Assembly (NCBI RefSeq): GCF_008802405.1
Contig: NZ_VZDO01000020.1
Coordinates: 1-64,000, forward strand
Source: Plantimonas leprariae
GTDB lineage: Bacteria; Pseudomonadota; Alphaproteobacteria; Rhizobiales; Rhizobiaceae
Direction: 5' to 3'
DNA length: 64,000 nucleotides
Position 1 is the stretch's first letter; each line of letters starts with the position of its first letter. A program made the position numbers and the translations under genes. This document shows, one piece after another, positions 1 to 64,000 of the stretch. Below the pieces are notes generated by a model. The model had not been told where the DNA came from and searched no databases. It saw nothing but the letters and a program-made list of their open reading frames with translations.

Positions 1-2
1 GC

Positions 3-47
3 GGCGCAGCTCCCAAGGCGCAGGCAGACGACTGGGAGGAATTCTGA
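3..47 (+). CDS. C-terminus of a methyl-accepting chemotaxis protein (partial)
   Basis: The frame ending at the TGA at 45-47 reads GAAPKAQADDWEEF. A short Ala/Pro/Gln-rich linker followed by an acidic xWxxF pentapeptide at the extreme C-terminus is the tether that CheR and CheB bind in many chemoreceptors (NWETF in enterobacteria, DWEEF-like in rhizobia). Only 14 codons are visible, so the ligand-binding and signalling domains lie outside the window. The identification rests on this tail and on the terminator directly behind it. Any unrelated protein ending by chance in WEEF is the alternative. Confidence 0.65.
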   Translation, partial: GAAPKAQADDWEEF

Positions 48-94
48 CAACGAAGGGGATGGTCCGCGCCGCCCCGTCCCGGACGCCCAAGAAC

Positions 95-125
95 AAAGGC
101 CGGCAGCACTTGCCGGCCTTTCCGT
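95..125 (+). terminator. Rho-independent terminator after the chemoreceptor gene
   Basis: Perfect 11-bp inverted repeat AAAGGCCGGCA (95-105) / TGCCGGCCTTT (111-121) with a 5-nt loop. It ends in TTT followed by CCGTTT. It lies between the chemoreceptor stop (47) and the SDR start (190), so it most likely ends the chemoreceptor transcript. Because the stem carries its own A/T ends it could act in both directions. Confidence 0.8.
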
Positions 126-189
126 TTCCGCCACTTTGCCGCTTTCCACCGGCGATCCATTGCGGTTTCGCCCGAGCCCGGGAGGCGGC

Positions 190-972
190 ATGCGCGAACT
201 GGCGGGAAGCGTCGCACTCGTCACCGGCGGCGGGTCCGGCATCGGTCGCGCCATCGCGCAGGCCCTCGCCCAGAGCGGCGCGCGTGTCGCGGTCTGCGAC
301 ATCAACGGCGCGGCTGCGGCGGACACCGCCTCCGGCATCCGCGATGCCGGGGGCGAAGCGCTCGCGGTCCCGATGGACGTCGCCGACGAGACGGCAGTGA
401 ACGAAGGGGTCGACGAGACCGTCCGCCGCTTCGGCCGCCTCGACACGATCGTGTCCAATGCCGGCATCCAGATCGTCCATCCGATCGAGGATTTTCCGTA
501 CGACGAGTTCCGGCGGATGCTCGACATCCATCTCGGCGGCGCGTTCCTGCTGACCAAGGCGGCGGTCCGGCACATGTACCCGCAAGGGTCCGGCTCGCTG
601 ATCTACATGGGCTCGGTGCACAGCCACCGCGCCTCGCCGTTGAAGAGCGCCTATGTCGCCGCCAAGCACGGCATCCTCGGCCTCGCCCGCGTCATGGCGA
701 TCGAGGGGGCGAAGCACGGCGTGCGCTCCAACGTCATCTGCCCCGGCTTCGTCAGGACGCCCCTCGTCGACAAGCAGATTCCCGAGCAGGCGGCGACGCT
801 CGGGATCAGCGAGGCGGACGTCGTCTCGAAGGTCATGCTGAAGGACACCGTGGACGGCGAGTTCACCACGCTGGACGACGTCGCCGAGACGGCCGTCTTC
901 CTCGCCGGCTTCCGCTCCAACGCCTTCACCGGGCAATCCATCACCGTCAGCCACGGCTGGCACATGGCGTGA
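190..972 (+). CDS. SDR-family oxidoreductase, 3-hydroxybutyrate-dehydrogenase-like
   Basis: 260-aa cytoplasmic NAD(P)-dependent short-chain dehydrogenase. The N-terminal Rossmann motif reads VTGGGSGIGRA, the NAG motif follows, and the catalytic YVAAK tetrad segment lies near residue 158. The C-terminal half (KQIPEQA, VMLKDT, FTTLDDVA, then SITVSHGWHM at the end) is the pattern of the D-3-hydroxybutyrate dehydrogenase branch, which interconverts 3-hydroxybutyrate and acetoacetate. Substrate remains an inference. I chose the ATG at 190 because GGAGG lies at 181-185 and the protein then begins just before the Rossmann strand; the longer upstream frame to 136 has no ribosome site. It is followed at once by a DUF3096 miniprotein. 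Confidence 0.85.
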   Translation: MRELAGSVALVTGGGSGIGRAIAQALAQSGARVAVCDINGAAAADTASGIRDAGGEALAVPMDVADETAVNEGVDETVRRFGRLDTIVSNAGIQIVHPIEDFPYDEFRRMLDIHLGGAFLLTKAAVRHMYPQGSGSLIYMGSVHSHRASPLKSAYVAAKHGILGLARVMAIEGAKHGVRSNVICPGFVRTPLVDKQIPEQAATLGISEADVVSKVMLKDTVDGEFTTLDDVAETAVFLAGFRSNAFTGQSITVSHGWHMA

Positions 973-981
973 AAGGACACC

Positions 982-1125
982 ATGGAAATCACCATCCAGC
1001 CGCTGGTCGCGCTCGTCGCGGGCATCCTGATCCTGATCGCGCCGCGCCTTCTGAACTACATCGTCGCGATCTACCTGATCGTGGTCGGCGTCGTCGGCCT
1101 GTTCGGCCGGCAGCTCGGCGTCTGA
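982..1125 (+). CDS. DUF3096 family membrane miniprotein
   Basis: 47-aa protein starting MEITIQPLVALVAGIL. It holds two short hydrophobic helices (about residues 7-21 and 26-42) joined by a PRLLNY turn, which is the DUF3096 pattern seen in many proteobacteria. No function is known for the family; it is presumably an inner-membrane peptide. The ATG is preceded by AAAGGA at 972-977. It starts 10 nt after the SDR stop and ends 28 nt before the oxidoreductase gene, so it is probably co-transcribed. Confidence 0.7.
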   Translation: MEITIQPLVALVAGILILIAPRLLNYIVAIYLIVVGVVGLFGRQLGV

Positions 1126-1153
1126 GCCGCCGCTCGCCGGCGGAGCTAGGCGA

Positions 1154-2428
1154 ATGACGGACAGGCAGCGGGTGTTGATCCTCGGCGGCGGCTCCGGCGG
1201 GCTCGAACTCGCCTGCGGCCTCGCTTCCGGCGGCAGGCTGGACGTGACGCTGGTCGACCGGGTCGGCGCGCATGTCTGGAAGCCGCGCCTGCACGAATTC
1301 GCCGCAGGTACGGTCGACACCTCGCTGAGCGAGATCAGCTTCTACACGCTGGCGGCCCTGCGCGGCTTTCGCTTCGAGCAGGGCGACGTCGCCCGCATCG
1401 ACCGCGCCGGCCGACGCGTGGTGCTCCGCGCCTTCTCGGACGTGAAGCACGAGGCGGTCGCGCCGGAGCGGGCCCTCCCCTTTGAGCGCTGCGTCGTCGC
1501 GCTCGGCGGCGTCACCGCCGATTTCGGCACGCCGGGCGTGAAGGAACACGCCTACAGCCTCGACGGCCGCGCCGACGCCGACGCCTTCCGCCAGAGCTTC
1601 GTCGCGATGATGCTGAAGGCGCGCGCCACGGGCGAGCCGGCGCGGATTGTGATCGTCGGCTCCGGCGCGACCGGCACCGAGCTCGCCGCGAACCTGCGGG
1701 AGGCCGAGCACGCCTTCTTCGAGCGCAAGGGCCACGACGACCGCGACCGGCTGCTGCGGATCACCATCCTCGAGGCCGCGCCGGAAATCATGCCGGGCGG
1801 GGACGCCAAGCTCCGGACGCAGGTGCTGCAGCGGCTCGACGCGCTCGGCATCGACGTCGTGACCAACGCCAAGGTCTCCGCCGTGGAGGCGGGCCTCGTC
1901 CGGACGGCGTCCGGCGCAACCTATCCGGCCGACGCCGTGATGTGGGCGGCGGGACTGACCGGCGCGCCGGTTCTGAAGGACCTCGCCGACTTCGAGATGG
2001 ACAGGAAGGGCCGGATCGTGGTGGACGACCGGCTTCGCACCACCGTCGACCCGCTGGTCTACGCGATCGGCGACGCAGCGAGCCTGACGCCCGCCGATGC
2101 GAAGGCGCCGCTGCCGCCGACCGCTCAGATCGCCAGCCAGGAGGCGCGCTACCTCGCGAAGGCGCTGTCCGAAGCGGTGCATGGCGGCGAGCCGGCGGCC
2201 TTCGCCTACCGCAACAAGGGCCAGTTGATCTCGCTGGCCGGTGCCGGCACCGTCGGCATCCTCGGCAGCCGCGATTTCATCGTCAACGGCCGGTTCGCCA
2301 AGGCGGCCTATTCGGCGCTGGAGCGCGAGCACCAGTGGACCGTGCTCGGACCCGTCCGCGGCACTGTCGCGATCCTCGCCGATCTCGCGATGCCGACGCG
2401 CGGGCCCGCGCTGAAGCTGCACGGCTGA
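1154..2428 (+). CDS. NAD(P)/FAD-dependent oxidoreductase, type II NADH dehydrogenase-like
   Basis: 424-aa pyridine nucleotide-disulphide oxidoreductase. The FAD-binding motif LILGGGSGGLELA is at the N-terminus. A second dinucleotide fold, IVIVGSGATGTELA, near residue 170 binds NAD(P)H, and the YAIGDAA motif near residue 302 contacts FAD again. Length and domain order match NDH-2 (Ndh), a non-proton-pumping peripheral membrane enzyme that passes electrons from NADH to quinone. There is no N-terminal signal or clear transmembrane segment. The EI24 gene follows after 4 nt, which suggests one transcript. Sulfide:quinone reductase-like relatives are an alternative within the same superfamily. Confidence 0.83.
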   Translation: MTDRQRVLILGGGSGGLELACGLASGGRLDVTLVDRVGAHVWKPRLHEFAAGTVDTSLSEISFYTLAALRGFRFEQGDVARIDRAGRRVVLRAFSDVKHEAVAPERALPFERCVVALGGVTADFGTPGVKEHAYSLDGRADADAFRQSFVAMMLKARATGEPARIVIVGSGATGTELAANLREAEHAFFERKGHDDRDRLLRITILEAAPEIMPGGDAKLRTQVLQRLDALGIDVVTNAKVSAVEAGLVRTASGATYPADAVMWAAGLTGAPVLKDLADFEMDRKGRIVVDDRLRTTVDPLVYAIGDAASLTPADAKAPLPPTAQIASQEARYLAKALSEAVHGGEPAAFAYRNKGQLISLAGAGTVGILGSRDFIVNGRFAKAAYSALEREHQWTVLGPVRGTVAILADLAMPTRGPALKLHG

Positions 2429-2432
2429 GAGG

Positions 2433-3191
2433 ATGATCGGCCTTGCCGCCTCCCGCGCGCTCCGCGACCTCTTCTCGCCGCCCTTTCGCGCGGCGTTCTG
2501 GAAATCGCTCGGCTTGACGGCGCTGGTGCTGGTCGGCCTCTGGTTCGCGGTCGAAGCGCTGTTCGAGCGGGTCGCCGCGCCGTGGGCGGCGGGCTGGCTG
2601 CCCGCGCTGCCGGCCTGGGCGAGCGATGCCGAACGGGCCGCCGGCTGGCTCGCCGGGCTGCTGTTGGCCATCGCCCTCGCCTTCCTGATCGGACCGGTCA
2701 GCGCCGCGATCGCCGGCCTCTTCCTCGACGATGTCGCGGAAGTGGTGGAGCGCGAGTGCTACCCGGAGGCTCCGCCCGGCCGTGAACTGCCGCTTGCCGC
2801 TTCGCTCAGGCTTTCGGCGAAGTTCCTCGGCGTCATCGTCCTCGGCAACCTCCTCGCCTTCGCGCTGCTCCTCGTGCCGGTGGTGAACCTCGTCGCCTTC
2901 TTCGCGGTGAACAGCTACCTGCTCGGCCGCGAGTATTTCGAGTTCGCGGCGATGCGCTACCGCACCGAGCACGACGCGAAGGCGCTGCGCCGCCGCCACC
3001 GCGGCACCGTTCTCGCGGGCGGCGCGGTGGTCGCGTGTTTTCTCGCCGTGCCGGTCGTCAACCTCCTGACGCCGCTCGTCGCCGCCGCGCTGATGGTGAA
3101 CCTCCACCAGCTCGTCTCCAGGCGCGAAGGCGGCCTTCCCGCGCCACCCGTCGAGCGGCGCATCGCGGCGGCCGGTCCACGCTCAGACTGA
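2433..3191 (+). CDS. EI24 / CysZ-like multi-spanning membrane protein
   Basis: 252-aa inner-membrane protein with four to six hydrophobic segments (about residues 30-50, 70-100, 130-160, 190-215). The conserved core (VPVVNLVAFFAVNSYLLGREYFEF, split here as VPVVNLVAFF and YLLGREYFE) is typical of the EI24 family. The best-known member, CysZ, has been implicated in sulfate uptake, but alphaproteobacterial members usually lack cys neighbours, so the substrate is unknown. It follows the flavoprotein by 4 nt and overlaps the end of convergent nth by 9 nt. Confidence 0.75.
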   Translation: MIGLAASRALRDLFSPPFRAAFWKSLGLTALVLVGLWFAVEALFERVAAPWAAGWLPALPAWASDAERAAGWLAGLLLAIALAFLIGPVSAAIAGLFLDDVAEVVERECYPEAPPGRELPLAASLRLSAKFLGVIVLGNLLAFALLLVPVVNLVAFFAVNSYLLGREYFEFAAMRYRTEHDAKALRRRHRGTVLAGGAVVACFLAVPVVNLLTPLVAAALMVNLHQLVSRREGGLPAPPVERRIAAAGPRSD

Positions 3192-4028
3192 AGCTTCGGC
3201 CTCGCCGTCGGTCCTCGGCAGTTCGCCCTTCGCCTGCGGCGTTCCCTGCAGGCCGGGTGGGTGGTCGGGCAGCCGGATCAGCGGCGCCGGCTCGCTGTTC
3301 CACTTCTCGTCGGCCCGGCAGAGATCGGCGATGACGCAGGCCGGGCAGTCGGGTTTCCTCGCCTTGCAGACGTAGCGCCCGTGGAGAAGCAGCAGGTGAT
3401 GGGCCGGCGCGAGGTACGGCTTCGGGATGATGGCGAGAAAATTGCGCTCCACCTCGTCCGGCGTCCTGCCCGGCGCGATCTTCAAGCGGTTGCCGATCCG
3501 GAAGATGTGCGTGTCGACACCGAGATATTTCTCGCCGAAGCAGGTGTTGAGCACGACGCGCGCCGTCTTCGGCCCGACGCCCGGCAGCGCGATCAGGGCT
3601 TCGATCGAGCGCGGCACCACGCCGCCGTGCTCCTCCACCAGCCGCCGCGACAGCTTCACGAGGTTGCCGGACTTGGTCCGGGCGAAGGAAACGTTCCCGA
3701 TGAGCTCGAAGATCCGCTCCGGCTCCAGCGCCGCCATCGCCGCGGGCGTGTCGGCCAGCGGAAACAGCCGGCGCGTCGCGCGGTTGACGCCGACATCGGT
3801 CATCTGCGCCGACAGGACCACCGCGACGAGGAAGGTGAACGGGTCGTAGTGCTCGAGTTCGGAGGTCGGGTTCGGCCGCTGGACGTGGAGGCGGCGGAAG
3901 ATCTCCTCGACGTCCGCCGGTGAATAGGGGATCGCGGGCGGCGCCTTCGCGGGCTTCGGGGCGCGGGACGATTTGCCGCCGGAGCTTTTCGCGCTGGAGG
4001 CACGCCCGGGGGCGGACTTTTCTGCCAT
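3183..4028 (-). CDS. nth: Endonuclease III (DNA glycosylase/AP lyase)
   Basis: 281-aa base-excision repair enzyme that removes oxidised pyrimidines and nicks abasic sites. The helix-hairpin-helix LPGVGPKTA supplies the catalytic Lys, followed by VDTHIFRIGNRL with the catalytic Asp. The C-terminal [4Fe-4S] ligands are spaced C-X6-C-X2-C-X5-C (CKARKPDCPACVIADLC). The start at 4028 is the ATG that gives a short Lys/Ser/Ala-rich N-terminal tail before the glycosylase fold; the frame runs further upstream but into the divergent DUF2244 gene. About 30 residues after the cluster form an extra C-terminal tail. A second paralogue lies at 5646-6344. Confidence 0.93.
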   Translation of the reverse strand: MAEKSAPGRASSAKSSGGKSSRAPKPAKAPPAIPYSPADVEEIFRRLHVQRPNPTSELEHYDPFTFLVAVVLSAQMTDVGVNRATRRLFPLADTPAAMAALEPERIFELIGNVSFARTKSGNLVKLSRRLVEEHGGVVPRSIEALIALPGVGPKTARVVLNTCFGEKYLGVDTHIFRIGNRLKIAPGRTPDEVERNFLAIIPKPYLAPAHHLLLLHGRYVCKARKPDCPACVIADLCRADEKWNSEPAPLIRLPDHPPGLQGTPQAKGELPRTDGEAEASV

Positions 4029-4077
4029 GATCGGGCTATATCGAGAGCATCCGTCCGGTGCCAAGGCCGCCCTTGCG

Positions 4078-4569
4078 ATGACGATGCCCGCTCCCGCCGA
4101 TGCCGACGCGCCGATCTTCCAGGCGCTCCTGACCCCGTACCGCTCGCTGAACCGGCGCGGCTTCAACGCGCTGATGCTGGTGCTCGGGGGCATCAGCGTC
4201 CTCACCGGCATCGGCTTCGTCGCGAACGGCGCGTGGCCGGTGGTCGGCTTCTTCGGCCTCGACGTCCTGCTCGTCTGGGTCGCCTTCCGGGCGAGCTACC
4301 GTTCGGGCAAAGCGCGCGAGGAGGTCGCCCTGTCGCGCACCGACCTCTCGATCCGGCAGGTCTCGCCGGCGGGGGCCGTCAACGAGACGCACTACAACCC
4401 GTTCTGGGCGCGCTTCAACGTCGCCCGGCACGATGAGTTCGGCATCGTCGGCATGCGCGTCGTCGGCGAGGGCCGGCAGACCGAGATCGGCCGGTTACTC
4501 AACCCGGACGACCGCGAGAGTTTCGCGACCGCCTTCAACCGCGCCCTGCTGACCGCCCGGGGGCGCTGA
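4078..4569 (+). CDS. DUF2244 domain protein, two-helix membrane protein
   Basis: 163-aa protein with two hydrophobic helices (about residues 33-50 and 55-73) followed by a soluble domain. The F-x-A-x-L-TPYRSLN start of the domain and the C-terminal RLLNPDDRESFATAF segment are the hallmarks of DUF2244, a family common in alphaproteobacteria and without known function. The ATG at 4078 (MTMPAPAD) is chosen because the upstream in-frame part overlaps the nth promoter region; the ATG at 4084 is nearly equivalent. It is divergent from nth, with about 50 nt between starts. Confidence 0.75.
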   Translation: MTMPAPADADAPIFQALLTPYRSLNRRGFNALMLVLGGISVLTGIGFVANGAWPVVGFFGLDVLLVWVAFRASYRSGKAREEVALSRTDLSIRQVSPAGAVNETHYNPFWARFNVARHDEFGIVGMRVVGEGRQTEIGRLLNPDDRESFATAFNRALLTARGR

Positions 4570-4570
4570 A

Positions 4571-4596
4571 GGACCATCCGGAAATCGGGTGGTTCC
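4571..4596 (+). other. Imperfect inverted repeat between DUF2244 gene and ada-like gene
   Basis: GGACCATCCG (4571-4580) can pair with CGGGTGGTTCC (4586-4596) across a 5-nt loop, with one G-T pair and one bulge. There is no T-run, so it is at best a weak terminator. Its position upstream of the ada-like gene would also suit an operator. Confidence 0.3.
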
Positions 4597-4643
4597 ACGC
4601 TGCGGACGGGTCTATCTCCCAAGCTCAGGACAAGGAGGTAGCC

Positions 4644-5555
4644 ATGTCTCTCGCGCTCGACGAACGAACCATTTCCATGCCGGCACCCACGCCCGTCCGC
4701 TCCCGCGCGGATGCCGACGACTACGCCAGCGTGCGCGCCGCGATCGAGTTCATCTCGACCGACTACCGCGACCAGCCCTCGCTGGAGGAGGTCGCGGCGG
4801 CGGTCGGGCGCGAGCCCGCCGAACTGGAGGCGCTGTTCCGCCGCTGGGCGGGGCTGACGCCGAAGGCTTTCCTGCAGGCGGTGACGATCAACCATGCGCG
4901 CCGGCTGCTCGCCGAGGGCGCGCCGCTGCTCGACGCTTCCTTCGAGGTCGGGCTGTCCGGCCCGTCGCGGCTGCACGACCTTTTCGTCAAGCACGAGGCC
5001 ATGTCACCGGGCCACTTCAAGGCGAAGGGGGAAGGGCTGGAGCTGACCTACGGCTACGCGCCCTCGCCCTTCGGCCGCGCGATTCTGGTCGCGACCGCGA
5101 AGGGCCTCGCCGGCATCGGCTTCTCGGACGGAACGGCGGACGGCGACGAGGCGGCGCTTGCCGACATGGTGCGGCGCTGGCCGCGCGCCCGCTTCGCCCG
5201 CGACGACGGGGCGGTCGCGCCGCTGGCCGCGCGGAGCTTCGAGCCGGCGGAATGGAGCGACAGCCGCCCGTTGCGCGTCGTGCTGATCGGCTCCGACTTC
5301 GAGGTGCGCGTCTGGCAGGCGCTCTTGGAAATCCCGGTCGGCAAGGCGACGACCTATTCCGGCATCGCCTCGCAGCTCGGCGTGCCGCAGGCGGCGCGCG
5401 CGGTCGGCGCGGCGGTCGGGCGCAACCCGATCTCCTTCGTCGTGCCCTGCCACCGCGTGCTCGGCAAGGGCGGCGCGCTCACCGGCTACCACTGGGGCCT
5501 GTCGCGCAAGCGCGCCATGCTCGGCTGGGAGGCCGGCGTCCTCGCGAGGGCCTGA
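4644..5555 (+). CDS. Ada-like protein: AraC-type HTH fused to O6-methylguanine-DNA methyltransferase
   Basis: 303-aa repair and regulatory protein. Residues about 30-125 form an AraC-type helix-turn-helix (LEEVAAAVGREPAELEALFR; SPGHFK). Residues about 140-215 are the methyltransferase N-subdomain. The catalytic part contains VVPCHRV with the alkyl-acceptor Cys at residue 269, followed by the ALTGYHWGLSRK segment. The Cys-rich N-terminal domain of E. coli Ada, which senses methylphosphotriesters, is absent. DNA repair is therefore expected, but activation by Cys methylation at the N-terminus is not possible. A strong ribosome site AAGGAGGT stands 5 nt before the ATG. It sits between two endonuclease III genes. 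Confidence 0.9.
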   Translation: MSLALDERTISMPAPTPVRSRADADDYASVRAAIEFISTDYRDQPSLEEVAAAVGREPAELEALFRRWAGLTPKAFLQAVTINHARRLLAEGAPLLDASFEVGLSGPSRLHDLFVKHEAMSPGHFKAKGEGLELTYGYAPSPFGRAILVATAKGLAGIGFSDGTADGDEAALADMVRRWPRARFARDDGAVAPLAARSFEPAEWSDSRPLRVVLIGSDFEVRVWQALLEIPVGKATTYSGIASQLGVPQAARAVGAAVGRNPISFVVPCHRVLGKGGALTGYHWGLSRKRAMLGWEAGVLARA

Positions 5556-5645
5556 CGCCGCGACCGGCGGGCGGCCGATCGCCGCGCGCCGGAACCACCA
5601 CACCTTCTCCCGCTTTGCCGGCTGTCGGAACGGCGGGAGCGCGGC

Positions 5646-6344
5646 ATGGCGAAACACCAGCGGGGGCAGCGGTTGCTGCCCGAGAGCGAGGTCGAGGAGG
5701 CCTTCCGGCGGCTGAAAAGCCACATGCCGGGCCGCACCGCCACCGCTAAGGGTCCGAAGGACCAGCCGGACCCGTTCCGCTCGGTCGTCTCCTGCATCCT
5801 CTCCGCGCAGAGCCTCGACCGCAACACCGCCGCCGCGACGAACGCGCTTTTCGCGCTGGTCAAGACGCCGGACGAGTTGCTGGCGCTGCCGGACGAGGCG
5901 GTGGCGCAGGCGATCCGCCCCTGCGGCCTCTACAACATGAAGACGCGCAACCTCAAAGCGCTCTGCCGCACCCTGATCGACGAGCACGAACGCGTCGTGC
6001 CGCAGACGCGCGAAGAGCTGATGCGGCTGCCCGGCGTCGGGCGCAAGTGCGCCGACATCGTCATGAGCTTCACCTTCGACGCCGACGTGATCGCGGTGGA
6101 CACGCACGTGAACCGCGTCGCGAACCGCATCGGCATCACCGACGAGGCCACCGCCGACCGGACCGCGCAGGCGCTGGAAACCCGCGCGCCGGCCTGGGCG
6201 CAGCGCGACGGGCATTTCTGGCTGATCCAGTTCGGCAAGGCGGTGTGCAAATCGCAGCGCCCGCGCTGCGAGACCTGCTTCCTGAACGATCTCTGCCTGT
6301 TCTTCTCGGCCTCGAAGGTCGTGGTCACCGAAGCGGTGTCATGA
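5646..6344 (+). CDS. Second endonuclease III-like DNA glycosylase
   Basis: 232-aa HhH-GPD protein. The hairpin LPGVGRKCADIV carries the catalytic Lys, VDTHVNRVANRIG carries the Asp, and the Fe-S ligands CKSQRPRCETCFLNDLC have the same C-X6-C-X2-C-X5-C spacing as the nth product at 3183-4028. It lacks that protein's basic N-terminal tail and C-terminal extension. The sequence ILSAQSLDRNTAAATNALF in the first helical region differs from classic Nth (LSAQMTDVGVN). A distinct subfamily with altered lesion range is possible. It starts 90 nt after the ada-like gene and overlaps the convergent M20 gene by 6 nt. Confidence 0.9.
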   Translation: MAKHQRGQRLLPESEVEEAFRRLKSHMPGRTATAKGPKDQPDPFRSVVSCILSAQSLDRNTAAATNALFALVKTPDELLALPDEAVAQAIRPCGLYNMKTRNLKALCRTLIDEHERVVPQTREELMRLPGVGRKCADIVMSFTFDADVIAVDTHVNRVANRIGITDEATADRTAQALETRAPAWAQRDGHFWLIQFGKAVCKSQRPRCETCFLNDLCLFFSASKVVVTEAVS

Positions 6345-7748
6345 CCCGCCCGGACGTCGCGCCGTGGGCCGTGCTTCCGCCGCCAGCTTCTCCAACATCC
6401 GCACCCAGGCCTTGAGGCCGGTGCGGAAGCTTGCGAGGCGGAAGAACTCGTTCGGGGCGTGGTAGTCCTCGTCGGCCGTCGAGAAGGAGAAGAACACCGC
6501 GTCCGTGCCGAGATGCCGCTTGAACACCGCACCGATCGGGATCGTCGCGCCCATCGCGACGCGGAGCGGCTTCGCGCCGAGCACGTCCGTCAGTACCTCT
6601 TCGGCGATCGCGAGGCCGCGCGAAGCCGGATCGAGCGCGAAGGCGACGCTTCCCGGCCCGTGCCGCTCTACTGCCAAGTGATAGCCAGGCGGCGTCGCGC
6701 CTTCCAGATGCCGGCGGATCGCGGCGAAGACGGCGTCCGGTTCCTGGCCCGCGACGAGCCGGCAGGTGATCTTGGCGGACGCTTCCGCCGGAATCACGGT
6801 CTTCGAGCCCGCGCCCGCATAGCCGCCGGACACGCCGTTGAACTCCAGCGTCGGATGCAGCCATTGCCGCTCGAGCAACGCCTCGCCGGTCGGAAGCGGC
6901 TCCGGCACCGGCGCGCCGATCTCGGCGAGATACGCGGCGGGATCGAAGCGCGCGGCCCGGATCGCCGCGAGGATCGCCGGATCGGGCGGCGTCGCCCCGT
7001 CGGCGAAGCCCTCGACCAGAACGTTGCCGTCCGCATCGTGGAGGCTCGCCAGCATCGCGACGAGGGCGCGGACGGGGTTCGGGGCGGAGCCGCCGTGCCG
7101 GCCGGAATGGAGATCCTTCGCCGCACCCGTGAGGCGCACGTCGAGCCCGAGGAGCCCCCGGCTCGCGACCGTGACTGAGGGCAGGTCCGCCCGCCACATC
7201 GCGCCGTCGGCGGACAGGACGAGGTCGGCGGCGAGGCGGTCCTTCAGCCGCGCGACGGTCGGCTCGAAGTTCGGGCTGCCGGACTCCTCCTCGCCCTCCA
7301 CGAGGAATTTGAGGTTCACCGGCGGCCGTTCGCCGGTTTCCCGATAAGCCTTCGCGACGAGGATCGGGATCAGGAGCGGCCCCTTGTCGTCGGATACGCC
7401 CCGCGCATAGAGACGGTCGTCGCGGACGGTCGGCTCGAAGGGCGGCGAGGTCCAGGCCCCGAGCGGATCCGGCGGCTGCACGTCGTAGTGCCCGTAGACG
7501 AGGACGGTCGGTGCATCCGGAAGGCCGCCCCATTCCGCCAGAACTGCGGGCGAACCGCCCGTCTCCTCGATCGAGACCTCCGGAAAGCCGGCGTCGTAGA
7601 GGAGGCTCGCGACGAAGCCGGCCGCCTCCCGCACCGAAGCCGCATAGGCCGGATCGGCGCTGATGCTCGGGATGCGGCAGAAGCGCTTCAGGGTTTTGAG
7701 CGCCTGCGGCTCATGGCCTGTCAGCCAGGTCTCAGCCGCTCCGCTCAT
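6339..7748 (-). CDS. M20 family dipeptidase / deacylase
   Basis: 469-aa zinc metallopeptidase of the M20 (carnosinase/ArgE-DapE) family. Metal-binding motifs are visible: VYGHYDVQPPD with the first His and Asp, then VEGEEESGSPN with the catalytic and ligand Glu pair near residue 135. The inserted dimerisation domain starts after the VASRGLLGLDV region and contains LHSGRHGG. The start is the ATG at 7748, which overlaps the upstream SDR stop (ATGA). It is last in the minus-strand operon headed by the gntR gene. Together with the creatininase-like gene it suggests stepwise hydrolysis of an amide or peptide-like compound. Confidence 0.88.
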   Translation of the reverse strand: MSGAAETWLTGHEPQALKTLKRFCRIPSISADPAYAASVREAAGFVASLLYDAGFPEVSIEETGGSPAVLAEWGGLPDAPTVLVYGHYDVQPPDPLGAWTSPPFEPTVRDDRLYARGVSDDKGPLLIPILVAKAYRETGERPPVNLKFLVEGEEESGSPNFEPTVARLKDRLAADLVLSADGAMWRADLPSVTVASRGLLGLDVRLTGAAKDLHSGRHGGSAPNPVRALVAMLASLHDADGNVLVEGFADGATPPDPAILAAIRAARFDPAAYLAEIGAPVPEPLPTGEALLERQWLHPTLEFNGVSGGYAGAGSKTVIPAEASAKITCRLVAGQEPDAVFAAIRRHLEGATPPGYHLAVERHGPGSVAFALDPASRGLAIAEEVLTDVLGAKPLRVAMGATIPIGAVFKRHLGTDAVFFSFSTADEDYHAPNEFFRLASFRTGLKAWVRMLEKLAAEARPTARRPGGS

Positions 7749-8503
7749 TTGCCGCCGTCCACGGACAGGACCTGACCGGTGATCCAGCCGGCCGCATCGG
7801 AAGCGAAGAACAGGACGGCGTTCGCGATATCGTCGACCGTTCCCAGCCGCCGCAGCGCGATCGAGCCGACGAGCCGTTCCTGGCCCGCTTCGCCCATCGC
7901 CTCCCATTGCCGCTCGGTGGTCGGGTTGGAGCGCACGAAGCCCGGCGCGACGTTGTTCACCGTGATGCCGAAGCGGCCGAGCTCGTGCGCGAGCTGGCGG
8001 GTCAGGCCGATCTGTCCGGCCTTGGCGCTGGCATAGGCCTGGATGCCGGTGAGGCTGACGCCGAGCCCGGCGCCGCTGGAGATGTTGACGATCCGACCGA
8101 ACCCTTTGGCCTTCATCCCGGGCGCGAGGGCCTGCGCCAGGAAGAACGCGCCTGTCAGGTTGGCGTCGAAGATCGCCTGCCAGTCGGCGGCCGACACGTC
8201 CTCCAGCGGCCGGCCGACCTGGCCGCGCACCCCGCCGGCATTGTTGACGAGGATGTCGACGCCCGTCCCCTTGCCGCCCAGCCGCCGGGCGGCGGCCTGC
8301 ACGGCTTCCCGGTCGCCGACGTCGAGCGGGAAGACGCTTACCCGGCCTTCGCCAAGCCGTTCGGTCTCGGCCAACCCTTCCGCATTCACGTCGCAGGCGT
8401 GGACGCGCGCACCCTCGGCGGCAAAGGCGAGCGCGATGGCACGGCCGAAGCCGTGCGCGGCGCCGGTGACGAGGACGCTCCGCCCTTCGAACCGGCTGCT
8501 CAT
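7745..8503 (-). CDS. SDR-family NAD(P)-dependent oxidoreductase
   Basis: 252-aa short-chain dehydrogenase. Visible motifs are VTGAAHGFGRA (cofactor binding), NNAGG near residue 93, the Ser of NISSGAG, and the catalytic YASAKAG. The C-terminus reads ITGQVLSVDGGK. Members of this FabG-like group oxidise or reduce alcohol/ketone groups; the substrate cannot be read from sequence. Start and stop overlap the neighbouring genes by 4 nt each, so it is translationally coupled to the ketopantoate-reductase-like gene and the M20 gene. Confidence 0.87.
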   Translation of the reverse strand: MSSRFEGRSVLVTGAAHGFGRAIALAFAAEGARVHACDVNAEGLAETERLGEGRVSVFPLDVGDREAVQAAARRLGGKGTGVDILVNNAGGVRGQVGRPLEDVSAADWQAIFDANLTGAFFLAQALAPGMKAKGFGRIVNISSGAGLGVSLTGIQAYASAKAGQIGLTRQLAHELGRFGITVNNVAPGFVRSNPTTERQWEAMGEAGQERLVGSIALRRLGTVDDIANAVLFFASDAAGWITGQVLSVDGGK

Positions 8504-9549
8504 GCCGCGCTCCGCTCCGTCGCGCCGCCGAGCTCCGCGAGGTTGGCGCGCGACAGCGGCCGGCGGCCGCTCTCGATCTCGCCGATCATGGCGACGAGGC
8601 GTTCCGTCAGCGGCGTCGCGACGCCGTGCCGGCGGCCGGTCGCGGCGATCGGCCCGAGCTGGTGCTCGGCCTCGGTCTTGCGCTTCCGGACGGCAAGATC
8701 GCGCCAGATGCCGGAATGGGTCTTCAGCGAGCGGCGGTTGTGCGCCACCATGTCGTCGAACGATTGCGCCGTCTCGTCGGGCGCGGCCTCGGCCGAGAAG
8801 GCGTCGGGCCGGAAGCCGTCGAAGGCCTCCATCCGGACGCCCTCGGCCGCCGCGACGCGCGCGACCTCCTGCCCGAGCGCCGTCAGGACGGGGCGGAACT
8901 GCCGATCGTCGAGCACGTCCGCGATCGAATCGTCGGTGAGGGCCGTGCCGAAGAGCAGCGCGCCGTAGACGAGCTTGCCCCAGAGGAAGCCCCAGATGTT
9001 GTCGGTCAACACCGCGGCCGGGTCGAAGCCGGCCATCAGCCGGTGGATCGCCTCGATCCGCTCCGTCCGTCTTCCGTCGATCTCGCCGACCACCACCGCG
9101 CCGCGACCGCTCAAATGCACGACGCCCGGCTCCAGATAGTCCGCGCCGAAGTTGACGAAGCAGCCGACCGTGCGCGCCGCGCCGACGACTTCGGCGATCG
9201 CGTGCTCGTTGAGGCCGTTCTGCGCGGAGACGACGAAGCCGTCCGCCGCCAGATGGGAGCTGAGCTGCCGGATCGCGGCTTCGGTATGGAGCGCCTTCAC
9301 GCAAAGGAAGGCGCGGGAGAACGTGCCCTCCAGCTCGTCGGGCGAACAAGCGCGCGCGCCGACGGTCGCCTCGAAGATCGGCCCCTCGATCCGCAGGCCC
9401 TCGCGCTCGATCGCCGCGACGTGTTCTGCCGCCGCGTCGACGAACACGACCGTTTCGCCCTGCTGAATGAAGCTCGCCCCGAGCGAGCCGCCGATCGCGC
9501 CCGCGCCCCAGACGAGGATCGGCCCTTCATTGGCCGTGGCGGCGCTCAC
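8500..9549 (-). CDS. Ketopantoate reductase family (PanE/ApbA) 2-dehydropantoate 2-reductase-like
   Basis: 349-aa NADPH-dependent reductase. It has the N-terminal GAGAIGGSLG nucleotide motif, a conserved VVSAQNGLNE loop, and an all-helical C-terminal domain with NIWGFLWGKLVYGA, which contains the catalytic-type Lys. Biosynthetic PanE proteins are near 300 aa; this one is longer and sits in a catabolic operon, so a role on another 2-oxo or 2-hydroxy acid is likely. The GTG start at 9549 overlaps the stop of the creatininase-like gene as GTGA and leaves the Rossmann strand close to the N-terminus. Confidence 0.83.
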   Translation of the reverse strand: MSAATANEGPILVWGAGAIGGSLGASFIQQGETVVFVDAAAEHVAAIEREGLRIEGPIFEATVGARACSPDELEGTFSRAFLCVKALHTEAAIRQLSSHLAADGFVVSAQNGLNEHAIAEVVGAARTVGCFVNFGADYLEPGVVHLSGRGAVVVGEIDGRRTERIEAIHRLMAGFDPAAVLTDNIWGFLWGKLVYGALLFGTALTDDSIADVLDDRQFRPVLTALGQEVARVAAAEGVRMEAFDGFRPDAFSAEAAPDETAQSFDDMVAHNRRSLKTHSGIWRDLAVRKRKTEAEHQLGPIAATGRRHGVATPLTERLVAMIGEIESGRRPLSRANLAELGGATERSAA

Positions 9550-10247
9550 GCCCAGGGCCCTTCCATCAGCGCGCGGGTCTCGGCGACGGCGACCTCCCAG
9601 ATCGCCAGCATGTCCGCGTCGGGGCGCTGGAACAGGCCGCCGAAATTGCCCTCGCCGAGATAGTCGCGCACCGCCTTCGGGCTCATCACCCGCATCCGAT
9701 CGAAGTCGATCATGGCTTTCTGCGCGGCCGGCTGCTCGACGCCGGGGAGCCGCGTCCAGGGAAAGTTCTCCATCCAGGAGGCGTGCGAGGCGACCGGGTC
9801 GATCGCCTTCACCTTCTCGAACGTCTTCGGCGCGTTCCACCAGTTGTGGAACTTCACCGCCGTGCCCGGATGGTCGGCCATCCATTCGATCGCCAGCGAG
9901 CCGGCCGGCTGGTTGCCGCCGTGGCCGTTGACGAGGAGGATGCGCCTGAACCCTTGCGCATAAAGGCAGTCGAGCACGTCGCGCACGATCCGCACATAGG
10001 TCTCGACGCGGAGCGAGATCGAGCCCGGATAGGCGAGGAAGTAGGGCGTGACGCCGTAGGCGAGCACCGGGAAGACCGGGAGCCCGAGCGGTTCGGCGGC
10101 CTCCACGGCGACGCGTTCCGACAGGATCGAATCCACCGACAGGGACAGGCCGGCATGCTGCTCGGTGGAGCCGAGCGGCACCACGGCGCGGTCGTCGTGC
10201 GCCAGATACGCTTCCACTTGGGCCCAGTTCATCTCGGCGATCTTCAT
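9546..10247 (-). CDS. Creatininase family amidohydrolase
   Basis: 233-aa member of the creatininase / MftE-like metal-dependent amidohydrolase family. The conserved N-terminal PLGSTEQHA motif supplies the metal-binding Glu and His, VDSI follows with an Asp, and LLVNGHGGNQPAG is the second metal and phosphate-turn signature. True creatininases open the lactam ring of creatinine; many family members act on other cyclic or formamide-type amides. It starts with ATG at 10247, overlapping the gntR stop. Neighbouring M20 peptidase, SDR and transporter genes suggest use of an imported amide-bearing compound. Confidence 0.83.
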   Translation of the reverse strand: MKIAEMNWAQVEAYLAHDDRAVVPLGSTEQHAGLSLSVDSILSERVAVEAAEPLGLPVFPVLAYGVTPYFLAYPGSISLRVETYVRIVRDVLDCLYAQGFRRILLVNGHGGNQPAGSLAIEWMADHPGTAVKFHNWWNAPKTFEKVKAIDPVASHASWMENFPWTRLPGVEQPAAQKAMIDFDRMRVMSPKAVRDYLGEGNFGGLFQRPDADMLAIWEVAVAETRALMEGPWA

Positions 10248-11230
10248 GAGGCTTTCCTGTCCGGCTGGAACTTGGCTTCGATGGCGCGGATGAGCGGCAT
10301 CACCACGCGCTCGACGTCGGCTGGGTCCGGCGCATGGCGGTATTCGAGGCGCGCGACATGGCGTTCGACCGCCTCCGCCGCCGCTTCCGCCCCGGTGGAG
10401 AAGACGAGGACGTCCCTCTCCTTCAGCTTCTCGGCGAGTTCGGGATCGTCGAGGTGGAAGCCGGCGATCTGCGGCACGTGCGGCGCGAACCGGGCGACGC
10501 CCGCCTTCATGATCGGCAGGAAGTCCGGAAAGCGCGACACCGCGGCGACCCGGTCGCGCCCGTTCAGCGACACCAGCGCGCGCCGCGTCTCCTCGGACGG
10601 GATGAAGCTGAGCGACACGACCTTGGTGTTGGGGAGGAGGCTCGCCACCTCGCGCTGGCGGTTGGCGAAGGTGACGGCGAGATCGGCGGAGGCCGCCCGG
10701 GCGCGAAGGGCGGGATCGCGCTGCAGCGCCTCGATCGTCATCGGGTCGACGGTCGCGCTCCGCCCGACCTGGGCAGCGAGCGCCCGCGCGTAAGCCGCGG
10801 TCGCGGCCGGGAACAGGCCGATCATCGCGATGCCGACGCGCGGGCCGACGCTGTTGCGGTAGATGAGGCGGGCACTGATCAGCGCCGCGAGATCGCCCGA
10901 GCGCACCCCCATCGCGCCGGCCGCGTCGATCAGCCGGTCGATCTGGTCGTGCAGCGCGACGACGTCCGGCTGCCCGGCCATGCGGGCCCGAGTCGAATCG
11001 GCGACGAAGGTGCCGGAGCCGGTGCGCGTCTCGATCAGGCCGTCGGCCTTTAGCTCGGCATAGACCTGGCTGACGGTCATCGGCGCGACGCCGACCCGCT
11101 CGGCGAGATCGCGCACCGAAGGCAGCGCGTCGCCGGCCTTCAGCTCGCCGCAGGCGATGCCGTACTCGATCGTTCCCCGCAACTGCAGGCGGATCGGCAC
11201 CGCGATGTCTCGATCGACGTTGAAGTCCAT
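10244..11230 (-). CDS. GntR-family transcriptional regulator with large C-terminal sensor domain
   Basis: 328-aa regulator. The N-terminal winged helix (residues about 5-75) contains the recognition segment VAPMTVSQVYAELKADGLI and the wing RTGSGTFVAD. The remaining 240 residues form an alpha/beta effector domain resembling sugar- or solute-binding folds (VFSTGAEAAAEAV near the end). I place the start at ATG 11230 (MDFNVDRDIAVPIR). The longer frame begins at a TTG at 11257, which lies inside a predicted operator half-site, so it is less likely. The gene heads the creatininase operon and is divergent from the Dpp-type transporter, so it probably controls both. Confidence 0.85.
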   Translation of the reverse strand: MDFNVDRDIAVPIRLQLRGTIEYGIACGELKAGDALPSVRDLAERVGVAPMTVSQVYAELKADGLIETRTGSGTFVADSTRARMAGQPDVVALHDQIDRLIDAAGAMGVRSGDLAALISARLIYRNSVGPRVGIAMIGLFPAATAAYARALAAQVGRSATVDPMTIEALQRDPALRARAASADLAVTFANRQREVASLLPNTKVVSLSFIPSEETRRALVSLNGRDRVAAVSRFPDFLPIMKAGVARFAPHVPQIAGFHLDDPELAEKLKERDVLVFSTGAEAAAEAVERHVARLEYRHAPDPADVERVVMPLIRAIEAKFQPDRKAS

Positions 11231-11246
11231 GCGGACGACCGGAACT

Positions 11247-11264
11247 GTCCCAATCAACTAGAAC
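11247..11264. promoter_or_regulatory. Degenerate second GntR operator in front of gntR
   Basis: GTCCCA-ATCAAC-TAGAAC has the same 6-N6-6 geometry as the perfect palindrome at 11363-11382. The right half-site is identical (TAGAAC) and the left half-site agrees at four of six bases. It lies directly upstream of the chosen gntR start, as expected for autoregulation. Confidence 0.35.
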
Positions 11265-11362
11265 ATTGCGGCCGGGGCGAACCGCGGCTGCCGCCATCAT
11301 GCACGTCGGACGCCGTCATTCCAGCGAAAAAGATGCGTTGACAGCATCGGTCCGTCATGGAA

Positions 11363-11382
11363 CGTTCTAACCACATAGAACG
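11363..11382. promoter_or_regulatory. Likely GntR operator, CGTTCTA-N6-TAGAACG
   Basis: Perfect 7-bp inverted repeat (11363-11369 and 11376-11382) with a 6-nt spacer, 20 nt upstream of the binding-protein start codon at 11402. It lies in the divergent region next to a gntR gene. Geometry and position fit a GntR-family repressor site overlapping the transporter promoter or leader. Confidence 0.65.
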
Positions 11383-11401
11383 CTTTCGGGAAGGCACGAC
11401 G

Positions 11402-12979
11402 ATGAGGCTCTTCGTTCGCGCGGCGCTCGCCGCCTCTCTCCTTCTCGGCTCCACGGCGCTTTCCAGCGCAGTCGAGCGCGGCGGCGTCATGACCTACGGC
11501 CGCTACGCCGACAGCCTGTTCCTCGACCCGGTGCTGAACGACGCGAACGTCGACATCTGGATCCTGTCGAACCTCTACGACACGCTGCTGCTCCCGACCG
11601 ACGACGGCAAGGGCGTGCAGCCCGGCCTCGCCTCCGAATGGAAGCTCTCGGACGACGGTATGTCGCTGGCGCTGACGCTGCGAGACGGCATCATGTTCTC
11701 GGACGGCTCGCCGATCACCCCGGCCGACGTCGTCTGGTCGCTGAAGCGCGCCGCGAACCCGAAGAACGGCATCTGGAATTCGCTCGTCTCCTCGATCGAC
11801 GACGTCGTGGCGGACGGCGACAAAGGCGTGACGGTGAAGCTGAAGCACGCCGACCCGTCGATCCTCGCGGCGCTCACCGTGTTCAACACCGGCATCCTGC
11901 CCGAAAAGGCGTTCGAGGCGGCGAGCGGCGCGACGGACGCCGACAAGGCGAAGAGCTTCGCCGAGCATCCGGTCGGCTCCGGCCCCTTCGTGCTCCAGTC
12001 CTGGGAGCGCGGCTCGACGATGAAGCTCGTGCGCAACGAGCACTACTGGGCGAAGGGCGAGGACGGGAAGCCGCTGCCCTATCTCGACGGCGTCACCTTC
12101 CAGCTCCTGCCCGACGATGCGACGCGCATCTTGCGCCTCCAGTCGGGCGAGCTCGACGGCGCCGAGTTCATCCCCTACTCGCGGGTCGAGGAGCTGAAGG
12201 GCGTCGACGGCCTGAAGATGGAGCTCTATCCCTCGACGCGCGTCGAATACGCCACGATGAACGTCCGGCCGGAGCTCGACGGGCAGAAGAACCCACTCGC
12301 CGACCCGAAGGTGCGGCAGGCGATGAACTACGCCGTCAACAAGGACGCGATCATCCAGATCGTGACGCGCGGCGTCGGCACGCCGATGACCTCGTTCATG
12401 TCGGCCGCGACGCCGCTCCACACCGGCGACAAGCCGCTCTTCCCCTACGACATCGAGAAGGCGAAGAGCCTGATGCAGGAAGCCGGCTACGCCGACGGCT
12501 TCCCGGTGAAGATCCTGATCCTCGCCGGCAGCCAGGACGAGATCGGCATCGCGACGGCGCTGCAGCAGATGTGGAGCCAGATCGGCGTCAAGCTGGAACT
12601 GCAGCAGGTCGACAACGCCACCCGCACGCAGCAGTACCGCGACGGTACGTTCCAGATGCGGCTGGCCGGCTGGACCAACGACATCTCGGACCCGAGCCAG
12701 ATCACCTCGTATTTCGCATATTCGAAGACCATCGACGCGCTCCACAGCGGCTGGAAGAACGAGGAGGTCGACAAGCTGTTCGAGGCCTCGCAGCGCGAGA
12801 TCGATCCGGGCAAGCGCGCCGAGCAGTACGCGCGGATCCAGGCGGTCTACAACGAATCCGGCCCGATCGTGCCGATCTACGAGACGCCTTATCCGGTGGC
12901 GCTCTCTGCCAAGGTGAACGGCTTCATCCAGATCCCGCTCGGCAACAATATCTTCACCAAGACCTGGCTCGCCAAATGA
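11402..12979 (+). CDS. Periplasmic solute-binding protein, peptide/opine/nickel class (SBP family 5)
   Basis: 525-aa extracytoplasmic binding protein of a Dpp-type ABC importer. A Sec signal peptide (MRLFVRAALAASLLLGSTALSSA) spans about residues 1-23. The family 5 core follows, with LRDGIMFSDGSPITPADVVWS and the C-terminal SYFAYSKTIDALHSGWKN ligand-pocket region. The start at 11402 is chosen over the ATG at 11357 because it begins the signal peptide and follows GGGAAGG; the upstream ATG lies before the operator. First gene of an operon with two permeases, two ATPases and a carboxypeptidase. The ligand is unknown but the context suggests a peptide or amide. Confidence 0.92.
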   Translation: MRLFVRAALAASLLLGSTALSSAVERGGVMTYGRYADSLFLDPVLNDANVDIWILSNLYDTLLLPTDDGKGVQPGLASEWKLSDDGMSLALTLRDGIMFSDGSPITPADVVWSLKRAANPKNGIWNSLVSSIDDVVADGDKGVTVKLKHADPSILAALTVFNTGILPEKAFEAASGATDADKAKSFAEHPVGSGPFVLQSWERGSTMKLVRNEHYWAKGEDGKPLPYLDGVTFQLLPDDATRILRLQSGELDGAEFIPYSRVEELKGVDGLKMELYPSTRVEYATMNVRPELDGQKNPLADPKVRQAMNYAVNKDAIIQIVTRGVGTPMTSFMSAATPLHTGDKPLFPYDIEKAKSLMQEAGYADGFPVKILILAGSQDEIGIATALQQMWSQIGVKLELQQVDNATRTQQYRDGTFQMRLAGWTNDISDPSQITSYFAYSKTIDALHSGWKNEEVDKLFEASQREIDPGKRAEQYARIQAVYNESGPIVPIYETPYPVALSAKVNGFIQIPLGNNIFTKTWLAK

Positions 12980-13017
12980 CGGTAGCCCTGGCCCGACCGC
13001 CCCTGAAGGCCTGACAA

Positions 13018-13956
13018 GTGCCGCTCGGAAGCTTCGTCGCTCGCCGCCTGCTGCAGGTGATCCCGACCTTCGCGTTCATCCTCGTCGTGGTGTTCGTGCT
13101 GGTGCGGCTGCTTCCGGGCGATCCGGCGAGCGCGATCCTCGGCGACCGGGCGCTCGACGCGGACGTCGCGCGGATCAACGCCGATCTCGGCCTCGACCGG
13201 TCGCTGCCCGTGCAGTTCCTGCGCTTCCTCGAGGCGACGGCGACCGGCGATCTCGGCCAGTCGATCCACCTCCACGTGCCGGTGCTGGACCTCGTCCTCC
13301 AGCGCCTGCCGGTGACGATCCTCCTCACCGTCATGGCCGCGCTCATCGCGCTCGCGATCGCGATTCCGCTCGCCTTCGTCTCGGCGCTCCGGCGCGGCGG
13401 GGCGGCGGACGCCGCGATCCGGGGCGTCTTCCAGGTCGGGCTGTCGACGCCGGTCTTCTATCTCGGCCTCGTGCTCCTCATCGTCTTCGCGGCGAAGCTC
13501 CGTTGGTTCCCGGTCGGCGGCTACGGCGAGACGTTCCTCGACCACGTCTACCACCTGTTCCTCCCAGCCCTGACGCTGGCGCTGAGCCTCGCCGCCGTCC
13601 TGATGCGGAACCTGCGCGCCGCGATCATCGGCGTCCTCGGCGCGGACTATGTCGAGTTCGCGCGGGCGAAGGGGCTGGCGACGCGCCTGGTGCTCGTCCG
13701 CCACGTGCTCCGAAACGCCCTGATCTCGACGGTCGCGCTGTTCGGCCTTTCCATCGGCACGCTGCTCGGCGGCGCGGTGATCACCGAGACGGTGTTCGCC
13801 ATACCCGGCGCCGGCCGGCTGATGATCGATTCGATCTACGGCCGCGACTATCCGGTCGTGCAGGGCATGACGATGGCGCTTGCGATCCTCGTCTCGCTGA
13901 CGTTCCTCGCGACCGACATCCTGCAGGCCTGGCTCGACCCGAGGATCGCGCGATGA
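13018..13956 (+). CDS. ABC transporter permease, DppB type
   Basis: 312-aa inner-membrane permease with about six transmembrane helices. The first helix (residues 9-31) is followed by the family motif LLPGDPASAILGDRA. The cytoplasmic EAA loop reads DYVEFARAKGLATRLVLVRHVLRNA near residue 210. The GTG start at 13018 lies 38 nt after the binding-protein stop. The stop overlaps the next permease start by 4 nt. Confidence 0.92.
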   Translation: MPLGSFVARRLLQVIPTFAFILVVVFVLVRLLPGDPASAILGDRALDADVARINADLGLDRSLPVQFLRFLEATATGDLGQSIHLHVPVLDLVLQRLPVTILLTVMAALIALAIAIPLAFVSALRRGGAADAAIRGVFQVGLSTPVFYLGLVLLIVFAAKLRWFPVGGYGETFLDHVYHLFLPALTLALSLAAVLMRNLRAAIIGVLGADYVEFARAKGLATRLVLVRHVLRNALISTVALFGLSIGTLLGGAVITETVFAIPGAGRLMIDSIYGRDYPVVQGMTMALAILVSLTFLATDILQAWLDPRIAR

Positions 13957-14822
13957 GCGAGGTCCTCGCCACCGCCGCGACGCGCCCCGACGCACGCCCC
14001 GCCCCGCGCCGCAAATCCCGGCGGCTGCCCGGCACGCTCGTCGCCGGCGGCCTGATCGTCGCCGCAAGCTTCCTCGTCGCCGTCGCGCCCTCGCTCTTCG
14101 CGCCCTACGACCCGCTCGCCTTCGACTACATGGCGATCACGCAGGGGCCGACTCTCGCGCATCCGTTCGGCACCGACAATTTCGGCCGGGACGTCCTGTC
14201 GCGCGTCATCCACGCCTACCGGATTGACATGCAGATCGCGGTCTTCGCGACGCTCGGGCCCTTCGTCATCGGCACGCTGATCGGGGCGCTGGTCGGCTAT
14301 GCCGGCGGGTTGACGGAAGCGCTGTTCGGCCGGCTGGTCGACGCCGCCGTGACCTTCCCGTTCCTCGTACTCGTCATCGCGATCGTCGCGGTGCTCGGCC
14401 CCGGGCTCGGCAACATGTATGTCGCGATCGGCGTCGTCGGCTGGGTGTTCTACGCCAAGCTGGTCGCGGCGGAGGTCAGCGTCCAGAAGCGCCTCGACTA
14501 CGCCGATGCGGGCCGCGTCATGGGCTACACGCCGGCGCGGATCGTCTTCCGCCACCTCCTGCCGAACGCAATCACGCCGGCGGTGGTCTACTGGATGACG
14601 GACATGGCGCTGGCGATCCTGCTCGGCTCCTCGCTCGGCTATCTCGGGCTCGGCGCGCAGCCGCCCGCCGCCGAATGGGGCGTCCAGATCGCCGACGGCA
14701 AGAACTACCTGTCGACCGCCTGGTGGATCTCCGTGTTCCCCGGCTTCGCCATCGTCCTCACCGGGCTCGGCTTCAGCCTCGTCGGCGACGGCCTTGCCGA
14801 ACTCCTGAGGGCGAAGCAATGA
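13953..14822 (+). CDS. ABC transporter permease, DppC type
   Basis: 289-aa permease. A basic N-terminal tail precedes the first membrane helix (about residues 28-47). The DppC signature HPFGTDNFGRDVLSRVIH is at about residue 70. The EAA-type loop reads DYADAGRVMGYTPARIVFRHLLPNA. It pairs with the DppB-type permease upstream to form the translocation path. Both ends overlap neighbours by 4 nt. Confidence 0.92.
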   Translation: MSEVLATAATRPDARPAPRRKSRRLPGTLVAGGLIVAASFLVAVAPSLFAPYDPLAFDYMAITQGPTLAHPFGTDNFGRDVLSRVIHAYRIDMQIAVFATLGPFVIGTLIGALVGYAGGLTEALFGRLVDAAVTFPFLVLVIAIVAVLGPGLGNMYVAIGVVGWVFYAKLVAAEVSVQKRLDYADAGRVMGYTPARIVFRHLLPNAITPAVVYWMTDMALAILLGSSLGYLGLGAQPPAAEWGVQIADGKNYLSTAWWISVFPGFAIVLTGLGFSLVGDGLAELLRAKQ

Positions 14823-15820
14823 GTGGAAGCCGAGCGAATGCGCTGGAGGTCCGCGGGCTTTCCGTCGGCTTCGACACGCCGGCCGGACGGCTCACCGCGG
14901 TCGACGCGATCGACCTCGACGTCGCGGCCGGCGAGACGCTCGGCCTCGTCGGCGAGTCGGGCTCCGGCAAGAGCCTGACGCTGCGCGGCATCCTCCGCCT
15001 CATCCGCGCCCCGGGCCGGGTCGAGGGTTCGGTGCGCTGGAACGGCATCGATCTCGCGAGCCTTCCGGAGCGGCGGATGCGCGACGTGCGGGGCGGCGAG
15101 ATCGCGATGATCTTCCAGGAGCCGATGACGGCGCTGAACCCGGTGCTGTCCGTCGGCATCCAGATCGACGAGGTGCTGAAGAGCCATTCGACGCTTCGCC
15201 GCGCCGAGCGGCGGGCACGGGCGGCGGAACTGCTCGCGCTCGTCGGCATCCCGGACGCGGAGCGCCGCCTCGGCGACTATCCGCACCAGTTCTCCGGCGG
15301 CCAACGGCAACGCGCGATGATCGCGATCGCGCTGGCCGGCGAGCCGAAGCTGCTTCTCGCCGACGAGCCGACGACGGCGCTCGACGTCACCATCCAGGAC
15401 CAGATCCTCCGCCTCCTCGTCGACCTGAAGGAGCGGCTCGGCATGGGCGTCGTGCTGGTGACGCACGACCTCGGCGTCGTCGCCGCTTCCTGCGAGCGCG
15501 TCGCGGTGATGTATGCCGGCCGCATCGTCGAGGTCGGCCGGGTGGCAGATGTCTTCGCCGCCCCGCGCCACGCCTATACGCTCGGCCTCATCGGCTCGGT
15601 GCCGCAGGCCGGCGCCGAGCGCTCGGCCCTCGCCTCGATCGAGGGAACGCCGCCAGGGCTGGCCAGCATTCCGGACGGTTGCGCCTTCCATCCGCGCTGC
15701 CGCTTCGCTTCCACCCAGTGCCGCGCCGAGCGTCCCCGTCTGGCGGAGGCCGTTCCAAGTCATTCGGTCGCCTGCTTCCATCAGGACGAGGTGCTGGCCG
15801 CCCGGAGGCTCGCCGCGTGA
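14819..15820 (+). CDS. ABC transporter ATP-binding protein, DppD type
   Basis: 333-aa cytoplasmic ATPase. Walker A is GESGSGKS near residue 45, the Q-loop is MIFQEPMTALNPV, the signature is FSGGQRQRAMIA, Walker B is LLLADEPTTALD, and the switch His is in VTHDLGVV. The C-terminal oligopeptide extension contains a CAFHPRC-X6-C cysteine cluster of the kind that binds an Fe-S cluster in DppD-like ATPases. Works as a heterodimer with the following DppF-type subunit. Confidence 0.92.
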   Translation: MSGSRANALEVRGLSVGFDTPAGRLTAVDAIDLDVAAGETLGLVGESGSGKSLTLRGILRLIRAPGRVEGSVRWNGIDLASLPERRMRDVRGGEIAMIFQEPMTALNPVLSVGIQIDEVLKSHSTLRRAERRARAAELLALVGIPDAERRLGDYPHQFSGGQRQRAMIAIALAGEPKLLLADEPTTALDVTIQDQILRLLVDLKERLGMGVVLVTHDLGVVAASCERVAVMYAGRIVEVGRVADVFAAPRHAYTLGLIGSVPQAGAERSALASIEGTPPGLASIPDGCAFHPRCRFASTQCRAERPRLAEAVPSHSVACFHQDEVLAARRLAA

Positions 15821-16818
15821 GTGCCGTCACGCAACCTCTGATCGGCGTCGACGGCGTTGCCAAGCGCTTCCCGGTGCGCCACAGCCTTTTCGACCGGCTC
15901 GCCGGGCGGCCGCGACGCGCCGTCCACGCGCTGAACGGCGTTTCCCTGAGCGTCAGGCGCGGCGAGACGCTCGGCATCGTCGGCGAGTCCGGCTGCGGGA
16001 AGTCGACGCTGGCGCGCTGCCTCGTCCGTCTGCTCGAACCGGACGACGGCCGGGTCAGCTTCGACGCGCGCGACGTGGCGCAGCTCGCCGGGGCGGAGCG
16101 GCGGCGGTTCAACCGCCGCGTCCAGATGATCTTTCAGGACCCCTATTCGTCGCTGAACCCGCGCATGACGGTGCGCCAGACGCTCGCCGAGGCGCTCGCC
16201 GTCCACCGCATGCGGCCGAAAGCGGAGATTCCCGCGCGCATCGCCGAACTCCTCGACCTCGTGCGCCTTCCCGCCGATGCCGCCGACCGCTACCCGCACG
16301 AATTCTCCGGCGGCCAGCGCCAGCGCATCGGCATCGCCCGGGCGCTCAGCGTCGAGCCGGAGGTGATCGTCGCCGACGAGCTCGTGTCCGCGCTCGACGT
16401 TTCCGTGCAGGCGCAGGTGGTGAACCTGCTGCTGGCTCTGCAGGAAGAGCTGCATCTCACCGTCGTCTTCGTCGCGCACGACCTGCGCCTCGTCCGGCAC
16501 ATCTCGCACCGCGTCGCGGTGATGTATCTCGGCCGGATCATGGAGATCGCACCGGCCGCCGCCTTGTTCGAGCGGCCGCGCCATCCCTATACCCGCGCCC
16601 TCCTCGACGCCGCGCCGGAGATGGACCCCGCGCATCGCCGCCCTGAAGCGGCCGCCCGCGGCGAGATCCCGAGCCCGATCGATCCGCCGGCCGGCTGCCC
16701 CTACAACACCCGCTGCCCGCACGCCTTCGACCGCTGCTTCACCGAGCGGCCGGAGCCGACGGGGCGCGGCCCCGACCACGTCGCCGCCTGCCACCTCATG
16801 GAATTCGGCGCCGTCTAG
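15817..16818 (+). CDS. ABC transporter ATP-binding protein, DppF type
   Basis: 333-aa ATPase starting at GTG 15817, overlapping the DppD stop (GTGA). Walker A is GESGCGKS, the Q-loop is MIFQDPYSSLNPR, the signature is FSGGQRQRIGIA, and Walker B is VIVADELVSALD, with Leu-Val in place of the usual Pro-Thr after Glu. The switch region is VAHDLRLV. The C-terminal domain carries CPYNTRCPHAFDRC, the cysteine-rich oligopeptide-transporter extension. Second ATPase of the same importer. Confidence 0.92.
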   Translation: MSAVTQPLIGVDGVAKRFPVRHSLFDRLAGRPRRAVHALNGVSLSVRRGETLGIVGESGCGKSTLARCLVRLLEPDDGRVSFDARDVAQLAGAERRRFNRRVQMIFQDPYSSLNPRMTVRQTLAEALAVHRMRPKAEIPARIAELLDLVRLPADAADRYPHEFSGGQRQRIGIARALSVEPEVIVADELVSALDVSVQAQVVNLLLALQEELHLTVVFVAHDLRLVRHISHRVAVMYLGRIMEIAPAAALFERPRHPYTRALLDAAPEMDPAHRRPEAAARGEIPSPIDPPAGCPYNTRCPHAFDRCFTERPEPTGRGPDHVAACHLMEFGAV

Positions 16819-16839
16819 CATCCGATTGGAGACCGCCAC

Positions 16840-18351
16840 TTGTCGTTCGAAGCTTTCCGCGCCGAGATCGGCCGGCTCGCCGACGTGCTTTGCGCCGTCA
16901 ACCTCCTGCAATGGGACACCCGCACGATGATGCCGCCGGGCGGCGTCGAGGGACGCGCTCACCAGCTCGCGACCCTGACCTCGCTCGCCCGCGAGATCGC
17001 GACGGGGCCGGCGCTGAAAAGCGCGATCGAGCGGGCCCGCGATACGCTGGCCGGCGGCGGTTCGGACGCGGAGCGCGACGAGGTCGAGTTCGCCGCCGGT
17101 GCGATCGCGACGCTGGAGCGTATCTCGTCCCGCCTCGTGTCCGAGGCGGCGGAGCTGAAGACGCGCGCCAACGCCGCATGGATCGAGGCCCGGCGCGAGG
17201 ACGATTTCGCCGGCTTCGCGCCGTTCCTGCAGCGTACGGTGGAGTTGCAGCGCGACATCGCCGCCGCCATCGGCTCCGAGGGCCACCCCTACGACGCGCT
17301 CATCGGCACCTACGAGCCGTGCATGACGCTCTCCCGCCTGCGGCCCCTCCTCGACGAACTGCGCACCGAACTCGCGCCGCTTCTCGCGAAGGCGCGCGAC
17401 CTGAACTCCGGCGTCGACCTCGCGATGAAGCGCTTCCCGGTCGAGCGGCAGAAGCTTTTCGCGAAGGAGCTGGCGGGCCGGCTCGGCTACGACTTCGCGC
17501 GCGGCCGGCTCGACGACACGGTGCATCCGTTCGAGATCTCGATGACGCGCGGCGACGTGCGCATCACCGGCCGCTTCCGCGAGGAGTGGCTGCCGGCCGG
17601 CATGTTCGGCGTCTGGCACGAGGTCGGCCATGGCCTCTACGAGCAGGGCATCGCGCCGGAACTGACCCGCTCGGCCTTCGCGATCGACTTCGTCAACCTC
17701 TACGCGGTCGGCGGCACCAGCTTCGGCATGCACGAATCGCAGTCGCGGCTGATCGAGAACCGCGTCGGGCGCTCGCGCCGCTTCTGGGAACTGCATTTCG
17801 GCCGCTTGCGCGACGCCTTCCCGGACGAGCTCGCTGGGGTCTCCGAGGCCGGCTTCTGGCGCGCCGTCAACGCCGCCCGCCCCGGCCCGATCCGCGTCGA
17901 GGCGGACGAACTGACCTACGACCTCCACATCATGCTGCGCGTCGAGATCGAGGCGGCGCTGATCGCGGGCGAGATCGAGGTGCGGGACCTGCCCGGCCTC
18001 TGGCGCGAGCGCATGCGCGACCTCCTCGGGATCGAGGTTTCCACCGACCGCGAGGGCGTGCTGCAGGACGTCCACTGGTCCTCGGGCATGATCGGCTCGT
18101 TCGCGACCTACACGCTCGGCAACGTCATGGGCGCGCAGCTCTTCGAGGCGGCGACGCGGGACCGCGCCGTTTCGGCCGGCATCGACGGCGGCGACTACGG
18201 GCCCCTGCGCGATTGGCTGGGACACCACATCCACCGGCACGGGCGGCGCTTCCCGGCGGAGGCGCTGCTCGAGCGGGCGACGGGCGAGGCGCTGTCGACG
18301 CGCAGCTACCTCGCGGCCTTGCGCGCGAAGGTCGACGGGCTCGCGGCCTGA
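16840..18351 (+). CDS. M32 family carboxypeptidase (thermostable carboxypeptidase Taq-like)
   Basis: 503-aa zinc carboxypeptidase that removes C-terminal residues from peptides. The zinc motif HEVGH is at residues 260-264 and the M32 signature HESQSR at about 298-303, within the FGMHESQSRLIEN segment. Length agrees with the family (about 500 aa). The start is TTG 16840 (MSFEAFRAEIGRLAD), preceded by GGAGA at 16828-16832, 21 nt after the DppF-type gene. Its place as the last gene of the transporter operon suggests it cleaves the imported peptide-like substrate. Confidence 0.9.
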   Translation: MSFEAFRAEIGRLADVLCAVNLLQWDTRTMMPPGGVEGRAHQLATLTSLAREIATGPALKSAIERARDTLAGGGSDAERDEVEFAAGAIATLERISSRLVSEAAELKTRANAAWIEARREDDFAGFAPFLQRTVELQRDIAAAIGSEGHPYDALIGTYEPCMTLSRLRPLLDELRTELAPLLAKARDLNSGVDLAMKRFPVERQKLFAKELAGRLGYDFARGRLDDTVHPFEISMTRGDVRITGRFREEWLPAGMFGVWHEVGHGLYEQGIAPELTRSAFAIDFVNLYAVGGTSFGMHESQSRLIENRVGRSRRFWELHFGRLRDAFPDELAGVSEAGFWRAVNAARPGPIRVEADELTYDLHIMLRVEIEAALIAGEIEVRDLPGLWRERMRDLLGIEVSTDREGVLQDVHWSSGMIGSFATYTLGNVMGAQLFEAATRDRAVSAGIDGGDYGPLRDWLGHHIHRHGRRFPAEALLERATGEALSTRSYLAALRAKVDGLAA

Positions 18352-18372
18352 GACCGCGCGAGCCGCGCCGGC

Positions 18373-19122
18373 TCATGCCACGCCGCTGAGCGTCCGGACG
18401 AAGCGGGCGGTGCGGGGATCCTTGGGCGCGCGGAAGATCGCGTCCGGGCCGCCTTCCTCGACGATGCCGCCGTCCTGGAGGAAGGCGACGTGATGCGCCA
18501 TCCGGCTGGCGAGGCGCAGGTCGTGCGTCGCCATCAGCATCGTCGTCCCCTCGCCGGCGAGCGCTCCCAGCACCTCCACCACTTCCGCCGCGAGTTCGGG
18601 ATCGAGCGCCGAAGTCGGCTCGTCGCAAAGGAGCAGCTTCGGCGAACCGGCGAGCGCCCGCGCGATCGCGACGCGCTGCTGCTGGCCGCCCGACAGGGTG
18701 GCGGGCCAGCTATCGGCTTTCGCTGCCATCCCGACCTTGGCCAAGAGCTCCATGGCGCGTGCCTTCGCCCGGTCCTGCGGCCAGCGCAGCACCGTCACCA
18801 GACCTTCGGTGACATTCTCGAGCGCGGTGCGGTGCGGGAAGAGCTGGAAGTTCTGGAACACCATGCCGGTGGCGCGGCGGACGGCCAGCACGTCCTTCGG
18901 GGCGGGGCGGCTGCGCGGGTCGAAGCGCAGCGACAATCCTTCGAGCTCGAGACTGCCGGCTTCCGGCATCTCCAGGAGGTTCGCGCAACGCAGCAAGGTC
19001 GACTTGCCGCTGCCGGACGGACCGATCAGCGCCGTGACGCGGCCCGGCGCGACGGTGAGGTCGACGCCCTTCAGGACGGTGTTGCCGCCGAAGCGCTTCT
19101 CGATGCCGGCGAGACGGATCAC
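18373..19122 (-). CDS. Amino-acid ABC transporter ATP-binding protein (GlnQ/HisP type)
   Basis: 249-aa ATPase. Walker A GPSGSGKST, the Q-loop MVFQNFQLFPHRTALENV, signature LSGGQQQRVAIA, Walker B LLLCDEPTSALDPE and MATHDLRLA are all intact. The QNFQLFPH and signature variants are those of polar-amino-acid (PAAT) transporters. The GTG start at 19122 overlaps the permease stop as GTGA; longer upstream frames are read-through of the permease. Confidence 0.92.
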   Translation of the reverse strand: MIRLAGIEKRFGGNTVLKGVDLTVAPGRVTALIGPSGSGKSTLLRCANLLEMPEAGSLELEGLSLRFDPRSRPAPKDVLAVRRATGMVFQNFQLFPHRTALENVTEGLVTVLRWPQDRAKARAMELLAKVGMAAKADSWPATLSGGQQQRVAIARALAGSPKLLLCDEPTSALDPELAAEVVEVLGALAGEGTTMLMATHDLRLASRMAHHVAFLQDGGIVEEGGPDAIFRAPKDPRTARFVRTLSGVA

Positions 19123-19799
19123 GCGCGCGCCTCCCCGTAGCCGCCATAGGTCGCCAGCCGCCGCTCCAGGCGGTTCTGCAGCGACGACAGGATGGACGAG
19201 AAGACGAGGTAGATCAGCGCCGCCTCGATATAGAGGATCAGCGGCTCGTAGGTGACGGCGACGATCCGCTGCGCCTCCTGGAAGAGTTCCGGCACCGTGA
19301 TCGCGGCGGCGAGCGAGGTGTCCTTGACGAGCGAGATGAACGAGTTCGACAGCGGCGGCACCGCGACCCGAACCGCCTGCGGCACGACGGTGCGCCGAAG
19401 CGCCTGCGGCCGCGTCATGCCGATGGCGTAGGCCGCCTCCCACTGACCGTTCGGGATCGACAGAAGGGCGGCGCGGATGATCTCGGAGGCGTAGGCGCCG
19501 ACGCTGAGCGAGAAGCCGATCAGCGCGGCCGGAAAGGCGTCGATCAGGATGCCGACGCTCGGCAGGCCGTAGAAGATCACGAAGAGCTGGACGAGGAGCG
19601 GCGTGCCGCGGATGAACCAGACGTAGAAGCGCGCCACCGCTGCGATCGGGGCCGGTGCGAAGAGCCGTGCCACGGCGACGAGGAAGCCGAGCGCGAGGCC
19701 GAAGGCGAAGGACAGGATCGCCAGCGGCACCGTGAAGGTCAGCCCCGCCCGCACGAGCGGCCAGAGCGAATCGAGCATCAGCTGCAAGAAAGGCGGCAA
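19119..19799 (-). CDS. Amino-acid ABC transporter permease (HisM/GlnP type)
   Basis: 226-aa membrane protein with about five helices. The PAAT-permease EAA loop is clear: GQWEAAYAIGMTRPQALRR, followed by the VVPQAVRVAVPPLSNSFISL segment. The first codon is TTG at 19799, about 11 nt after GGAGG; the ATG at 19778 is a possible shorter start. It lies between the binding protein and the ATPase, forming a three-gene importer on the minus strand. Confidence 0.9.
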   Translation of the reverse strand: MPPFLQLMLDSLWPLVRAGLTFTVPLAILSFAFGLALGFLVAVARLFAPAPIAAVARFYVWFIRGTPLLVQLFVIFYGLPSVGILIDAFPAALIGFSLSVGAYASEIIRAALLSIPNGQWEAAYAIGMTRPQALRRTVVPQAVRVAVPPLSNSFISLVKDTSLAAAITVPELFQEAQRIVAVTYEPLILYIEAALIYLVFSSILSSLQNRLERRLATYGGYGEARA

Positions 19800-19891
19800 G
19801 GTCGTTCGATCCCTCCGGCGGGCGGCGCGGACCGATCGTCCTCGCCTGTCCCGCCCTTCGGCGCTGCTCGAAAACTAGGAGAATTCGCGCC

Positions 19892-20653
19892 TCAGCGCGA
19901 TACGTCGGCGCCGAAGTACTTCTGCGAGATCGCGTCGTAGGTGCCGTCCGACTTGATCTCGGCCAGCGCCTTGTTGATCGCCGCGACGAGATCGGGATTA
20001 TCCTTCTGGACGATGATGCCGGAAGCCGCCGCCTCGTCCTGTGTCGCCACGATCGCGACGGGAGCGTCCGGCTTGTGCTTGGCGAAGTCGAGGAAGGACA
20101 GGTTGTCGTTGATCGTGGCGTCGGCCCGGCCGGTCAGGACGAGCTGGATCGACTGATCGAAGCCATCGGTGCCGACCAGCGTCGCGCCGGCCCCTTCAGC
20201 GATCTTCCCGTAGTTCGAGGTCAGCGACTGCGCCGCGCGCTTGCCCTTCAGGTCGGCGAAGGACTTGATGTCCTCGTTGCCTTTCTTCACGATCAGCACC
20301 GCCTTGGAGACGATGTAGGGATCGGAGAAGTCGTAGCGGGCCTTGCGCTCCTCGGTGATGCCGACCTGATTGATGACGGCGTCGTAGCGGTCGGCCCCGA
20401 GACCGGCGATGAGGCCGTCCCACTTGCCCTCGACGAAACGTGGCTCGACGCCGAGACGCTTGGCGACCTCGCGGCCGATCTCGACGTCGAAGCCGACGAG
20501 CTGGCCGGACGCGTCGTGGAAGGTGAAGGGCGCGTAGGTCCCCTCCGTGCCGATCCGCAGCGTCTTGGCGGCCTGGATCTCCTTCAGGCTGCCGGCCGAC
20601 GCGGCGTCGGCGAGGCAGGCGATGGCCGCGAGGGCGAGAGCGAAGCGTTTCAT
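19892..20653 (-). CDS. Amino-acid ABC transporter substrate-binding protein
   Basis: 253-aa periplasmic family 3 binding protein. The signal peptide MKRFALALAAIACLADAASA occupies residues 1-20. The mature domain begins LKEIQAAKTLRIGTEGTYAPF and contains GFDVEIGREVAKRLG and the DAVINQVGIT segment typical of cystine/polar amino-acid binders. The ATG at 20653 follows GGAAGG. The ligand is not predictable; PAAT systems for cystine, glutamine or histidine are all possible. Confidence 0.9.
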   Translation of the reverse strand: MKRFALALAAIACLADAASAGSLKEIQAAKTLRIGTEGTYAPFTFHDASGQLVGFDVEIGREVAKRLGVEPRFVEGKWDGLIAGLGADRYDAVINQVGITEERKARYDFSDPYIVSKAVLIVKKGNEDIKSFADLKGKRAAQSLTSNYGKIAEGAGATLVGTDGFDQSIQLVLTGRADATINDNLSFLDFAKHKPDAPVAIVATQDEAAASGIIVQKDNPDLVAAINKALAEIKSDGTYDAISQKYFGADVSR

Positions 20654-21101
20654 GTCGCAGAGAACCTTCCGGGAATCGAGCCGCGACCATCGGTTCGGCG
20701 GGCGGCGTTCTCAAGCAAGAAAATCGCGCTCCGGCTAAGGTTCGGGAACGATCCTTCTCATCGAAGCGGGTTCACGCCGTCGAGGCGCGGATCAGGACAC
20801 GAGACGCCGCAGGCAGGACCGCAGCCAGCCGACGGGCCGGCGGCGGGCGGTCGCGGATCGTTCGCCGCTGCCAGCGAGGGCAAGGGCGGCGGCCTGCGCC
20901 GCCGTCCGGTCGAAGCAGGCCGCCAGCATGGAGGTCCCGCGCCCATCCGGTTCGTGGTCGTTCATGGCCGTCCCTTCATCATCGGCGCATGCTGACCGGC
21001 AAGTCCTATCGGATCGTTCGCATCGCGCAGACGTGAACGGTGCGTCGCCAGATCACGAACGGATCGAGGCGCGCCGCGGTCCGCATCTGTCTTCCGCACG
21101 C
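20654..21101. other. 448-bp stretch with at most one small ORF
   Basis: This region upstream of the amino-acid importer holds its promoter, which I cannot define, and one possible 57-codon ORF on the minus strand (20792-20965). No hairpin with a T-run or long repeat was seen. Confidence 0.4.
20792..20965 (-). CDS. Possible 57-aa hypothetical protein
   Basis: An ATG at 20965 behind AAGGGACGG opens a 57-codon frame beginning MNDHEPDGRGTSMLAACF and ending in an Arg-rich tail (RRRPVGWLRSCLRRLVS). No family recognised. Support is the plausible ribosome site and the amphipathic Ala-rich middle. In DNA this GC-rich, open frames of this size arise by chance, so it may not be a gene. Confidence 0.28.
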   Translation of the reverse strand: MNDHEPDGRGTSMLAACFDRTAAQAAALALAGSGERSATARRRPVGWLRSCLRRLVS

Positions 21102-21287
21102 TCAATGGTGTCCCGTGCCAGTGCGGGACGTCCGAAGCGCCTGCAGGATATCGGCAAGGAGCGAACGTTCCTCGATCGAGCCGTTGTCGATGCGCTCCTG
21201 CAGGCGTTCCACGGCGCCGTCATAGCCGAATCGCCGTTCCAGCCGATACGCGCAGCAGCGCGTGAACTTGGTCGTCAGGTGCTTCAT
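21102..21287 (-). CDS. Small helical protein, paralogue of the product of 22365-22562
   Basis: 61 aa from the ATG at 21287, starting MKHLTTKFTRCCAYRLERRF. The stretch YRLERRFGYDGAVERLQERI...LLADILQALR aligns with EELAKVYGIKGAQQRVAERL...LLQDILDALE of the other small gene. The shared pattern is Y-G-x-x-GA-x-x-R-x-x-ERL followed by LL-x-DIL-x-AL. Two predicted helices, no membrane segment, two adjacent Cys. No named family recognised. It is the last gene of a minus-strand group with two MerR-type regulators, which suggests a partner or accessory role. A longer frame to 21389 exists but lacks a convincing start. Confidence 0.5.
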   Translation of the reverse strand: MKHLTTKFTRCCAYRLERRFGYDGAVERLQERIDNGSIEERSLLADILQALRTSRTGTGHH

Positions 21288-21422
21288 GCGCGAAGCTACG
21301 GAGGACGGGACGATTCGGCTTCCGCAATGCAATATGAATCCGCCGTCCGGCTCGCGCGCCGGATGGTGAGATAAATCGCCGCGGCCCATCCCGATCGAGA
21401 GATCTTGCGGGCGTCCGTTCGG

Positions 21423-21893
21423 TTAGGACGGTTTGTCGAGCGCCAGAAGCGAGGCGTCGAGAGCCGCCATCGATGCGTCCAGATCGTCGCGTTGCGCCTG
21501 GAGGACGCTGCGCTGGTGCTCGAAGACCGCGCGCAGACCTTGCGTGCGCTGGAGCTCGGAGCCGGTGCCGAGATAGGCGTTGACGATCTGGCGGATCTCG
21601 GTGAGCGAGAAGCTGAGAAGCTTGCAGAGCAGGATCAATCGCAGCCGCCTGCGGTCGTCCTGCGAATAGAGCCGCGTCGTGCCGCGGCGGGCAGGCTGCA
21701 GGAGGCCGCGCGCCTCGTAGAAGCGCAGGGAACGAAGCGAGATCCCGAACTCGTTCGCGAGATCGCCGATGCGGTACACGGCCTTCAGTTCGTTTGCCGC
21801 GTCCGTCATGCCGAGCAGGCGCTCGACGGAGAGTTCCTCGTCCTGACCGGCGGTCCCTGTGTCGTCGTCCGATGAATTGCGCATGCCTGGCAT
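21423..21893 (-). CDS. MerR-family transcriptional regulator (first of a pair)
   Basis: 156-aa regulator. Residues about 39-107 form a MerR winged helix: YRIGDLANEFGISLRSLRFYEARGLL, then RLYSQDDRRRLRLILLCKLL. A C-terminal helix (residues about 110-150) would form the antiparallel dimer coil. There is no Cys-rich metal-binding loop, so a metal sensor is unlikely. An N-terminal tail carries SVERLLGM, matched by SVETLLGL in the neighbouring paralogue. Start ATG 21893, 11 nt after that paralogue stops. Confidence 0.8.
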   Translation of the reverse strand: MPGMRNSSDDDTGTAGQDEELSVERLLGMTDAANELKAVYRIGDLANEFGISLRSLRFYEARGLLQPARRGTTRLYSQDDRRRLRLILLCKLLSFSLTEIRQIVNAYLGTGSELQRTQGLRAVFEHQRSVLQAQRDDLDASMAALDASLLALDKPS

Positions 21894-21904
21894 ACCTGCT
21901 GCGG

Positions 21905-22261
21905 CTATTCGGAAACACCAACGGTTGTGCCGATGTTCCTGATACCGCCGTAGACGTCAATGATTTGCGCGGCTTCCAGCATGGTGAAGCCGAAGGTCTG
22001 CGAGAGGATGGCGAGCCGCAGCCGCCGCCGGTCGAAGCGTGAATAGAGACGCCGGATGCCCTGCCGGACCGGGCTGACGAAACCCTTCCTCTCGTAATCC
22101 CGCAGGGTGCAGTGCGTGACGCCGAATTCTCGCTTGAGCTCTCCGGCCCGGTAGAGGTCGCGCATGTCGGCTTTGCCGGCGTTCAATCCGAGGAGCGTTT
22201 CGACGCTCACGGCATCCTTCGAGGTCGAAACCGTCTCGCCCGGACTTTTCGAGGCCTGCAT
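21905..22261 (-). CDS. MerR-family transcriptional regulator (second of a pair, short)
   Basis: 118 aa from the ATG at 22261 (MQASKSPGETVST); a GTG at 22306 would add 15 residues. The winged helix reads YRAGELKREFGVTHCTLRDYERKGFV with RLYSRFDRRRLRLAILSQTFGFT, clearly paralogous to the gene downstream. The dimerisation helix is much shorter, ending soon after AQIIDVYGGIRNIG. It may therefore need a partner, possibly the longer MerR protein. The SVETLLGL tail motif is shared by both. Confidence 0.75.
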   Translation of the reverse strand: MQASKSPGETVSTSKDAVSVETLLGLNAGKADMRDLYRAGELKREFGVTHCTLRDYERKGFVSPVRQGIRRLYSRFDRRRLRLAILSQTFGFTMLEAAQIIDVYGGIRNIGTTVGVSE

Positions 22262-22364
22262 CCCGTTCGCTGCTTTCGTTAGAGGGCAGCCGTCCAGCGC
22301 CCTCACGAGTCATCTTGCAGTTAGCTAAGAAACAGATGTGCTCCGTGAAAGTCGAGCGTTCTTT

Positions 22365-22562
22365 TCAGCTCAGGGAATGCCGAGCCAGTTCTTCCAAAGC
22401 ATCGAGAATATCCTGCAGCAAATGCTCGTCGTCGGCGTCGGCCTCGGCCAATCGCTCCGCGACGCGCTGTTGCGCGCCCTTGATGCCGTAGACTTTCGCC
22501 AGTTCCTCGGCTGCGCGGCGCGCGAAAAGCCGCGGCAGGGTATCCGTCCATGATATAGCCAT
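22365..22562 (-). CDS. Small helical protein next to MerR pair
   Basis: 65-aa acidic, Ala/Leu-rich protein starting MAISWTDTLPRLFARRAAEE. It has two predicted amphipathic helices, the second being LLQDILDALEELAR. It is related to the 61-aa protein at 21102-21287. It is the first gene of the minus-strand group: small protein, MerR, MerR, small protein. No named family recognised; alphaproteobacterial miniproteins of this kind are usually listed as hypothetical. Overlapping frames here are shadows. Confidence 0.6.
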   Translation of the reverse strand: MAISWTDTLPRLFARRAAEELAKVYGIKGAQQRVAERLAEADADDEHLLQDILDALEELARHSLS

Positions 22563-22601
22563 GCCATAAGTTGACTGAGCAACTGAGGCGTGTCTATCGC
22601 C

Positions 22602-22635
22602 TTGTTAACAAACCGTTAATCGATATCGTTAACGG
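22602..22635. promoter_or_regulatory. Adjacent palindromes, candidate operator of the MerR group
   Basis: TTGTTAACAA (22602-22611) is a perfect 10-bp palindrome. Two bases further on, CCGTTAA (22613-22619) and TTAACGG (22629-22635) form a 7-bp inverted repeat around T-CGATATCG. The pair lies 40 nt upstream of the small gene that begins the MerR group, in an AT-rich island where a promoter would sit. Confidence 0.4.
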
Positions 22636-22719
22636 GTGCGGCGAGACTTGGGCACCCTCCGCGCCACGCTGGAGCGTCTTTCGGCGGAGGCTGTGGAAAA
22701 CGATCCGGCTTCGCGACAA

Positions 22720-22768
22720 GGCGGGCTCCCGCCGCGGCGATTCGGGATTTCCCGTCCCGAATCGCCGC
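22720..22768 (+). terminator. Tandem hairpins in the mannosidase leader, possible attenuator
   Basis: GGCGGG (22720-22725) pairs with CCCGCC (22728-22733). Directly after it a perfect 14-bp inverted repeat runs from 22734-22747 (GCGGCGATTCGGGA) to 22755-22768 (TCCCGAATCGCCGC), with a 7-nt loop. It is followed by TATTCCTT, a poor T-tract. No plus-strand gene ends upstream, so it would act on the mannosidase transcript itself. Confidence 0.5.
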
Positions 22769-22896
22769 TATTCCTTCGCCGATCCTGTCGACGCGGCGAC
22801 GATCGCAGACATATCGCCGGCGGATGGAGAACGATGGAGCGGGGCGCGGCGTGCTTCGGCTCCGTTGCGATCCGCCGATGCGGAGGAGAAGCGGAT

Positions 22897-25362
22897 TTGA
22901 CGAACACCGATTATCGCGAGATCGACCTCGCCGGCCCGTTCGCGCTGACGGCTCCTTCGCGCGGCATCGCGGCGACGATCCGGCTGCCGGGCGACGTGCA
23001 CTCCGCGCTGCTCGAAGCCGACCTGATCCCCGATCCCTATTTCGGCGAGAACGAGACGGCCGTGATGTGGGTGAACCAGACGGAATGGAGCGTCGAGCGA
23101 CGCTTCGCGGCGAGTGCCGACGACATCGATGGCCATCTGACGCTGACGCTCGCCGGGATCGACTGCGTCGCGACGGTGATCCTCAACGGCGAGCCGGTGG
23201 CTGCCGTCGACAACGCCTTCCTGCGCCACGATATCGACGTGACGGGCAAGGTCCGGGCAGGCGAGAACACGCTTCGCATCGACTTCGCCGTCGCCCGCGA
23301 CGTGGCGCGGGCGCGCTACGAGGCGCACCCTTTCCATATCCCCTACTCCGCGACGAACCAGAAGGTCGGGCACCTCAACTTCATCCGCAAGGCCGCCTGC
23401 CATGCCGGCTGGGACTGGGGCATCTGCCTGCTGCCGGTCGGCGTCTACGGCCGCATGGCGCTGCGCCGCTCGCGCCTCGCGCGGCAGGACAGCGTCACGG
23501 TCGAGCAGGAGCACGGGCCGGACGGGGTGCGCCTCGCGATCGAAACCCGTTTCCACGCCTTCACCGAGGGCACCGCGACGCTGCGCCACGAGATCGACGG
23601 GCAGCGGATCGAGGAAGAGGTTCGCGTCCGCGCCGGCGAGAACCGCTTCAGCCACGCGGTGACGATCCGGAACCCTCGGCTCTGGTGGCCGAACGGCCAG
23701 GGCGAGCAGCCGCTCTACGAACTCGCCACCACGCTCGACGGCGAGCGGACGGTGCGGCGGATCGGGCTTCGCCGATTGGAATGGGTGGTCGAGCCGGACG
23801 CGGTCGACCATTGCTTCAAGGTGCGTATCAACGGCCGCGACGTCACGGCGATGGGCGCGAACTGGATTCCGAACGACGCCCTGCCGGCGCGGATCACGCC
23901 GGCGGCGGTGCGGGACGTCCTCGAAAGCGCCGCGGCCGCCAACATGAACATGATCCGCGTCTGGGGCGGCGGGCAGTACGAGCCGGACTTCTTCTACGAG
24001 AGCTGCGACGAGCTCGGCCTCCTCGTCTGGCACGACTTCATGTTCTCCTGCATGCCCTACCCGTCGGACCCGCCTTTCCTCGCCAGCGTCAGGGCGGAAA
24101 TCACGCAGCAGGTCCGGCGGCTGCAGCACCACGCTTGCGTCGCGCTCTGGTGCGGCGACAACGAATGCATCGGCTCGATCGGCTGGTACCCGGAAACCCG
24201 CGCCAACCGCGACCGGTTCGTCGCCAACTACGACCGGCTGAACAACATGCTCGGCGAGATCGCCGCAGCCGAGGATCCGGGCCGCCGCTTCTGGCCGTCC
24301 TCGCCCTCGCTCGGCTATCTCGACTTCGCCGACGGCTGGCACGCCGATTCGCGCGGCGACATGCACTACTGGGACGTCTGGCACAGCGCCAAGCCCTTCG
24401 AGGCCTATCGCGAGCAGCACCCGCGCTTCGCCTCGGAGTTCGGCTTCCAGAGCTTTCCATCAATGCCGGTGATCGAGTCGTTCGCCACCCCGGCGGACCG
24501 CAACCCGTCCTCGCCGGTGATGGAGACGCACCAGCGCAATGACGGCGGCAACGCCCGCATCCTCGAGACGATGTGCCGGTACTTCCGTTTCCCGAAGGAT
24601 TTCGACGAACTCGTCTTCCTCAGCCAGGTGCAGCAGGGCCTCGCGATCAAGACCGCCATCGAATACTGGCGCTCCACCAAGCCGCGTTGCATGGGCACGC
24701 TCTACTGGCAGATCAACGACACCTGGCCCGTGGCGAGTTGGTCGAGCCTCGACTACGGCGGCGGCTGGAAGCCGATGCACTATCTGGCGCGGCGCTTCTT
24801 CCTTCCCATCAACGTCGTGGCGGTGCCGGACGCGGGCACCGGCGACATCCTGCTTCGCGGCATCAACGACACGGGGGACCCGGCGCGCATCCGGCTTAGC
24901 GTCGAGGCGGTCGGGATGGACGGCAGGAGGCGCACCGTTCATTCCGGCGAGGCGGAACTCTCGCCGGATGCGGCGCAGGAATGCGGGCGCATCCCGGCGG
25001 CGAGCCTTGCCGCGGGCGAGTTCCTGTTTTTCGCCTGGACGGACGCGCGTGGGCGCACGATCGGCGAGAACGACTTCTTCCCGCGCGCCTACAAGACCTA
25101 CGACCTGCCGCAAGCGAGCGTTACGGCCCGCTGGGACGGTGCGGACGGCGAGGTGCCGGCGCTGGTCCTGTCGACCGATCGGCCCGCCTTCTTCGTCACC
25201 GTCACCACGGAAACTGCCGGGCGGTTCTCCGACAACGTCCTGACGCTGCTGCCGGGCCGAGAAACACGCCTCGCTTTCCAGCCGAAAAGCGACGGAGCAC
25301 CGGGTGACGCAGGGTCGCGACCGGAAGTCCGCGTGCGGCATCTACGGCAGACGTTCTGGTGA
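22897..25362 (+). CDS. Glycoside hydrolase family 2 beta-mannosidase
   Basis: 821-aa enzyme expected to release terminal beta-mannose residues. Order: N-terminal jelly-roll (residues 10-185, with KVGHLNFIRKAACHAGWDWG), an immunoglobulin-like domain (about 195-300), a TIM barrel (about 305-610), then C-terminal beta domains. The acid/base Glu is in WCGDNE (E423) and the nucleophile in ASEFGFQSF (E514), both as in characterised GH2 mannosidases. There is no signal peptide, so it should act in the cytoplasm on imported sugars. The start is TTG 22897 because GGAGGAG precedes it by about 10 nt and family alignment begins there. Confidence 0.92.
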   Translation: MTNTDYREIDLAGPFALTAPSRGIAATIRLPGDVHSALLEADLIPDPYFGENETAVMWVNQTEWSVERRFAASADDIDGHLTLTLAGIDCVATVILNGEPVAAVDNAFLRHDIDVTGKVRAGENTLRIDFAVARDVARARYEAHPFHIPYSATNQKVGHLNFIRKAACHAGWDWGICLLPVGVYGRMALRRSRLARQDSVTVEQEHGPDGVRLAIETRFHAFTEGTATLRHEIDGQRIEEEVRVRAGENRFSHAVTIRNPRLWWPNGQGEQPLYELATTLDGERTVRRIGLRRLEWVVEPDAVDHCFKVRINGRDVTAMGANWIPNDALPARITPAAVRDVLESAAAANMNMIRVWGGGQYEPDFFYESCDELGLLVWHDFMFSCMPYPSDPPFLASVRAEITQQVRRLQHHACVALWCGDNECIGSIGWYPETRANRDRFVANYDRLNNMLGEIAAAEDPGRRFWPSSPSLGYLDFADGWHADSRGDMHYWDVWHSAKPFEAYREQHPRFASEFGFQSFPSMPVIESFATPADRNPSSPVMETHQRNDGGNARILETMCRYFRFPKDFDELVFLSQVQQGLAIKTAIEYWRSTKPRCMGTLYWQINDTWPVASWSSLDYGGGWKPMHYLARRFFLPINVVAVPDAGTGDILLRGINDTGDPARIRLSVEAVGMDGRRRTVHSGEAELSPDAAQECGRIPAASLAAGEFLFFAWTDARGRTIGENDFFPRAYKTYDLPQASVTARWDGADGEVPALVLSTDRPAFFVTVTTETAGRFSDNVLTLLPGRETRLAFQPKSDGAPGDAGSRPEVRVRHLRQTFW

Positions 25363-25403
25363 GCCCACGACCCTGGCCACCCGCCAACAAGGGCATGCGT
25401 GCC

Positions 25404-25507
25404 GAACAAATGGGCATGTTCAACGACGCATCATTTCGCTTGACCCGCCCGCCCGGCTGACGCAAGCTCGACGACGATACCGGCCCCGGATGCCGGACGG
25501 CAATCGA
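25404..25507 (+). promoter_or_regulatory. Leader of the amiCR operon with candidate ANTAR-type RNA hairpins
   Basis: Upstream of the amiC terminator, GAACA (25404-25408) pairs with TGTTC (25417-25421) around the loop AATGGGCA. Further down, CGG-GGC pairs with GCC-CCG (25494-25513, 2-nt bulge) around the six-base loop AATCGA (25502-25507). The right arm of that hairpin (25508-25513) is also the left arm of the terminator, so the two structures exclude each other. ANTAR proteins such as AmiR are known to bind paired hexaloop hairpins of this layout, but the usual G at loop position 4 is not present in AATCGA. The functional assignment is inference. Confidence 0.4.
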
Positions 25508-25561
25508 GCCCCGTTGGTCCCGCGCGAGCCTTTCCGGCCGCCCGGGACGGCGGGGCTTTTT
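25508..25561 (+). terminator. Rho-independent terminator directly before amiC-like gene
   Basis: A two-part stem: GCCCCG (25508-25513) pairs with CGGGGC (25551-25556), and GTCCCG (25517-25522) pairs with CGGGAC (25543-25548). A 20-nt loop separates the arms and TTTTT (25557-25561) follows. It ends 2 nt before the open frame of the amiC-like gene. It could simply end the mannosidase transcript, but with an AmiR-type antiterminator encoded two genes on, conditional termination is plausible. Confidence 0.75.
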
Positions 25562-25581
25562 CGTTGGGATCGAGCGTTTCC

Positions 25582-26676
25582 TTGAAGCGGCGGATCGAAA
25601 TCGGCGTCCTGTTCTCGCGCTCCGGCAGCTACGAGCTGCTTGGCCGCGCCTGCCGGGACGGCGCGCTCGGCGGCGTCGCGGCCGTCAACGCCGATCCGCG
25701 CCGGGAAATCGAGTTCGTGCCGGTCGAGCGCGATCCGGGCGGGCGGATCGAGGCTTATGCGCCGCTCTCGGCCGAAATCCTCGGCACGACCGCGGCTCGC
25801 CACATCGTCGGCTGCATCACCTCCTGGAGCCGCAAGGACGTCATCCCGGCGTTGGAGAAGGGAGGCGGGCTTCTCTGGTATCCCGCGCCCTACGAGGGAT
25901 TCGAGGCGAGCGACCACGTCGTCTATATGAATGCCGCGCCGAACCAGCATCTCGTGCCGCTGGTGTCGCACGTCGCGTCGCGCTACGGCCGCGACGCCTT
26001 CCTCCTCGGCTCCAACTACATCTGGGGCTGGGAGATGAACCGCATCGCCCGCGATCTCGTCGCGGATGCCGGCGGCGAGGTGCGGGGCGAGCGCTACCTG
26101 CCGCTCGGCGACACGGACGTTTCGCGGCTCGTCGAGGAAATCTGTGCGACCGCGCCGGACTTCGTCCTGAACAACCTGATCGGCCCCTCGTCCTACGCCT
26201 TCTTCGAGGCCTATGCCGCGCTCGGCGAACGGGACGAGCGCTTCCGGCCGGAGCGGCGACCGGTGGTCTCCTGCAACCTCACCGAAGCCGAACTGCCGTC
26301 GATCGCGCCGCACGGGGAGGGGCACCTCTCCTGCCTGCCCTTCGTCCACGATGATCGGGCAGGTCCGCGCTCGTCCTTCGAGGCGGCGGCGCATGCGGCG
26401 GTGACCGCGCTCGCCGACGCGATCGAGCTCGCCGGCACCGACGAGCCGGGCGCCGTGCGCCACGCGGCGGCGAGCCGGCCTTTCGACACCGTGCTCGGCC
26501 GCATCCGGATCGACGCGGCGACGCAACACGCGAGCCTGCCCTTTCGGATCGGGCGCATCCGAGGCGAGCGTTTCGAGGTGGTAGAGGCGAGCGCCGGCTC
26601 GATCGATCCCGACCCGTACCTCTCCCGCTACGACCCCGCGACGACGTTCCGCCCCGCCTTGAGGCTGGTGCGATGA
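25582..26676 (+). CDS. AmiC-like amide/urea sensor, periplasmic-binding-protein fold
   Basis: About 364 aa, without a signal peptide, so cytoplasmic. The fold is that of branched-chain amino-acid/urea binding proteins: IEIGVLFSRSGSYELLGRACRDGA at the start (GxLxSxTG-like), FLLGSNYIWGWEMNRIARD in the middle, and LNNLIGPSSYAFFEAY. These match AmiC, which in Pseudomonas binds short amides and holds AmiR inactive. The start is uncertain: TTG 25582 (MKRRIEIG) fits the domain edge, TTG 25564 would add six residues. The stop overlaps amiR (ATGA). Confidence 0.8.
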   Translation: MKRRIEIGVLFSRSGSYELLGRACRDGALGGVAAVNADPRREIEFVPVERDPGGRIEAYAPLSAEILGTTAARHIVGCITSWSRKDVIPALEKGGGLLWYPAPYEGFEASDHVVYMNAAPNQHLVPLVSHVASRYGRDAFLLGSNYIWGWEMNRIARDLVADAGGEVRGERYLPLGDTDVSRLVEEICATAPDFVLNNLIGPSSYAFFEAYAALGERDERFRPERRPVVSCNLTEAELPSIAPHGEGHLSCLPFVHDDRAGPRSSFEAAAHAAVTALADAIELAGTDEPGAVRHAAASRPFDTVLGRIRIDAATQHASLPFRIGRIRGERFEVVEASAGSIDPDPYLSRYDPATTFRPALRLVR

Positions 26677-27278
26677 CCCGCCGCCCCCGTATCCCGAATC
26701 TCGGTGGCGCGACGGTGATGGTGCTGCACCGCCCGCATCCCGACGTCGAGGCACTCTGCCGCCAGCTCGCCGCCATCGGGCTGGAGGCCGCGACGAGCTG
26801 GCCAGACCTGCCCGCTTCCGCCGGCGGCGCCGACTTCCTGTTCTTCGACGTTGATCTCGGCTTCGACGAGCAGTTTCCGTGGAAGCCGGGCGAGGCGCCG
26901 ATGCCGCTCGTCGCGCTGATCGGCTCGGAAGCGCCCGGCCGCATCGAATGGGCGCTGTCGCGGCAGGCGGACGCGCAGGTGGTGAAGCCGGTCGGCAATG
27001 CCGGCATCTATTCGGCGCTGCTGATCGCGCGCCGCGCCTTCGACGAGAGGAAGCGCCTCGCCGTCGAGATCGCCGCTTTGAAGGCGCGCGTCGCCGAGCG
27101 GCAGACGATCGTGCGCGCCGTGGTCGCGCTTTCCGCCGCTGCCACCGACGAGGCGCAGGCCTATGCGCAGTTGCGCACCCTCGCGATGAGCTGGCAGGTG
27201 ACGGTGGAGGAAGCGGCGCGGCGCGTCGTGGAGCTCAAGAACACGGAGGCCGCGCGTGAGCGTTCTCGCCGGGCCTGA
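26673..27278 (+). CDS. AmiR-like ANTAR antiterminator
   Basis: 201-aa regulator. Residues about 12-115 resemble a degenerate receiver (FLFFDVDLGFDEQF; VALIGSEAPGRIEWALSRQADAQVVKP). A coiled-coil helix follows (RRAFDERKRLAVEIAALKARVAERQTI, residues about 117-143), and the C-terminal three-helix ANTAR region is TDEAQAYAQLRTLAMSWQVTVEEAARRVVE. ANTAR domains bind nascent RNA and prevent terminator formation. The overlap with amiC and the terminator in front of amiC suggest it controls this operon. The end overlaps the next permease start by 23 nt. Confidence 0.82.
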   Translation: MTRRPRIPNLGGATVMVLHRPHPDVEALCRQLAAIGLEAATSWPDLPASAGGADFLFFDVDLGFDEQFPWKPGEAPMPLVALIGSEAPGRIEWALSRQADAQVVKPVGNAGIYSALLIARRAFDERKRLAVEIAALKARVAERQTIVRAVVALSAAATDEAQAYAQLRTLAMSWQVTVEEAARRVVELKNTEAARERSRRA

Positions 27279-28164
27279 CGCCGCGACCGTGCCGCCATCG
27301 GCTCCGGTCGGAAGCGAGGGCGTCGTGCGGCGGCTCCTGCGCCGCAGGCTGGCCGTCCTCGGCCTCCTCATCATCGCGCTCGTCGTGGTGTCGGCGGCGC
27401 TCGCGCCGCACGTCGCGCCCTACGATCCGAACGAGCAGTTCTTCGACGGCCTGACGCTCGAAGGCTCGCCGCTGCCCCCTTCCGGGAAATACTGGCTCGG
27501 CACCGACCTCCTCGGCCGCGATCTCCTGTCGCGCATCCTCTACGGCGCGCGGAACTCGCTGATCATCGGCGTCGTCGCCAACGGCGCGGCGCTCGTCATC
27601 GGGACGCTCGTCGGGGGCGTCGCCGGCTACTTCCGTGGGCTCGTCGGTACGGTACTGATGCGCTTCACCGACCTGATGATGGCCTTCCCCGCCCTCCTCC
27701 TCGCGATCTGCCTCGCGGCGGTGCTCCGCCCGAGCCTCTGGATCGTCGCGCTCGTGATCGCGCTGGTGAACTGGGTGCAGGTGGCGCGCGTCGTTTATTC
27801 CGAAACCCGTTCCTTGAGCGAACGCGAGTTCGTGGCCGCCGAGAAGACGCTCGGCGCGTCCTCGGCCCGCATCCTGTTCCGCCACGTCCTGCCGCACCTG
27901 ACCTCGACCGTCATCGTCTACGGCACGCTCGGCATCTCGACGACGGTACTTCTGGAGGCGACGCTCTCCTTCCTCGGCGTCGGCGTGCAGCCGCCGGACG
28001 CCTCCTGGGGCAACATCATCTTCGAGAACCAGACCTACTTCCAGTCGGCGCCCTGGCTGGTGTTCTTTCCAGGCGCGGCGATCCTCCTCCTCGCGCTCGC
28101 CTTCAACCTCGTCGGCGACGCGCTCCGCGACGCGCTCGACCCGACCGAGGAGGGGCGCGGCTGA
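27256..28164 (+). CDS. ABC transporter permease, DppC type (amide operon)
   Basis: 302-aa inner-membrane permease starting at GTG 27256 inside the end of amiR. Helix 1 (about residues 32-53) is followed by the DppC signature YWLGTDLLGRDLLSRILYGARNS. The EAA loop is REFVAAEKTLGASSARILFRHVLPHL. Unlike the first Dpp operon, the C-type permease precedes the B-type. Paired with the downstream permease. Confidence 0.9.
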   Translation: MSVLAGPDAATVPPSAPVGSEGVVRRLLRRRLAVLGLLIIALVVVSAALAPHVAPYDPNEQFFDGLTLEGSPLPPSGKYWLGTDLLGRDLLSRILYGARNSLIIGVVANGAALVIGTLVGGVAGYFRGLVGTVLMRFTDLMMAFPALLLAICLAAVLRPSLWIVALVIALVNWVQVARVVYSETRSLSEREFVAAEKTLGASSARILFRHVLPHLTSTVIVYGTLGISTTVLLEATLSFLGVGVQPPDASWGNIIFENQTYFQSAPWLVFFPGAAILLLALAFNLVGDALRDALDPTEEGRG

Positions 28165-29084
28165 TGCTGGTCTATCTCCTCCGCCGCCTCCTCCAGGCCG
28201 CCCTGATCCTTCTTGGCGTCAGCCTCGTCACCTTCGCCCTCCTCTACCTGCTACCGGCCGATCCCGCGCGGCAGATCGCCGGGCGCACCGCCTCGGCCCA
28301 ACAGGTCGCGAACATCCGCGCGCAGCTCGGCCTCGACCAGCCCTTCTTCGTCCAGTACGGGCGATATCTTGGCGGTCTCCTGCAGGGCGATCTCGGGCGT
28401 TCCTACCTGCAGCGCTCGGAAGTCTCGGCGCTGATCGCCGCGCGCCTGCCGGCGAGCCTTCTCCTCATGGTCGCGGGGATCGCCTGCGAGCTCGCCCTCG
28501 GCCTCTCGCTGGGCGTCGCCGCGGCGGTCAGGCGCGGCCGGCCCGCCGACCATCTCGCCATGGTCGGCTCGTTCGTCACCGTCTCCGCCCCACAGTTCGT
28601 GGTGGGGCTGCTTCTCCTCTACGTCTTCGCGGTGAAGCTCGGCTGGTTCCCGATCGGCGGCTACGGCTCGTTCTCGCACCTCGTCCTGCCGGCGCTGACG
28701 CTCGGCGTCCTCGGGGCCGGCTGGTACTCGCGCATGATGCGCTCCTCGATGGTGGACGTGCTCAGGCAGGACTACATCCGTACCGCGCGGGCCAAGGGCC
28801 TCCGGCGCTGGACCATCCTCTGCCGCCACGCGCTGCCGAACGCGATTCTGCCGGTGATCGCGATGATCGGCATCGACATCGGCCTCTTCATGAGCGGCAT
28901 CGTCGTGGTGGAGAGCGTCTTCGGCTGGCCCGGCATCGGTCAGCTCGCCTGGCAGGCGATCCAGCGCGTCGACCTGCCCGTCATCATGGGCGTGACTCTC
29001 GTCTCGGCGATCGCGATCGTCCTCGGCAATCTTCTCGCCGACATGGTCGCGCCCTTCGTCGACCCTCGCATCAAGCTCCAGTAG
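28164..29084 (+). CDS. ABC transporter permease, DppB type (amide operon)
   Basis: 306-aa permease. Its ATG shares the final A of the preceding TGA. The first helix is followed by LLPADPARQIAGRTAS, and the loop DYIRTARAKGLRRWTILCRHALPNA lies near residue 210. Six helices expected. It ends 20 nt before the binding-protein gene, which has AAAGGA in the gap. Confidence 0.9.
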   Translation: MLVYLLRRLLQAALILLGVSLVTFALLYLLPADPARQIAGRTASAQQVANIRAQLGLDQPFFVQYGRYLGGLLQGDLGRSYLQRSEVSALIAARLPASLLLMVAGIACELALGLSLGVAAAVRRGRPADHLAMVGSFVTVSAPQFVVGLLLLYVFAVKLGWFPIGGYGSFSHLVLPALTLGVLGAGWYSRMMRSSMVDVLRQDYIRTARAKGLRRWTILCRHALPNAILPVIAMIGIDIGLFMSGIVVVESVFGWPGIGQLAWQAIQRVDLPVIMGVTLVSAIAIVLGNLLADMVAPFVDPRIKLQ

Positions 29085-29104
29085 ACCCAAGAAAGGACCG
29101 ACCC

Positions 29105-30721
29105 ATGACGTCTCTTCTGAAGCGCAGCCTCGCGGCGCTTGGCCTCGGCACCGCGATCCTGGCGACACCGACGATCGCCGCGGCGCAGTCCGGCGGCTCG
29201 ATCACCGTCACCTACAAGGACGACATCGCGACGCTCGATCCGGCCATCGGCTACGACTGGCAGAACTTCTCGATGATCAAGGCGATCTTCGACGGGCTGA
29301 TGGACTACGAGCCGGGCACCGCGAAGCTGCGGCCGGGTCTCGCCGAGAGCTACGAGATCTCAGCCGACGGCAAGGTCTTCACCTTCAAGCTCCGGGACGG
29401 CGTGAAATTCCACAACGGCCGCGCCATGACGGCCGACGACGTGAAATATTCCTTCGAGCGCACCACCAACCCGAAGACGCAGTCGCCGGGCGCGGGCTTC
29501 CTCGGCTCGATCGAGGGTTTCGACAAGATGCAGTCGGGCGAGGCGACGGAGCTTTCGGGCGTCAAGGTTCTCGATCCGAAGACGGTGCAGGTGACGCTGT
29601 CGCGGCCCGACGCGACATTCCTGTCCGTCATGGCGCTGAACTTCTCCTTCATCGTGCCGAAGGAGGAGGTCGAGAAGTCGGGCGCCGATTTCGGCCGCAA
29701 CCCGGTCGGCACCGGCGCCTTCAAGCTCAGCCAGTGGACGCTCGGCCAGAAGCTCGTGCTGCAGAAGAACCCCGACTACTACCGCGAGGGCGCGCCGAAG
29801 CTCGACGAGATCAACTTCGAGATCGGCCAGGAGCCGGTGGTGTCGCTGCTCCGCGTCCAGAACGGCGAGGTCGACGTCCCCGGCGACGGCATCCCGCCGG
29901 CGAAGTTCCGCGAGGTGATGGGCAACGCGGCGGAAGCCTCGCACGTCGTCCAGGGCGTGCAGCTCCACACCGGCTACATCACCATGAACACGACCAAGGC
30001 GCCGTTCGACGATTTGAAGGTCCGGCAGGCGGTGAACATGGCGATCAACAAGGACCGCATCGTCCAGATCATCAACGGCCGCGCCACCCCGGCGAACCAG
30101 CCGCTGCCGCCGACGATGCCGGGCTACGTGAAGGGTTTCGCCGGCTACAAGTACGACGTCGAGGGCGCGAAGAAGCTCCTCGCCGAGGCCGGCCATCCGG
30201 ACGGGTTCGAGACCGAGCTCTTCGTCGCCAACGTCGACCCGCAGCCGCGCATCGCGCAGGCGATCCAGCAGGACCTCGCCGCGGTCGGCATCAAGGCCTC
30301 GCTGCAAAGCCTCGCGCAGGCGAACGTCATCGCGGCGGGCGGCTCGGCCGACGGTGCGCCGATGATCTGGTCCGGCGGCATGGCCTGGATCGCCGACTTC
30401 CCCGATCCGTCGAACTTCTACGGTCCGATCCTCGGCTGCTCCGGCGCGGCGGAAGGCGGCTGGAATTGGGCGAAGTACTGCAACAAGGCGCTCGACGAGA
30501 AAGCCGCCGCCGCGGACGCCATGGTCGACCCGGCGAAGGCCGAGGAGCGCGCGAGCGCCTGGGGCGAGGTCTACAAGGGCGTGATGGCCGACGCGCCCTG
30601 GGTGCCGGTGTTCAACGAGAAGCGCTACACGATGCGCTCCGACAAGATGGGCGGCGACGATGCGCTCTATATCGACCCGGTCAACACGCCGATGAACTAC
30701 AAGTACGTCGAGGCCAAATGA
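29105..30721 (+). CDS. Solute-binding protein, SBP family 5 (amide operon)
   Basis: 538-aa periplasmic binding protein. The signal peptide is MTSLLKRSLAALGLGTAILA plus ATPTIAAAQ, cleaved near residue 29. The core contains FTFKLRDGVKFHNGRAMTADDVKYSFER and RQAVNMAINKDRIVQIINGRA, both family 5 signatures. Its ligand is probably an amide, peptide or related small molecule given the AmiC sensor and the amidase that follows, but sequence alone does not decide. The amidase gene starts 1 nt after its stop. Confidence 0.92.
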   Translation: MTSLLKRSLAALGLGTAILATPTIAAAQSGGSITVTYKDDIATLDPAIGYDWQNFSMIKAIFDGLMDYEPGTAKLRPGLAESYEISADGKVFTFKLRDGVKFHNGRAMTADDVKYSFERTTNPKTQSPGAGFLGSIEGFDKMQSGEATELSGVKVLDPKTVQVTLSRPDATFLSVMALNFSFIVPKEEVEKSGADFGRNPVGTGAFKLSQWTLGQKLVLQKNPDYYREGAPKLDEINFEIGQEPVVSLLRVQNGEVDVPGDGIPPAKFREVMGNAAEASHVVQGVQLHTGYITMNTTKAPFDDLKVRQAVNMAINKDRIVQIINGRATPANQPLPPTMPGYVKGFAGYKYDVEGAKKLLAEAGHPDGFETELFVANVDPQPRIAQAIQQDLAAVGIKASLQSLAQANVIAAGGSADGAPMIWSGGMAWIADFPDPSNFYGPILGCSGAAEGGWNWAKYCNKALDEKAAAADAMVDPAKAEERASAWGEVYKGVMADAPWVPVFNEKRYTMRSDKMGGDDALYIDPVNTPMNYKYVEAK

Positions 30722-30722
30722 T

Positions 30723-31667
30723 ATGTGCAAGGCCTGCGACTACACGATCCACGGCCGGCAGCACCATTTCGGCTGGGACAACTCGCTCGAACCGGCGCTC
30801 CACGTGGCGCCGGGCTCGACGATCGAGTTCGAATGCCGGGACAGCTCGGCCGGGCAACTGACGCCGGACTCGACCGTCGAGAGCGTATCGAGCCTCGACT
30901 TCGGCAAGATCAACCCGGTCTCCGGGCCGATCTTCGTCGATGGCGCGGAGCCCGGCGACGCGCTGAAGGTGACGATCGAGGGCTTCAAGCCGTCCGGCTT
31001 CGGCTGGACGGCGAACATCCCGGGCTTCGGCCTCCTCGCCGACCAGTTCCTCGAACCGGCGCTGCAGATCTGGAAATACGATCCGGCGAGCCTGGAGCCC
31101 GCCGCCTTCGGCGCGCATGGCCGCGTGCCGCTGAAGCCCTTCGCGGGCACGATCGGCAACGCGCCGGCCGAGCCGGGCCTCCATTCGGTGGTGCCGCCGC
31201 GCCGCGTCGGCGGCAATCTCGACATCCGGGACCTGGCGGCCGGCACCACGCTCTACTTGCCGGTCGAGGTCGCGGGCGCCTTGTTCTCGGTCGGCGACAC
31301 CCATGCGAGCCAGGGCGACGGCGAGGTCTGCGGCACGGCGATCGAAAGCCCGATGAACGCCGTGCTGACGCTCGATCTGGTCAAGGGCGCGAACCTCGCC
31401 ATGCCGCGCTTCACGACGCCCGGGCCGGTGACGCGGCACCTGGACGTGAAGGGCTACGAGGTGACGACCGGCGTCGGCCCGGACCTGATGACGGGCGCGC
31501 GCCAGGCCGTCGCCGACATGGTGGAGCTCTTGGCGAGCCGCTACAACCTCGCGCCCGTCGACGCCTACATGCTAGTCTCGACCTGCGGGGACCTCCGCAT
31601 CTCCGAGATCGTCGACATGCCGAACTGGGTCGTCTCCTTCTACTTCCCGCGGATGGTGTTCGAGTAG
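30723..31667 (+). CDS. Acetamidase/formamidase family protein
   Basis: 314-aa cytoplasmic amide hydrolase of the FmdA/AmdA family, which splits formamide or acetamide into ammonia and the acid. Recognisable segments: QLTPDSTVESVSSLDFGKINPVSGPIFVDGAEPGD (quoted in parts: PVSGPIFVDGAEPGD), GGNLDIRDL, the FSVGDTHASQGDGEVCG signature with His and Asp ligands, and YMLVSTCGDLRISEIVD near the end. This family is unrelated to nitrilase-type AmiE, the usual target of AmiC/AmiR. It begins 1 nt after the binding protein, so it is part of the same transcript. Confidence 0.9.
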   Translation: MCKACDYTIHGRQHHFGWDNSLEPALHVAPGSTIEFECRDSSAGQLTPDSTVESVSSLDFGKINPVSGPIFVDGAEPGDALKVTIEGFKPSGFGWTANIPGFGLLADQFLEPALQIWKYDPASLEPAAFGAHGRVPLKPFAGTIGNAPAEPGLHSVVPPRRVGGNLDIRDLAAGTTLYLPVEVAGALFSVGDTHASQGDGEVCGTAIESPMNAVLTLDLVKGANLAMPRFTTPGPVTRHLDVKGYEVTTGVGPDLMTGARQAVADMVELLASRYNLAPVDAYMLVSTCGDLRISEIVDMPNWVVSFYFPRMVFE

Positions 31668-31697
31668 GCACACGACCTTCGACGGGTGCGCGCCCCG

Positions 31698-31820
31698 CCC
31701 TCTCCCAAGTCGGGAGAGGGTGTCCCTAAGGCGCGGGTGAGGGAGTCGTAGGGCGCGACCGCCGGCGCCCTGCTTTCCCTCATCCGCCTGCCGGCACCTT
31801 CTCCCGATTCGGCAGAAGGG
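31698..31820. repeat. Intergenic palindromic repeat element
   Basis: CCCTCTCCC (31698-31706) pairs with GGGAGAGGG (31712-31720). CGGGTGAGGGA (near 31734-31744) pairs with TCCCTCATCCG (near 31776-31786), and TTCTCCCGATTCGGCAGAAGG closes the right end with a third imperfect hairpin. This nested layout with CCTCTCCC and CCCTCATCCGCCTGCCGGCACCTTCTCCC text is typical of short mobile palindromic repeats scattered between genes in Hyphomicrobiales. It lies inside the amide operon, so it may form an mRNA hairpin between amidase and ATPase cistrons. Confidence 0.75.
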
Positions 31821-31858
31821 CAGCGGCTTCGCTGCCGCGCTTTCATCTACGAGCCGCC

Positions 31859-33601
<1,743 letters not shown>

Positions 33602-33605
33602 GCGT

Positions 33606-33980
33606 TCAGGTTATCGCGGCCTGGGCGGCGAGGAGGCGTTGCAGCGCGGTCTCGATCGCGGGCAGATCGAGGTCCGCCTCGTCCATCGCGAGCGCGAAGA
33701 TCACCGTGCCGTCGCGGGTCATGCCGGCATGCAGGAAGCTGCGCCCGCCGGCATCCGGCCTGGCGAGGCCGAGGACGCGCCGCTCCGTCGCTTCGCCGGC
33801 GACGTCCGGACGGCGCGCGAGGCTGATCACCGCGCGGCCGTTCGCGCCGGCGGTGAAGGTGAGCTGGCCGGACCGGTCGAAGCGGAAGGAGTGGCTGCCG
33901 TCGGCGGCTTCCCGCGTCTCGACGCCGAGCTGCGCGGCAAAGCCCTCGATCGTGCGGCGGGCGGCGGGCGTGAAGCTCAT
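33606..33980 (-). CDS. CesT/Tir-type T3SS chaperone
   Basis: 124-aa acidic protein with the alpha-beta-beta-beta-alpha-beta-beta-alpha pattern of class I T3SS chaperones. The N-terminal helix is RRTIEGFAAQLGVE, the middle strands LTFTAGANGRAVISLAR and GTVIFALAMDEADL, and the last helix PAIETALQRLLAAQA. Such dimers bind effectors or the gatekeeper and keep them secretion-competent. It overlaps the sctW stop (ATGA), so SctW or a nearby substrate is the likely client, as with the SycN/YscB pair of YopN in Yersinia. Confidence 0.68.
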   Translation of the reverse strand: MSFTPAARRTIEGFAAQLGVETREAADGSHSFRFDRSGQLTFTAGANGRAVISLARRPDVAGEATERRVLGLARPDAGGRSFLHAGMTRDGTVIFALAMDEADLDLPAIETALQRLLAAQAAIT

Positions 33981-35206
33981 CGACGTGCCTCGCCTTCCCC
34001 GCCGTCGCGCTCGACCCGCCGACGCTCCTCGTCCTCGTATTCCTCTTCCTCTTCCTCCACGAGCGCGTCGAGGAGGGCGACCAGCGCCTCGTTCTGCAGG
34101 AGTCGCGCCTGGATCGACGCCATCACGCCGTCGGGGAGTTCGAGATGGAGGCCGCGCAACCCGTTGGCGAAGGCGAGCTGCGTCGCGACCGAGCAGGCGG
34201 CGTAGCGCTGGAGGAGCGAGCGGGCGTCCGGCAGCGAGGCCGCCTCCCGGGCGGCGAAGCCGAGGAGCTGGCCGGCGACGTCGACATTAGAGCCCGTCGC
34301 CTTCTCGCCCGGCTGCATCTGGCGGTCGGTGAGGCGGACGAGGTCGCCGGCCATGTCGATGGCGCTCTGCATCTTCTTCAGCTTCGAGAGCTCGGTGACG
34401 AGGTTGTGCAGGAACACCGGATCGGTCGAGGGACCGGTGGAGGCGAGGTCGCGCCCGGCGGCCTCCATGAAGGTCGCGACGATCTCGTCCATGCTCTTCA
34501 GGACGTCGAACCGGCGGAAGGCGTCGAACAGCGCCCCCATGTCCTTCTGCTCCTTGAGGAGCTGCCGGTAGGTATCGCGCACCGTCGCGGGGTCGGTTTC
34601 GAGCGTCGCGCTGGCGCGGGCGGCGGCTTCCGCGCTCGCGAAGCCGGCCCGGACGTCGCGGCCGAGATCGCCACGCTGGAACTCGCCGTAGGCGGCGTCG
34701 AGGAGCGCCATGAACTCGTCGGACGCGCCTTGCGCCGCGAAGAAGTCGCGCGCGATCTCCAGCGCCGCGAACTGGTGCGTCGGGTCGCCATCGAAGCGCT
34801 GCAGGGCGCGAAGCACGTCTTCCGGCGTCGGGCCGCCCTCGCCGCCCCCGCCGCCGGCCATGAGCTGTTCCAGCATGGCCTGGAGGTCGTCGACGAGGCC
34901 GGCGAGCGCCGCCTCGCGCGGCATGTTCGGCAGCTTGTCGTAGTAGTCGGCGATGCGCGAGATCGCGTCGAGATTGGCGCCCTGCCCCTGGCGGACCTGC
35001 CGCTGGCCGAGCGTCTTGCGGTCGGCGCGGTGCGCGACCGCCATGCCGATCTCTTCCTTCGCCTCCTCGAGCTTGGAGTCCTCGGAGGACACCTGCACGG
35101 TTTCGCCGCGATAGCTGCCACGCGCCTCGCGCATCACCTCCGTCCCGACGGGCGAGGTGACGTTCAGCGCGGCGACGTTCTGGCGAAGGGTCTCGATGGA
35201 GGACAA
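33977..35206 (-). CDS. sctW: T3SS gatekeeper SctW (YopN/MxiC/HrpJ family)
   Basis: 409-aa regulator that sits at the export gate and sets the order of translocators before effectors. Residues about 50-270 form the helical HrpJ-like domain (ISRIADYYDKLPNM, VLRALQRFDGDPTHQFAALEIARDFF). The C-terminal part (about 280-385, FLHNLVTELSKLKKMQSAID and LPDARSLLQRYAACSVATQLAF) corresponds to TyeA, here fused as in MxiC rather than separate as in Yersinia. It ends in a strongly acidic tail with six successive Glu. It is divided from the needle gene by 142 bp. Confidence 0.82.
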   Translation of the reverse strand: MSSIETLRQNVAALNVTSPVGTEVMREARGSYRGETVQVSSEDSKLEEAKEEIGMAVAHRADRKTLGQRQVRQGQGANLDAISRIADYYDKLPNMPREAALAGLVDDLQAMLEQLMAGGGGGEGGPTPEDVLRALQRFDGDPTHQFAALEIARDFFAAQGASDEFMALLDAAYGEFQRGDLGRDVRAGFASAEAAARASATLETDPATVRDTYRQLLKEQKDMGALFDAFRRFDVLKSMDEIVATFMEAAGRDLASTGPSTDPVFLHNLVTELSKLKKMQSAIDMAGDLVRLTDRQMQPGEKATGSNVDVAGQLLGFAAREAASLPDARSLLQRYAACSVATQLAFANGLRGLHLELPDGVMASIQARLLQNEALVALLDALVEEEEEEYEDEERRRVERDGGEGEARR

Positions 35207-35320
35207 GGACGGCGCGCTCCCGTTCGCCGAGGGCCGGACAAGTCGAAGCGAGGGACGGCGCCTCGGGAACGGGCGCCGGCCGGCATCGCGGCTGGAAGAG
35301 GGCTCGAAGGCCGGGAAGCG

Positions 35321-35342
35321 GGCGGCGGAACCGTCCGCCGCC
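35321..35342 (-). other. Hairpin directly downstream of the needle gene
   Basis: GGCGGCGGA (35321-35329) and TCCGCCGCC (35334-35342) form a perfect 9-bp stem with a 4-nt loop, 6 nt after the sctF stop. There is no T-run on the minus strand. It may stabilise the abundant needle mRNA or partly terminate before sctW. Confidence 0.45.
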
Positions 35343-35348
35343 GGCGGA

Positions 35349-35693
35349 TCAGGCGACGTTGCGGGCGATCGACTTCAGCGTGTCGGCGACCGACTTCAGC
35401 ATGTTGGTCCGCAGGTTGCTGATCGCCGACCAGGAGTTCATCGCCATCTGCATGGCGAACATCTTCTCGGTATCCGACAGGTTGGCGTTCTGCTCGATTT
35501 CGCGGATGTCCGTCTCGATCTTCTGCATCTGGTCGCCCAGCTGCTTCTGGCGCCAGATCAGGTCGAAGCCGTCGCGGTTGACGTACTTGCCGGTGCTTTC
35601 GCCGACCCAGGTCGTGTCCTTCGTGCCGCCGTTCCAGACCTGCTGGGTGCCCTTGCCCGAGAAGATGCTGGTGGCGTTGCCCGTATTGCTCAT
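35349..35693 (-). CDS. sctF: T3SS needle subunit SctF
   Basis: 114-aa protein. The last 35 residues (AMQMAMNSWSAISNLRTNML then KSVADTLKSIARNVA) match the C-terminal helix of needle subunits, for example the KINKWSVIYNINSTVTRAL...DLMQGILQKI pattern of PscF/YscF. The helical hairpin is formed by residues about 45-75 and 80-112. Needle proteins are usually 75-90 aa; here about 35 extra residues at the N-terminus (Gly/Thr/Trp-rich) would face the needle outside. A strong ribosome site AAAGGGGGA precedes the ATG, as expected for a highly made structural protein. Confidence 0.8.
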   Translation of the reverse strand: MSNTGNATSIFSGKGTQQVWNGGTKDTTWVGESTGKYVNRDGFDLIWRQKQLGDQMQKIETDIREIEQNANLSDTEKMFAMQMAMNSWSAISNLRTNMLKSVADTLKSIARNVA

Positions 35694-35724
35694 GATCCGT
35701 CCCCCTTTGGTCCGCAGACCGCTG

Positions 35725-36006
35725 CTACCCGTTACTTTCCGCCGGCCTGGAAACGGCGACGAGAACGCTTCTGGCGCTGCGTATACCTTCCCTTAACACT
35801 TCGATCGAGCGGAATCGATCCGGTGCTGTGCCGTTTGTCATCTCCAGCGTTAACTCCTCGGCAACCCTGTCGAGACGCGCCATCAGCTCGGCGGCGACAG
35901 TCGGCCCGTCGGGGCCGGCGAGCGCTTCGGAAAGGTCCGTCATCAGGGCGCGCCGCGTCCCCTCCTCGGGGTCGAGCTGCGGCGGCTGGTCGGGGCGGCC
36001 GATCAT
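35725..36006 (-). CDS. Small helical protein upstream of the needle gene, possible YscE-like chaperone
   Basis: 93-aa acidic, mostly helical protein (LMTDLSEALAGPDGPTVAAE; FRSIEVLREGIRSARSVLVA). No family recognised with certainty. In Ysc systems the gene before the needle gene encodes YscE, a helical-hairpin chaperone that together with TPR protein YscG keeps needle subunits from polymerising. The position 31 nt before sctF and the size fit that role. It ends MIGRPDQPP-start proximal to the crp-like gene: only 3 nt separate them, so all three may share a transcript. Confidence 0.5.
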   Translation of the reverse strand: MIGRPDQPPQLDPEEGTRRALMTDLSEALAGPDGPTVAAELMARLDRVAEELTLEMTNGTAPDRFRSIEVLREGIRSARSVLVAVSRPAESNG

Positions 36007-36009
36007 CGG

Positions 36010-36729
36010 CTAGAGTCCTTCTTCGAGCGACAGCGCTTCGAGCCGCTTGCGGTTGAGGATCAGGAGCGCACGCTCCTGGATGGCGATCAGCCCGTCGCGC
36101 TCCCAGGCCTTCAGCGCCCGGTTGACGTTGGAGCGCGCGCCCCGCGCCATGAGGCCGAGGTCGCTCTGCGTCACGAAGCCGCCGACCGCCGGTACCTCGC
36201 GGCCGAGATAGGTGGCGCGCGCGTCAAGATCGTCGGCGAGACGCAGCACCGCCTGCGACAGGCGGCCGTTCAGCGTCTTGAGGCCAAGGCTGCGCGTCAG
36301 CGCGATATAGGCGCGATAGCGGCGCGCGATGGTGCGGGCGAGCGCCAGCGTAAGTTCGGGATGCGCGGGCTCCAGCGCCCGGAACGCCGCCACCGGCACC
36401 CGGAAGATCGAGGCGTTGCCGACCGTCGTCGCCATGTCGTGGTAGCTGCCGCCCTCGAAGACGCCGAGTTCGCCGAAGCTGTCGCCCGGCGGCAGGATGC
36501 CGAAGAGCACCGGCGAGCCGTCTTCCAGGAGGTAGGACAGGCGGATATGGCCGGAGCGCACGAAGCAAAGATGGCTCGCCTCGTCGTCCTGCATGTAGAT
36601 GAACTCGTTCGGGGCGAGAACGCGCACGCTGGCGCTGCGCATGAGCGCGGCCTGCGCCGCCGCCCCGAGCGAGGCGAAGGGCGAAGCCCCCCGAAACGGA
36701 ATGCGCTCGGCGAAGGCCGCGACGTTCAT
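36010..36729 (-). CDS. Crp/Fnr-family transcriptional regulator
   Basis: 239-aa regulator. Residues about 15-130 form a cyclic-nucleotide-binding-type beta barrel (FIYMQDDEASHLCFVRSGHI, LPPGDSFGELGVFEGGSYH). The linking helix follows, then a winged helix with FVTQSDLGLMARGARSNVNRALKAWERDGLI. The N-terminal Cys set of oxygen-sensing Fnr is absent. The phosphate-binding FGELG-x-F segment is present but the Arg-Ser/Thr pair of Crp is not clear, so cAMP binding is uncertain. It is the first gene of the needle operon and faces sctD, making it the best local candidate for T3SS control. Start ATG 36729 (MNVAAFAERIPF). Confidence 0.85.
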   Translation of the reverse strand: MNVAAFAERIPFRGASPFASLGAAAQAALMRSASVRVLAPNEFIYMQDDEASHLCFVRSGHIRLSYLLEDGSPVLFGILPPGDSFGELGVFEGGSYHDMATTVGNASIFRVPVAAFRALEPAHPELTLALARTIARRYRAYIALTRSLGLKTLNGRLSQAVLRLADDLDARATYLGREVPAVGGFVTQSDLGLMARGARSNVNRALKAWERDGLIAIQERALLILNRKRLEALSLEEGL

Positions 36730-37049
36730 CGCCGCCGTCCCACAACCGGAAGTCCCCCGATGCGCCGATCTCTCCCCAACGCGCCCTCCGCGACGCCGCC
36801 CGGCCCCTCGCCGCCGGTCGGCACCGAACACCCGATAACTAAAGCGAAAAAAGACTGTCGGGATGCTTGCCGATGACGTGCATAGTCCAGAAAAATCGAC
36901 TATGGAAGCCTTCATGACGCTGCGGCCGGCGAGGCTCGCGCAAGGTGCGGCGTCCGCACGTCCAGGTCGCATCGCTCCAGAAGACGGCTCGCCGCTTTCC
37001 CCATCCGAGGGTCGGGCGCCGCGGCCACGGTTCATGAGGGAAGGCTCCC
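36730..37049. other. Divergent control region between crp-like gene and sctD
   Basis: 320 bp without a gene. The central part (about 36838-36912) is AT-rich for this genome and holds the palindrome described separately. The right part is ordinary GC-rich sequence ending in the sctD ribosome site GAGGGAAGG (37036-37044). Confidence 0.6.
36881..36904. promoter_or_regulatory. Palindrome CATAGTC-N10-GACTATG, candidate T3SS operator
   Basis: Perfect 7-bp inverted repeat (36881-36887 and 36898-36904) with an AT-rich 10-nt spacer (CAGAAAAATC). It lies in the divergent region between the Crp/Fnr-type gene and sctD. The 24-bp span is compatible with a dimeric helix-turn-helix protein. It does not match the Fnr (TTGAT-N4-ATCAA) or Crp (TGTGA-N6-TCACA) consensus. 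Confidence 0.5.
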
Positions 37050-39233
37050 GTGTCCTCGCAGCGTGAAGGCATCGTCCTCAAGATCATGACTGGCGTCCAG
37101 TCGGGCGTCGACGTCCGTCTGGTGGACGGCGACTACACGCTCGGTTCCGGCCCCGACGACGACGTTCAGTTCTACGACGTCAGCCTGAAGCCCGGCCATG
37201 CGAAGCTCCGCGTCGCAGGCGGCAAGGTCGAGATCGCCGGGGCGAACGGCGAGTTGCGCACCGCCGCCGGCCTGCATCTCGCCGAGAACGGCGATTTCAC
37301 CGCGCTGGAGCCGCTCGACGTCGTGTCCGCCGGCACCACCCGGTTCGCCACCGGGCCCGCCACCGCCAACTGGGCCTCGATCACCGACGACGCCGGCGTC
37401 GGCCCGGCCGAGGCGCGTCGGACGCCCGCCGCTCCCCGCGCGCAGAGCATCACGTCCCGCCGCCTGTCGCTCGGCCTTTCCGCCGCGGCCGCAGCCCTCG
37501 TGCTCGCCGCGGGCCTCTGGTTCCTCGTGCCGTCCGCCGGCTCCGGCCTCGTCGCCGCCGCGACCGACGCGCGCCGCCCGGTGGAGCGCGTCCGGGACGC
37601 CGTCGCGCAGTTCCCGTTCGGCAAGCGCCTCGCGGTGACGGAGGAAGTCGACGGCACGGTGTTCGTTGGCGGCTACGTGGGCGAGCCGGTGGAGCGTCGC
37701 GCCATCGTCGGCGCGGTGCGCGATGCCGACGAGGCGGCGCGCGTCCGGCTCGTGGTCCTGTCCTCGGCGCGCTCTGAGATCGCGAACCTCCTGTCCGAGC
37801 GCTTCAAGACACTGTCCTTCGCGCTCGACGACAAGGGCGCGGTGACGCTCAACGGCGTGCTCCTCGATCCGAAGCAGGCGGAAGCGGCGGTCGGTCTGGT
37901 GCGCGACGGCGTCGCGGGTCTTTCCTCCGTCGCTTCCGCGATCCGCACCGCCCCGACCCTCCTCGCCGACGTGCAGTCGCTGGCCGAGCGCTCGCGCATC
38001 CGCCCGCTCGTGATCTTCCGGCTGGACGGCAACCTGATCGAGGCGAGCGGCGTCCTGCCGGTGGAGAAGATCGATCCGTGGGTCGGTTTCCTCCAGGCCT
38101 ATTCGACCCAGTTCGCCGACCTCATTCCGCTGCGCTCGCTGGTCAGCCTCCAGAACGCCGACGGCACGATCGGCAAGCCGGGCGAGGTACCGGGCGACCG
38201 CGCCCTCGTGATCGGCAAGGCCGGCGAGCGGCCGGGCGAAACGCCGGTCGACGTCGCGCGGCTCGCCAACGGCAGCTTCGATCTCGGCGACGTCTTCGTG
38301 AACCAGAAGGCCGATGCGGCGGCACACGCCGATCAGCGGAACGCCGCGGCGGAAACCGCCGAGGCAGGCACCACCTCGCCGGCGATCGACCTCGGGGGCA
38401 TGGTGGAAAGGCTCATCGACGGCGGTTCCACCCCGGTGCTCGGCAGCGCGCTCGCCGTGCCGGCGGTCGCCTCGTCGCTCCGCCTCGTCGACGGCAAACC
38501 CGCCCCGCGCATCGTCGGCCACACGACCTGGACCCCGACGCCCACGGCAGAGACCGCCGCAGCCGCTCCGAAGCCGGACCCGGCCGGCGAGAACGCCCGG
38601 CGCGTCGGCGACCTGATCCGCCGCTGGACCGAGAACCGCCTGCCGGCGGACGCCGCCGGACGCGAGATCGGCAACGCCCTTGAAACCCTTTCGGCGGAAG
38701 GTCGGGGCCCCTTGGTCGAACGCTACGCGGCGCTCCAGGCGGACGGCGAGCGGCGGGGCGGCAACGACAACTGCTGGGCCGGCTCGCGCATCACGGTGGC
38801 GCAGCTTCGCAGCGTCGTGTTCTGGCTCGACGTCCTCAGCGTCAACGAGAACCTGACGCTCGCCAGCCTCGACGGCAAGATCCGCGGTCAGGTGCTCGAA
38901 GCGGCGCTGAACCCGGACCGGGTGGCGAGCTGCGCGGCGCGGACGAAGGGCGAGCCGCTGGATTCGCGCTACCTCGCCGAGGTCAAGCGCAATCCGGGCT
39001 TCGTGAACTTCATCACCCGCGACCTGAAGCCCTACGCGCTGGACATCGCCGGAGCCGACCTCACCGCGGATCGCTACGTGCAGACGCGGGCCGGCGACAA
39101 GCTGCGCGAAGGGGCCGCCCCCGACCGCAATAGCCGGATCGCCAGCGTCGGCGATCTCGGGCTCGCCATCGAGAACGACGGCAAGCTTTCGGCGGTGATC
39201 TTCGGCCCGAGCGTCAACTGGGTCATCCGCTAG
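37050..39233 (+). CDS. sctD: T3SS inner-membrane ring protein SctD with FHA domain and long C-terminal extension
   Basis: 727 aa. Residues about 8-95 form an FHA-like cytoplasmic domain (DVRLVDGDYTLGSGPDDDVQF). One membrane helix lies at about 141-162. The periplasmic ring-building region (about 180-400) contains repeated folds such as VFVGGYVGEPVERRAIVGAV and VTLNGVLLDPKQAEAAVGLV, as in YscD. The final 300 residues are an extension not found in usual SctD (about 400-420 aa): a Pro/Ala-rich linker, then a separate domain with two Cys. GTG start 37050 behind GAGGGAAGG. It is convergent with the secretin gene, 7 bp apart. Confidence 0.82.
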   Translation: MSSQREGIVLKIMTGVQSGVDVRLVDGDYTLGSGPDDDVQFYDVSLKPGHAKLRVAGGKVEIAGANGELRTAAGLHLAENGDFTALEPLDVVSAGTTRFATGPATANWASITDDAGVGPAEARRTPAAPRAQSITSRRLSLGLSAAAAALVLAAGLWFLVPSAGSGLVAAATDARRPVERVRDAVAQFPFGKRLAVTEEVDGTVFVGGYVGEPVERRAIVGAVRDADEAARVRLVVLSSARSEIANLLSERFKTLSFALDDKGAVTLNGVLLDPKQAEAAVGLVRDGVAGLSSVASAIRTAPTLLADVQSLAERSRIRPLVIFRLDGNLIEASGVLPVEKIDPWVGFLQAYSTQFADLIPLRSLVSLQNADGTIGKPGEVPGDRALVIGKAGERPGETPVDVARLANGSFDLGDVFVNQKADAAAHADQRNAAAETAEAGTTSPAIDLGGMVERLIDGGSTPVLGSALAVPAVASSLRLVDGKPAPRIVGHTTWTPTPTAETAAAAPKPDPAGENARRVGDLIRRWTENRLPADAAGREIGNALETLSAEGRGPLVERYAALQADGERRGGNDNCWAGSRITVAQLRSVVFWLDVLSVNENLTLASLDGKIRGQVLEAALNPDRVASCAARTKGEPLDSRYLAEVKRNPGFVNFITRDLKPYALDIAGADLTADRYVQTRAGDKLREGAAPDRNSRIASVGDLGLAIENDGKLSAVIFGPSVNWVIR

Positions 39234-39240
39234 GAAGCCG

Positions 39241-41631
39241 TCAGGGCTTCACCACCATCGACGCCTGCTGGATGCCGCTGTTGCCGACCAGCGACGACTG
39301 GATCTGCCGGGTGATCGCCTCGATCTCGTTGGTCTCGCGCGACACGCGCGGCGTGATCAGCACGACGAGCTCGGTGCGGCGAGCCTGCTTCGCCTTCTGC
39401 TTGAACAAGTTGCCGATCACCGGCGTGTCGCCGAGCCCCGGCACCTTGGAGGTCTGGCTGGCGAGGCGGTCCTGGATCATGCCGCCGAGTAGGATCGTGC
39501 GGCCCGATTGAACGAGAACCTGCGACTGGATGTCCCGCGTCGAGATCGTCGGCGTCAGGTCGTCGCCGGTGGTCGAGGCGACCGGCGAGGACACCGACTG
39601 GTTGATCTTCAGGTCGACCGAGTTGTCGGCGTGGATGTCGGGGGTGATCTCCATCACGACGCCGGTATCGAGGATCTCCACCTCGCGCGTCACCGTGACG
39701 TTGCCGAGATTGTTCGACGACTGCGAGGCGGTGGCGAAGGGAATCTGGTCGCCGATGACGAGCCGCGCCGGCTGGCCGTTCACCACCGTCAGGTAGGGCG
39801 AGGAGACGACCTTGACGCCGGTGACGTCCTGCAGGGCGCGCAGCACCGCCTGAACGGTGAAGTTGCCGACCGAGCCGGCGAAGCCGATGATGCCGCCGCT
39901 CTGCGCACCGATCGTGCCCGGCGAGCCGGAGCCGACCGCGAAGCCGTTGCTCTGGAGGAAGAAGGCGACGCCGGAGGATAGCTCGTCGTTCAGCTCGACC
40001 TCCAGCACCGTCGCCTCGATCACCACCTGGCTTTGCGGCACGTCGAGCGCCTTCACCACCTCCACCATGCGGGCATAGGTGCGGTAGGACGAGTAGACCA
40101 GGACGGAATTGTTGCGGGCGTCCGGGATGATGCGTACCTCCTCGGCCGCTGGCGAGGCGGCGCCCTGCCCTCCGCCGCCGCCGCGCGCGGAGGCCTGCTG
40201 GAATTCGGCGTCCCCGCCGTCGTTCTCGCCGCCCGCGCCCTCGCCGCCCCGGCGGGTGCCGCGCGCGTTCAGCGTCCCGGCGTCCGGCCGGGGACCCGCC
40301 ACCGCGCCCGGCAGGAACACGCCGGCCGGCCCCGGCGCCTGGAGCGACGTGCCGTCCTCGTTGTCGACGTCGGGCGCCTGTTGCTGGAAGCGCGGGAACA
40401 GCCGCGAGCGGGAGGCGCGCTGCTCGATGCCGCGGCGCGGCTCCGGCGCGGCAGCCGCGATCGGCGCGGCAGTGCCGCCGAAGCTCTGCGCGAGCTGCGG
40501 CGCGATCTCCTCGGCGCGAAGGTGCGTCAGCGGGATCACGCGCAACGACGACACGTCGGCGACCGAGCGGTCGAGCTGCTCGACCAAAAGCCGGATGCTC
40601 GCCATGAGCTGCCGGTCGGGCGTGCCGACGAGGACGGCGCGCTGCGCTTCGAGCGGCACCACGGTGACGGGCGTCTCGTCGCCGCGCACGGTCGCCGCGT
40701 AGAATTCCGAGAGCTTCTGCGCGACGGCGGTCGGCTCGCTCTGCGCGAGCGGCAGGATCGCGACGGTCTTCTCGCCGGTCGCCATCTGCGACAGGCTGCG
40801 CAGCAGCCGTTCGGTGGATTCGGCCTCCGCCGCGTTCGCCTGCACGATTACGGTGTTCGGCGAGCTCGTGGTGACGAGCCCGACGCTGGGGGGAAGCATC
40901 TTCGAGGCGATCGCGATCACCTCCGCCGCGTTGCCCTTCCCGAGCTTGACGATGCGCCGGTCGTCCTCGCCGCGCGCGCCGGCCGAGGCGTTCTCCTGCA
41001 TCGCCTCGATCACCTCGCGCGAGCCGACATGGTAGACGCCGTTGGCGTAGCGGATGAGCAGGTTGTTGCGGCCGAGGATGTCGCGCACGACGTCGAGGAC
41101 GCGCAGCTTCGGGATCGGCTTCTCGGTGCGGAAGTCGACCTTGCCGCCGAGGTTGTCGGGGGCGATGTAGTTGACGCCGAGCGCGCCGCCGAGAAGCTGC
41201 TTCAGGACGAAGTCGAGCGTCGCCCCCTGGAAGTCGACCGTCACCTCCGCGGCCGGATCGAAGGTCTTCGCGCCGGCGGCCTGCAGGTCGCTGACGTCCT
41301 TGTTCAGGAGGGAGGTGTCCGGCACGTAGTCGATGCGCTGCGGGCCGACGAAGGCCGAGAAGCTCTTGGCGTTCGCGACGGCGCCGACCGAGTTCAGCCT
41401 GTCGATGCGCGGGTTCGAGGCGCGGCGCACCGGCTCGTTGTTCTGCAGGCGCGGCGTCGTACTGCCGGCGCCTTCGACAGTAAGGAGATCGTCTGCCCCG
41501 GCTACGCAGCCGCCGAGCGCCAGCGCGCAGGACAGGAGCGTCGGAACGAAGGCGGCGCGCACTGTCCGCCGGCCGGCACGCGGGGCGGCGTTCGTCGCGA
41601 AAACCCTGGTCGGCATGGAGGGATCGGTCAT
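39241..41631 (-). CDS. sctC: Outer-membrane secretin, GspD-like, probable SctC of this T3SS
   Basis: 796-aa lipoprotein secretin. The signal sequence ends in a lipobox LGGC with the lipid-carrying Cys at about residue 42. Domains: N0 (about 105-185), N1 (190-260), N2 (263-340), N3 (345-560, with a long Gly/Pro-rich insert), then the secretin barrel (about 580-780) with VKVVSSPYLTVVNGQPARL and VPGLGDTPVIGNLF. Four N-domains and the VPGLGDxPxxGxLF motif are GspD (type II secretion) features; T3SS SctC normally lacks N2 and the lipobox. No other gsp gene and no other secretin are in the window. The start could also be ATG 41616. Confidence 0.8.
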   Translation of the reverse strand: MTDPSMPTRVFATNAAPRAGRRTVRAAFVPTLLSCALALGGCVAGADDLLTVEGAGSTTPRLQNNEPVRRASNPRIDRLNSVGAVANAKSFSAFVGPQRIDYVPDTSLLNKDVSDLQAAGAKTFDPAAEVTVDFQGATLDFVLKQLLGGALGVNYIAPDNLGGKVDFRTEKPIPKLRVLDVVRDILGRNNLLIRYANGVYHVGSREVIEAMQENASAGARGEDDRRIVKLGKGNAAEVIAIASKMLPPSVGLVTTSSPNTVIVQANAAEAESTERLLRSLSQMATGEKTVAILPLAQSEPTAVAQKLSEFYAATVRGDETPVTVVPLEAQRAVLVGTPDRQLMASIRLLVEQLDRSVADVSSLRVIPLTHLRAEEIAPQLAQSFGGTAAPIAAAAPEPRRGIEQRASRSRLFPRFQQQAPDVDNEDGTSLQAPGPAGVFLPGAVAGPRPDAGTLNARGTRRGGEGAGGENDGGDAEFQQASARGGGGGQGAASPAAEEVRIIPDARNNSVLVYSSYRTYARMVEVVKALDVPQSQVVIEATVLEVELNDELSSGVAFFLQSNGFAVGSGSPGTIGAQSGGIIGFAGSVGNFTVQAVLRALQDVTGVKVVSSPYLTVVNGQPARLVIGDQIPFATASQSSNNLGNVTVTREVEILDTGVVMEITPDIHADNSVDLKINQSVSSPVASTTGDDLTPTISTRDIQSQVLVQSGRTILLGGMIQDRLASQTSKVPGLGDTPVIGNLFKQKAKQARRTELVVLITPRVSRETNEIEAITRQIQSSLVGNSGIQQASMVVKP

Positions 41632-41810
41632 GGCGTGCCGGCGGGGCGACCGGCCGACGGCAGCGAGGGCATGCGTACACTGCACATCACGGCCTGTTTC
41701 CCCCACGCGGTCGCCTTGCGGTCCGGCGGCGCGGCAGCATCAGGAATGCCGGGCGCCATGAGGTTTAATCGGCCGTCAACTTTGCCCGAACCTAACGTCG
41801 CCGTTCAGAT

Positions 41811-41849
41811 GTGTGGAACCTTTTCCGGTGACGGCAAAATGTTCCACAC
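41811..41849. promoter_or_regulatory. Long hairpin/palindrome between sctU and the secretin gene
   Basis: GTGTGGAAC (41811-41819) and GTTCCACAC (41841-41849) are a perfect 9-bp inverted repeat with a 21-nt spacer. The spacer itself folds: TTTTCCG...CGG-C-AAAA gives seven more pairs around GTGA. On the minus strand it lies after the sctU stop and about 180 nt before the secretin start. It may act as an mRNA processing or attenuation element, or as an operator whose half-sites are 30 bp apart centre to centre. Confidence 0.55.
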
Positions 41850-41876
41850 CAACGGGGCGAAAGCTTACTTGCGCCG

Positions 41877-43031
41877 TCAGTTCGGCAGGGAACGTCCGGG
41901 CGATCCGGGTCGCTGCGCCGCCGGCTCGCGATGGTCGCCGCCGTCCATGTCGACGACGCCGTGGGGAAGCGGCCCGGCATAGAGCCGGTCGCTGTGGCGC
42001 GCGACCCAGGCCAGCACCTCGGCCACCGCGTCGAACAGCTCGTCCGGGATCGGCTCGTAGAGTTCGGCATCGGCGAAGAGGGCGCGGGCGAGCGCGACGT
42101 TGCGGAACACCGGCACGCCGGCCTTCTCGGCTTCCGTGCGGATATGGTGCGCGTAGGCGTTCCGCCCCTTGGCGGTGACGACCGGCAGCGGCGTCTCGCC
42201 GGGCCGGTAGTCGATCACCACGGCGAAGTGCGTCGGGTTCACCACGACGGCGGAGCCCTTGCGGGCGGCGGTGCCCCCGTCGCCCATCGCCAGCTCGTGG
42301 GCGAGTTGCTTGCGCTTGCCCTTGATGTGCGGATCGCCCTCGCTTTCCTTGTATTCGCGCTTCACCTCGTCCTTCGTCATCATCAGGCTCTTGGTGTGGC
42401 TGTGCTTCTGCCAGGCGAAGTCGGCGAGCGCGACGACGATGAACGCCCCGGCCGAAAGCGACAGCGTCTTCAGGAGAATCGAGGTCGTCACCGCCGCCTG
42501 GCACGGCAGGCCGCAGTCGAGCGAGTTGACGTAGGGGCCGATCGCGTCGCGCACGACGAAGAACAGGAGCGCCGAGAGGAACACGATCTTCAGGACCGAT
42601 TTCAGCAGTTCGACCAACTGCTTCAGGGAGAAGATGCGCTTGAAGCCGGCGGCCGGCGAGATCTTCTCGAGGCTCGGCGCGACGCTCTGGAGCGAGAACA
42701 AGGAGCCGATCTGGACGTAGTTCGCGGCGACCCCAGCGACGATCGCGACGGCCAGCACCGGCAGGAGCACCAGCGCCGCCTCGCGGAAGGCGTGGACGAC
42801 GCCCTGCGGCCCGGCCGTGTCGAAGGGCTGCGTCGCGAGGGTCGCCATCCGGTCGAACAGGCCGACGCAGACCGCGGTGATCCTGCCCCAGGCGAGCCAG
42901 ACATAGGAGACGATCGCGATCAGCGAGATCGTCGTGACGGCCTCGGTGGAGCGGGCGACCTGTCCCTTCTCGCGGGCGTCGCGCTGCTTCTTCGGGGTCG
43001 GGAGTTCGGTCTTCTCGCCGCCTTCGCTCAT
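41877..43031 (-). CDS. sctU: T3SS export apparatus switch protein SctU
   Basis: 384-aa FlhB/YscU family protein. Four membrane helices (about 30-50, 78-105, 145-165, 185-205) precede a cytoplasmic domain. The autocleavage motif NPTH is at residues 265-268 in VVVNPTHFAVVIDYRP; cleavage between Asn and Pro triggers the switch from needle to translocator export. The N-terminus MSEGGEKTELPTPKKQRDAREKGQV is classic for the family. Last gene of the sctI-to-sctU operon; its start overlaps the sctT stop. Confidence 0.95.
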   Translation of the reverse strand: MSEGGEKTELPTPKKQRDAREKGQVARSTEAVTTISLIAIVSYVWLAWGRITAVCVGLFDRMATLATQPFDTAGPQGVVHAFREAALVLLPVLAVAIVAGVAANYVQIGSLFSLQSVAPSLEKISPAAGFKRIFSLKQLVELLKSVLKIVFLSALLFFVVRDAIGPYVNSLDCGLPCQAAVTTSILLKTLSLSAGAFIVVALADFAWQKHSHTKSLMMTKDEVKREYKESEGDPHIKGKRKQLAHELAMGDGGTAARKGSAVVVNPTHFAVVIDYRPGETPLPVVTAKGRNAYAHHIRTEAEKAGVPVFRNVALARALFADAELYEPIPDELFDAVAEVLAWVARHSDRLYAGPLPHGVVDMDGGDHREPAAQRPGSPGRSLPN

Positions 43032-44047
43032 CGCGCCTCTCCCCTGCCCTCGTGGTCCGGCGCCGGCAGCGCGGGATGCGGGACCACCACCGGCGCGGCG
43101 CGTTCCGGAACCGGCGGCAGCGGCACCGGCCGGAGGCTCGGGGCCGCCGGCGCATCGGGGACGGCCGGCGGCGGCGCGCCGGGCGCGGGAGCCGGCTGGA
43201 TCGCCGGCGGTGCGGCCGTGCCCGGCGGCGGGGCGGAGAACTGCATCACCGCGTAGAACTGGTCGATCGCCGGGCGGAAGGTCGCGAGTTGGTCGGTCGC
43301 ATAGGGCAGGAGCCGCGAGAAGTAGAAGATCAGCATGAAGATCGCGAGGCCGCTCTTGATCGGCATGGCGAGGATGAAGACCTGCACCTGCGGCGCGAAG
43401 CGGCTGACGATCGCCAGCGCGAACTCGGCGAGAAACATCACCGCCGCGATCGGCGCCGCGACGATCAGCATGACGCGCAGCGCGTTGTCGGCGACCGCGA
43501 GCGCGAGCTTCGGGAACTCCGGCGACAGGATCGGCAGGCCGCGCGTCGCCGGCCAGAGCTCGAAGGACTGGTAGAGGAGGCCGAGGATGGGCAGCATCGC
43601 GCCGGTCACGTAGACGTAGGTGAGGAAGGCCTGGCTGAACAGGATACCGAGCGGCGAGGTCTCGTGGCCCTGCAAGGGGTCGATCGAGGCGGCGATCGCC
43701 GCGCCCCGCTGGTTGTCGATGAAGGCGCCGGCCGACTGCACCGCCCAGAAGATCCAGCCGACGATGTAGCCGAGCACGAAGCCGATCGCGTATTCCTTGA
43801 AGCCGTAGAAGGCGAAGGACACGACGCTGCGGTCGAAGGCGTCGACATGCGCCATGTTGATCGGCACCGCGATCAGCGAGAGCGACAGGATCGCCGCCGT
43901 CTTCGGCAGGCGCGGCACGGCGGTGTCGGCGAGGAGCTGGCTGACCTGCAGGAAGGCGTAGATGCGCGGCAGCGTCAGGAGAAGCGCGATGATCTCGCGG
44001 TCGAAGAAGCCGAAATAAAGCTTCGCGACGGCCGCGATCTCGCTCAT
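43028..44047 (-). CDS. sctT: T3SS export apparatus protein SctT with proline-rich tail
   Basis: 339-aa FliR/SpaR/YscT family membrane protein, part of the helical SctRST export gate. The core covers about residues 1-265 (GFVLGYIVGWIFWAVQSAGA; PLGILFSQAFLTYVYVTGA; APQVQVFILAMPIKSGLAIF). The remaining 70-odd residues are a cytoplasmic Pro/Ala tail with no counterpart in usual SctT of about 260 aa. The start ATG at 44047 overlaps the sctS stop; the much longer open frame upstream is a shadow of sctR-sctQ. Confidence 0.92.
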   Translation of the reverse strand: MSEIAAVAKLYFGFFDREIIALLLTLPRIYAFLQVSQLLADTAVPRLPKTAAILSLSLIAVPINMAHVDAFDRSVVSFAFYGFKEYAIGFVLGYIVGWIFWAVQSAGAFIDNQRGAAIAASIDPLQGHETSPLGILFSQAFLTYVYVTGAMLPILGLLYQSFELWPATRGLPILSPEFPKLALAVADNALRVMLIVAAPIAAVMFLAEFALAIVSRFAPQVQVFILAMPIKSGLAIFMLIFYFSRLLPYATDQLATFRPAIDQFYAVMQFSAPPPGTAAPPAIQPAPAPGAPPPAVPDAPAAPSLRPVPLPPVPERAAPVVVPHPALPAPDHEGRGEAR

Positions 44048-44310
44048 GTCATGCTCGGGAAGGTGTCGAAGAGCTTGGTGGTGAAGTTCACCATCTCCGA
44101 CCCGAGGAGGCCCGCCATCGCGGCGATGGTGATCGCGACGGCGATGAGCTTGATCGCGAAGGAGACGGTCTGCTCCTGCACCTGCGTCAGCGCCTGCAGG
44201 AGGCTGACGAGGATGCCGACGACGGACGCGACGATGATCGGCGGGAGCGACAGCACCATCACGAGAAGCATGGCTTCCTGGATCTGCTGCAGGGCGTCGG
44301 ACGGCGACAT
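44044..44310 (-). CDS. sctS: T3SS export apparatus protein SctS
   Basis: 88-aa FliQ/YscS family protein with two membrane hairpin helices (about residues 13-42 and 50-75). The family signature VGILVSLLQALTQVQEQTVSFAIK is evident in the loop (for example LLQALTQVQEQT). Four copies join SctR and SctT in the export gate. Starts 9 nt after sctR. Confidence 0.95.
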   Translation of the reverse strand: MSPSDALQQIQEAMLLVMVLSLPPIIVASVVGILVSLLQALTQVQEQTVSFAIKLIAVAITIAAMAGLLGSEMVNFTTKLFDTFPSMT

Positions 44311-44319
44311 GGCTAGGCC

Positions 44320-44961
44320 CTACACGTAGGTCTTCACGAGGCCGAGGATCAGCCGCGACCAGCCGTCGATCATGACGAACAGGAAGAGCTTGAACGGCAG
44401 CGAGATCGTCAGGGGGCTCACCATCATCATGCCCATGGCGAGGAGAATGTTCGAGACGATAAGATCGATCGCGATGAACGGCAGGTAGAGGAGGAAGCCG
44501 ATCTCGAAGGCCTCGCGGAGCTGGCTGACGGTGAAGGCCGGCAGCACCACGGCGATCGAATCCTGCGAAAGCTGCGCCGCCATGTCGGCCGGCCAGAGGG
44601 TGCGGGCGGCTTCGAGGAAGAACATCTTCTCGCGCATCGCCGCGTGGCGGGTGAGGAAGTCGGTGAGCGGCCCCTTGCCGGCCTCGTAGGCCGCCTTCAC
44701 GCCGCCGATCGTGTTGAGGTCGAAGCTCTGCGTCGAGAGGGCGTTGTAGGTCTCTACCACGACCGGCGCCATGATGTAGCCGGACAGGATGATGGCGAGC
44801 GCGTTCAGCGCCATGTTCGGCGGGATGTTCTGGACGCCGATGGCGTTGCGGACGAGCAGGAACACCACCGAGAGCTTGATGAAGCTCGTCGCCACCACCG
44901 CGATGAACGGGAACAGCGCGGCGCCGGCGACGAGCAGGATGAGATTGAGCGGATCGACCAA
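44320..44961 (-). CDS. sctR: T3SS export apparatus protein SctR
   Basis: 213-aa FliP/YscR family protein, five copies per gate. Motifs: SFIKLSVVFLLVRNAIGVQNIPPNMALNALA in the N-terminal half (family core FIKLSVVFLLVRNAIG), and SNILLAMGMMMVSPLTISLPFKLFLFVMIDGW at the end. There is no cleavable flagellar-type signal, agreeing with a non-flagellar system. It lies 18 nt after sctQ. Confidence 0.95.
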   Translation of the reverse strand: MVDPLNLILLVAGAALFPFIAVVATSFIKLSVVFLLVRNAIGVQNIPPNMALNALAIILSGYIMAPVVVETYNALSTQSFDLNTIGGVKAAYEAGKGPLTDFLTRHAAMREKMFFLEAARTLWPADMAAQLSQDSIAVVLPAFTVSQLREAFEIGFLLYLPFIAIDLIVSNILLAMGMMMVSPLTISLPFKLFLFVMIDGWSRLILGLVKTYV

Positions 44962-44979
44962 GGCGCGGGACCTTCGCGC

Positions 44980-45246
44980 TCAGAGCGGCAGGAGGCGCGT
45001 GATGCGCACGCCGACGCGGTCGTCGAGCCTTACCAGATCGCCCGCCCCGACCGCCTCGCCGTTGACGCGGATCGTCACCGCGACGCCGGGTTCGGTCGCG
45101 GGCGCGCCGAGCGCCACCACGGTTCCCGGCGTCCAGCTCGCGATGGTCGCGAACGGCACGTCGACCCGGCCGAGATCGAAGTCGACCGCCACTGCGATCT
45201 CGTCGAGGCTCCTCGCGGGCGCCTCGGCCTCTGGCGTGTCGGACAT
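44980..45246 (-). CDS. Possible internally started short product of sctQ (SctQ-C)
   Basis: An in-frame ATG at 45246 (MSDTPEAEAPARSLDE) lies just before the C-terminal SpoA domain, with GGAG about 10 nt upstream. It would give an 88-aa SpoA-only protein. Internal translation producing SctQ-C is known for YscQ, SsaQ and Spa33, where it forms part of the pod structure. Position relative to the domain is the same here. Confidence 0.5.
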   Translation of the reverse strand: MSDTPEAEAPARSLDEIAVAVDFDLGRVDVPFATIASWTPGTVVALGAPATEPGVAVTIRVNGEAVGAGDLVRLDDRVGVRITRLLPL

Positions 45247-46026
45247 GGCAGCGGTCTCCGGTCGGAAGCGGACCGGGCGCGGCCGGTCGATAGGACGGGG
45301 GCCGGACGAGGCGTAGCCGCCCTCGACCGGCGAGAACTCGAAGGCGGTCTCGCCGACGCGGACCGTCAGTGAACCGGCGGCCCGCTCCGGCAGCACCGTG
45401 ACGTCGCCCGGCTCCAGCGCCGCGAGTTCCGCTCGCGTCAGCGCGATCGAGCCGAGCGTGATGTCGGCAGGCAGGAGGACGCGCTCGGCGAGCGGCCCGG
45501 CCCGGCGGGACGCCGGGAGCGTATGGCGCGCCAGATAGTCGAGCAGCCATTGCCGCGAGAGGCCGACGAGCGCCGCGATCGGCTCGCGGCTCGCGCTCTC
45601 GATCGTCAGGCGCAGCCATTCGGAGCCGGCCGGGACGGCGCCGGCGCGCGCGAGGCCGGCGACGCGGGCATCGCCCAGGTCGCTGCCGGGCGGAACCAGG
45701 CTGGCGACGAGGGCGAGGACGCCTTCGAGCAGCGCCTCGGCGAAGTCCGGCGGCAGCGCCGCGAGGTCGCCGGGGCTGAGTTCCACCGGGGCGATCTCGG
45801 CGAAGGGAAAGCGCTCGAGCACCGCGAAGACCTCGCCGGCCGGCTCCGCCACGCTTACCCGGCAACCCAGCGTCGCGGTATCAGGGGCGGTCGCGAAGGA
45901 AACCGTGAACGTCCCCGTCGTCAGCGGCAGCGGCTCGCCGGCGAGGCTCGCGAAGGCGTTCCAGAGCTGGAGGCGCGCCGCCGTGCCCTCGCCGTTCTCG
46001 ATGAAGAGCTGCGGCTCGTAGAGCAT
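44980..46026 (-). CDS. sctQ: T3SS cytoplasmic sorting-platform protein SctQ
   Basis: 348-aa C-ring/sorting-platform protein. The N-terminal two thirds are poorly conserved as in all SctQ. The C-terminal 85 residues form the SpoA/SurP2 domain: LDEIAVAVDFDLGRVDVPFATIASW, VVALGAPATEPGVAVTIRVN, and VRLDDRVGVRITRLLPL at the end, like FliN. An upstream SpoA-like segment covers about 185-245 (TLGSIALTRAELAALEPGDVTVLP). ATG 46026 shares its A with the TGA of sctP (TGATG). An internal start is described separately. Confidence 0.88.
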   Translation of the reverse strand: MLYEPQLFIENGEGTAARLQLWNAFASLAGEPLPLTTGTFTVSFATAPDTATLGCRVSVAEPAGEVFAVLERFPFAEIAPVELSPGDLAALPPDFAEALLEGVLALVASLVPPGSDLGDARVAGLARAGAVPAGSEWLRLTIESASREPIAALVGLSRQWLLDYLARHTLPASRRAGPLAERVLLPADITLGSIALTRAELAALEPGDVTVLPERAAGSLTVRVGETAFEFSPVEGGYASSGPRPIDRPRPVRFRPETAAMSDTPEAEAPARSLDEIAVAVDFDLGRVDVPFATIASWTPGTVVALGAPATEPGVAVTIRVNGEAVGAGDLVRLDDRVGVRITRLLPL

Positions 46027-46718
46027 CACGCGCGCCTGCCTGCCAGCAGCGCGCCGATCTCGCCGAGCGCGTCCTCTGCTTCCGAGGCAGCGGGCGCGCC
46101 GGCCGCCTCGAACACCCGGACGACCCGGCTGCGGAAGCGCCCCTGCAGCCGCTCGGCAAGCGCGCCCGCCGCCTCCCGCAGGCCGGCGTCGAGCGTGGCC
46201 GTCGGCGGCACGGTAAGCACGACGTCGAGGCCGTCCGGAGCGATCGCGACCGTCAGGCCGGCGAGGTTCAGGCCGGGAATGCCGGAAAGGTCGATCCGCA
46301 GCGTCGCGCCGGCGCCGCTCCCTTCGCGCGGCAGGGTCGCCAGCGCCGCTTCGACGCGCTCGATCAAAGCCCCGACCTTCGGTGCGGCCTCCGGCGAGAC
46401 GGCGACCGGCGCGGCCATGGCGGCGAAGGGCGAGGCCGCCCGCTCGGCGACGGCGAGGAGCCGCGCTTCGCCGGCCGCTTCGCGCTCCTTCTCGTCCGGC
46501 GCGCCGTCTCCCCCAAGCGCGTGGCGCATGCGTTCGCCGAAGGCGGCCTCGCGGCGGGCGGCGTCGCCGAGCCCGGCCTCGGTGCCGAGGTCGGCATGCG
46601 TTTCGCGCCCGCCCGTCCGCGCCCGCGACAGGGCGGCGTCGAGCCGGCCGTCGCGCCGCCCGGCGGCATCGGTCTGCGGGGACGCGGTCCCGGGACCGTG
46701 GGCGTCGATCCGCGTCAT
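46026..46718 (-). CDS. sctP: Probable T3SS needle-length / substrate-specificity protein SctP
   Basis: 230-aa protein with an Ala/Gly/Arg-rich, low-complexity N-terminal half. A folded C-terminal domain (about 120-215) reads ATLRIDLSGIPGLNLAGLTVAIAPDGLDVVLTVPP (core LNLAGLTVAIAPDGLDVVL) followed by a helix AGALAERLQGRFRSRVVRVF. The latter resembles the FliK/YscP-type T3S4 domain, and the position between sctO and sctQ is that of sctP in Ysc operons. Sequence similarity is weak, so the call leans on synteny. It is short for a needle ruler. Confidence 0.62.
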   Translation of the reverse strand: MTRIDAHGPGTASPQTDAAGRRDGRLDAALSRARTGGRETHADLGTEAGLGDAARREAAFGERMRHALGGDGAPDEKEREAAGEARLLAVAERAASPFAAMAAPVAVSPEAAPKVGALIERVEAALATLPREGSGAGATLRIDLSGIPGLNLAGLTVAIAPDGLDVVLTVPPTATLDAGLREAAGALAERLQGRFRSRVVRVFEAAGAPAASEAEDALGEIGALLAGRRA

Positions 46719-47194
46719 TCGGGCCTCCGGCCGGGTTTGGCGAACATTTCCTCGACCTCGGCCTCCTCGCGATAGGCCACCTCCTCGTCGCGCACGCGCA
46801 CGAGGTCGTCGGTGAGGATGCCGTACTTGTCGCGCACCTTGGTCGCGGCGCGGTAGCGCTCGCCGGCGGCGTCGAGTTCCGTCCTGGTGCGGGCCTCGAC
46901 GTGCCGGGCGCGGTCGCGCTCGTCCTCGAGGATGCCGTGTGTCTTGAGAAGATCGAGGGCGCGGCCCTTCGCGTCCTCGAGGTCATCGAGCTTGACGGTG
47001 CGGCCGAGGAGCGCGCCGAAGATCGCGTCCTCGCGGGAGGCGAGCGTCGCGAGGCTGGCGGCGACCTCGGCCTCGGCGGCGCGCGTCTCGGCCATCGCCG
47101 CTTCGTTCGCCTGCCGCTTCTTCTGCAATTCGCGGAAGGACTGCTCCTGCTTCAGGTGCTTGACGCGCAGCAGCGTCTGCATCTGCCCGATCAT
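46715..47194 (-). CDS. sctO: T3SS stalk protein SctO
   Basis: 159-aa FliJ/YscO family protein made almost entirely of two long antiparallel coiled-coil helices (about 3-75 and 80-150). It starts [20 protein letters not shown], close to the YscO/InvI start pattern. Such proteins enter the SctN hexamer and link ATP hydrolysis to the SctV gate. ATG overlaps the sctN stop, its own stop overlaps sctP. The longer open frame upstream is antisense-like shadow of sctN. Confidence 0.85.
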
Positions 47195-48579
47195 CGCGTT
47201 ACCGCCGCCAGCTTGTCGATCACCGTCCCGAAGGCGTCGAACTCGTCGGTCCGCTGCTGCAGGAAGGCGTTGATCGGCTTGTATTTCGCGATGGCGAGGT
47301 CGGAATCGGCGTCCGAACCCTTCTTGTACTCGCCGACCTTCACCAGAAGCTCGACATCGGCATAGGCGGCGAGCCAACCGTTGACCTTCGCCGCCATGGC
47401 ACGGTGCTCGCGGGTCGTCACCGCGTTCATCACGCGGCTTTTCGAGGCGAGGACGTCGATCGCCGGGAAGTGGTTGGCGGAAGCGAGCTTCCTCGACAGG
47501 ATGATGTGGCCGTCGAGGATCGAACGCGTCTCGTCGGCCACCGGCTCGTTCATGTCGTCGCCCTCGACGAGCACGGTGTAGAGCGCGGTGATCGAGCCCT
47601 TGTCGTTCATGCCGACGCGCTCCATCAGCCGCGGCAGGTTGGCGAAGACGGAGGGCGGGAAGCCGCGCCGCGTCGGCGGCTCGCCGGCGGCAAGGCCGAT
47701 CTCGCGCTGCGCCCGGGCGAAGCGCGTCACCGAGTCCATCAGGAACAGCACCTTCTGCCCCTGGTCGCGGAAATATTCGGCGATGGCGGTGGCGGTGAAG
47801 GCGGCCTTGGCGCGCTCCATCGAGGAGCGGTCGGAGGTCGCGACGACGATGATCGATTTCGCCAGACCCTCCGGCCCGAGGTCGTGCTCGATGAACTCGC
47901 GCACCTCGCGGCCGCGCTCGCCGATGAGCGCCAGCACGGTGACGTCGACCTCGGCGCCCTTCACCAGCATGGAGAGGAGCGTCGACTTGCCGCCGCCGGC
48001 CGCGGCGAAGATGCCCATGCGCTGCCCCTCGCCGCAGGTGAGGATGCCGTCGATGGCGCGAACGCCGAGCGGCAGCGGGCTGTCGATCACCCGCCGCTTC
48101 ATCGGGTCCGGCGGGTCCTGATAGACCGGGTAGTAGGCGGCCGGCGCGAAGGGTTCGTCCTTGCCGTCGACGAAATTGCCGAGCCCGTCGAGGACGCGGC
48201 CCTTCAGCCCCGGCCCGACCCCCACCGCCTGGACGCGGCCGGTGCGGCGCACTTCGGTGCGCGGCGAAACGCCTTGCGTGTCGCCGATCGGGGAGAGCAG
48301 CGCCTCCTCGTCGAGAAAGCCGACGCATTCGGCGAAGAGCCGGACGCCGGACTGGCGATTGTGCAGCTCGACGATCTCGCCGATCTGGATCTCGGGAACG
48401 GCGGCGTGGATGATCGTTCCGACGACTTTCCGCACCCGGCCGGTGACGCCGAAGGCGGTGAAGCGCTCAACCTCGGTGGCGAGCCGGCCGGCGAAGCCGC
48501 CGAGCGCGGTGCCGATACGCTGGCGACGCTCGTCGGCAAGCTCGCGCGCGTCGGGGCCGGGAGGCGCGGCAGCCGTCAC
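47191..48579 (-). CDS. sctN: T3SS ATPase SctN
   Basis: 462-aa F1-like hexameric ATPase that strips chaperones and unfolds substrates. Walker [11 protein letters not shown] is at about residues 191-200, Walker [21 protein letters not shown] at about 275-294, and the family signature [21 protein letters not shown] follows. The stretch [21 protein letters not shown] is T3SS rather than F-ATPase type. Translationally coupled to sctL (4-nt overlap) and sctO. Confidence 0.95.
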
Positions 48580-49211
48580 TGCGCCGCCTCGGGCACGATA
48601 GTCGCCGCGGCGCGCAGCGCCCGTTCGAGATCGGCAAGTCCGCGGCCCATGTCGCCCTCGACCCGGCCGACCGCGGTTTCCACCACGATCTGCGGCGGCG
48701 TCAGCGTCTCGTCCTCGACGACGTCGACGAGCTTGATCTCGGGAAAGTCCGCGACGATCGCGTCGACGGCCTCCTTCAGCGTGGCGAACTGCGGCGGTGA
48801 GACGCGAAGCTCGGCCTTCTTCTCGCGCCGCATCTGGCGGAGCGCCGTGCGCACCAGCGTTTCGGCCTTGGCGCGGTCGTCGAAGTCGTCGATGAGCCGG
48901 CGCACCGCTGCGACCACGATGTCGGACAGCGCGCCCTCCAGCCCGGCCAAAGTCCGATCCAGCGTCTCGCTCTCGCCGAGAAGGCGTTCCACCGCCTCCA
49001 GCCGCGCGGCGGCGAAGCCTTCGTCGTAGCCGCGGCGCTTCTCCGCCTCGAACGCGGTCTCCGCCGAGGCGACGATCTCGCTCGCGCGTGCTTCGGCGGC
49101 GACGACGAGCGCCTCGCCGGCTTCCACCGGCTCGAAGCTTCCGCGCTTCAGGACGTGCGCGCCGGAACCGAGCCGGAAGCCGAGATCGTTCAGCCGATAA
49201 TAGCCGGCCAT
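48576..49211 (-). CDS. sctL: T3SS ATPase regulator/stator SctL
   Basis: 211-aa FliH/YscL-like protein. Long helices in the first half ([32 protein letters not shown] in pieces: [18 protein letters not shown]) connect the ATPase to the sorting platform. The C-terminal globular part contains [15 protein letters not shown] and [21 protein letters not shown], then [29 protein letters not shown], which are family hallmarks. It overlaps the sctK end by 22 nt. Confidence 0.88.
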
Positions 49212-49897
49212 GACGGCACTCTCCGGCGCAGGAGCTTCAGAACGGCCGCGCGCTCGGCCTCGTCCAGGACGCAGTCACCCTCGACGGCGAAGCGGGAGCA
49301 CGCGAGGTGGCCCAGTGCCGCGTCGACGCCGGCGGCGAAGCGGGCGAGGAGTTCCAGACCGAAATCGGCGAGGCGGCGCGCGGCGTGGGCGGTGTCGTCG
49401 CCAGACACGACGCGCCAGACGACGGGATCGCGCTCCAGCGCGGCGAGGCCGGCATGGAGGGTCGGCGCTTCCTGCGTCGCGATGCCGAACGCTTCCGCCC
49501 CGAGCACGGCGCGCAGGCGCTCGCGATCGGCCCGGAGGACGACCTGCAGGACGCGCTTGTGCAGGACGGCGGCGGCGAGGAGACGGCCCGCGCCTTCCAC
49601 GACGGCGCGCGGTTCGCTGGCGACGAGCGCCGCCATGCGGCCTTCGGGCGCGGCGAAGAGCACCGCCATGCGTCCGGCGGACAGGCCCGGCCAGTTGCGC
49701 TCCCGCGCCAGCAGTGCGCCGAGCGGCCGGCGGAAGGCCGGATGGGCGGCGAGCGCGGCGACTTCGCCGGCGGCAAGCGTGCCCCGGCCGGCGGTGGCGG
49801 ACAGACCGTCGCGCGACAGGCAGGCAGCCGCGAGGCGCGCCGCAAGCGCGAAGCCCTGCCCGTCCAGCCGCACGCCGTTCTCCCCCTGCCCCACCAT
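49190..49897 (-). CDS. sctK: T3SS sorting-platform accessory protein SctK
   Basis: 235-aa, Ala/Leu/Arg-rich helical protein. It corresponds in position (between sctJ and sctL) and size to YscK/PscK, which bridges SctD to SctQ. Visible segments: [23 protein letters not shown] and a C-terminal basic helix [16 protein letters not shown]. Similarity at the sequence level is low, as usual for SctK; the call relies mainly on synteny. Confidence 0.7.
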
Positions 49898-49911
49898 GCT
49901 GCAGCGATCCG

Positions 49912-50742
49912 TCAGGAGGGTTCCATGAGGGCGGTGCCGGGCTCGGCGGTCCGCGCCTTGGCGCGCTTGCGCCCGCGCGTCACGGCCATCGCGACGGTGC
50001 CGGCGAGCGCCATCACCAGCACCGCGACGATGCCGGCCGCCGCATAGGCGATGTTCCAGAACCGCCCGACGTCGCCGCGCGCGACGGATAGTCCCGGCAG
50101 CACTTCCACCATGTCGGAGGCCGCGCCGGCGGCGGTCGGCACCTTGCTCGGCATCGCCTCGGTCAGCACCACGGTGACGGAGGCGTAGTCGAGTCCCTCG
50201 ATCGAGCTCGACACCAGCCGGCGGATCTGCGGCACAAGGAATTCGAGATCGACGTTCGGCTCGTGCTTGATGAACACGGCGGCGGAGGACGGGCGCACCG
50301 GCTGGCCGAGCTGCGGCTCCTCCGGCAGGACGATATGGACGCGCGCCGTGACCACTCCGTCGATCTGCGAGATGGTCTGCGCCACCTCCTCGCCGAGGGC
50401 GTAGATGTAGCGGACGCGCTCCTCGAAGGGCGAGGAGATGATGCCCGACTTCTGGAAGACCTTGCCCATCGATTCCCGCGTGTTGCGGGGAAAGCCCTTC
50501 TCGTTCAGGAGTTCGATGGCGCGCTGCATGTCGTCCTTCTCGACCGACAACGTAAAGGCCTCGCCGACACCCTCCTTCTCGGCCGACAGCCCGTTGGCCA
50601 TCAGGACGGCCAGCATCTGGTTGGCCTCGAACTCGGTGAGGTTGGTGTAAAGGTCGGACTTGCAGCCTGCGAGCAGCAGCGCCGCCGCGATCGCGAGGCC
50701 GCCGAGCGCGCGGCGCAGGGCCGGCACGGCGGGCACGGTCAC
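49912..50742 (-). CDS. sctJ: T3SS inner-ring lipoprotein SctJ
   Basis: 276-aa YscJ/PrgK/EscJ family protein. The lipobox LLAGC places the lipid-bearing Cys at residue 27. Two ring-building folds follow: KSDLYTNLTEFEANQMLAVLMANGLSAEK (start LYTNLTEFEANQMLAVLM) and VTARVHIVLPEEPQLGQPVRP to SSAAVFIKHEP. A C-terminal membrane helix lies at about 225-250 with a basic cytoplasmic tail. GTG start 50742 overlaps the sctI stop. Confidence 0.95.
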   Translation of the reverse strand: MTVPAVPALRRALGGLAIAAALLLAGCKSDLYTNLTEFEANQMLAVLMANGLSAEKEGVGEAFTLSVEKDDMQRAIELLNEKGFPRNTRESMGKVFQKSGIISSPFEERVRYIYALGEEVAQTISQIDGVVTARVHIVLPEEPQLGQPVRPSSAAVFIKHEPNVDLEFLVPQIRRLVSSSIEGLDYASVTVVLTEAMPSKVPTAAGAASDMVEVLPGLSVARGDVGRFWNIAYAAAGIVAVLVMALAGTVAMAVTRGRKRAKARTAEPGTALMEPS

Positions 50743-51227
50743 TGCCCCTTCATCAGCGTGTCGAACACCGCCGTGGTCTTGCCGGTGAGCTTGGACGAGA
50801 CGTCGACGAGAAGGGTGAAGTTCACCATCTCGACCTGCATCTCCATCATCGACGTGGCATCGACGCTGCCGCGCTTCATCAGATCGCCCACATGGGCTTC
50901 CCGCGCGTCGAACATGGTGCGGAGCTTCGACAGGCCGTTCAGGATCATGTCGCCGCCCTCGCCCGCGACGGGCGGCACCGCAGGCGCTACTGGTGCGGCC
51001 GGCCCGAGATCGAGGCCGATCCGGGCGCGATCCACCGGCGAAAGCTCCGCCGTCCGCCCGGCCTCCGCCACCCGCTCGGCACCGCCCGTCTGCGCGGCTT
51101 CGGCATGACGGGCAAGAGCGGATTCGAATCCCGCGACGCGCTCAGGCTGCGCGACGGGCGCAGCCGGGGCCGAAGGCGTGACGAGCGGCGCGGCTGCGGC
51201 GGCGGAACCAAAAACGGGCGCGACCAT
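50739..51227 (-). CDS. sctI: T3SS inner rod protein SctI
   Basis: 162-aa protein. The C-terminal 55 residues (SMMEMQVEMVNFTLLVDVSS then KLTGKTTAVFDTLMKGQ) match the SctI/YscI helix that packs onto the export gate and adapts it to the needle. The N-terminal 90 residues are Ala/Pro-rich and disordered; most SctI are 80-115 aa, so this one is long. First gene of the coupled sctI-J-K-L-N-O-P-Q-R-S-T-U run; a promoter should lie in the 335 bp upstream. Confidence 0.88.
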   Translation of the reverse strand: MVAPVFGSAAAAAPLVTPSAPAAPVAQPERVAGFESALARHAEAAQTGGAERVAEAGRTAELSPVDRARIGLDLGPAAPVAPAVPPVAGEGGDMILNGLSKLRTMFDAREAHVGDLMKRGSVDATSMMEMQVEMVNFTLLVDVSSKLTGKTTAVFDTLMKGQ

Positions 51228-51562
51228 TCTATCCTCCGGCGCAGTCCCCTAGCCGCAGCCGAAGGGGATCGAACGAACCGCGACATCCGAAGCGTTGCGC
51301 CGACAGGTTCGTCGGCGGCCGCTGGCCGTCCCGGCAGATGAAAGTCTCGAACGGGAGATCGCTGGACTCCAAGAAGCGGTCGATGCCGCACCGCCGTGAA
51401 CGGACGGTGGCCGCGATCCTCTTCCCTCCGGGAGGCTCCTGCAATTCCTTTCCAAGTCCTTAATCGCTCACAGGTCTTCTGGAAAGAGGGCAGTCGCCAA
51501 GAAGCCGGGTGATGGTAAAGGCGCAACAGCCTGCGCCGTCGGGCTTCGGGCTACCGACCTCG
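51228..51562. other. 335-bp gap before sctI, promoter region
   Basis: No gene seen. The part at about 51430-51490 is relatively AT-rich (AATTCCTTTCC, CCTTAATCG) and carries a 7-bp inverted repeat CTTTCCA (51448-51454) / TGGAAAG (51480-51486). The right end holds the terminator described separately. A sctI operon promoter on the minus strand is expected here. Confidence 0.55.
51514..51537 (-). terminator. Possible terminator after the YscG-like gene
   Basis: On the minus strand GGCGCA pairs with TGCGCC (plus-strand 51532-51537 and 51520-51525) around a 6-nt loop and is followed by TTTACC. It lies 26 nt after the stop at 51563. The short T-run makes termination weak or partial. Confidence 0.4.
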
Positions 51563-51922
51563 CTAAAGGCGGAACTCCTCGATCGCCGCCGCGGCGAGCG
51601 CCGCGAACGGTCCGTCGACGTCTCCGGCCGCCACGCGCCGCAGCGCCCGCGCCGCTTCGTCGCGGTCCCCCTGCCGAGCCCGGGCGAGGCCGAGATAGGT
51701 CAGCGCCGCATCGCTCGGCGGCAGGGCTCTGAGCCGCGCCACCGCCGCGTCGAGATCGCCTTCCGCCATGTCGGCCAGCGCGAGCCCGAGCGGCCCGGCC
51801 TCGCCCTCCGGTCGCGCCGCCTCGACGCCCTCGAAAATCTTCCGCGCGTGCCGGTTCAGCCCGGCCGACAGGGCGATGAAGCCGAGATCCACCAGGGCGC
51901 GCACGTCCTCCGTCCCGATCAT
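51563..51922 (-). CDS. TPR protein, YscG-like needle co-chaperone candidate
   Basis: 119-aa protein with about three tetratricopeptide-like helix pairs (VRALVDLGFIALSAGLNRHA, GLALADMAEGDLDAAVARLR, TYLGLARARQGDRDEAARAL). YscG, a 115-aa TPR protein that with YscE caps the needle subunit, is encoded just before the sctI region in Ysc operons; size, fold and place agree. Direct sequence similarity is modest. The needle gene itself is 16 kb away, so the proposed trio is split here. Confidence 0.6.
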   Translation of the reverse strand: MIGTEDVRALVDLGFIALSAGLNRHARKIFEGVEAARPEGEAGPLGLALADMAEGDLDAAVARLRALPPSDAALTYLGLARARQGDRDEAARALRRVAAGDVDGPFAALAAAAIEEFRL

Positions 51923-51941
51923 CCGTTCCCTCCCCTTCGCG

Positions 51942-52505
51942 TCACGTCAGGATGCGCATCATCAGAAGCACCCGCTGGGCACCCCTGAGGTCGTCCGAGA
52001 AGTCCGGCTCGCCGCGCGCGATCCGCGCGGCCGCCGCGAGATAGCTCTGCGCCGCCGTCTCGTCGCCCCGCTCCAGCGCCGCCAGCCCGAGGATCGAGCA
52101 GGCGCGCGGATGGCGCGCGCCGAGTTCGACGCAGCGGCCGGCGAGCACCTCCGCTTCATTCAGCCTCCCGGCGCGCAGGGCCAGCACCGCGAGGCCAAGG
52201 CAGCCGTCGACCTTCCGCGACGCACTGTCGCCGACGAGCGCGTCGAGAAGCGCCGCGGCCTCGCCGGTACGGCCCGCCTCGTCCAGCGCGCGAGCCGCCG
52301 CGTAGTCGCCGTCATCGGCAGCAGAAGCAGCGGGCGCTCCGGTTGCTTCGCGCACGGTGCGCCGCGCCGCCGCCAGCGCTTCCGGCGAAACCGCCAGGCC
52401 GGACGCGGCACCGCCTCCCGCCGGCGGGTCGAGCAGCGACGCGGCGGCGACCGTCGGCAGGCCGGCGAAAAGCGCCCCGTATCGCTCCAGCGTCCGTCCG
52501 CTCAC
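51942..52505 (-). CDS. TPR-containing T3SS-cluster protein
   Basis: 187 aa. The N-terminal 60 residues are Ala/Gly-rich; the rest contains TPR-like units (YAAARALDEAGRTGEAAALL, LGLAVLALRAGRLNEAEVLA, ACSILGLAALERGDETAAQS). It starts with ATG 52505 (MSGRTLERYGALFAGLPTVA) and lies 19 nt before the YscG-like gene in the same direction. It may be a class II chaperone or a sorting-platform accessory. No specific client can be read from the sequence. Confidence 0.6.
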   Translation of the reverse strand: MSGRTLERYGALFAGLPTVAAASLLDPPAGGGAASGLAVSPEALAAARRTVREATGAPAASAADDGDYAAARALDEAGRTGEAAALLDALVGDSASRKVDGCLGLAVLALRAGRLNEAEVLAGRCVELGARHPRACSILGLAALERGDETAAQSYLAAAARIARGEPDFSDDLRGAQRVLLMMRILT

Positions 52506-52558
52506 CCGTTCTCCCGCTTCCGCCGCATTTCCGCTCGGGCCCGTCCGTAGGGCTCGCG

Positions 52559-52582
52559 CGGTCGGCCCGGATTTTCCGACCG
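52559..52582. promoter_or_regulatory. Inverted repeat CGGTCGG-N10-CCGACCG in divergent T3SS promoter region
   Basis: Perfect 7-bp arms (52559-52565, 52576-52582) around CCCGGATTTT, between the minus-strand TPR gene (start 52505) and the plus-strand translocator operon (start 52700). It has the same 7-N10-7 geometry as the palindrome before sctD, but a different sequence. AT-rich text (CTCTTAACAGTATCG) follows, where a promoter could lie. Confidence 0.3.
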
Positions 52583-52699
52583 GCTCTTAACAGTATCGCA
52601 ACGTTTCCGGCAGCGGCATTCGACAGGATTTGTTTCGTATGTCACATCGCGACGCGGCGGAATGGGCTTTGGTCGCCGCCGGTCGGGGGACGCGAAGCG

Positions 52700-53008
52700 G
52701 TGCAGGCGGACGGGAGCAGGCAGGACAGCAGCGGCGGGCCCCGGGACGCTTCAGCCGTCCTGGACGGGATCCGCACCACGCTGGAACGCCTCGCCGCCGT
52801 GCCGGCCGTGCGCGACGACCCGGTCTGTGCCGGGATCATGGCGCGGATGGCGACGCCGGAAGGTGCTGAGATCGAAGCGTTCCACGCGCTTGTCGAGGCG
52901 CTGGAAGTGCGGGTCGGCGAGCTTTCCTCCGGCCGGGCCGCGAAAGCGCCGCCTGCGCCCGCCGATCGCCAGCCGACGCGCCGGGCGCGCACGTTTCTGA
53001 AGCTCTAG
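52700..53008 (+). CDS. Small helical protein at the lcrG position
   Basis: 102 aa from GTG 52700, with GGGGGA about 10 nt upstream. Predicted helices cover SAVLDGIRTTLERLAAV and EIEAFHALVEALEVRVGEL; the tail is basic (RQPTRRARTFLKL). In Yersinia lcrG, a 95-aa helical regulator and LcrV partner, precedes lcrV in the lcrGVH-yopBD operon; size and place agree, sequence similarity is not evident. It ends 14 nt before the large tip-protein candidate. The longer frame upstream of 52700 crosses the divergent promoter and is not likely coding. Confidence 0.5.
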   Translation: MQADGSRQDSSGGPRDASAVLDGIRTTLERLAAVPAVRDDPVCAGIMARMATPEGAEIEAFHALVEALEVRVGELSSGRAAKAPPAPADRQPTRRARTFLKL

Positions 53009-53022
53009 AGGGAGGACCCGCG

Positions 53023-55212
53023 ATGGCCAACATCCCGCCGGTCGTGCCGCCCGTGCCGCCGCTGATCCCGGCGGCGACGCCGACGACGAGCATCTTCCAC
53101 ACCGAGAACGGCAACGGCTGGGGCCAGAGCGCCACCGTCAACGCCGGCGCCTACGGGGCCGCGCAGGACCTGTCGAGTCTCGGCACCGCCGCCATGACGA
53201 TCGATGTCTTCGTCAAGGCGTCGCGGCAGGAGCAGGTCGACTGGGTGGGGGAACGGCTCGGCCGCAAGCCGCCGCAGAAGGGCGACACGCTGGCCTTCGG
53301 CGATTTCGTCGCGACCGTCGAAGAAAGGACGGAGAAGTTCCAGCGAGCGGAATACTCGAAGAACGCCCAGGGGCAGCAGCTCTACGACGCCTCCGGCAAG
53401 GCACTGATCAAGTACGTGTGGGACCAGCGCCAGGTCCAGTTCGTTTCCATCCGGCAGAAGGACGGGCAGGACGGGCTGCAGAAGACGGCCGGCGAGCAGG
53501 AAGCGCTGATCCCCTACTTCAACCAGACCGGCTCGTCCGCCACCGGCGGGGCGGCCTACAACGCGGCGAACGCGGAGAACCTGTTCCCGACGATCGACGG
53601 CATCGACGTCAAGCTGCCCGAGAACGAGCGCCCGCCCGGCTTCGGAACGAAGCCGTCGAGCTTCGCCGCCATCCCCGATCTCAAAGCCGACGGAAGCAAC
53701 AGGACGGAGCGCGACACGGCGATCGCCAAGGTCGCGGCGTTCCTCGCCGAGTTCAATACCTGGCATCCGGCCTACCAGGCCGAATGGATGAACCTGCAGG
53801 TGAAGAACGGCGAAAGCCTGTCGGCCGGCGTCGTGCAGATCCCCAAGACCGGCACGGCGGTGGCGACGCTCGTGGTTTCCGCCACCCGGCCGAAGGACGG
53901 TGCCGTCGACCCCGGACTTCTGCGCCAGTTCGCCGCCTATCCGCGCGTCTATACCGTGGAGCAGATCACCAAGAACGACTTCGCGACGATGCCGGCCAGC
54001 GACCAGTCGCGCATCTCGAACACCGACGCCTTCAAGGCCCGCGCGAAGGAGATCGGCCTGTCGGTCGACCGCGACGTCTATGTGGGCAGTCCGAACGGGC
54101 TGATCACGCTTCTGGAAGACGTCATCAACAAGAAGACCGGCACCTACAACACCGAGGTCGTGAACGGCAAGACGGTCGGCAAGTCCCTGCCGGCGGAAGC
54201 CAAGAGCGCCTTCATCGACCAGCTCGAGATCCTGCGCGGGAAGCTGAACGGGATGAGCGTCTTCTCGGACGCCGACATCCAGAAAGAGGTCAAGGATCTG
54301 CGCGACCGCTTCGAGCGACTCGTCGCCTTTTGGGACGTCCGGCCGGGCAGCTACGACCCGGCGAACGCCCGCAGCAGCGCCGGCGCGAACTACAGCGCCT
54401 GGATCCCCGTCTACACGTCGAACGACAAGGACGCCGCCAACAAGCCGGTGAGCGTGCCGAGGAACGTCATCAGCCTCGACGACAACCAGACGATCAACAA
54501 CGGCTACAAGACGTTCCTGGTGCAGGAACAGCGCATCCGGGACATGGCGGCGACCCGCAACACCATGGCCAACGGCGACGGCACCTTGAACGGCAAGAAG
54601 CTCGACGTGCCGGGCCTGATCTACTACTTCCAGAACCAGTACAACCTCGAAGGCGAGGCCAAGGTCGTCGCCGACACCGAGGAGGTGAAGCAGCAGAACG
54701 CCTATCTCCAGACGATCTCCGAGATGCAACGGCTGGTGAACCAGGTGCTGACGCGCTTCGGCAAAGAGGATAAGAGCGTCAAGACGGTCGGCGATCTCGG
54801 CGAGAACTACTTCAAGGAGAAGACCGTCGAGGCGCAGAGCTCGGATCCCGCGACCCGGGCGGAAGCCCGGCGGAACCTCCAGATCATCGCGATGTTCAAC
54901 AGCCGCTCGGGCCAGCAGCCGCACCCGCTGGAGAAGCTGCGCGGCTTCACTCGCCAGACCATCGATCTGACGCAACCCATCAATAACGACGACAAGACGG
55001 CAGGCTGGAAGCTGACCACCAAGGATTCCGGCCAGTGGGGCCAGTACGGCACGCAGCTTTCCGAGATGGTAACGATCGTCAACCAGAGCAGCCAGTTGCA
55101 GATGAACAACATCAATTCCGAGGACCGGCAGCGCAACCGCTACTACGATCTCGCCAACAGCGCGCTGCAGAAGCTCGGCGACATGGTGCAGAACATCGCC
55201 CATGCGACCTGA
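53023..55212 (+). CDS. Large hydrophilic T3SS protein, needle-tip (SctA/LcrV-position) candidate
   Basis: 729-aa, wholly hydrophilic protein without signal peptide or membrane helix. The N-terminus is Pro-rich (ANIPPVVPPVPPLIPAATP), then mixed alpha/beta. The C-terminal 60 residues form an amphipathic helix (QLSEMVTIVNQSSQLQMNNI, RYYDLANSALQKLGDMVQNI) of the type that ends tip proteins and EspA/SseB-like filaments. Its place after an lcrG-sized gene and before SctX, SctY, SycD-like and YopB/YopD-like genes suggests the tip role. At 729 aa it is over twice LcrV (about 326 aa), so an effector or filament protein are alternatives. Codon use is like its neighbours. Confidence 0.5.
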   Translation: MANIPPVVPPVPPLIPAATPTTSIFHTENGNGWGQSATVNAGAYGAAQDLSSLGTAAMTIDVFVKASRQEQVDWVGERLGRKPPQKGDTLAFGDFVATVEERTEKFQRAEYSKNAQGQQLYDASGKALIKYVWDQRQVQFVSIRQKDGQDGLQKTAGEQEALIPYFNQTGSSATGGAAYNAANAENLFPTIDGIDVKLPENERPPGFGTKPSSFAAIPDLKADGSNRTERDTAIAKVAAFLAEFNTWHPAYQAEWMNLQVKNGESLSAGVVQIPKTGTAVATLVVSATRPKDGAVDPGLLRQFAAYPRVYTVEQITKNDFATMPASDQSRISNTDAFKARAKEIGLSVDRDVYVGSPNGLITLLEDVINKKTGTYNTEVVNGKTVGKSLPAEAKSAFIDQLEILRGKLNGMSVFSDADIQKEVKDLRDRFERLVAFWDVRPGSYDPANARSSAGANYSAWIPVYTSNDKDAANKPVSVPRNVISLDDNQTINNGYKTFLVQEQRIRDMAATRNTMANGDGTLNGKKLDVPGLIYYFQNQYNLEGEAKVVADTEEVKQQNAYLQTISEMQRLVNQVLTRFGKEDKSVKTVGDLGENYFKEKTVEAQSSDPATRAEARRNLQIIAMFNSRSGQQPHPLEKLRGFTRQTIDLTQPINNDDKTAGWKLTTKDSGQWGQYGTQLSEMVTIVNQSSQLQMNNINSEDRQRNRYYDLANSALQKLGDMVQNIAHAT

Positions 55213-55240
55213 CGCCGCGAACTGACGAGGGAAGCGCGCG

Positions 55241-55630
55241 ATGCGCATCAAAGGCCTCGATATCGGCGTCGAATCGGTCAGCCGCTTGCAGGTGGAGGAC
55301 GAGGTCCACCTGCCAGCGGAGGGCCGCCTCGCGCCAGCCTTCCTGCCGGAATACCGCGCGCTGGACTCCATCCTGAACCGCCCGTCGCTCGACGAGCGCC
55401 TGCCGGACCTCCTCCTGCCGCAGGGGCTCGACCCCGACCTCCTCGAACCGGCTGTCCTTTCCCGCACCCGCGAGGCGGCGGCGGCGCTGTTCCGCGAGCT
55501 GTCGCGCGCGGGGAGCGGGCGATCGTCCGAGGACCGGCGCGCCTTCGCCGCCGCCGGCGACCTTCTCGCCGAGGACATGGGCCTGGACGAGGAGGTGCGC
55601 GCCGCGCTCGCTCTTCTCCTGCGCGGATGA
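55241..55630 (+). CDS. sctX: T3SS export factor SctX (YscX family)
   Basis: 129-aa protein. It begins with a YscX-like MRIKGLDIGVESVSRL (compare HIGIEKLSAISLE), has an LPxxG segment and a mid Pro-rich part, and ends AFAAAGDLLAEDMGLDEEVR to ALALLLRG. This parallels YscX LQAAAALLKCQQDDDRLLQI to ILNLLHKV. YscX is itself exported, binds YscY and the SctV gate, and exists only in Ysc-type systems. The next gene, overlapping by 4 nt, is its expected partner, which strengthens the call. Confidence 0.72.
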   Translation: MRIKGLDIGVESVSRLQVEDEVHLPAEGRLAPAFLPEYRALDSILNRPSLDERLPDLLLPQGLDPDLLEPAVLSRTREAAAALFRELSRAGSGRSSEDRRAFAAAGDLLAEDMGLDEEVRAALALLLRG

Positions 55631-56037
55631 CCGCGGCGCTCCTCCCCGGCGCGGCGGAGCCGGCCGGCCTTTCGCGGCGCGGCCGCGACTTCCTGCTGCT
55701 CTGGATCTTCGTGCAGGTCCGGCACGGCTATCCCGAGCGCGCCGCCGCGGTCGCCGACGCGCTCCGCCGGCTCGGCGACGGGAGCGCGGAGGTCGCGACC
55801 GCCGAGGCGGTGCTCGCCTTCCTCGCCGGCCGCTGGCGCGACACGCTCGCCCGCCTCGACGAACTCGACCGGATCGACCCGCTGGAGCGCTTCGGCTCCT
55901 ATCGCCTCACCGAGCGCCAGCGCATGCGCCGCTATCTTCGCACCCGCTGCCTGTTCGAGCTCGGCGACGAGCCGCGCGCCAAGGACGCGCTGGAAGCGTA
56001 TCTCCGGCATGGCGAGACGGGCGAGGAAGCCGAGTAG
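55627..56037 (+). CDS. sctY: T3SS chaperone SctY (YscY family, TPR)
   Basis: 136-aa TPR protein. The segment LSRRGRDFLLLWIFVQVRHG then YPERAAAVADALRRL follows YscY (LTKRQQEFLLLNGWLQLQCG then HAERACILLDALLTL) almost position by position. Further TPR helices follow (ATAEAVLAFLAGRWRDTLAR; RRYLRTRCLFELGDEPRAKD). YscY is the chaperone of YscX. The ATGA overlap with sctX gives coupled synthesis of the pair. It is followed by a 104-bp gap before the next chaperone gene. Confidence 0.75.
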   Translation: MTAALLPGAAEPAGLSRRGRDFLLLWIFVQVRHGYPERAAAVADALRRLGDGSAEVATAEAVLAFLAGRWRDTLARLDELDRIDPLERFGSYRLTERQRMRRYLRTRCLFELGDEPRAKDALEAYLRHGETGEEAE

Positions 56038-56141
56038 ACGCGCCGAACCGGCCCGGCGCGAACCTCCTGTCATCTACGACACAACGCCGCCGCCGCCGCG
56101 CTCCTAAGGTCGCTTTACCAGCCAGGGAGCTTCGAGCCGCG

Positions 56142-56690
56142 ATGTCGATCCTCAACAGCCGCTTCACCGACCGCGAGACTCTCCAGGACGCGCACGCCTT
56201 CGCCGCCCAGCTCGTCGACGGGGCTTTCGAGCATGCCGAACTCGACGAGCGCCAGAAGAGCATCGTCGAGCTGATGGGCGAAGGCCTGTCGCTGGCGGAC
56301 ATCTTCGGCATCACCAAGGACGAGCTCGACGCGCTGGTGAACCAGGCCTGCCTGTTCATCCAGGCCGGCGACACCGCCAAGGCGCGCGACGTCCTGACGA
56401 AGCTCGCCCAGCTCGAACCGACCGACGAGCGCGGCTCCTACCTTCTCGGCACGACGTTCCAGATGGAAGGCGACCTCGAACGCGCCGTGTTCTTCTACAC
56501 CCGCTTCCTCGCGCTCGACGCGACGAACCCGGAAGGGTACCTGCGCCTCGGCGAATGCCTGATGACCGCGGGCGAGCGGAACGAGGCCACCGCCGCCTTC
56601 CGGACGGCGCTCGACTTCGCCCGCGAGGGCAAGGGGCGGCCCGGCAACGCCGAGCATGCCGAACAGATGCTCGGCCTCCTGGCCGCCTGA
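56142..56690 (+). CDS. Class II translocator chaperone, SycD/LcrH family
   Basis: 182-aa protein with three TPRs. The N-terminal LMGEGLSLADIFGITKDELDAL part (compare SSDTLEQLYSLAF of SycD) precedes repeats ALVNQACLFIQAGDTAKARD, GSYLLGTTFQMEGDLERAVF and GYLRLGECLMTAGERNEATA. The concave TPR groove binds both hydrophobic translocators until export. The YopB-like and YopD-like genes directly follow, which is the invariant SycD arrangement. AGGGAGC precedes the ATG. Confidence 0.88.
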   Translation: MSILNSRFTDRETLQDAHAFAAQLVDGAFEHAELDERQKSIVELMGEGLSLADIFGITKDELDALVNQACLFIQAGDTAKARDVLTKLAQLEPTDERGSYLLGTTFQMEGDLERAVFFYTRFLALDATNPEGYLRLGECLMTAGERNEATAAFRTALDFAREGKGRPGNAEHAEQMLGLLAA

Positions 56691-56739
56691 CGCTCTTTTC
56701 ACCCTTTCCTTTCGGCCACGCGGCCCGGAGCTCATTCCC

Positions 56740-58005
56740 ATGTCCAATACCACGATCGGCAACACCGCGGGCGTCAACCTGCAGGCGCTCCTCCAGGGCA
56801 AGCTCGGCGAGGCTATGGAGAAAGGCGTCGGCACCGGCCTCGCTGGCGCGGCCGGCGCTCTGCCCTCCGCGAAGGCGGCGGCGCCGTCCTCGGCCGTCAC
56901 GATGTCGATCAATTCCTCCATCGCGAGCATGATGACCACCGGGGGCGGCAAGGTCGACACCGAGGTGCTGATCATCCAGATCGCCGAGAAGATGAAGGAC
57001 ACCGAGTCGACGAGCCAGGAAGGCAAGATCAAGCTCGACCAGCAGACCAAGAAGAACGCGCTCGACGACAAGCACACCAAGCTGAAGGAAGCGCACGAGA
57101 AGATGGAGGAGGCCGAGAAGAAGAAGCACTCCGACAGCATCCTCGACAAGATCAAGCTCGCCTTCCAGTGGATCGGCGCGGCGCTCGCCGTCGCGACGGC
57201 CGCGATCATGATCGCGACAGGCGTCGGCGCGGTGGTCGGCGCGATGCTGATCGTCGCCGCCGTCGCGACCATCATGATGGCGGTGAACGAGACGGTGCAG
57301 GTCGCGACCAAGGACGCCGGGCTCAACGGCGGCGCCGGCTTCGGCCTGATGGGCGCGGCGGTCTATGCCGGGATGAAGGCCGGCAATGCCAGCGACGAGG
57401 ACATCCAGAAGCAGGTGCAGAAGGCCGACATGGGCTTCACCATCGCCCTCACCGTGGTCGCGGTCGTCGCCTCGGTCGGCGCCGGCGTCGCCAGCGCCGC
57501 CAACGCCATCCGCTCCGGCGTGCAGGCCGGCGTCCAGGCGAGCATCCAGACCGGGCAGAAGGTCGCCTCCAGCGCCGCTTCGCTAGCGGAGAAGACGGTC
57601 GAGCTCGCCAAGGGCCTGAAGGACTCGATCAAGGCCGGCTACGCGGTCGCCAAGCTGGTGAGCGACATCGGCAGCGAGGGCGCCAAGACCGTCAGCCGCG
57701 GCCTCACCATCGCCAGGACCGTCGTCCAGGTCGGCTCCGACGTGAACCAGGTCGGCACCGCCGCGGTTGAGGGCGCGAGCGCCGGCCTGCGCTACCAGGC
57801 GGCGGAGGCGACGAGCCAGGGCAAGAAGCTGCATGCCGAGGCGAAGGAGATGGAGGGCACGCTCGCGCAGCTCGACGACATGATCGACCAGGCGCTGCAG
57901 CGCCTGATGGCGGCCTCGCAGCGCTTCAACGACATCCTCGACAACATGGTCGAGGCGATCAACGACCGCGGCGCCACCACCGCCGCGATGAAGTTCCGCG
58001 CCTGA
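56740..58005 (+). CDS. sctE: Large hydrophobic translocator SctE (YopB-like)
   Basis: 421-aa pore-forming translocator. A coiled coil at about residues 90-130 (QQTKKNALDDKHTKLKEAHE) precedes two hydrophobic regions at about 142-183 (AFQWIGAALAVATAAIMIAT; GVGAVVGAMLIVAAVATIMM) and 231-253 (GFTIALTVVAVVASVGAGV), the usual hairpin inserted in the host membrane. Amphipathic helices fill the C-terminal part. No signal peptide. Start ATG 56740 (MSNTTIGNTAGVNLQ), 49 nt after its chaperone gene; the frame upstream overlaps that gene. Confidence 0.88.
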   Translation: MSNTTIGNTAGVNLQALLQGKLGEAMEKGVGTGLAGAAGALPSAKAAAPSSAVTMSINSSIASMMTTGGGKVDTEVLIIQIAEKMKDTESTSQEGKIKLDQQTKKNALDDKHTKLKEAHEKMEEAEKKKHSDSILDKIKLAFQWIGAALAVATAAIMIATGVGAVVGAMLIVAAVATIMMAVNETVQVATKDAGLNGGAGFGLMGAAVYAGMKAGNASDEDIQKQVQKADMGFTIALTVVAVVASVGAGVASAANAIRSGVQAGVQASIQTGQKVASSAASLAEKTVELAKGLKDSIKAGYAVAKLVSDIGSEGAKTVSRGLTIARTVVQVGSDVNQVGTAAVEGASAGLRYQAAEATSQGKKLHAEAKEMEGTLAQLDDMIDQALQRLMAASQRFNDILDNMVEAINDRGATTAAMKFRA

Positions 58006-58039
58006 GCCGCGCCCTCCCCGTTCCAGAGGACAGACACCC

Positions 58040-58969
58040 ATGACCACATCCATTCCCGGCGGCCGGATCGTCTCGAACCTCGGCACCGCGCTCGGCCTCG
58101 AAGGCATCGGCAAGACCGACAGGAGCGAGCAGGCGACGGGCGCCGGCGCGCTCGGTCTCGGCGGCGGCGTTCCGTCCGCTTCCGGCCGCACCCAGTCCTA
58201 TTCGATCACCGGTTCCGGTGGCGAGATCCCCGGCGCGGATGCGCAGAAGCGGCTGGAGGACGCGTTCGCCAAGCTCGGCACCTTCTCGACCGGCGACCTG
58301 TCGCGCCTCGTCGGCGAGGTGATGATGAAGATGAACGAGCAGCAGCGCCAGAGCGCGCTCGACAGCCGCACCGCCGCCTACGAGCAGCAGAAGACCGAAC
58401 TCGTCGGCCAGGCGGCGGAGATGCGCGAGGCCGCCGACAAGATGATGGCCGGCGCGATCACCGCGGTGGTGCTGTCGGCGGTGTCCGGTTTCCTCAGCGT
58501 CGCCGGCTCCGTGAAGTCGGCGATGGGCCAGGCGAAGGCCATCGGCGGCATGCAGTCCGCCAACAACGCCCTGAAGGCGCCGGCCGAATCCGCGGGCGAC
58601 CTCGGCAAGACGGCCGGCTCGCTGAAGGCGACGAAGGTCGAGGTGAGCGCGACGGCGCTCGAACAGGACTTCAAGATCGCCGAGCAGCAGGGCTCGCGCG
58701 CGGCGACGATCGGCAGCATCTTCAAGACCACCGGCGAGATGAGCCAGAGCATCGGCTCGTCCGCCCACCAGATGACCGAAGCGCAGGCCAAGCAGGACGA
58801 GGCGGACGCCCAGCTCCGGGCCGCCGACGCCACCGCCGCCGCGCAGCAGGGCGACATGGCGAAGGAAATCCAGCAGAACATGAAGGACATGATGGCGGCC
58901 ATCGTCAACTTCGTGAAGGAGATGCGCGACATCGAGGTCGAGCAGATGCGCGCCGTCACCCGCGGCTGA
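58040..58969 (+). CDS. sctB: Small hydrophobic translocator SctB (YopD-like)
   Basis: 309-aa protein with one hydrophobic segment at about residues 136-158 (MMAGAITAVVLSAVSGFLSV). Helical stretches flank it, and a C-terminal amphipathic helix (MKDMMAAIVNFVKEMRDIEV) matches the YopD type. It is expected to form the host-membrane pore with SctE. CCAGAGGAC lies before the ATG. It is third in the sycD-sctE-sctB set and followed after 10 nt by a CesT-like chaperone. Confidence 0.85.
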   Translation: MTTSIPGGRIVSNLGTALGLEGIGKTDRSEQATGAGALGLGGGVPSASGRTQSYSITGSGGEIPGADAQKRLEDAFAKLGTFSTGDLSRLVGEVMMKMNEQQRQSALDSRTAAYEQQKTELVGQAAEMREAADKMMAGAITAVVLSAVSGFLSVAGSVKSAMGQAKAIGGMQSANNALKAPAESAGDLGKTAGSLKATKVEVSATALEQDFKIAEQQGSRAATIGSIFKTTGEMSQSIGSSAHQMTEAQAKQDEADAQLRAADATAAAQQGDMAKEIQQNMKDMMAAIVNFVKEMRDIEVEQMRAVTRG

Positions 58970-58979
58970 GCGGCCGGCG

Positions 58980-59465
58980 ATGCGCGAGGGCGATTTCACG
59001 GCAGCGGTGCGCCGCCTGTTCGAGCGGCTCGGCCTCGGCGAGCCGCGCTTCGACGGCACCGGCATCGTGCGCCTCCGGATCGAGGCGGTGGGCGTCAACC
59101 TCACCGACGGCGGCAACGGGCGGATGCTGATCGAGGCGCAGGCCGGGCCGCTGCCGCCGGACGGGCCGGCGCGCGCCGGCGCGGTCGCCGAGGTGCTGCG
59201 GACCGCGGCGGGCCTCCTTCTCGACAGCGAGGCCGGCACGTATCTGCGCGCCTTTCCGGGCGGCCAGGACATGGTGCTCGTCCAGGCGAGCCATCCCTGC
59301 CGGAGCGGCGATCTCGACCGGCTCGCGACGCGCATCGAGGACGTCGTCCACCTTGCCGAACTGCACGGGGCGAGCCTCGCCTCCGGCGCGTCGGCCAAGG
59401 CCGCGCCGCGGCCCGCAAAGCCCGCTGCGCCGGGGATTGACGATATGTTGATATTCCGGCCCTGA
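58980..59465 (+). CDS. CesT-type T3SS chaperone with C-terminal tail
   Basis: 161 aa. Residues 1-125 show the class I chaperone pattern: helix REGDFTAAVRRLFERLGLG, strands VRLRIEAVGVNLTDGG and RMLIEAQAGPLP, a second helix, strand DMVLVQASHPC, and the last helix LDRLATRIEDVVHLAEL. An Ala/Lys/Pro tail of about 35 residues ending DDMLIFRP is extra. Its client is unknown; it may serve SctB, the large tip candidate or an effector outside the window. Confidence 0.68.
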   Translation: MREGDFTAAVRRLFERLGLGEPRFDGTGIVRLRIEAVGVNLTDGGNGRMLIEAQAGPLPPDGPARAGAVAEVLRTAAGLLLDSEAGTYLRAFPGGQDMVLVQASHPCRSGDLDRLATRIEDVVHLAELHGASLASGASAKAAPRPAKPAAPGIDDMLIFRP

Positions 59466-59507
59466 GCCGGCTCGGGCCGCTTGAGAGCGGCGCATGCGGC
59501 GTGTAAG

Positions 59508-59520
59508 CCATTGCCAATGG
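59508..59520. promoter_or_regulatory. Palindrome CCATTG-C-CAATGG upstream of TPR gene
   Basis: A perfect 13-bp palindrome in the 153-bp gap before the TPR gene at 59619, with a lower-GC stretch (59570-59600) downstream. It could be an operator for the second chaperone/secreted-protein group. It contains an in-frame ATG (59517) that would extend the TPR protein, but I prefer 59619. Confidence 0.35.
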
Positions 59521-59618
59521 AAGCGACCGCCCTAGAGCGGCCGGGTCCGCCGCGCGAAACCTCGCGCCACCGTGCTGATACCGATCTCCCTTTCAGTTTC
59601 GATGACGGACCCCAACCC

Positions 59619-60083
59619 ATGCCCGAGAACCCTTCTCTCGACTTCACGCAGCCGGGCGCACTCCTCGCGGCCCTCGGCCTTCGCTCCGGCGACCTCGACG
59701 CGGGGCTGACCGTCGGGGCGAACCTGCGCCGCAAGGGCGAAGGCATCGAAGCGCTGCGCCTCTTCGCGACGATGGCGCTCTGCGAGCCGACGAACTTCAG
59801 CTACCAGCTGGCGCTCGCCGACTGCGCGGCCGAGCTGGACCAGCCCTATCTCGCGATCCAGGCCGCCGCGGTGCTGATCACGCTCGAGCCGAAGGACCCG
59901 CGCGGCTACTTCATCAGCGGGCGGTCCTGCCTGCAGGCGAACCTTCCCGCCGAAGCGCGGGAGGACCTGTCGCGCGCCGTCTCGCTGTCGGAAGCGGCCG
60001 GCATCGCGCCGCTCGCCGACGAGTGCCGGCGCCTGCTGGCGGCTCTCGACACCGCGCCGCAGCCGGCCGCGCAGGTCGCCTGA
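59619..60083 (+). CDS. SycD-like TPR chaperone, second copy
   Basis: 154-aa protein. TPR units: VGANLRRKGEGIEALRLFAT, YQLALADCAAELDQPYLAIQ, and GYFISGRSCLQANLPAEARE. The pattern is that of class II chaperones for translocators (SycD/IpgC), though the N-terminal helix differs from the copy at 56142. It heads a group with another TPR gene and two unrecognised large proteins. It may therefore serve a second set of secreted proteins. The start ATG 59619 (MPENPSLDFTQPG) is moderately certain. Confidence 0.72.
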   Translation: MPENPSLDFTQPGALLAALGLRSGDLDAGLTVGANLRRKGEGIEALRLFATMALCEPTNFSYQLALADCAAELDQPYLAIQAAAVLITLEPKDPRGYFISGRSCLQANLPAEAREDLSRAVSLSEAAGIAPLADECRRLLAALDTAPQPAAQVA

Positions 60084-60094
60084 GGCGACCGGCC

Positions 60095-60694
60095 ATGCCC
60101 GACGCCGCCTCCACCGGCACCGCTGCCTCTCCCGGCGGATCGGTGCTCGGGTCGCTCTTCGGGCTCGACGCGGACGAGGCGGCGGTTCTCGCCGATCTCG
60201 TGCGCGAAGGCGCTTCGGCCGGCGGCCTCGACGGGGCGCGGCTGGCGGCGGCGCTGGACGAAGGGCGTCCGCTCGGCGCCGCGCTCGGCCTGCCGCCGGC
60301 CTTGAGCGAAATCCTCTACGCGCGGGCGCACCGCTGGTTCGAGGCCGGACGGCCGGAACGGGCCGAACCGCTGTTCCGCGCGCTCTGCACGCTGGACGGC
60401 ACCGTCGCCGACTACTGGATCGGCCTCGGCATCTGCCTGCGCCTCGCCGAGCGGCTGGACCTCGCCGAACTCGCCTTCGCGACCGCGATCCGGCTACAGC
60501 CGGACTGGCCGCTGCCGCTCTTCCACCTCGCCGAGCTCCTGGCCCGATGCGGCCGGCTGGCCGAGGCGCGCGACGCGCTCGCCCGCTTCGAGCGCCTGTC
60601 GGCCGCCGCCGGCGACGCCACGCTGAAACCCGAAGCGGAGCGGCTCGCCGCGGTGCTCGCCGCCCACCGCGCCGGCAGCTCTTCGCGCGGATGA
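60095..60694 (+). CDS. TPR chaperone-like protein, third SycD-type
   Basis: 199 aa. An N-terminal helical region (LGSLFGLDADEAAVLADLVR) is followed by TPRs EILYARAHRWFEAGRPERAE, YWIGLGICLRLAERLDLAEL and LPLFHLAELLARCGRLAEAR. Between residues 60 and 90 the spacing resembles SycD. The gene starts 11 nt after the previous TPR gene and overlaps the next gene by 4 nt (ATGA), so it is probably the dedicated chaperone of that 423-aa protein or of the 422-aa protein after it. Confidence 0.68.
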   Translation: MPDAASTGTAASPGGSVLGSLFGLDADEAAVLADLVREGASAGGLDGARLAAALDEGRPLGAALGLPPALSEILYARAHRWFEAGRPERAEPLFRALCTLDGTVADYWIGLGICLRLAERLDLAELAFATAIRLQPDWPLPLFHLAELLARCGRLAEARDALARFERLSAAAGDATLKPEAERLAAVLAAHRAGSSSRG

Positions 60695-61962
60695 GCGTCG
60701 GCGGCATCGGCAGCGCCGGCGAGCTGCGTGAACTCTTCGCCCTGATCGGCCGCAACATCGCAGGCGATCCGCCGCCCGCCGAAACCGCCGCCCCGCCGCG
60801 GGCGCAAGCGGCGGAGACCGAGACCGGCGACGCGTCCGAGCCGCCGATCGCCGACAGGCACGGCACCCGCGACGCCGCGCCCACGGCGGCCGGTCCGGGG
60901 CTCGCGGGACTGCGCCCGCCCCGCCCCGCCGCGGCGGAAGCCGCGAGCGCGATGCTCGCCGCGATGCGAGCCGGCTGGAGTGCGTCCGCTTCGGGGACCG
61001 AAGACGAAGCGGCGCTATCGGACGAAGCTTCGGCCCCCGAGCCGGCATTTGCCCGACCGGAGCGAAACGCTTCGCGCTTTCCCGCAGCGCCGGCCTCCAT
61101 CGGATCCGGTTACGCGGCGGCGAACCTCGCGGAGAGCGAAGCCGGGCCGCTGCCGCGAGAACCCATTTCTTCCGCAATCGCCGAACGGAGGAAGCCGGCC
61201 GAGCTCGTCGCTTCGGCGGGGGCGAGCCCATTCACCCCCTCCATCGTCGAAGGCGAACCTCCGGTAGAGGGCGGAAGCGCGAGCGCGGGACCGGACTTCG
61301 CCTCGACGGGAGCGGTCGTCGCTTCTGCGGCGGAAGCGTCCCGTCGGCAGGGCCTTGGTTCGCCGCGGCCGGCCGGTTTCGACTGGACGCGGAACGACGG
61401 ATCGGCGGAGATCGCCGTCGAGGGCGACCTGCTCTCCGCACCGATCGGCGAGGTCGCCGGGCTGGCGGCGCGGCTCGCGGACGCGCGGCCGGGCCTCGAA
61501 CTCCTGTCGCTCGACTGGGCCGTCGCGGGATCGGTGCTGGCTAGCGAAACGCCGGATGCCGCGCTTCTCGCCGGCGCTCAGGCGGAACGCGCCGGCGTCC
61601 TCGCTTCCTTCATTCTGAACGCCGCGATGATCCCCGGCTGGCCGCCGCCGCGGCCGATCGAGAACCTCCCGGCGGGCGTCGCGGCCTTCGTCGCCGCCCG
61701 GCCGGAACTGACCGAGGCGGAGCGGGACCTAGTGCTCTTCCTCAGCAAGCTGCTGCACGGGCCGGGCCTGCTGGAACGTCTCCTCCGCCTGCTGGAGCGG
61801 GAGCGCAAGCGCTCGAAGCTGCTGGCGGCGCTGGCCCTCGTCCTCGCCGAGATCGAGGATTTCGCCGCGACCGTCACCGAGGAACTTGTTCGGGCCGAGG
61901 AAGCGCGGCTCGCGCCCGTTCGCGCCGAGGCCGGCCGGCGCGAGCGCCTGTCCTTACGTTGA
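60691..61962 (+). CDS. Unrecognised 423-aa T3SS-cluster protein
   Basis: No family recognised. Residues about 30-230 are low-complexity, rich in Ala, Pro, Glu and Ser and likely disordered. Residues about 240-423 appear folded: IAVEGDLLSAPIGEVAGLAA, LASFILNAAMIPGWPPPRPI, then a long helix-rich end LVLFLSKLLHGPGLLERLLR and RSKLLAALALVLAEIEDFAA. The disordered N-terminus plus folded C-terminus would suit a secreted protein or a FliK/SctP-like regulator (a PGWPPP turn before a helical end also occurs in flagellar hook-length relatives). It is translationally coupled to a TPR chaperone. Confidence 0.6.
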   Translation: MSVGGIGSAGELRELFALIGRNIAGDPPPAETAAPPRAQAAETETGDASEPPIADRHGTRDAAPTAAGPGLAGLRPPRPAAAEAASAMLAAMRAGWSASASGTEDEAALSDEASAPEPAFARPERNASRFPAAPASIGSGYAAANLAESEAGPLPREPISSAIAERRKPAELVASAGASPFTPSIVEGEPPVEGGSASAGPDFASTGAVVASAAEASRRQGLGSPRPAGFDWTRNDGSAEIAVEGDLLSAPIGEVAGLAARLADARPGLELLSLDWAVAGSVLASETPDAALLAGAQAERAGVLASFILNAAMIPGWPPPRPIENLPAGVAAFVAARPELTEAERDLVLFLSKLLHGPGLLERLLRLLERERKRSKLLAALALVLAEIEDFAATVTEELVRAEEARLAPVRAEAGRRERLSLR

Positions 61963-61972
61963 GACGAAGCGT

Positions 61973-62005
61973 CCTGTTCGGCACAATCCACCTCGCCCGA
62001 ACGGG
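61973..62005 (+). other. Inverted repeat before the 422-aa protein gene
   Basis: CCTGTTCGG (61973-61981) and CCGAACGGG (61997-62005) pair over nine positions with one G-T pair, loop 15 nt. It lies in the 80-bp gap after the 423-aa protein. No T-run. It may limit read-through or act in the leader of the next gene. Confidence 0.3.
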
Positions 62006-62042
62006 TTAGAGCTGCTTCCGGCTACTCAGCGAAGGCTCCGCG

Positions 62043-63311
62043 ATGTCCACCATCGGCACGATCTCCGGTCCGTCCTTCGTTCCCTCGACGCCGGACGAGA
62101 CGGCGAAGCCGCAGACCGCGGCGGCGGTCACCCGTGTCTCCAGCGCCGCGCCCGATGCCCGGTTGTCCGCGCTGCTCGACCAGATCGCCGGAAGCAGCTC
62201 CGGCGTCGGCCTCGCCGGCTTGCGGCCGGTCTCGGCCCCGGGTGACCTCGCGGTGCTGCTCGCCGAGGCGAGCCTCGCCTTGGAAAAGACCAACGACGCG
62301 GCATCCGGCTCGCGTGCGAGCCTCGTCCTCGCGAAGATCGTCAACGCGATGCAGGCCTACGATCCGGCCGCCGCGCGAGCGCTGGAGCAGGTCGAAACGG
62401 CGGCCGCCGCGACCGCCAAGGACAAACGCGAGGAGATCGCCGCGGAGCGCCAGCCGCTGGAGGCGCGCGTCGCGGAAGCGGAGAAGAGCGTCGAAAGCCT
62501 GAAAGCCGAGATCCGTTCGCTCGACGCTCCGATCGAGGCGGCACGGAAGGCGGTCGCGGCGCTGGAAGGCACGAAGGGCCACGAGACCGACCCCGCCTAC
62601 CTTCAGGCCGTGAAGAACCTGTCGACGCTGACGAACCGGCAGTCCGATCTCGGCAAGCAGTTGCCGGGCCGGGAAGCGGCGCTCGCCGCCGCGAAGGCCG
62701 ACCTCGCCGCCTATGCGAGGCAGGCGGCCGGCGAGGTCGGAGCGATCCTCGCCACGGAGGTCGGCCGGCTGGAGAAGTCCGACCGACGCACCGCGACGGA
62801 AGCGACCCGCCAGAGCATGGCGTCGGATGCGGACGGGCTCGGTCCGACCGACGCGGCCGGCGCGACGAAGCTCCTCGACAAGCTCGGCGGCGTGCTCACG
62901 GCGAAGGTCGCAGAATATACCGCAGCCGCGAACACGGCCTTCTCGCTCGCCCGGCTGCTCGCCTCGCTCGTCACCATCGCCGGCACGCGCGTCGCGGCCT
63001 TCGCCAGCGCGAGCTTCGCCTCCGAAACGACGGTCGGGCTGGAGCGGGGCCGCGACATCGACCAGCTCATGTCCGACCTCTTCGAGGCCGCTGCCGAAGG
63101 CGACCGCTCCGCCGCCATCGCCGATCCCGCCGCGGCGGAACGGCGCGCCGGGACGGAAGACGATGCCGCGGCGGTGGCGGCGCAGCGCGCGGCGACCGCG
63201 GTGCTCGCCGCCGCGACCGACCTTCTCGGCACCCTCGCCTCGCTCGACCCGCTCGTGGTCCAGGCGCCCCCCGTCCAGCCGGGCCGCAGCCGGATGCGGC
63301 TCGAGGTCTGA
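62043..63311 (+). CDS. Unrecognised 422-aa coiled-coil protein, possible second translocator or effector
   Basis: No family recognised with certainty. Residues about 65-105 (DLAVLLAEASLALEKTNDAA, RASLVLAKIVNAMQAY) recall the helix before the coiled coil in IpaB/YopB-type proteins. Residues 115-180 are coiled coil (EARVAEAEKSVESLKAEIRS), a second coil covers 205-245, and a weakly hydrophobic helix lies at about 300-325 (NTAFSLARLLASLVTIAGTR). Without a clear membrane hairpin it is not a standard SctE. No signal peptide. It stands between chaperone genes and sctV. Confidence 0.6.
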   Translation: MSTIGTISGPSFVPSTPDETAKPQTAAAVTRVSSAAPDARLSALLDQIAGSSSGVGLAGLRPVSAPGDLAVLLAEASLALEKTNDAASGSRASLVLAKIVNAMQAYDPAAARALEQVETAAAATAKDKREEIAAERQPLEARVAEAEKSVESLKAEIRSLDAPIEAARKAVAALEGTKGHETDPAYLQAVKNLSTLTNRQSDLGKQLPGREAALAAAKADLAAYARQAAGEVGAILATEVGRLEKSDRRTATEATRQSMASDADGLGPTDAAGATKLLDKLGGVLTAKVAEYTAAANTAFSLARLLASLVTIAGTRVAAFASASFASETTVGLERGRDIDQLMSDLFEAAAEGDRSAAIADPAAAERRAGTEDDAAAVAAQRAATAVLAAATDLLGTLASLDPLVVQAPPVQPGRSRMRLEV

Positions 63312-63549
63312 CGGTCGCGGAATCGGGGCTTCCTTCTCTAACCACGTTCGCCGGTGTTGCCGGTCAAACCCTTGACAGAATGGCCTTCCTGCCCGCACGG
63401 AAGAAACGGCGGGAGGCGCTTTCGAAGCCGCGCGGTCCGGAGGGGCGGGGCGGGCAGGACGCGGCGAACCGGCATCCAGGAATGACGACGGCAGGGCCTC
63501 GCGGCACCGGGTGACGACCCGGCGGCGCTCGGGTCGCGCGAGGGCTCCG

Positions 63550-64000
63550 ATGCAGCGCTTCCTTCAGACGATGTCGAAGCGGAACGACCTGATCCTGGCG
63601 TTCCTGCTCGTCTGCATCATCTTCATGATGATCCTGCCGCTGCCGATCGTGGTGGTGGACACGCTGATCGGCATCAACCTGACGCTGTCGGCGATCCTCC
63701 TGATGGTGGCGCTCTACCTCAAGGACGTCGTCCAGCTTTCGGCCTTCCCGTCGATCCTGCTGATCACGACGCTGTTCCGCCTGGCGCTGGCGATCTCGAC
63801 GACGCGCCTGATCCTCCTTCACGCCAATGCCGGCCACATCGTCGAGACCTTCGGCAAGTTCGTCGTCGGCGGCAACCTGATCGTCGGCGTGGTGATCTTC
63901 CTGATCCTCACCATCGTCAACTTCATGGTGATCACCAAGGGCTCGGAGCGCGTCGCGGAAGTCTCGGCGCGCTTCTCCTTGGATTCGATGCCCGGCAAGC
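63550..64000 (+). CDS. sctV: T3SS export gate protein SctV (N-terminal part, cut by window end)
   Basis: 150 codons of an FHIPEP family gate protein are visible. It starts [20 protein letters not shown] and runs through at least four membrane helices (about 15-35, 42-60, 65-85, 110-135). The family signature is present as [25 protein letters not shown] (core [14 protein letters not shown]), then [42 protein letters not shown] (core [16 protein letters not shown]). AGGG precedes the ATG by about 6 nt. The cytoplasmic nonameric ring domain, which binds SctX/SctY-type factors, is outside the window. Confidence 0.95.

Follow-up and report, generated by a model that had tools for sequence, protein, structure and literature searches.

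Introduction

Three recruitments of a secretin by type III secretion systems (T3SSs) are described in the literature: one like the secretins of type II secretion systems (T2SSs) in Chlamydiales, one from Tad systems in the Rhizo family, and one possibly from T4P in the rest (PMC3459982, PMC3973906, PMC3574062, PMC8780523, PMC6668835). Abby and Rocha, 2012 (PMC3459982) report that the chlamydial secretin CdsC clusters with T2SS secretins and has a large unique N-terminus; it is held to be an independent gain by a secretin-less ancestor. In the rhizobial systems, according to PMC3459982 and PMC3973906, the secretin was replaced: RhcC2 derives from Tad, and the N-domain of SctC survives as a linker in RhcC1. 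Abby and Rocha (PMC3459982) propose that RhcC1 was retained because the Tad secretin lacks an N-domain that meets SctD. Self-piloting is reported for HxcQ of Pseudomonas aeruginosa, a liposecretin.

We analysed a Ysc-like T3SS locus of Plantimonas leprariae in a stretch of 64,000 nucleotides (contig NZ_VZDO01000020.1, positions 1 to 64,000; hereafter the window). It is highly probable, judging from sequence comparisons, that the outer-membrane ring of this injectisome is a secretin of type II (GspD) descent. Searches of the open-access literature, supplements aside, gave no report of Ysc-like T3SSs in this group that have a secretin of the GspD type.

The T3SS locus and its secretin

The secretin gene has an intact reading frame and encodes the sole secretin of the locus (Table 1). 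A GTG at 41706 is an alternative start, which would give a protein of 821 aa (39241-41706, minus strand). The gene is convergent with sctD, and sctU lies upstream on the same strand, so that the placement between these two genes given in the preliminary description is correct. Its statements that the locus holds no other secretin and no other gsp gene also agree with our searches: the genome was searched for secretin domains, and none of the tested T2SS proteins of three reference systems matched the window better than E 0.009.

Table 1. Features of the T3SS locus in the window
Feature	Coordinates	Strand	Basis
GspD-type secretin, proposed SctC of the T3SS	39241..41631	-	796 aa from ATG at 41631
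Signal peptide of a lipoprotein, with the lipobox Cys at residue 42	41506..41631	-	sequence; Cys invariance
N0-N1-N2 and first part of N3	40477..41235	-	TIGR02517 from residue 133; colinear with solved GspD chains
Low-complexity insert in N3, 113 residues	40138..40476	-	row comparison
Secretin core domain PF00263	39343..39837	-	Pfam match
VPGLGDTPVIGNLF secretin motif	39403..39444	-	sequence
SctD (727 aa), protein of the inner-membrane ring with a long extension at its C-terminus	37050..39233	+	PF16697 over cut-off; TIGR02500 74.4 of 86 bits
Conserved clade-specific C-terminal region of SctD	38661..39230	+	profile searches
GspC HR-like last part of SctD	about 39018-39230	+	profile comparison
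SctU	41877..43031	-	TIGR01404 393 bits
SctT (start uncertain)	43028..43993	-	TIGR01401
SctS	44044..44310	-	PF01313
SctR	44320..44961	-	PF00813
SctQ, ORF exceeds matched part	44980..46986	-	TIGR02551 99.0 of 100.8 bits; PF01052
SctN ATPase	47191..48579	-	PF00006, PF18269
SctL	48576..49211	-	TIGR02499 over cut-off
SctK candidate, by position only	49190..49897	-	between SctL and SctJ; without Pfam match
SctJ	49912..50742	-	TIGR02544 228 bits
SctI	50739..51227	-	PF17001
SctF needle subunit	35349..35693	-	PF09392 E 1e-11
YscE-like needle co-chaperone	35725..36006	-	PF08988
YscX	55241..55630	+	PF09474
SseC-family (YopB/SctE-type) translocator	56656..58005	+	PF04888
SctV, extends beyond window end	63550..64000	+	PF00771 754 bits at contig 63616-65622

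TPR proteins are also encoded in the window. A 729-residue protein at 53023-55212, without a Pfam match, has matches in the T3SS loci of two other genomes (G613 and G621) and is possibly a tip or secreted component. Past the needle gene, an ORF of 409 residues (33977-35206) is perhaps, by position, the gatekeeper SctW.

The genome (4.77 Mb, 39 contigs, estimated 100% complete) contains two secretin-domain matches, the window secretin and one at C11:231898. About 3 kb from the latter is an ATPase of the T2SSE family, the single one in the genome to exceed its cut-off. Because this ATPase scores only 47.5 bits against the GspE model (cut-off 630), we take it to be a CpaF-like Tad ATPase. No GspE-grade ATPase was found in this genome, and a genome-wide search, a check proposed in the preliminary description, revealed neither a T2SS missing its secretin nor a second SctC. 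With the other secretin next to a CpaF-like ATPase and no GspE, there appears to be no T2SS for the window secretin to serve.

Related systems

SctT was detected (E up to 1e-32) in 35 of 397 genomes of the same order. In eleven of the 35, counting the window's own, a full-length secretin similar to GspD shares its contig with T3SS genes, and the same-genus genome G002 is a twelfth; their secretins form clade A in the trees below. Each of the 12 secretins has one or more T3SS genes on its contig. In G002, G621 and G689 this contig differs from the one carrying SctT; the secretin is found with SctR/SctQ in G621 and with SctD in G689. The G002 assembly is 65% complete; its secretin (48-54% identical) and a convergent sctD form a pair as in the window, and another contig carries sctU, T, S and R at 68-90% identity and part of sctQ at 39%. 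A distinct second GspD, in a stretch with GspE, is present in G475, G510, G633, G689 and G002, and the remaining seven clade-A genomes yielded no further GspD of full length. Clade B comprises seven rows from plasmids of Bradyrhizobium, Rhizobium gallicum, R. etli IE4803, Mesorhizobium huakuii and Sinorhizobium garamanticum. The preliminary description had suggested a capture in this genome; the capture is supported, but it is not peculiar to the genome, being common to 12 related T3SSs, and seven rhizobial-plasmid T3SSs carry a second GspD-type clade.

A Tad-like secretin is on seven other T3SS contigs of the order. Genome G665 (89% complete, 550 contigs) has SctT and the SctD extension described below, and no secretin was found there, which counts against a replacement of SctC by GspD. 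The retrieved stretches of four further T3SS loci (L050, L052, L134 and L136, of G004, G016, G684 and G565) yielded no secretin. Genes annotated as RHS and TcdB-like flank a T2SS cluster on a Neorhizobium petrolearium plasmid (L144).

Domain architecture of the secretin

The GspD model TIGR02517 matches the window secretin from residue 133 over model positions 2-600 of 600, with 329.5 bits. This is below the curated cut-off of 351.35 bits, a point against GspD descent. The PilQ profile scores 160.8 bits, and the SctC profile (TIGR02516) 115.3 bits over the C-terminal half only, below its cut-off of 238.45 bits. In contrast, the SctC of Nitratidesulfovibrio vulgaris DP4, a canonical SctC of a Ysc-like T3SS with the same place in the machine and related core genes, scores 587 as SctC and 143 as GspD. 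E-values against the GspD model are 2.4e-97 or lower for all 12 clade-A members, and seven exceed its cut-off (G475, G633, G510, G756, G731, G613 and G002, the last with 355 when joined); for the 10 aligned members the best E-values are 2.5e-33 for SctC and 1.7e-53 for PilQ. Clade B passes the GspD cut-off in 5/5 tested (356-380 bits).

A profile of the 10 aligned clade-A members is colinear with solved GspD chains over residues 137-402 and then about 475-774 (best 5wln, E 3.3e-70), so that N0, N1, N2, N3 and the core are covered and the gap between the two segments corresponds to the N3 insert. The SctC chains MxiD (E 2e-11) and InvG (E 1e-10) match this profile at the core tip only. The Pfam GspD N0 family matches 9/10 members; it does not match the window protein at E 0.1. 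Clade-A secretins have 251-257 residues between N0 and the N3 insert; the values are 241-244 for clade B and 246-261 for 22 T2SS rows. SctC has no N2 domain; since the spacing in clade A is that of T2SS GspDs, N2 is retained. The N3 insert of the window secretin has 113 residues, against 20 to 110 in the 22 T2SS rows, and the tail after the core measures 19-57 residues in clade A and 21-55 in T2SS rows. In the secretin motif, V730, P731, P737, G740, L742 and F743 are invariant in 10/10 aligned members. The four N-domains, the long N3 insert and the motif named in the preliminary description are thus all present. N0-N3, the N3 insert, a lipobox and a short C-terminal tail are also what alphaproteobacterial lipobox GspDs have; the window secretin differs from these in having no T2SS partners and in being encoded in a T3SS locus.

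Phylogenetic position of the secretin

A secretin-domain phylogeny, as the preliminary description had proposed, places the protein among GspDs and not with SctC. The core-domain tree (LG+C20 PMSF) has 83 rows and 271 columns; the rows come from 108 secretin ORFs, many of them the same gene fetched twice. Eleven distinct rows were left off (L023, L054, L066, L083, L087, L088, L096, L099, L102, L103 and L133), of which L054 and L133, unplaced, sit in T3SS loci of another type. Clade A (12/12 rows, all T3SS-linked) and clade B (7/7) are each supported at 100/100. Both belong to a 49-row GspD clade (95/87) with 19/22 T2SS rows and 11/13 unassigned GspD-like rows, and clade A falls within mainly alphaproteobacterial GspDs. 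Among the 22 T2SS-labelled rows, GspK is the single match in the stretch of L129, and GspE lies just outside the stretch of L059. The T2SS rows outside the GspD clade are E. coli GspD, XcpQ and G002's own. SctC rows fall into one clade (99/93) in 12 of 13 cases, the remaining row (L086) being placed with long-branched PilQ and pIV rows, and RhcC2 joins Tad. Rows L024-L026, labelled PilQ, are probably MshL-type.

Forcing clade A together with SctC is 61 log units worse (p-AU 0.00057), and forcing A and B together with SctC is 71 log units worse (p-AU 3e-10). The approximately unbiased (AU) test on the former rejects kinship with SctC. Two features of the trees count against a GspD origin: the stem branch of clade A is long, and the clade is nested in T2SS GspDs in the core-domain tree (95/86) versus branching first in the full-length tree of 52 rows (80/28), which was also computed without L073 and L065.

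Co-inheritance with the T3SS core genes

The T3SS core tree was built from SctV, N, U, T, R and S with 47 rows; five canonical rows had been dropped as too empty at an earlier step, and C_G169, C_G234, C_G130 and N_G570 were omitted from the tree itself. For some SctC carriers in it, SctV is on a different contig from SctC. The tree has long branches at the flagellar outgroup and 11 rows of odd letter make-up. The same 12 systems form clade A at 100/100, and clade B is again found at 100/100. Both lie in a 28-row Ysc-like clade (100/100), whose internal order is poorly resolved, together with nine rows from SctC carriers, namely N. vulgaris and eight genomes belonging to the same class as the window's; the Rhc systems and two Burkholderiaceae systems are outside. 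With SctC carriers inside this clade, the simplest reading is a replacement of SctC in an ancestor that possessed it.

Within clade A, the secretin and core trees share 8/9 splits (core domain) or 7/9 (full length), and their distances correlate at 0.81 or 0.92, respectively (p 0.0001). This agreement of splits and distances indicates co-inheritance rather than repeated swapping, suggesting that a lipidated GspD displaced SctC and was inherited with the machine. The window secretin is the sole secretin of its T3SS locus and is co-inherited with it, and its position and co-inheritance together point to a role as the outer-membrane ring.

A profile of 12 SctCs was used to search 13 locus sets (10/12 of clade A, the window's 90-kb contig included, and 3/7 of clade B). 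No SctC or RhcC1-like remnant was found in them; the profile matched only the C-terminal part of the GspD-like secretin. As controls, the same search returned the RhcC1-type N-domain protein beside RhcC2 in an Rhc system and the SctC of N. vulgaris. No separate SctC-type N-domain gene was found on the window contig, in contrast to the split RhcC1/RhcC2 arrangement. The adapter is retained in the Rhizo systems; here there is a single full-length GspD. A linker would be unneeded after the exchange, because GspD has its own N0.

The lipid anchor

The preliminary description had called the secretin a lipoprotein, and this prediction is strengthened by comparison: Cys42 in the lipobox ALALGGC is invariant in 10/10 aligned clade-A members. 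By a simple rule a lipobox is present in 10/12 rows of clade A, 5/7 of clade B and 18/22 of T2SS, and in 2/13 SctC, 0/7 RhcC2 and 0/3 Tad rows. The two clade-A failures (L104 and L106) keep the Cys after ALALPG. A lipobox invented within the T3SS is ruled out by the 18 T2SS rows that have one, and, since it is common among T2SS rows, the anchor probably arrived with the secretin. It would take the secretin to the outer membrane via Lol, as for HxcQ, and a separate pilotin would then be unneeded. The two proteins are alike in their N-terminal lipid anchor; HxcQ, however, works in a T2SS.

The C-terminus of SctD

Seven clade-A SctD ends, found directly, have a conserved C-terminal region in common, for which the same search gave no match in clade-B, SctC-carrier or Rhc loci. 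With the best 8 or fewer candidates scored per genome, so that weak cases were possibly missed, a profile of this extension detected it in 13 of the 397 genomes (11/11 sampled clade-A genomes, G665 and G732) and in none of the other 23 SctT genomes. The extension is absent from 3/3 clade-B SctDs examined, the GspD-type secretin of that clade notwithstanding, which counts against a link to the exchange. Comparison with Pfam and solved structures gave chance-level matches only, and a single-sequence AlphaFold2 model of the SctD end (pLDDT 49) was set aside. The match in G732, a 2.7 Mb genome, is at G732:C53:3237-3707 (L221); SctT there is below the limit, and the genome may hold a divergent T3SS. 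In G621, SctD is split between two frames near the linker (L114:9980-12610), through either a sequencing error or a real break.

The HR domain of GspC contacts the N0 domain of GspD. The last ~75 residues of SctD score 20.7 against the T2SS HR and 25.6 with MshK-like rows added, and the decoys, which are other secretion proteins and not a fold library, reach maxima of 20.3 in 240 and 18.7 in 120; 0 or 1 of 120 decoys equal the score of the SctD ends. The whole SctD region scores 22.2 against the T2SS-only HR, with 1/240 decoys higher. We compared four sets of SctD C-termini (besides the window's, L120, L122, L123, L147 and L067). The hhalign probability of HR for clade A is 16-55% for the SctD end and 9-32% for the whole region, weak values that count against an HR-mediated docking of the secretin; it is 82-90% for Rhc, 25-40% for canonical and 5-28% for clade-B ends. 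An HR-like end thus seems general to SctD, and these ends suggest a common way of meeting secretin N0. A GspC HR captured together with the secretin is ruled out, as Rhc, canonical and clade-B SctDs are alike in this respect, Rhc more strongly. Because other SctDs have it too, the HR likeness is no mark of this capture, and only the ~110 residues before the HR-like part are clade specific.

Alternative explanations and a model

An orphan T2SS or pilus secretin that lies beside the T3SS and serves another machine, such as a Tad pilus, would account for the GspD-like sequence, and the genome does encode a Tad-like secretin and ATPase. This is very unlikely: the Tad-like locus has its own secretin, GspE is missing from the genome, the secretin is on a contig with T3SS genes in 12/12 members, and the secretin and core trees agree. 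We give even less credence to a true, fast-evolving SctC that merely looks like GspD. The long stem branch and the match of the SctC profile would fit such a protein, but the N0 to N3 spacing is GspD-like, the AU test rejects a union with SctC, and the best solved-structure matches are GspD chains. A component swap common to a clade is well supported.

How often it occurred is less clear-cut. Two separate captures, one in clade A and one in clade B, have a somewhat less than even chance. A and B are separate clades with full support in both the secretin and the core trees, and the three examined clade-B SctDs are without the extension. Against this, a union of A and B is not rejected (11 log units worse, p-AU 0.136, for the core domain; 2.8 log units, p-AU 0.247, for the full length), and the first core-gene tree joined them at 63/51. 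It is nearly an even matter whether the SctD extension is a mere clade trait unrelated to the exchange. Clade B has the secretin without it, and within one clade the co-occurrence of extension and secretin is possibly one event; on the other hand, the extension occupies the C-terminus of SctD, which according to Abby and Rocha (PMC3459982) meets the secretin N-terminus.

In the replacement that we favour, which the sequence comparisons support, a GspD, probably of alphaproteobacterial origin and lipidated beforehand, seems to have replaced SctC in an ancestor of at least 12 related T3SSs and then to have been inherited along with the T3SS core genes. Its N0 would dock on the periplasmic C-terminus of SctD, HR-like as in GspC, and the clade-specific part of SctD would adapt that protein's ring in the inner membrane to a secretin whose N-rings (N0-N1-N2-N3) number one more than those of SctC. 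We tentatively propose that this is a fourth (perhaps also a fifth) injectisome secretin recruitment, in addition to the three cases of Abby and Rocha, and that the exchange was complete: SctC would have been displaced outright by an alphaproteobacterial GspD that pilots itself, enabled by an SctD end that was already GspC-HR-like and meets N0 in both machines, and the SctD extension would then have grown to fit the extra N2 ring. CdsC likewise clusters with T2SS secretins, but the present exchange seems to have overwritten a lineage that stands among SctC carriers. The preliminary description had spoken of a further, independent capture; independence from the Tad-derived Rhizo case follows from our tree, and that from the chlamydial case rests on the placement given by Abby and Rocha (PMC3459982).

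The locus offers a case, with trees for both sides, of a secretion machine adopting and retaining the channel of another, and two concrete candidates for what lets secretins move between machines are the contact of N0 with HR and a lipid pilot within the secretin itself. There is also a consequence for annotation. In the rhizobial records examined such secretins are named General secretion pathway protein D, type II/III secretion system protein, or secretin N-terminal domain-containing protein, and because of these names T3SSs with a GspD-type secretin appear to lack SctC.
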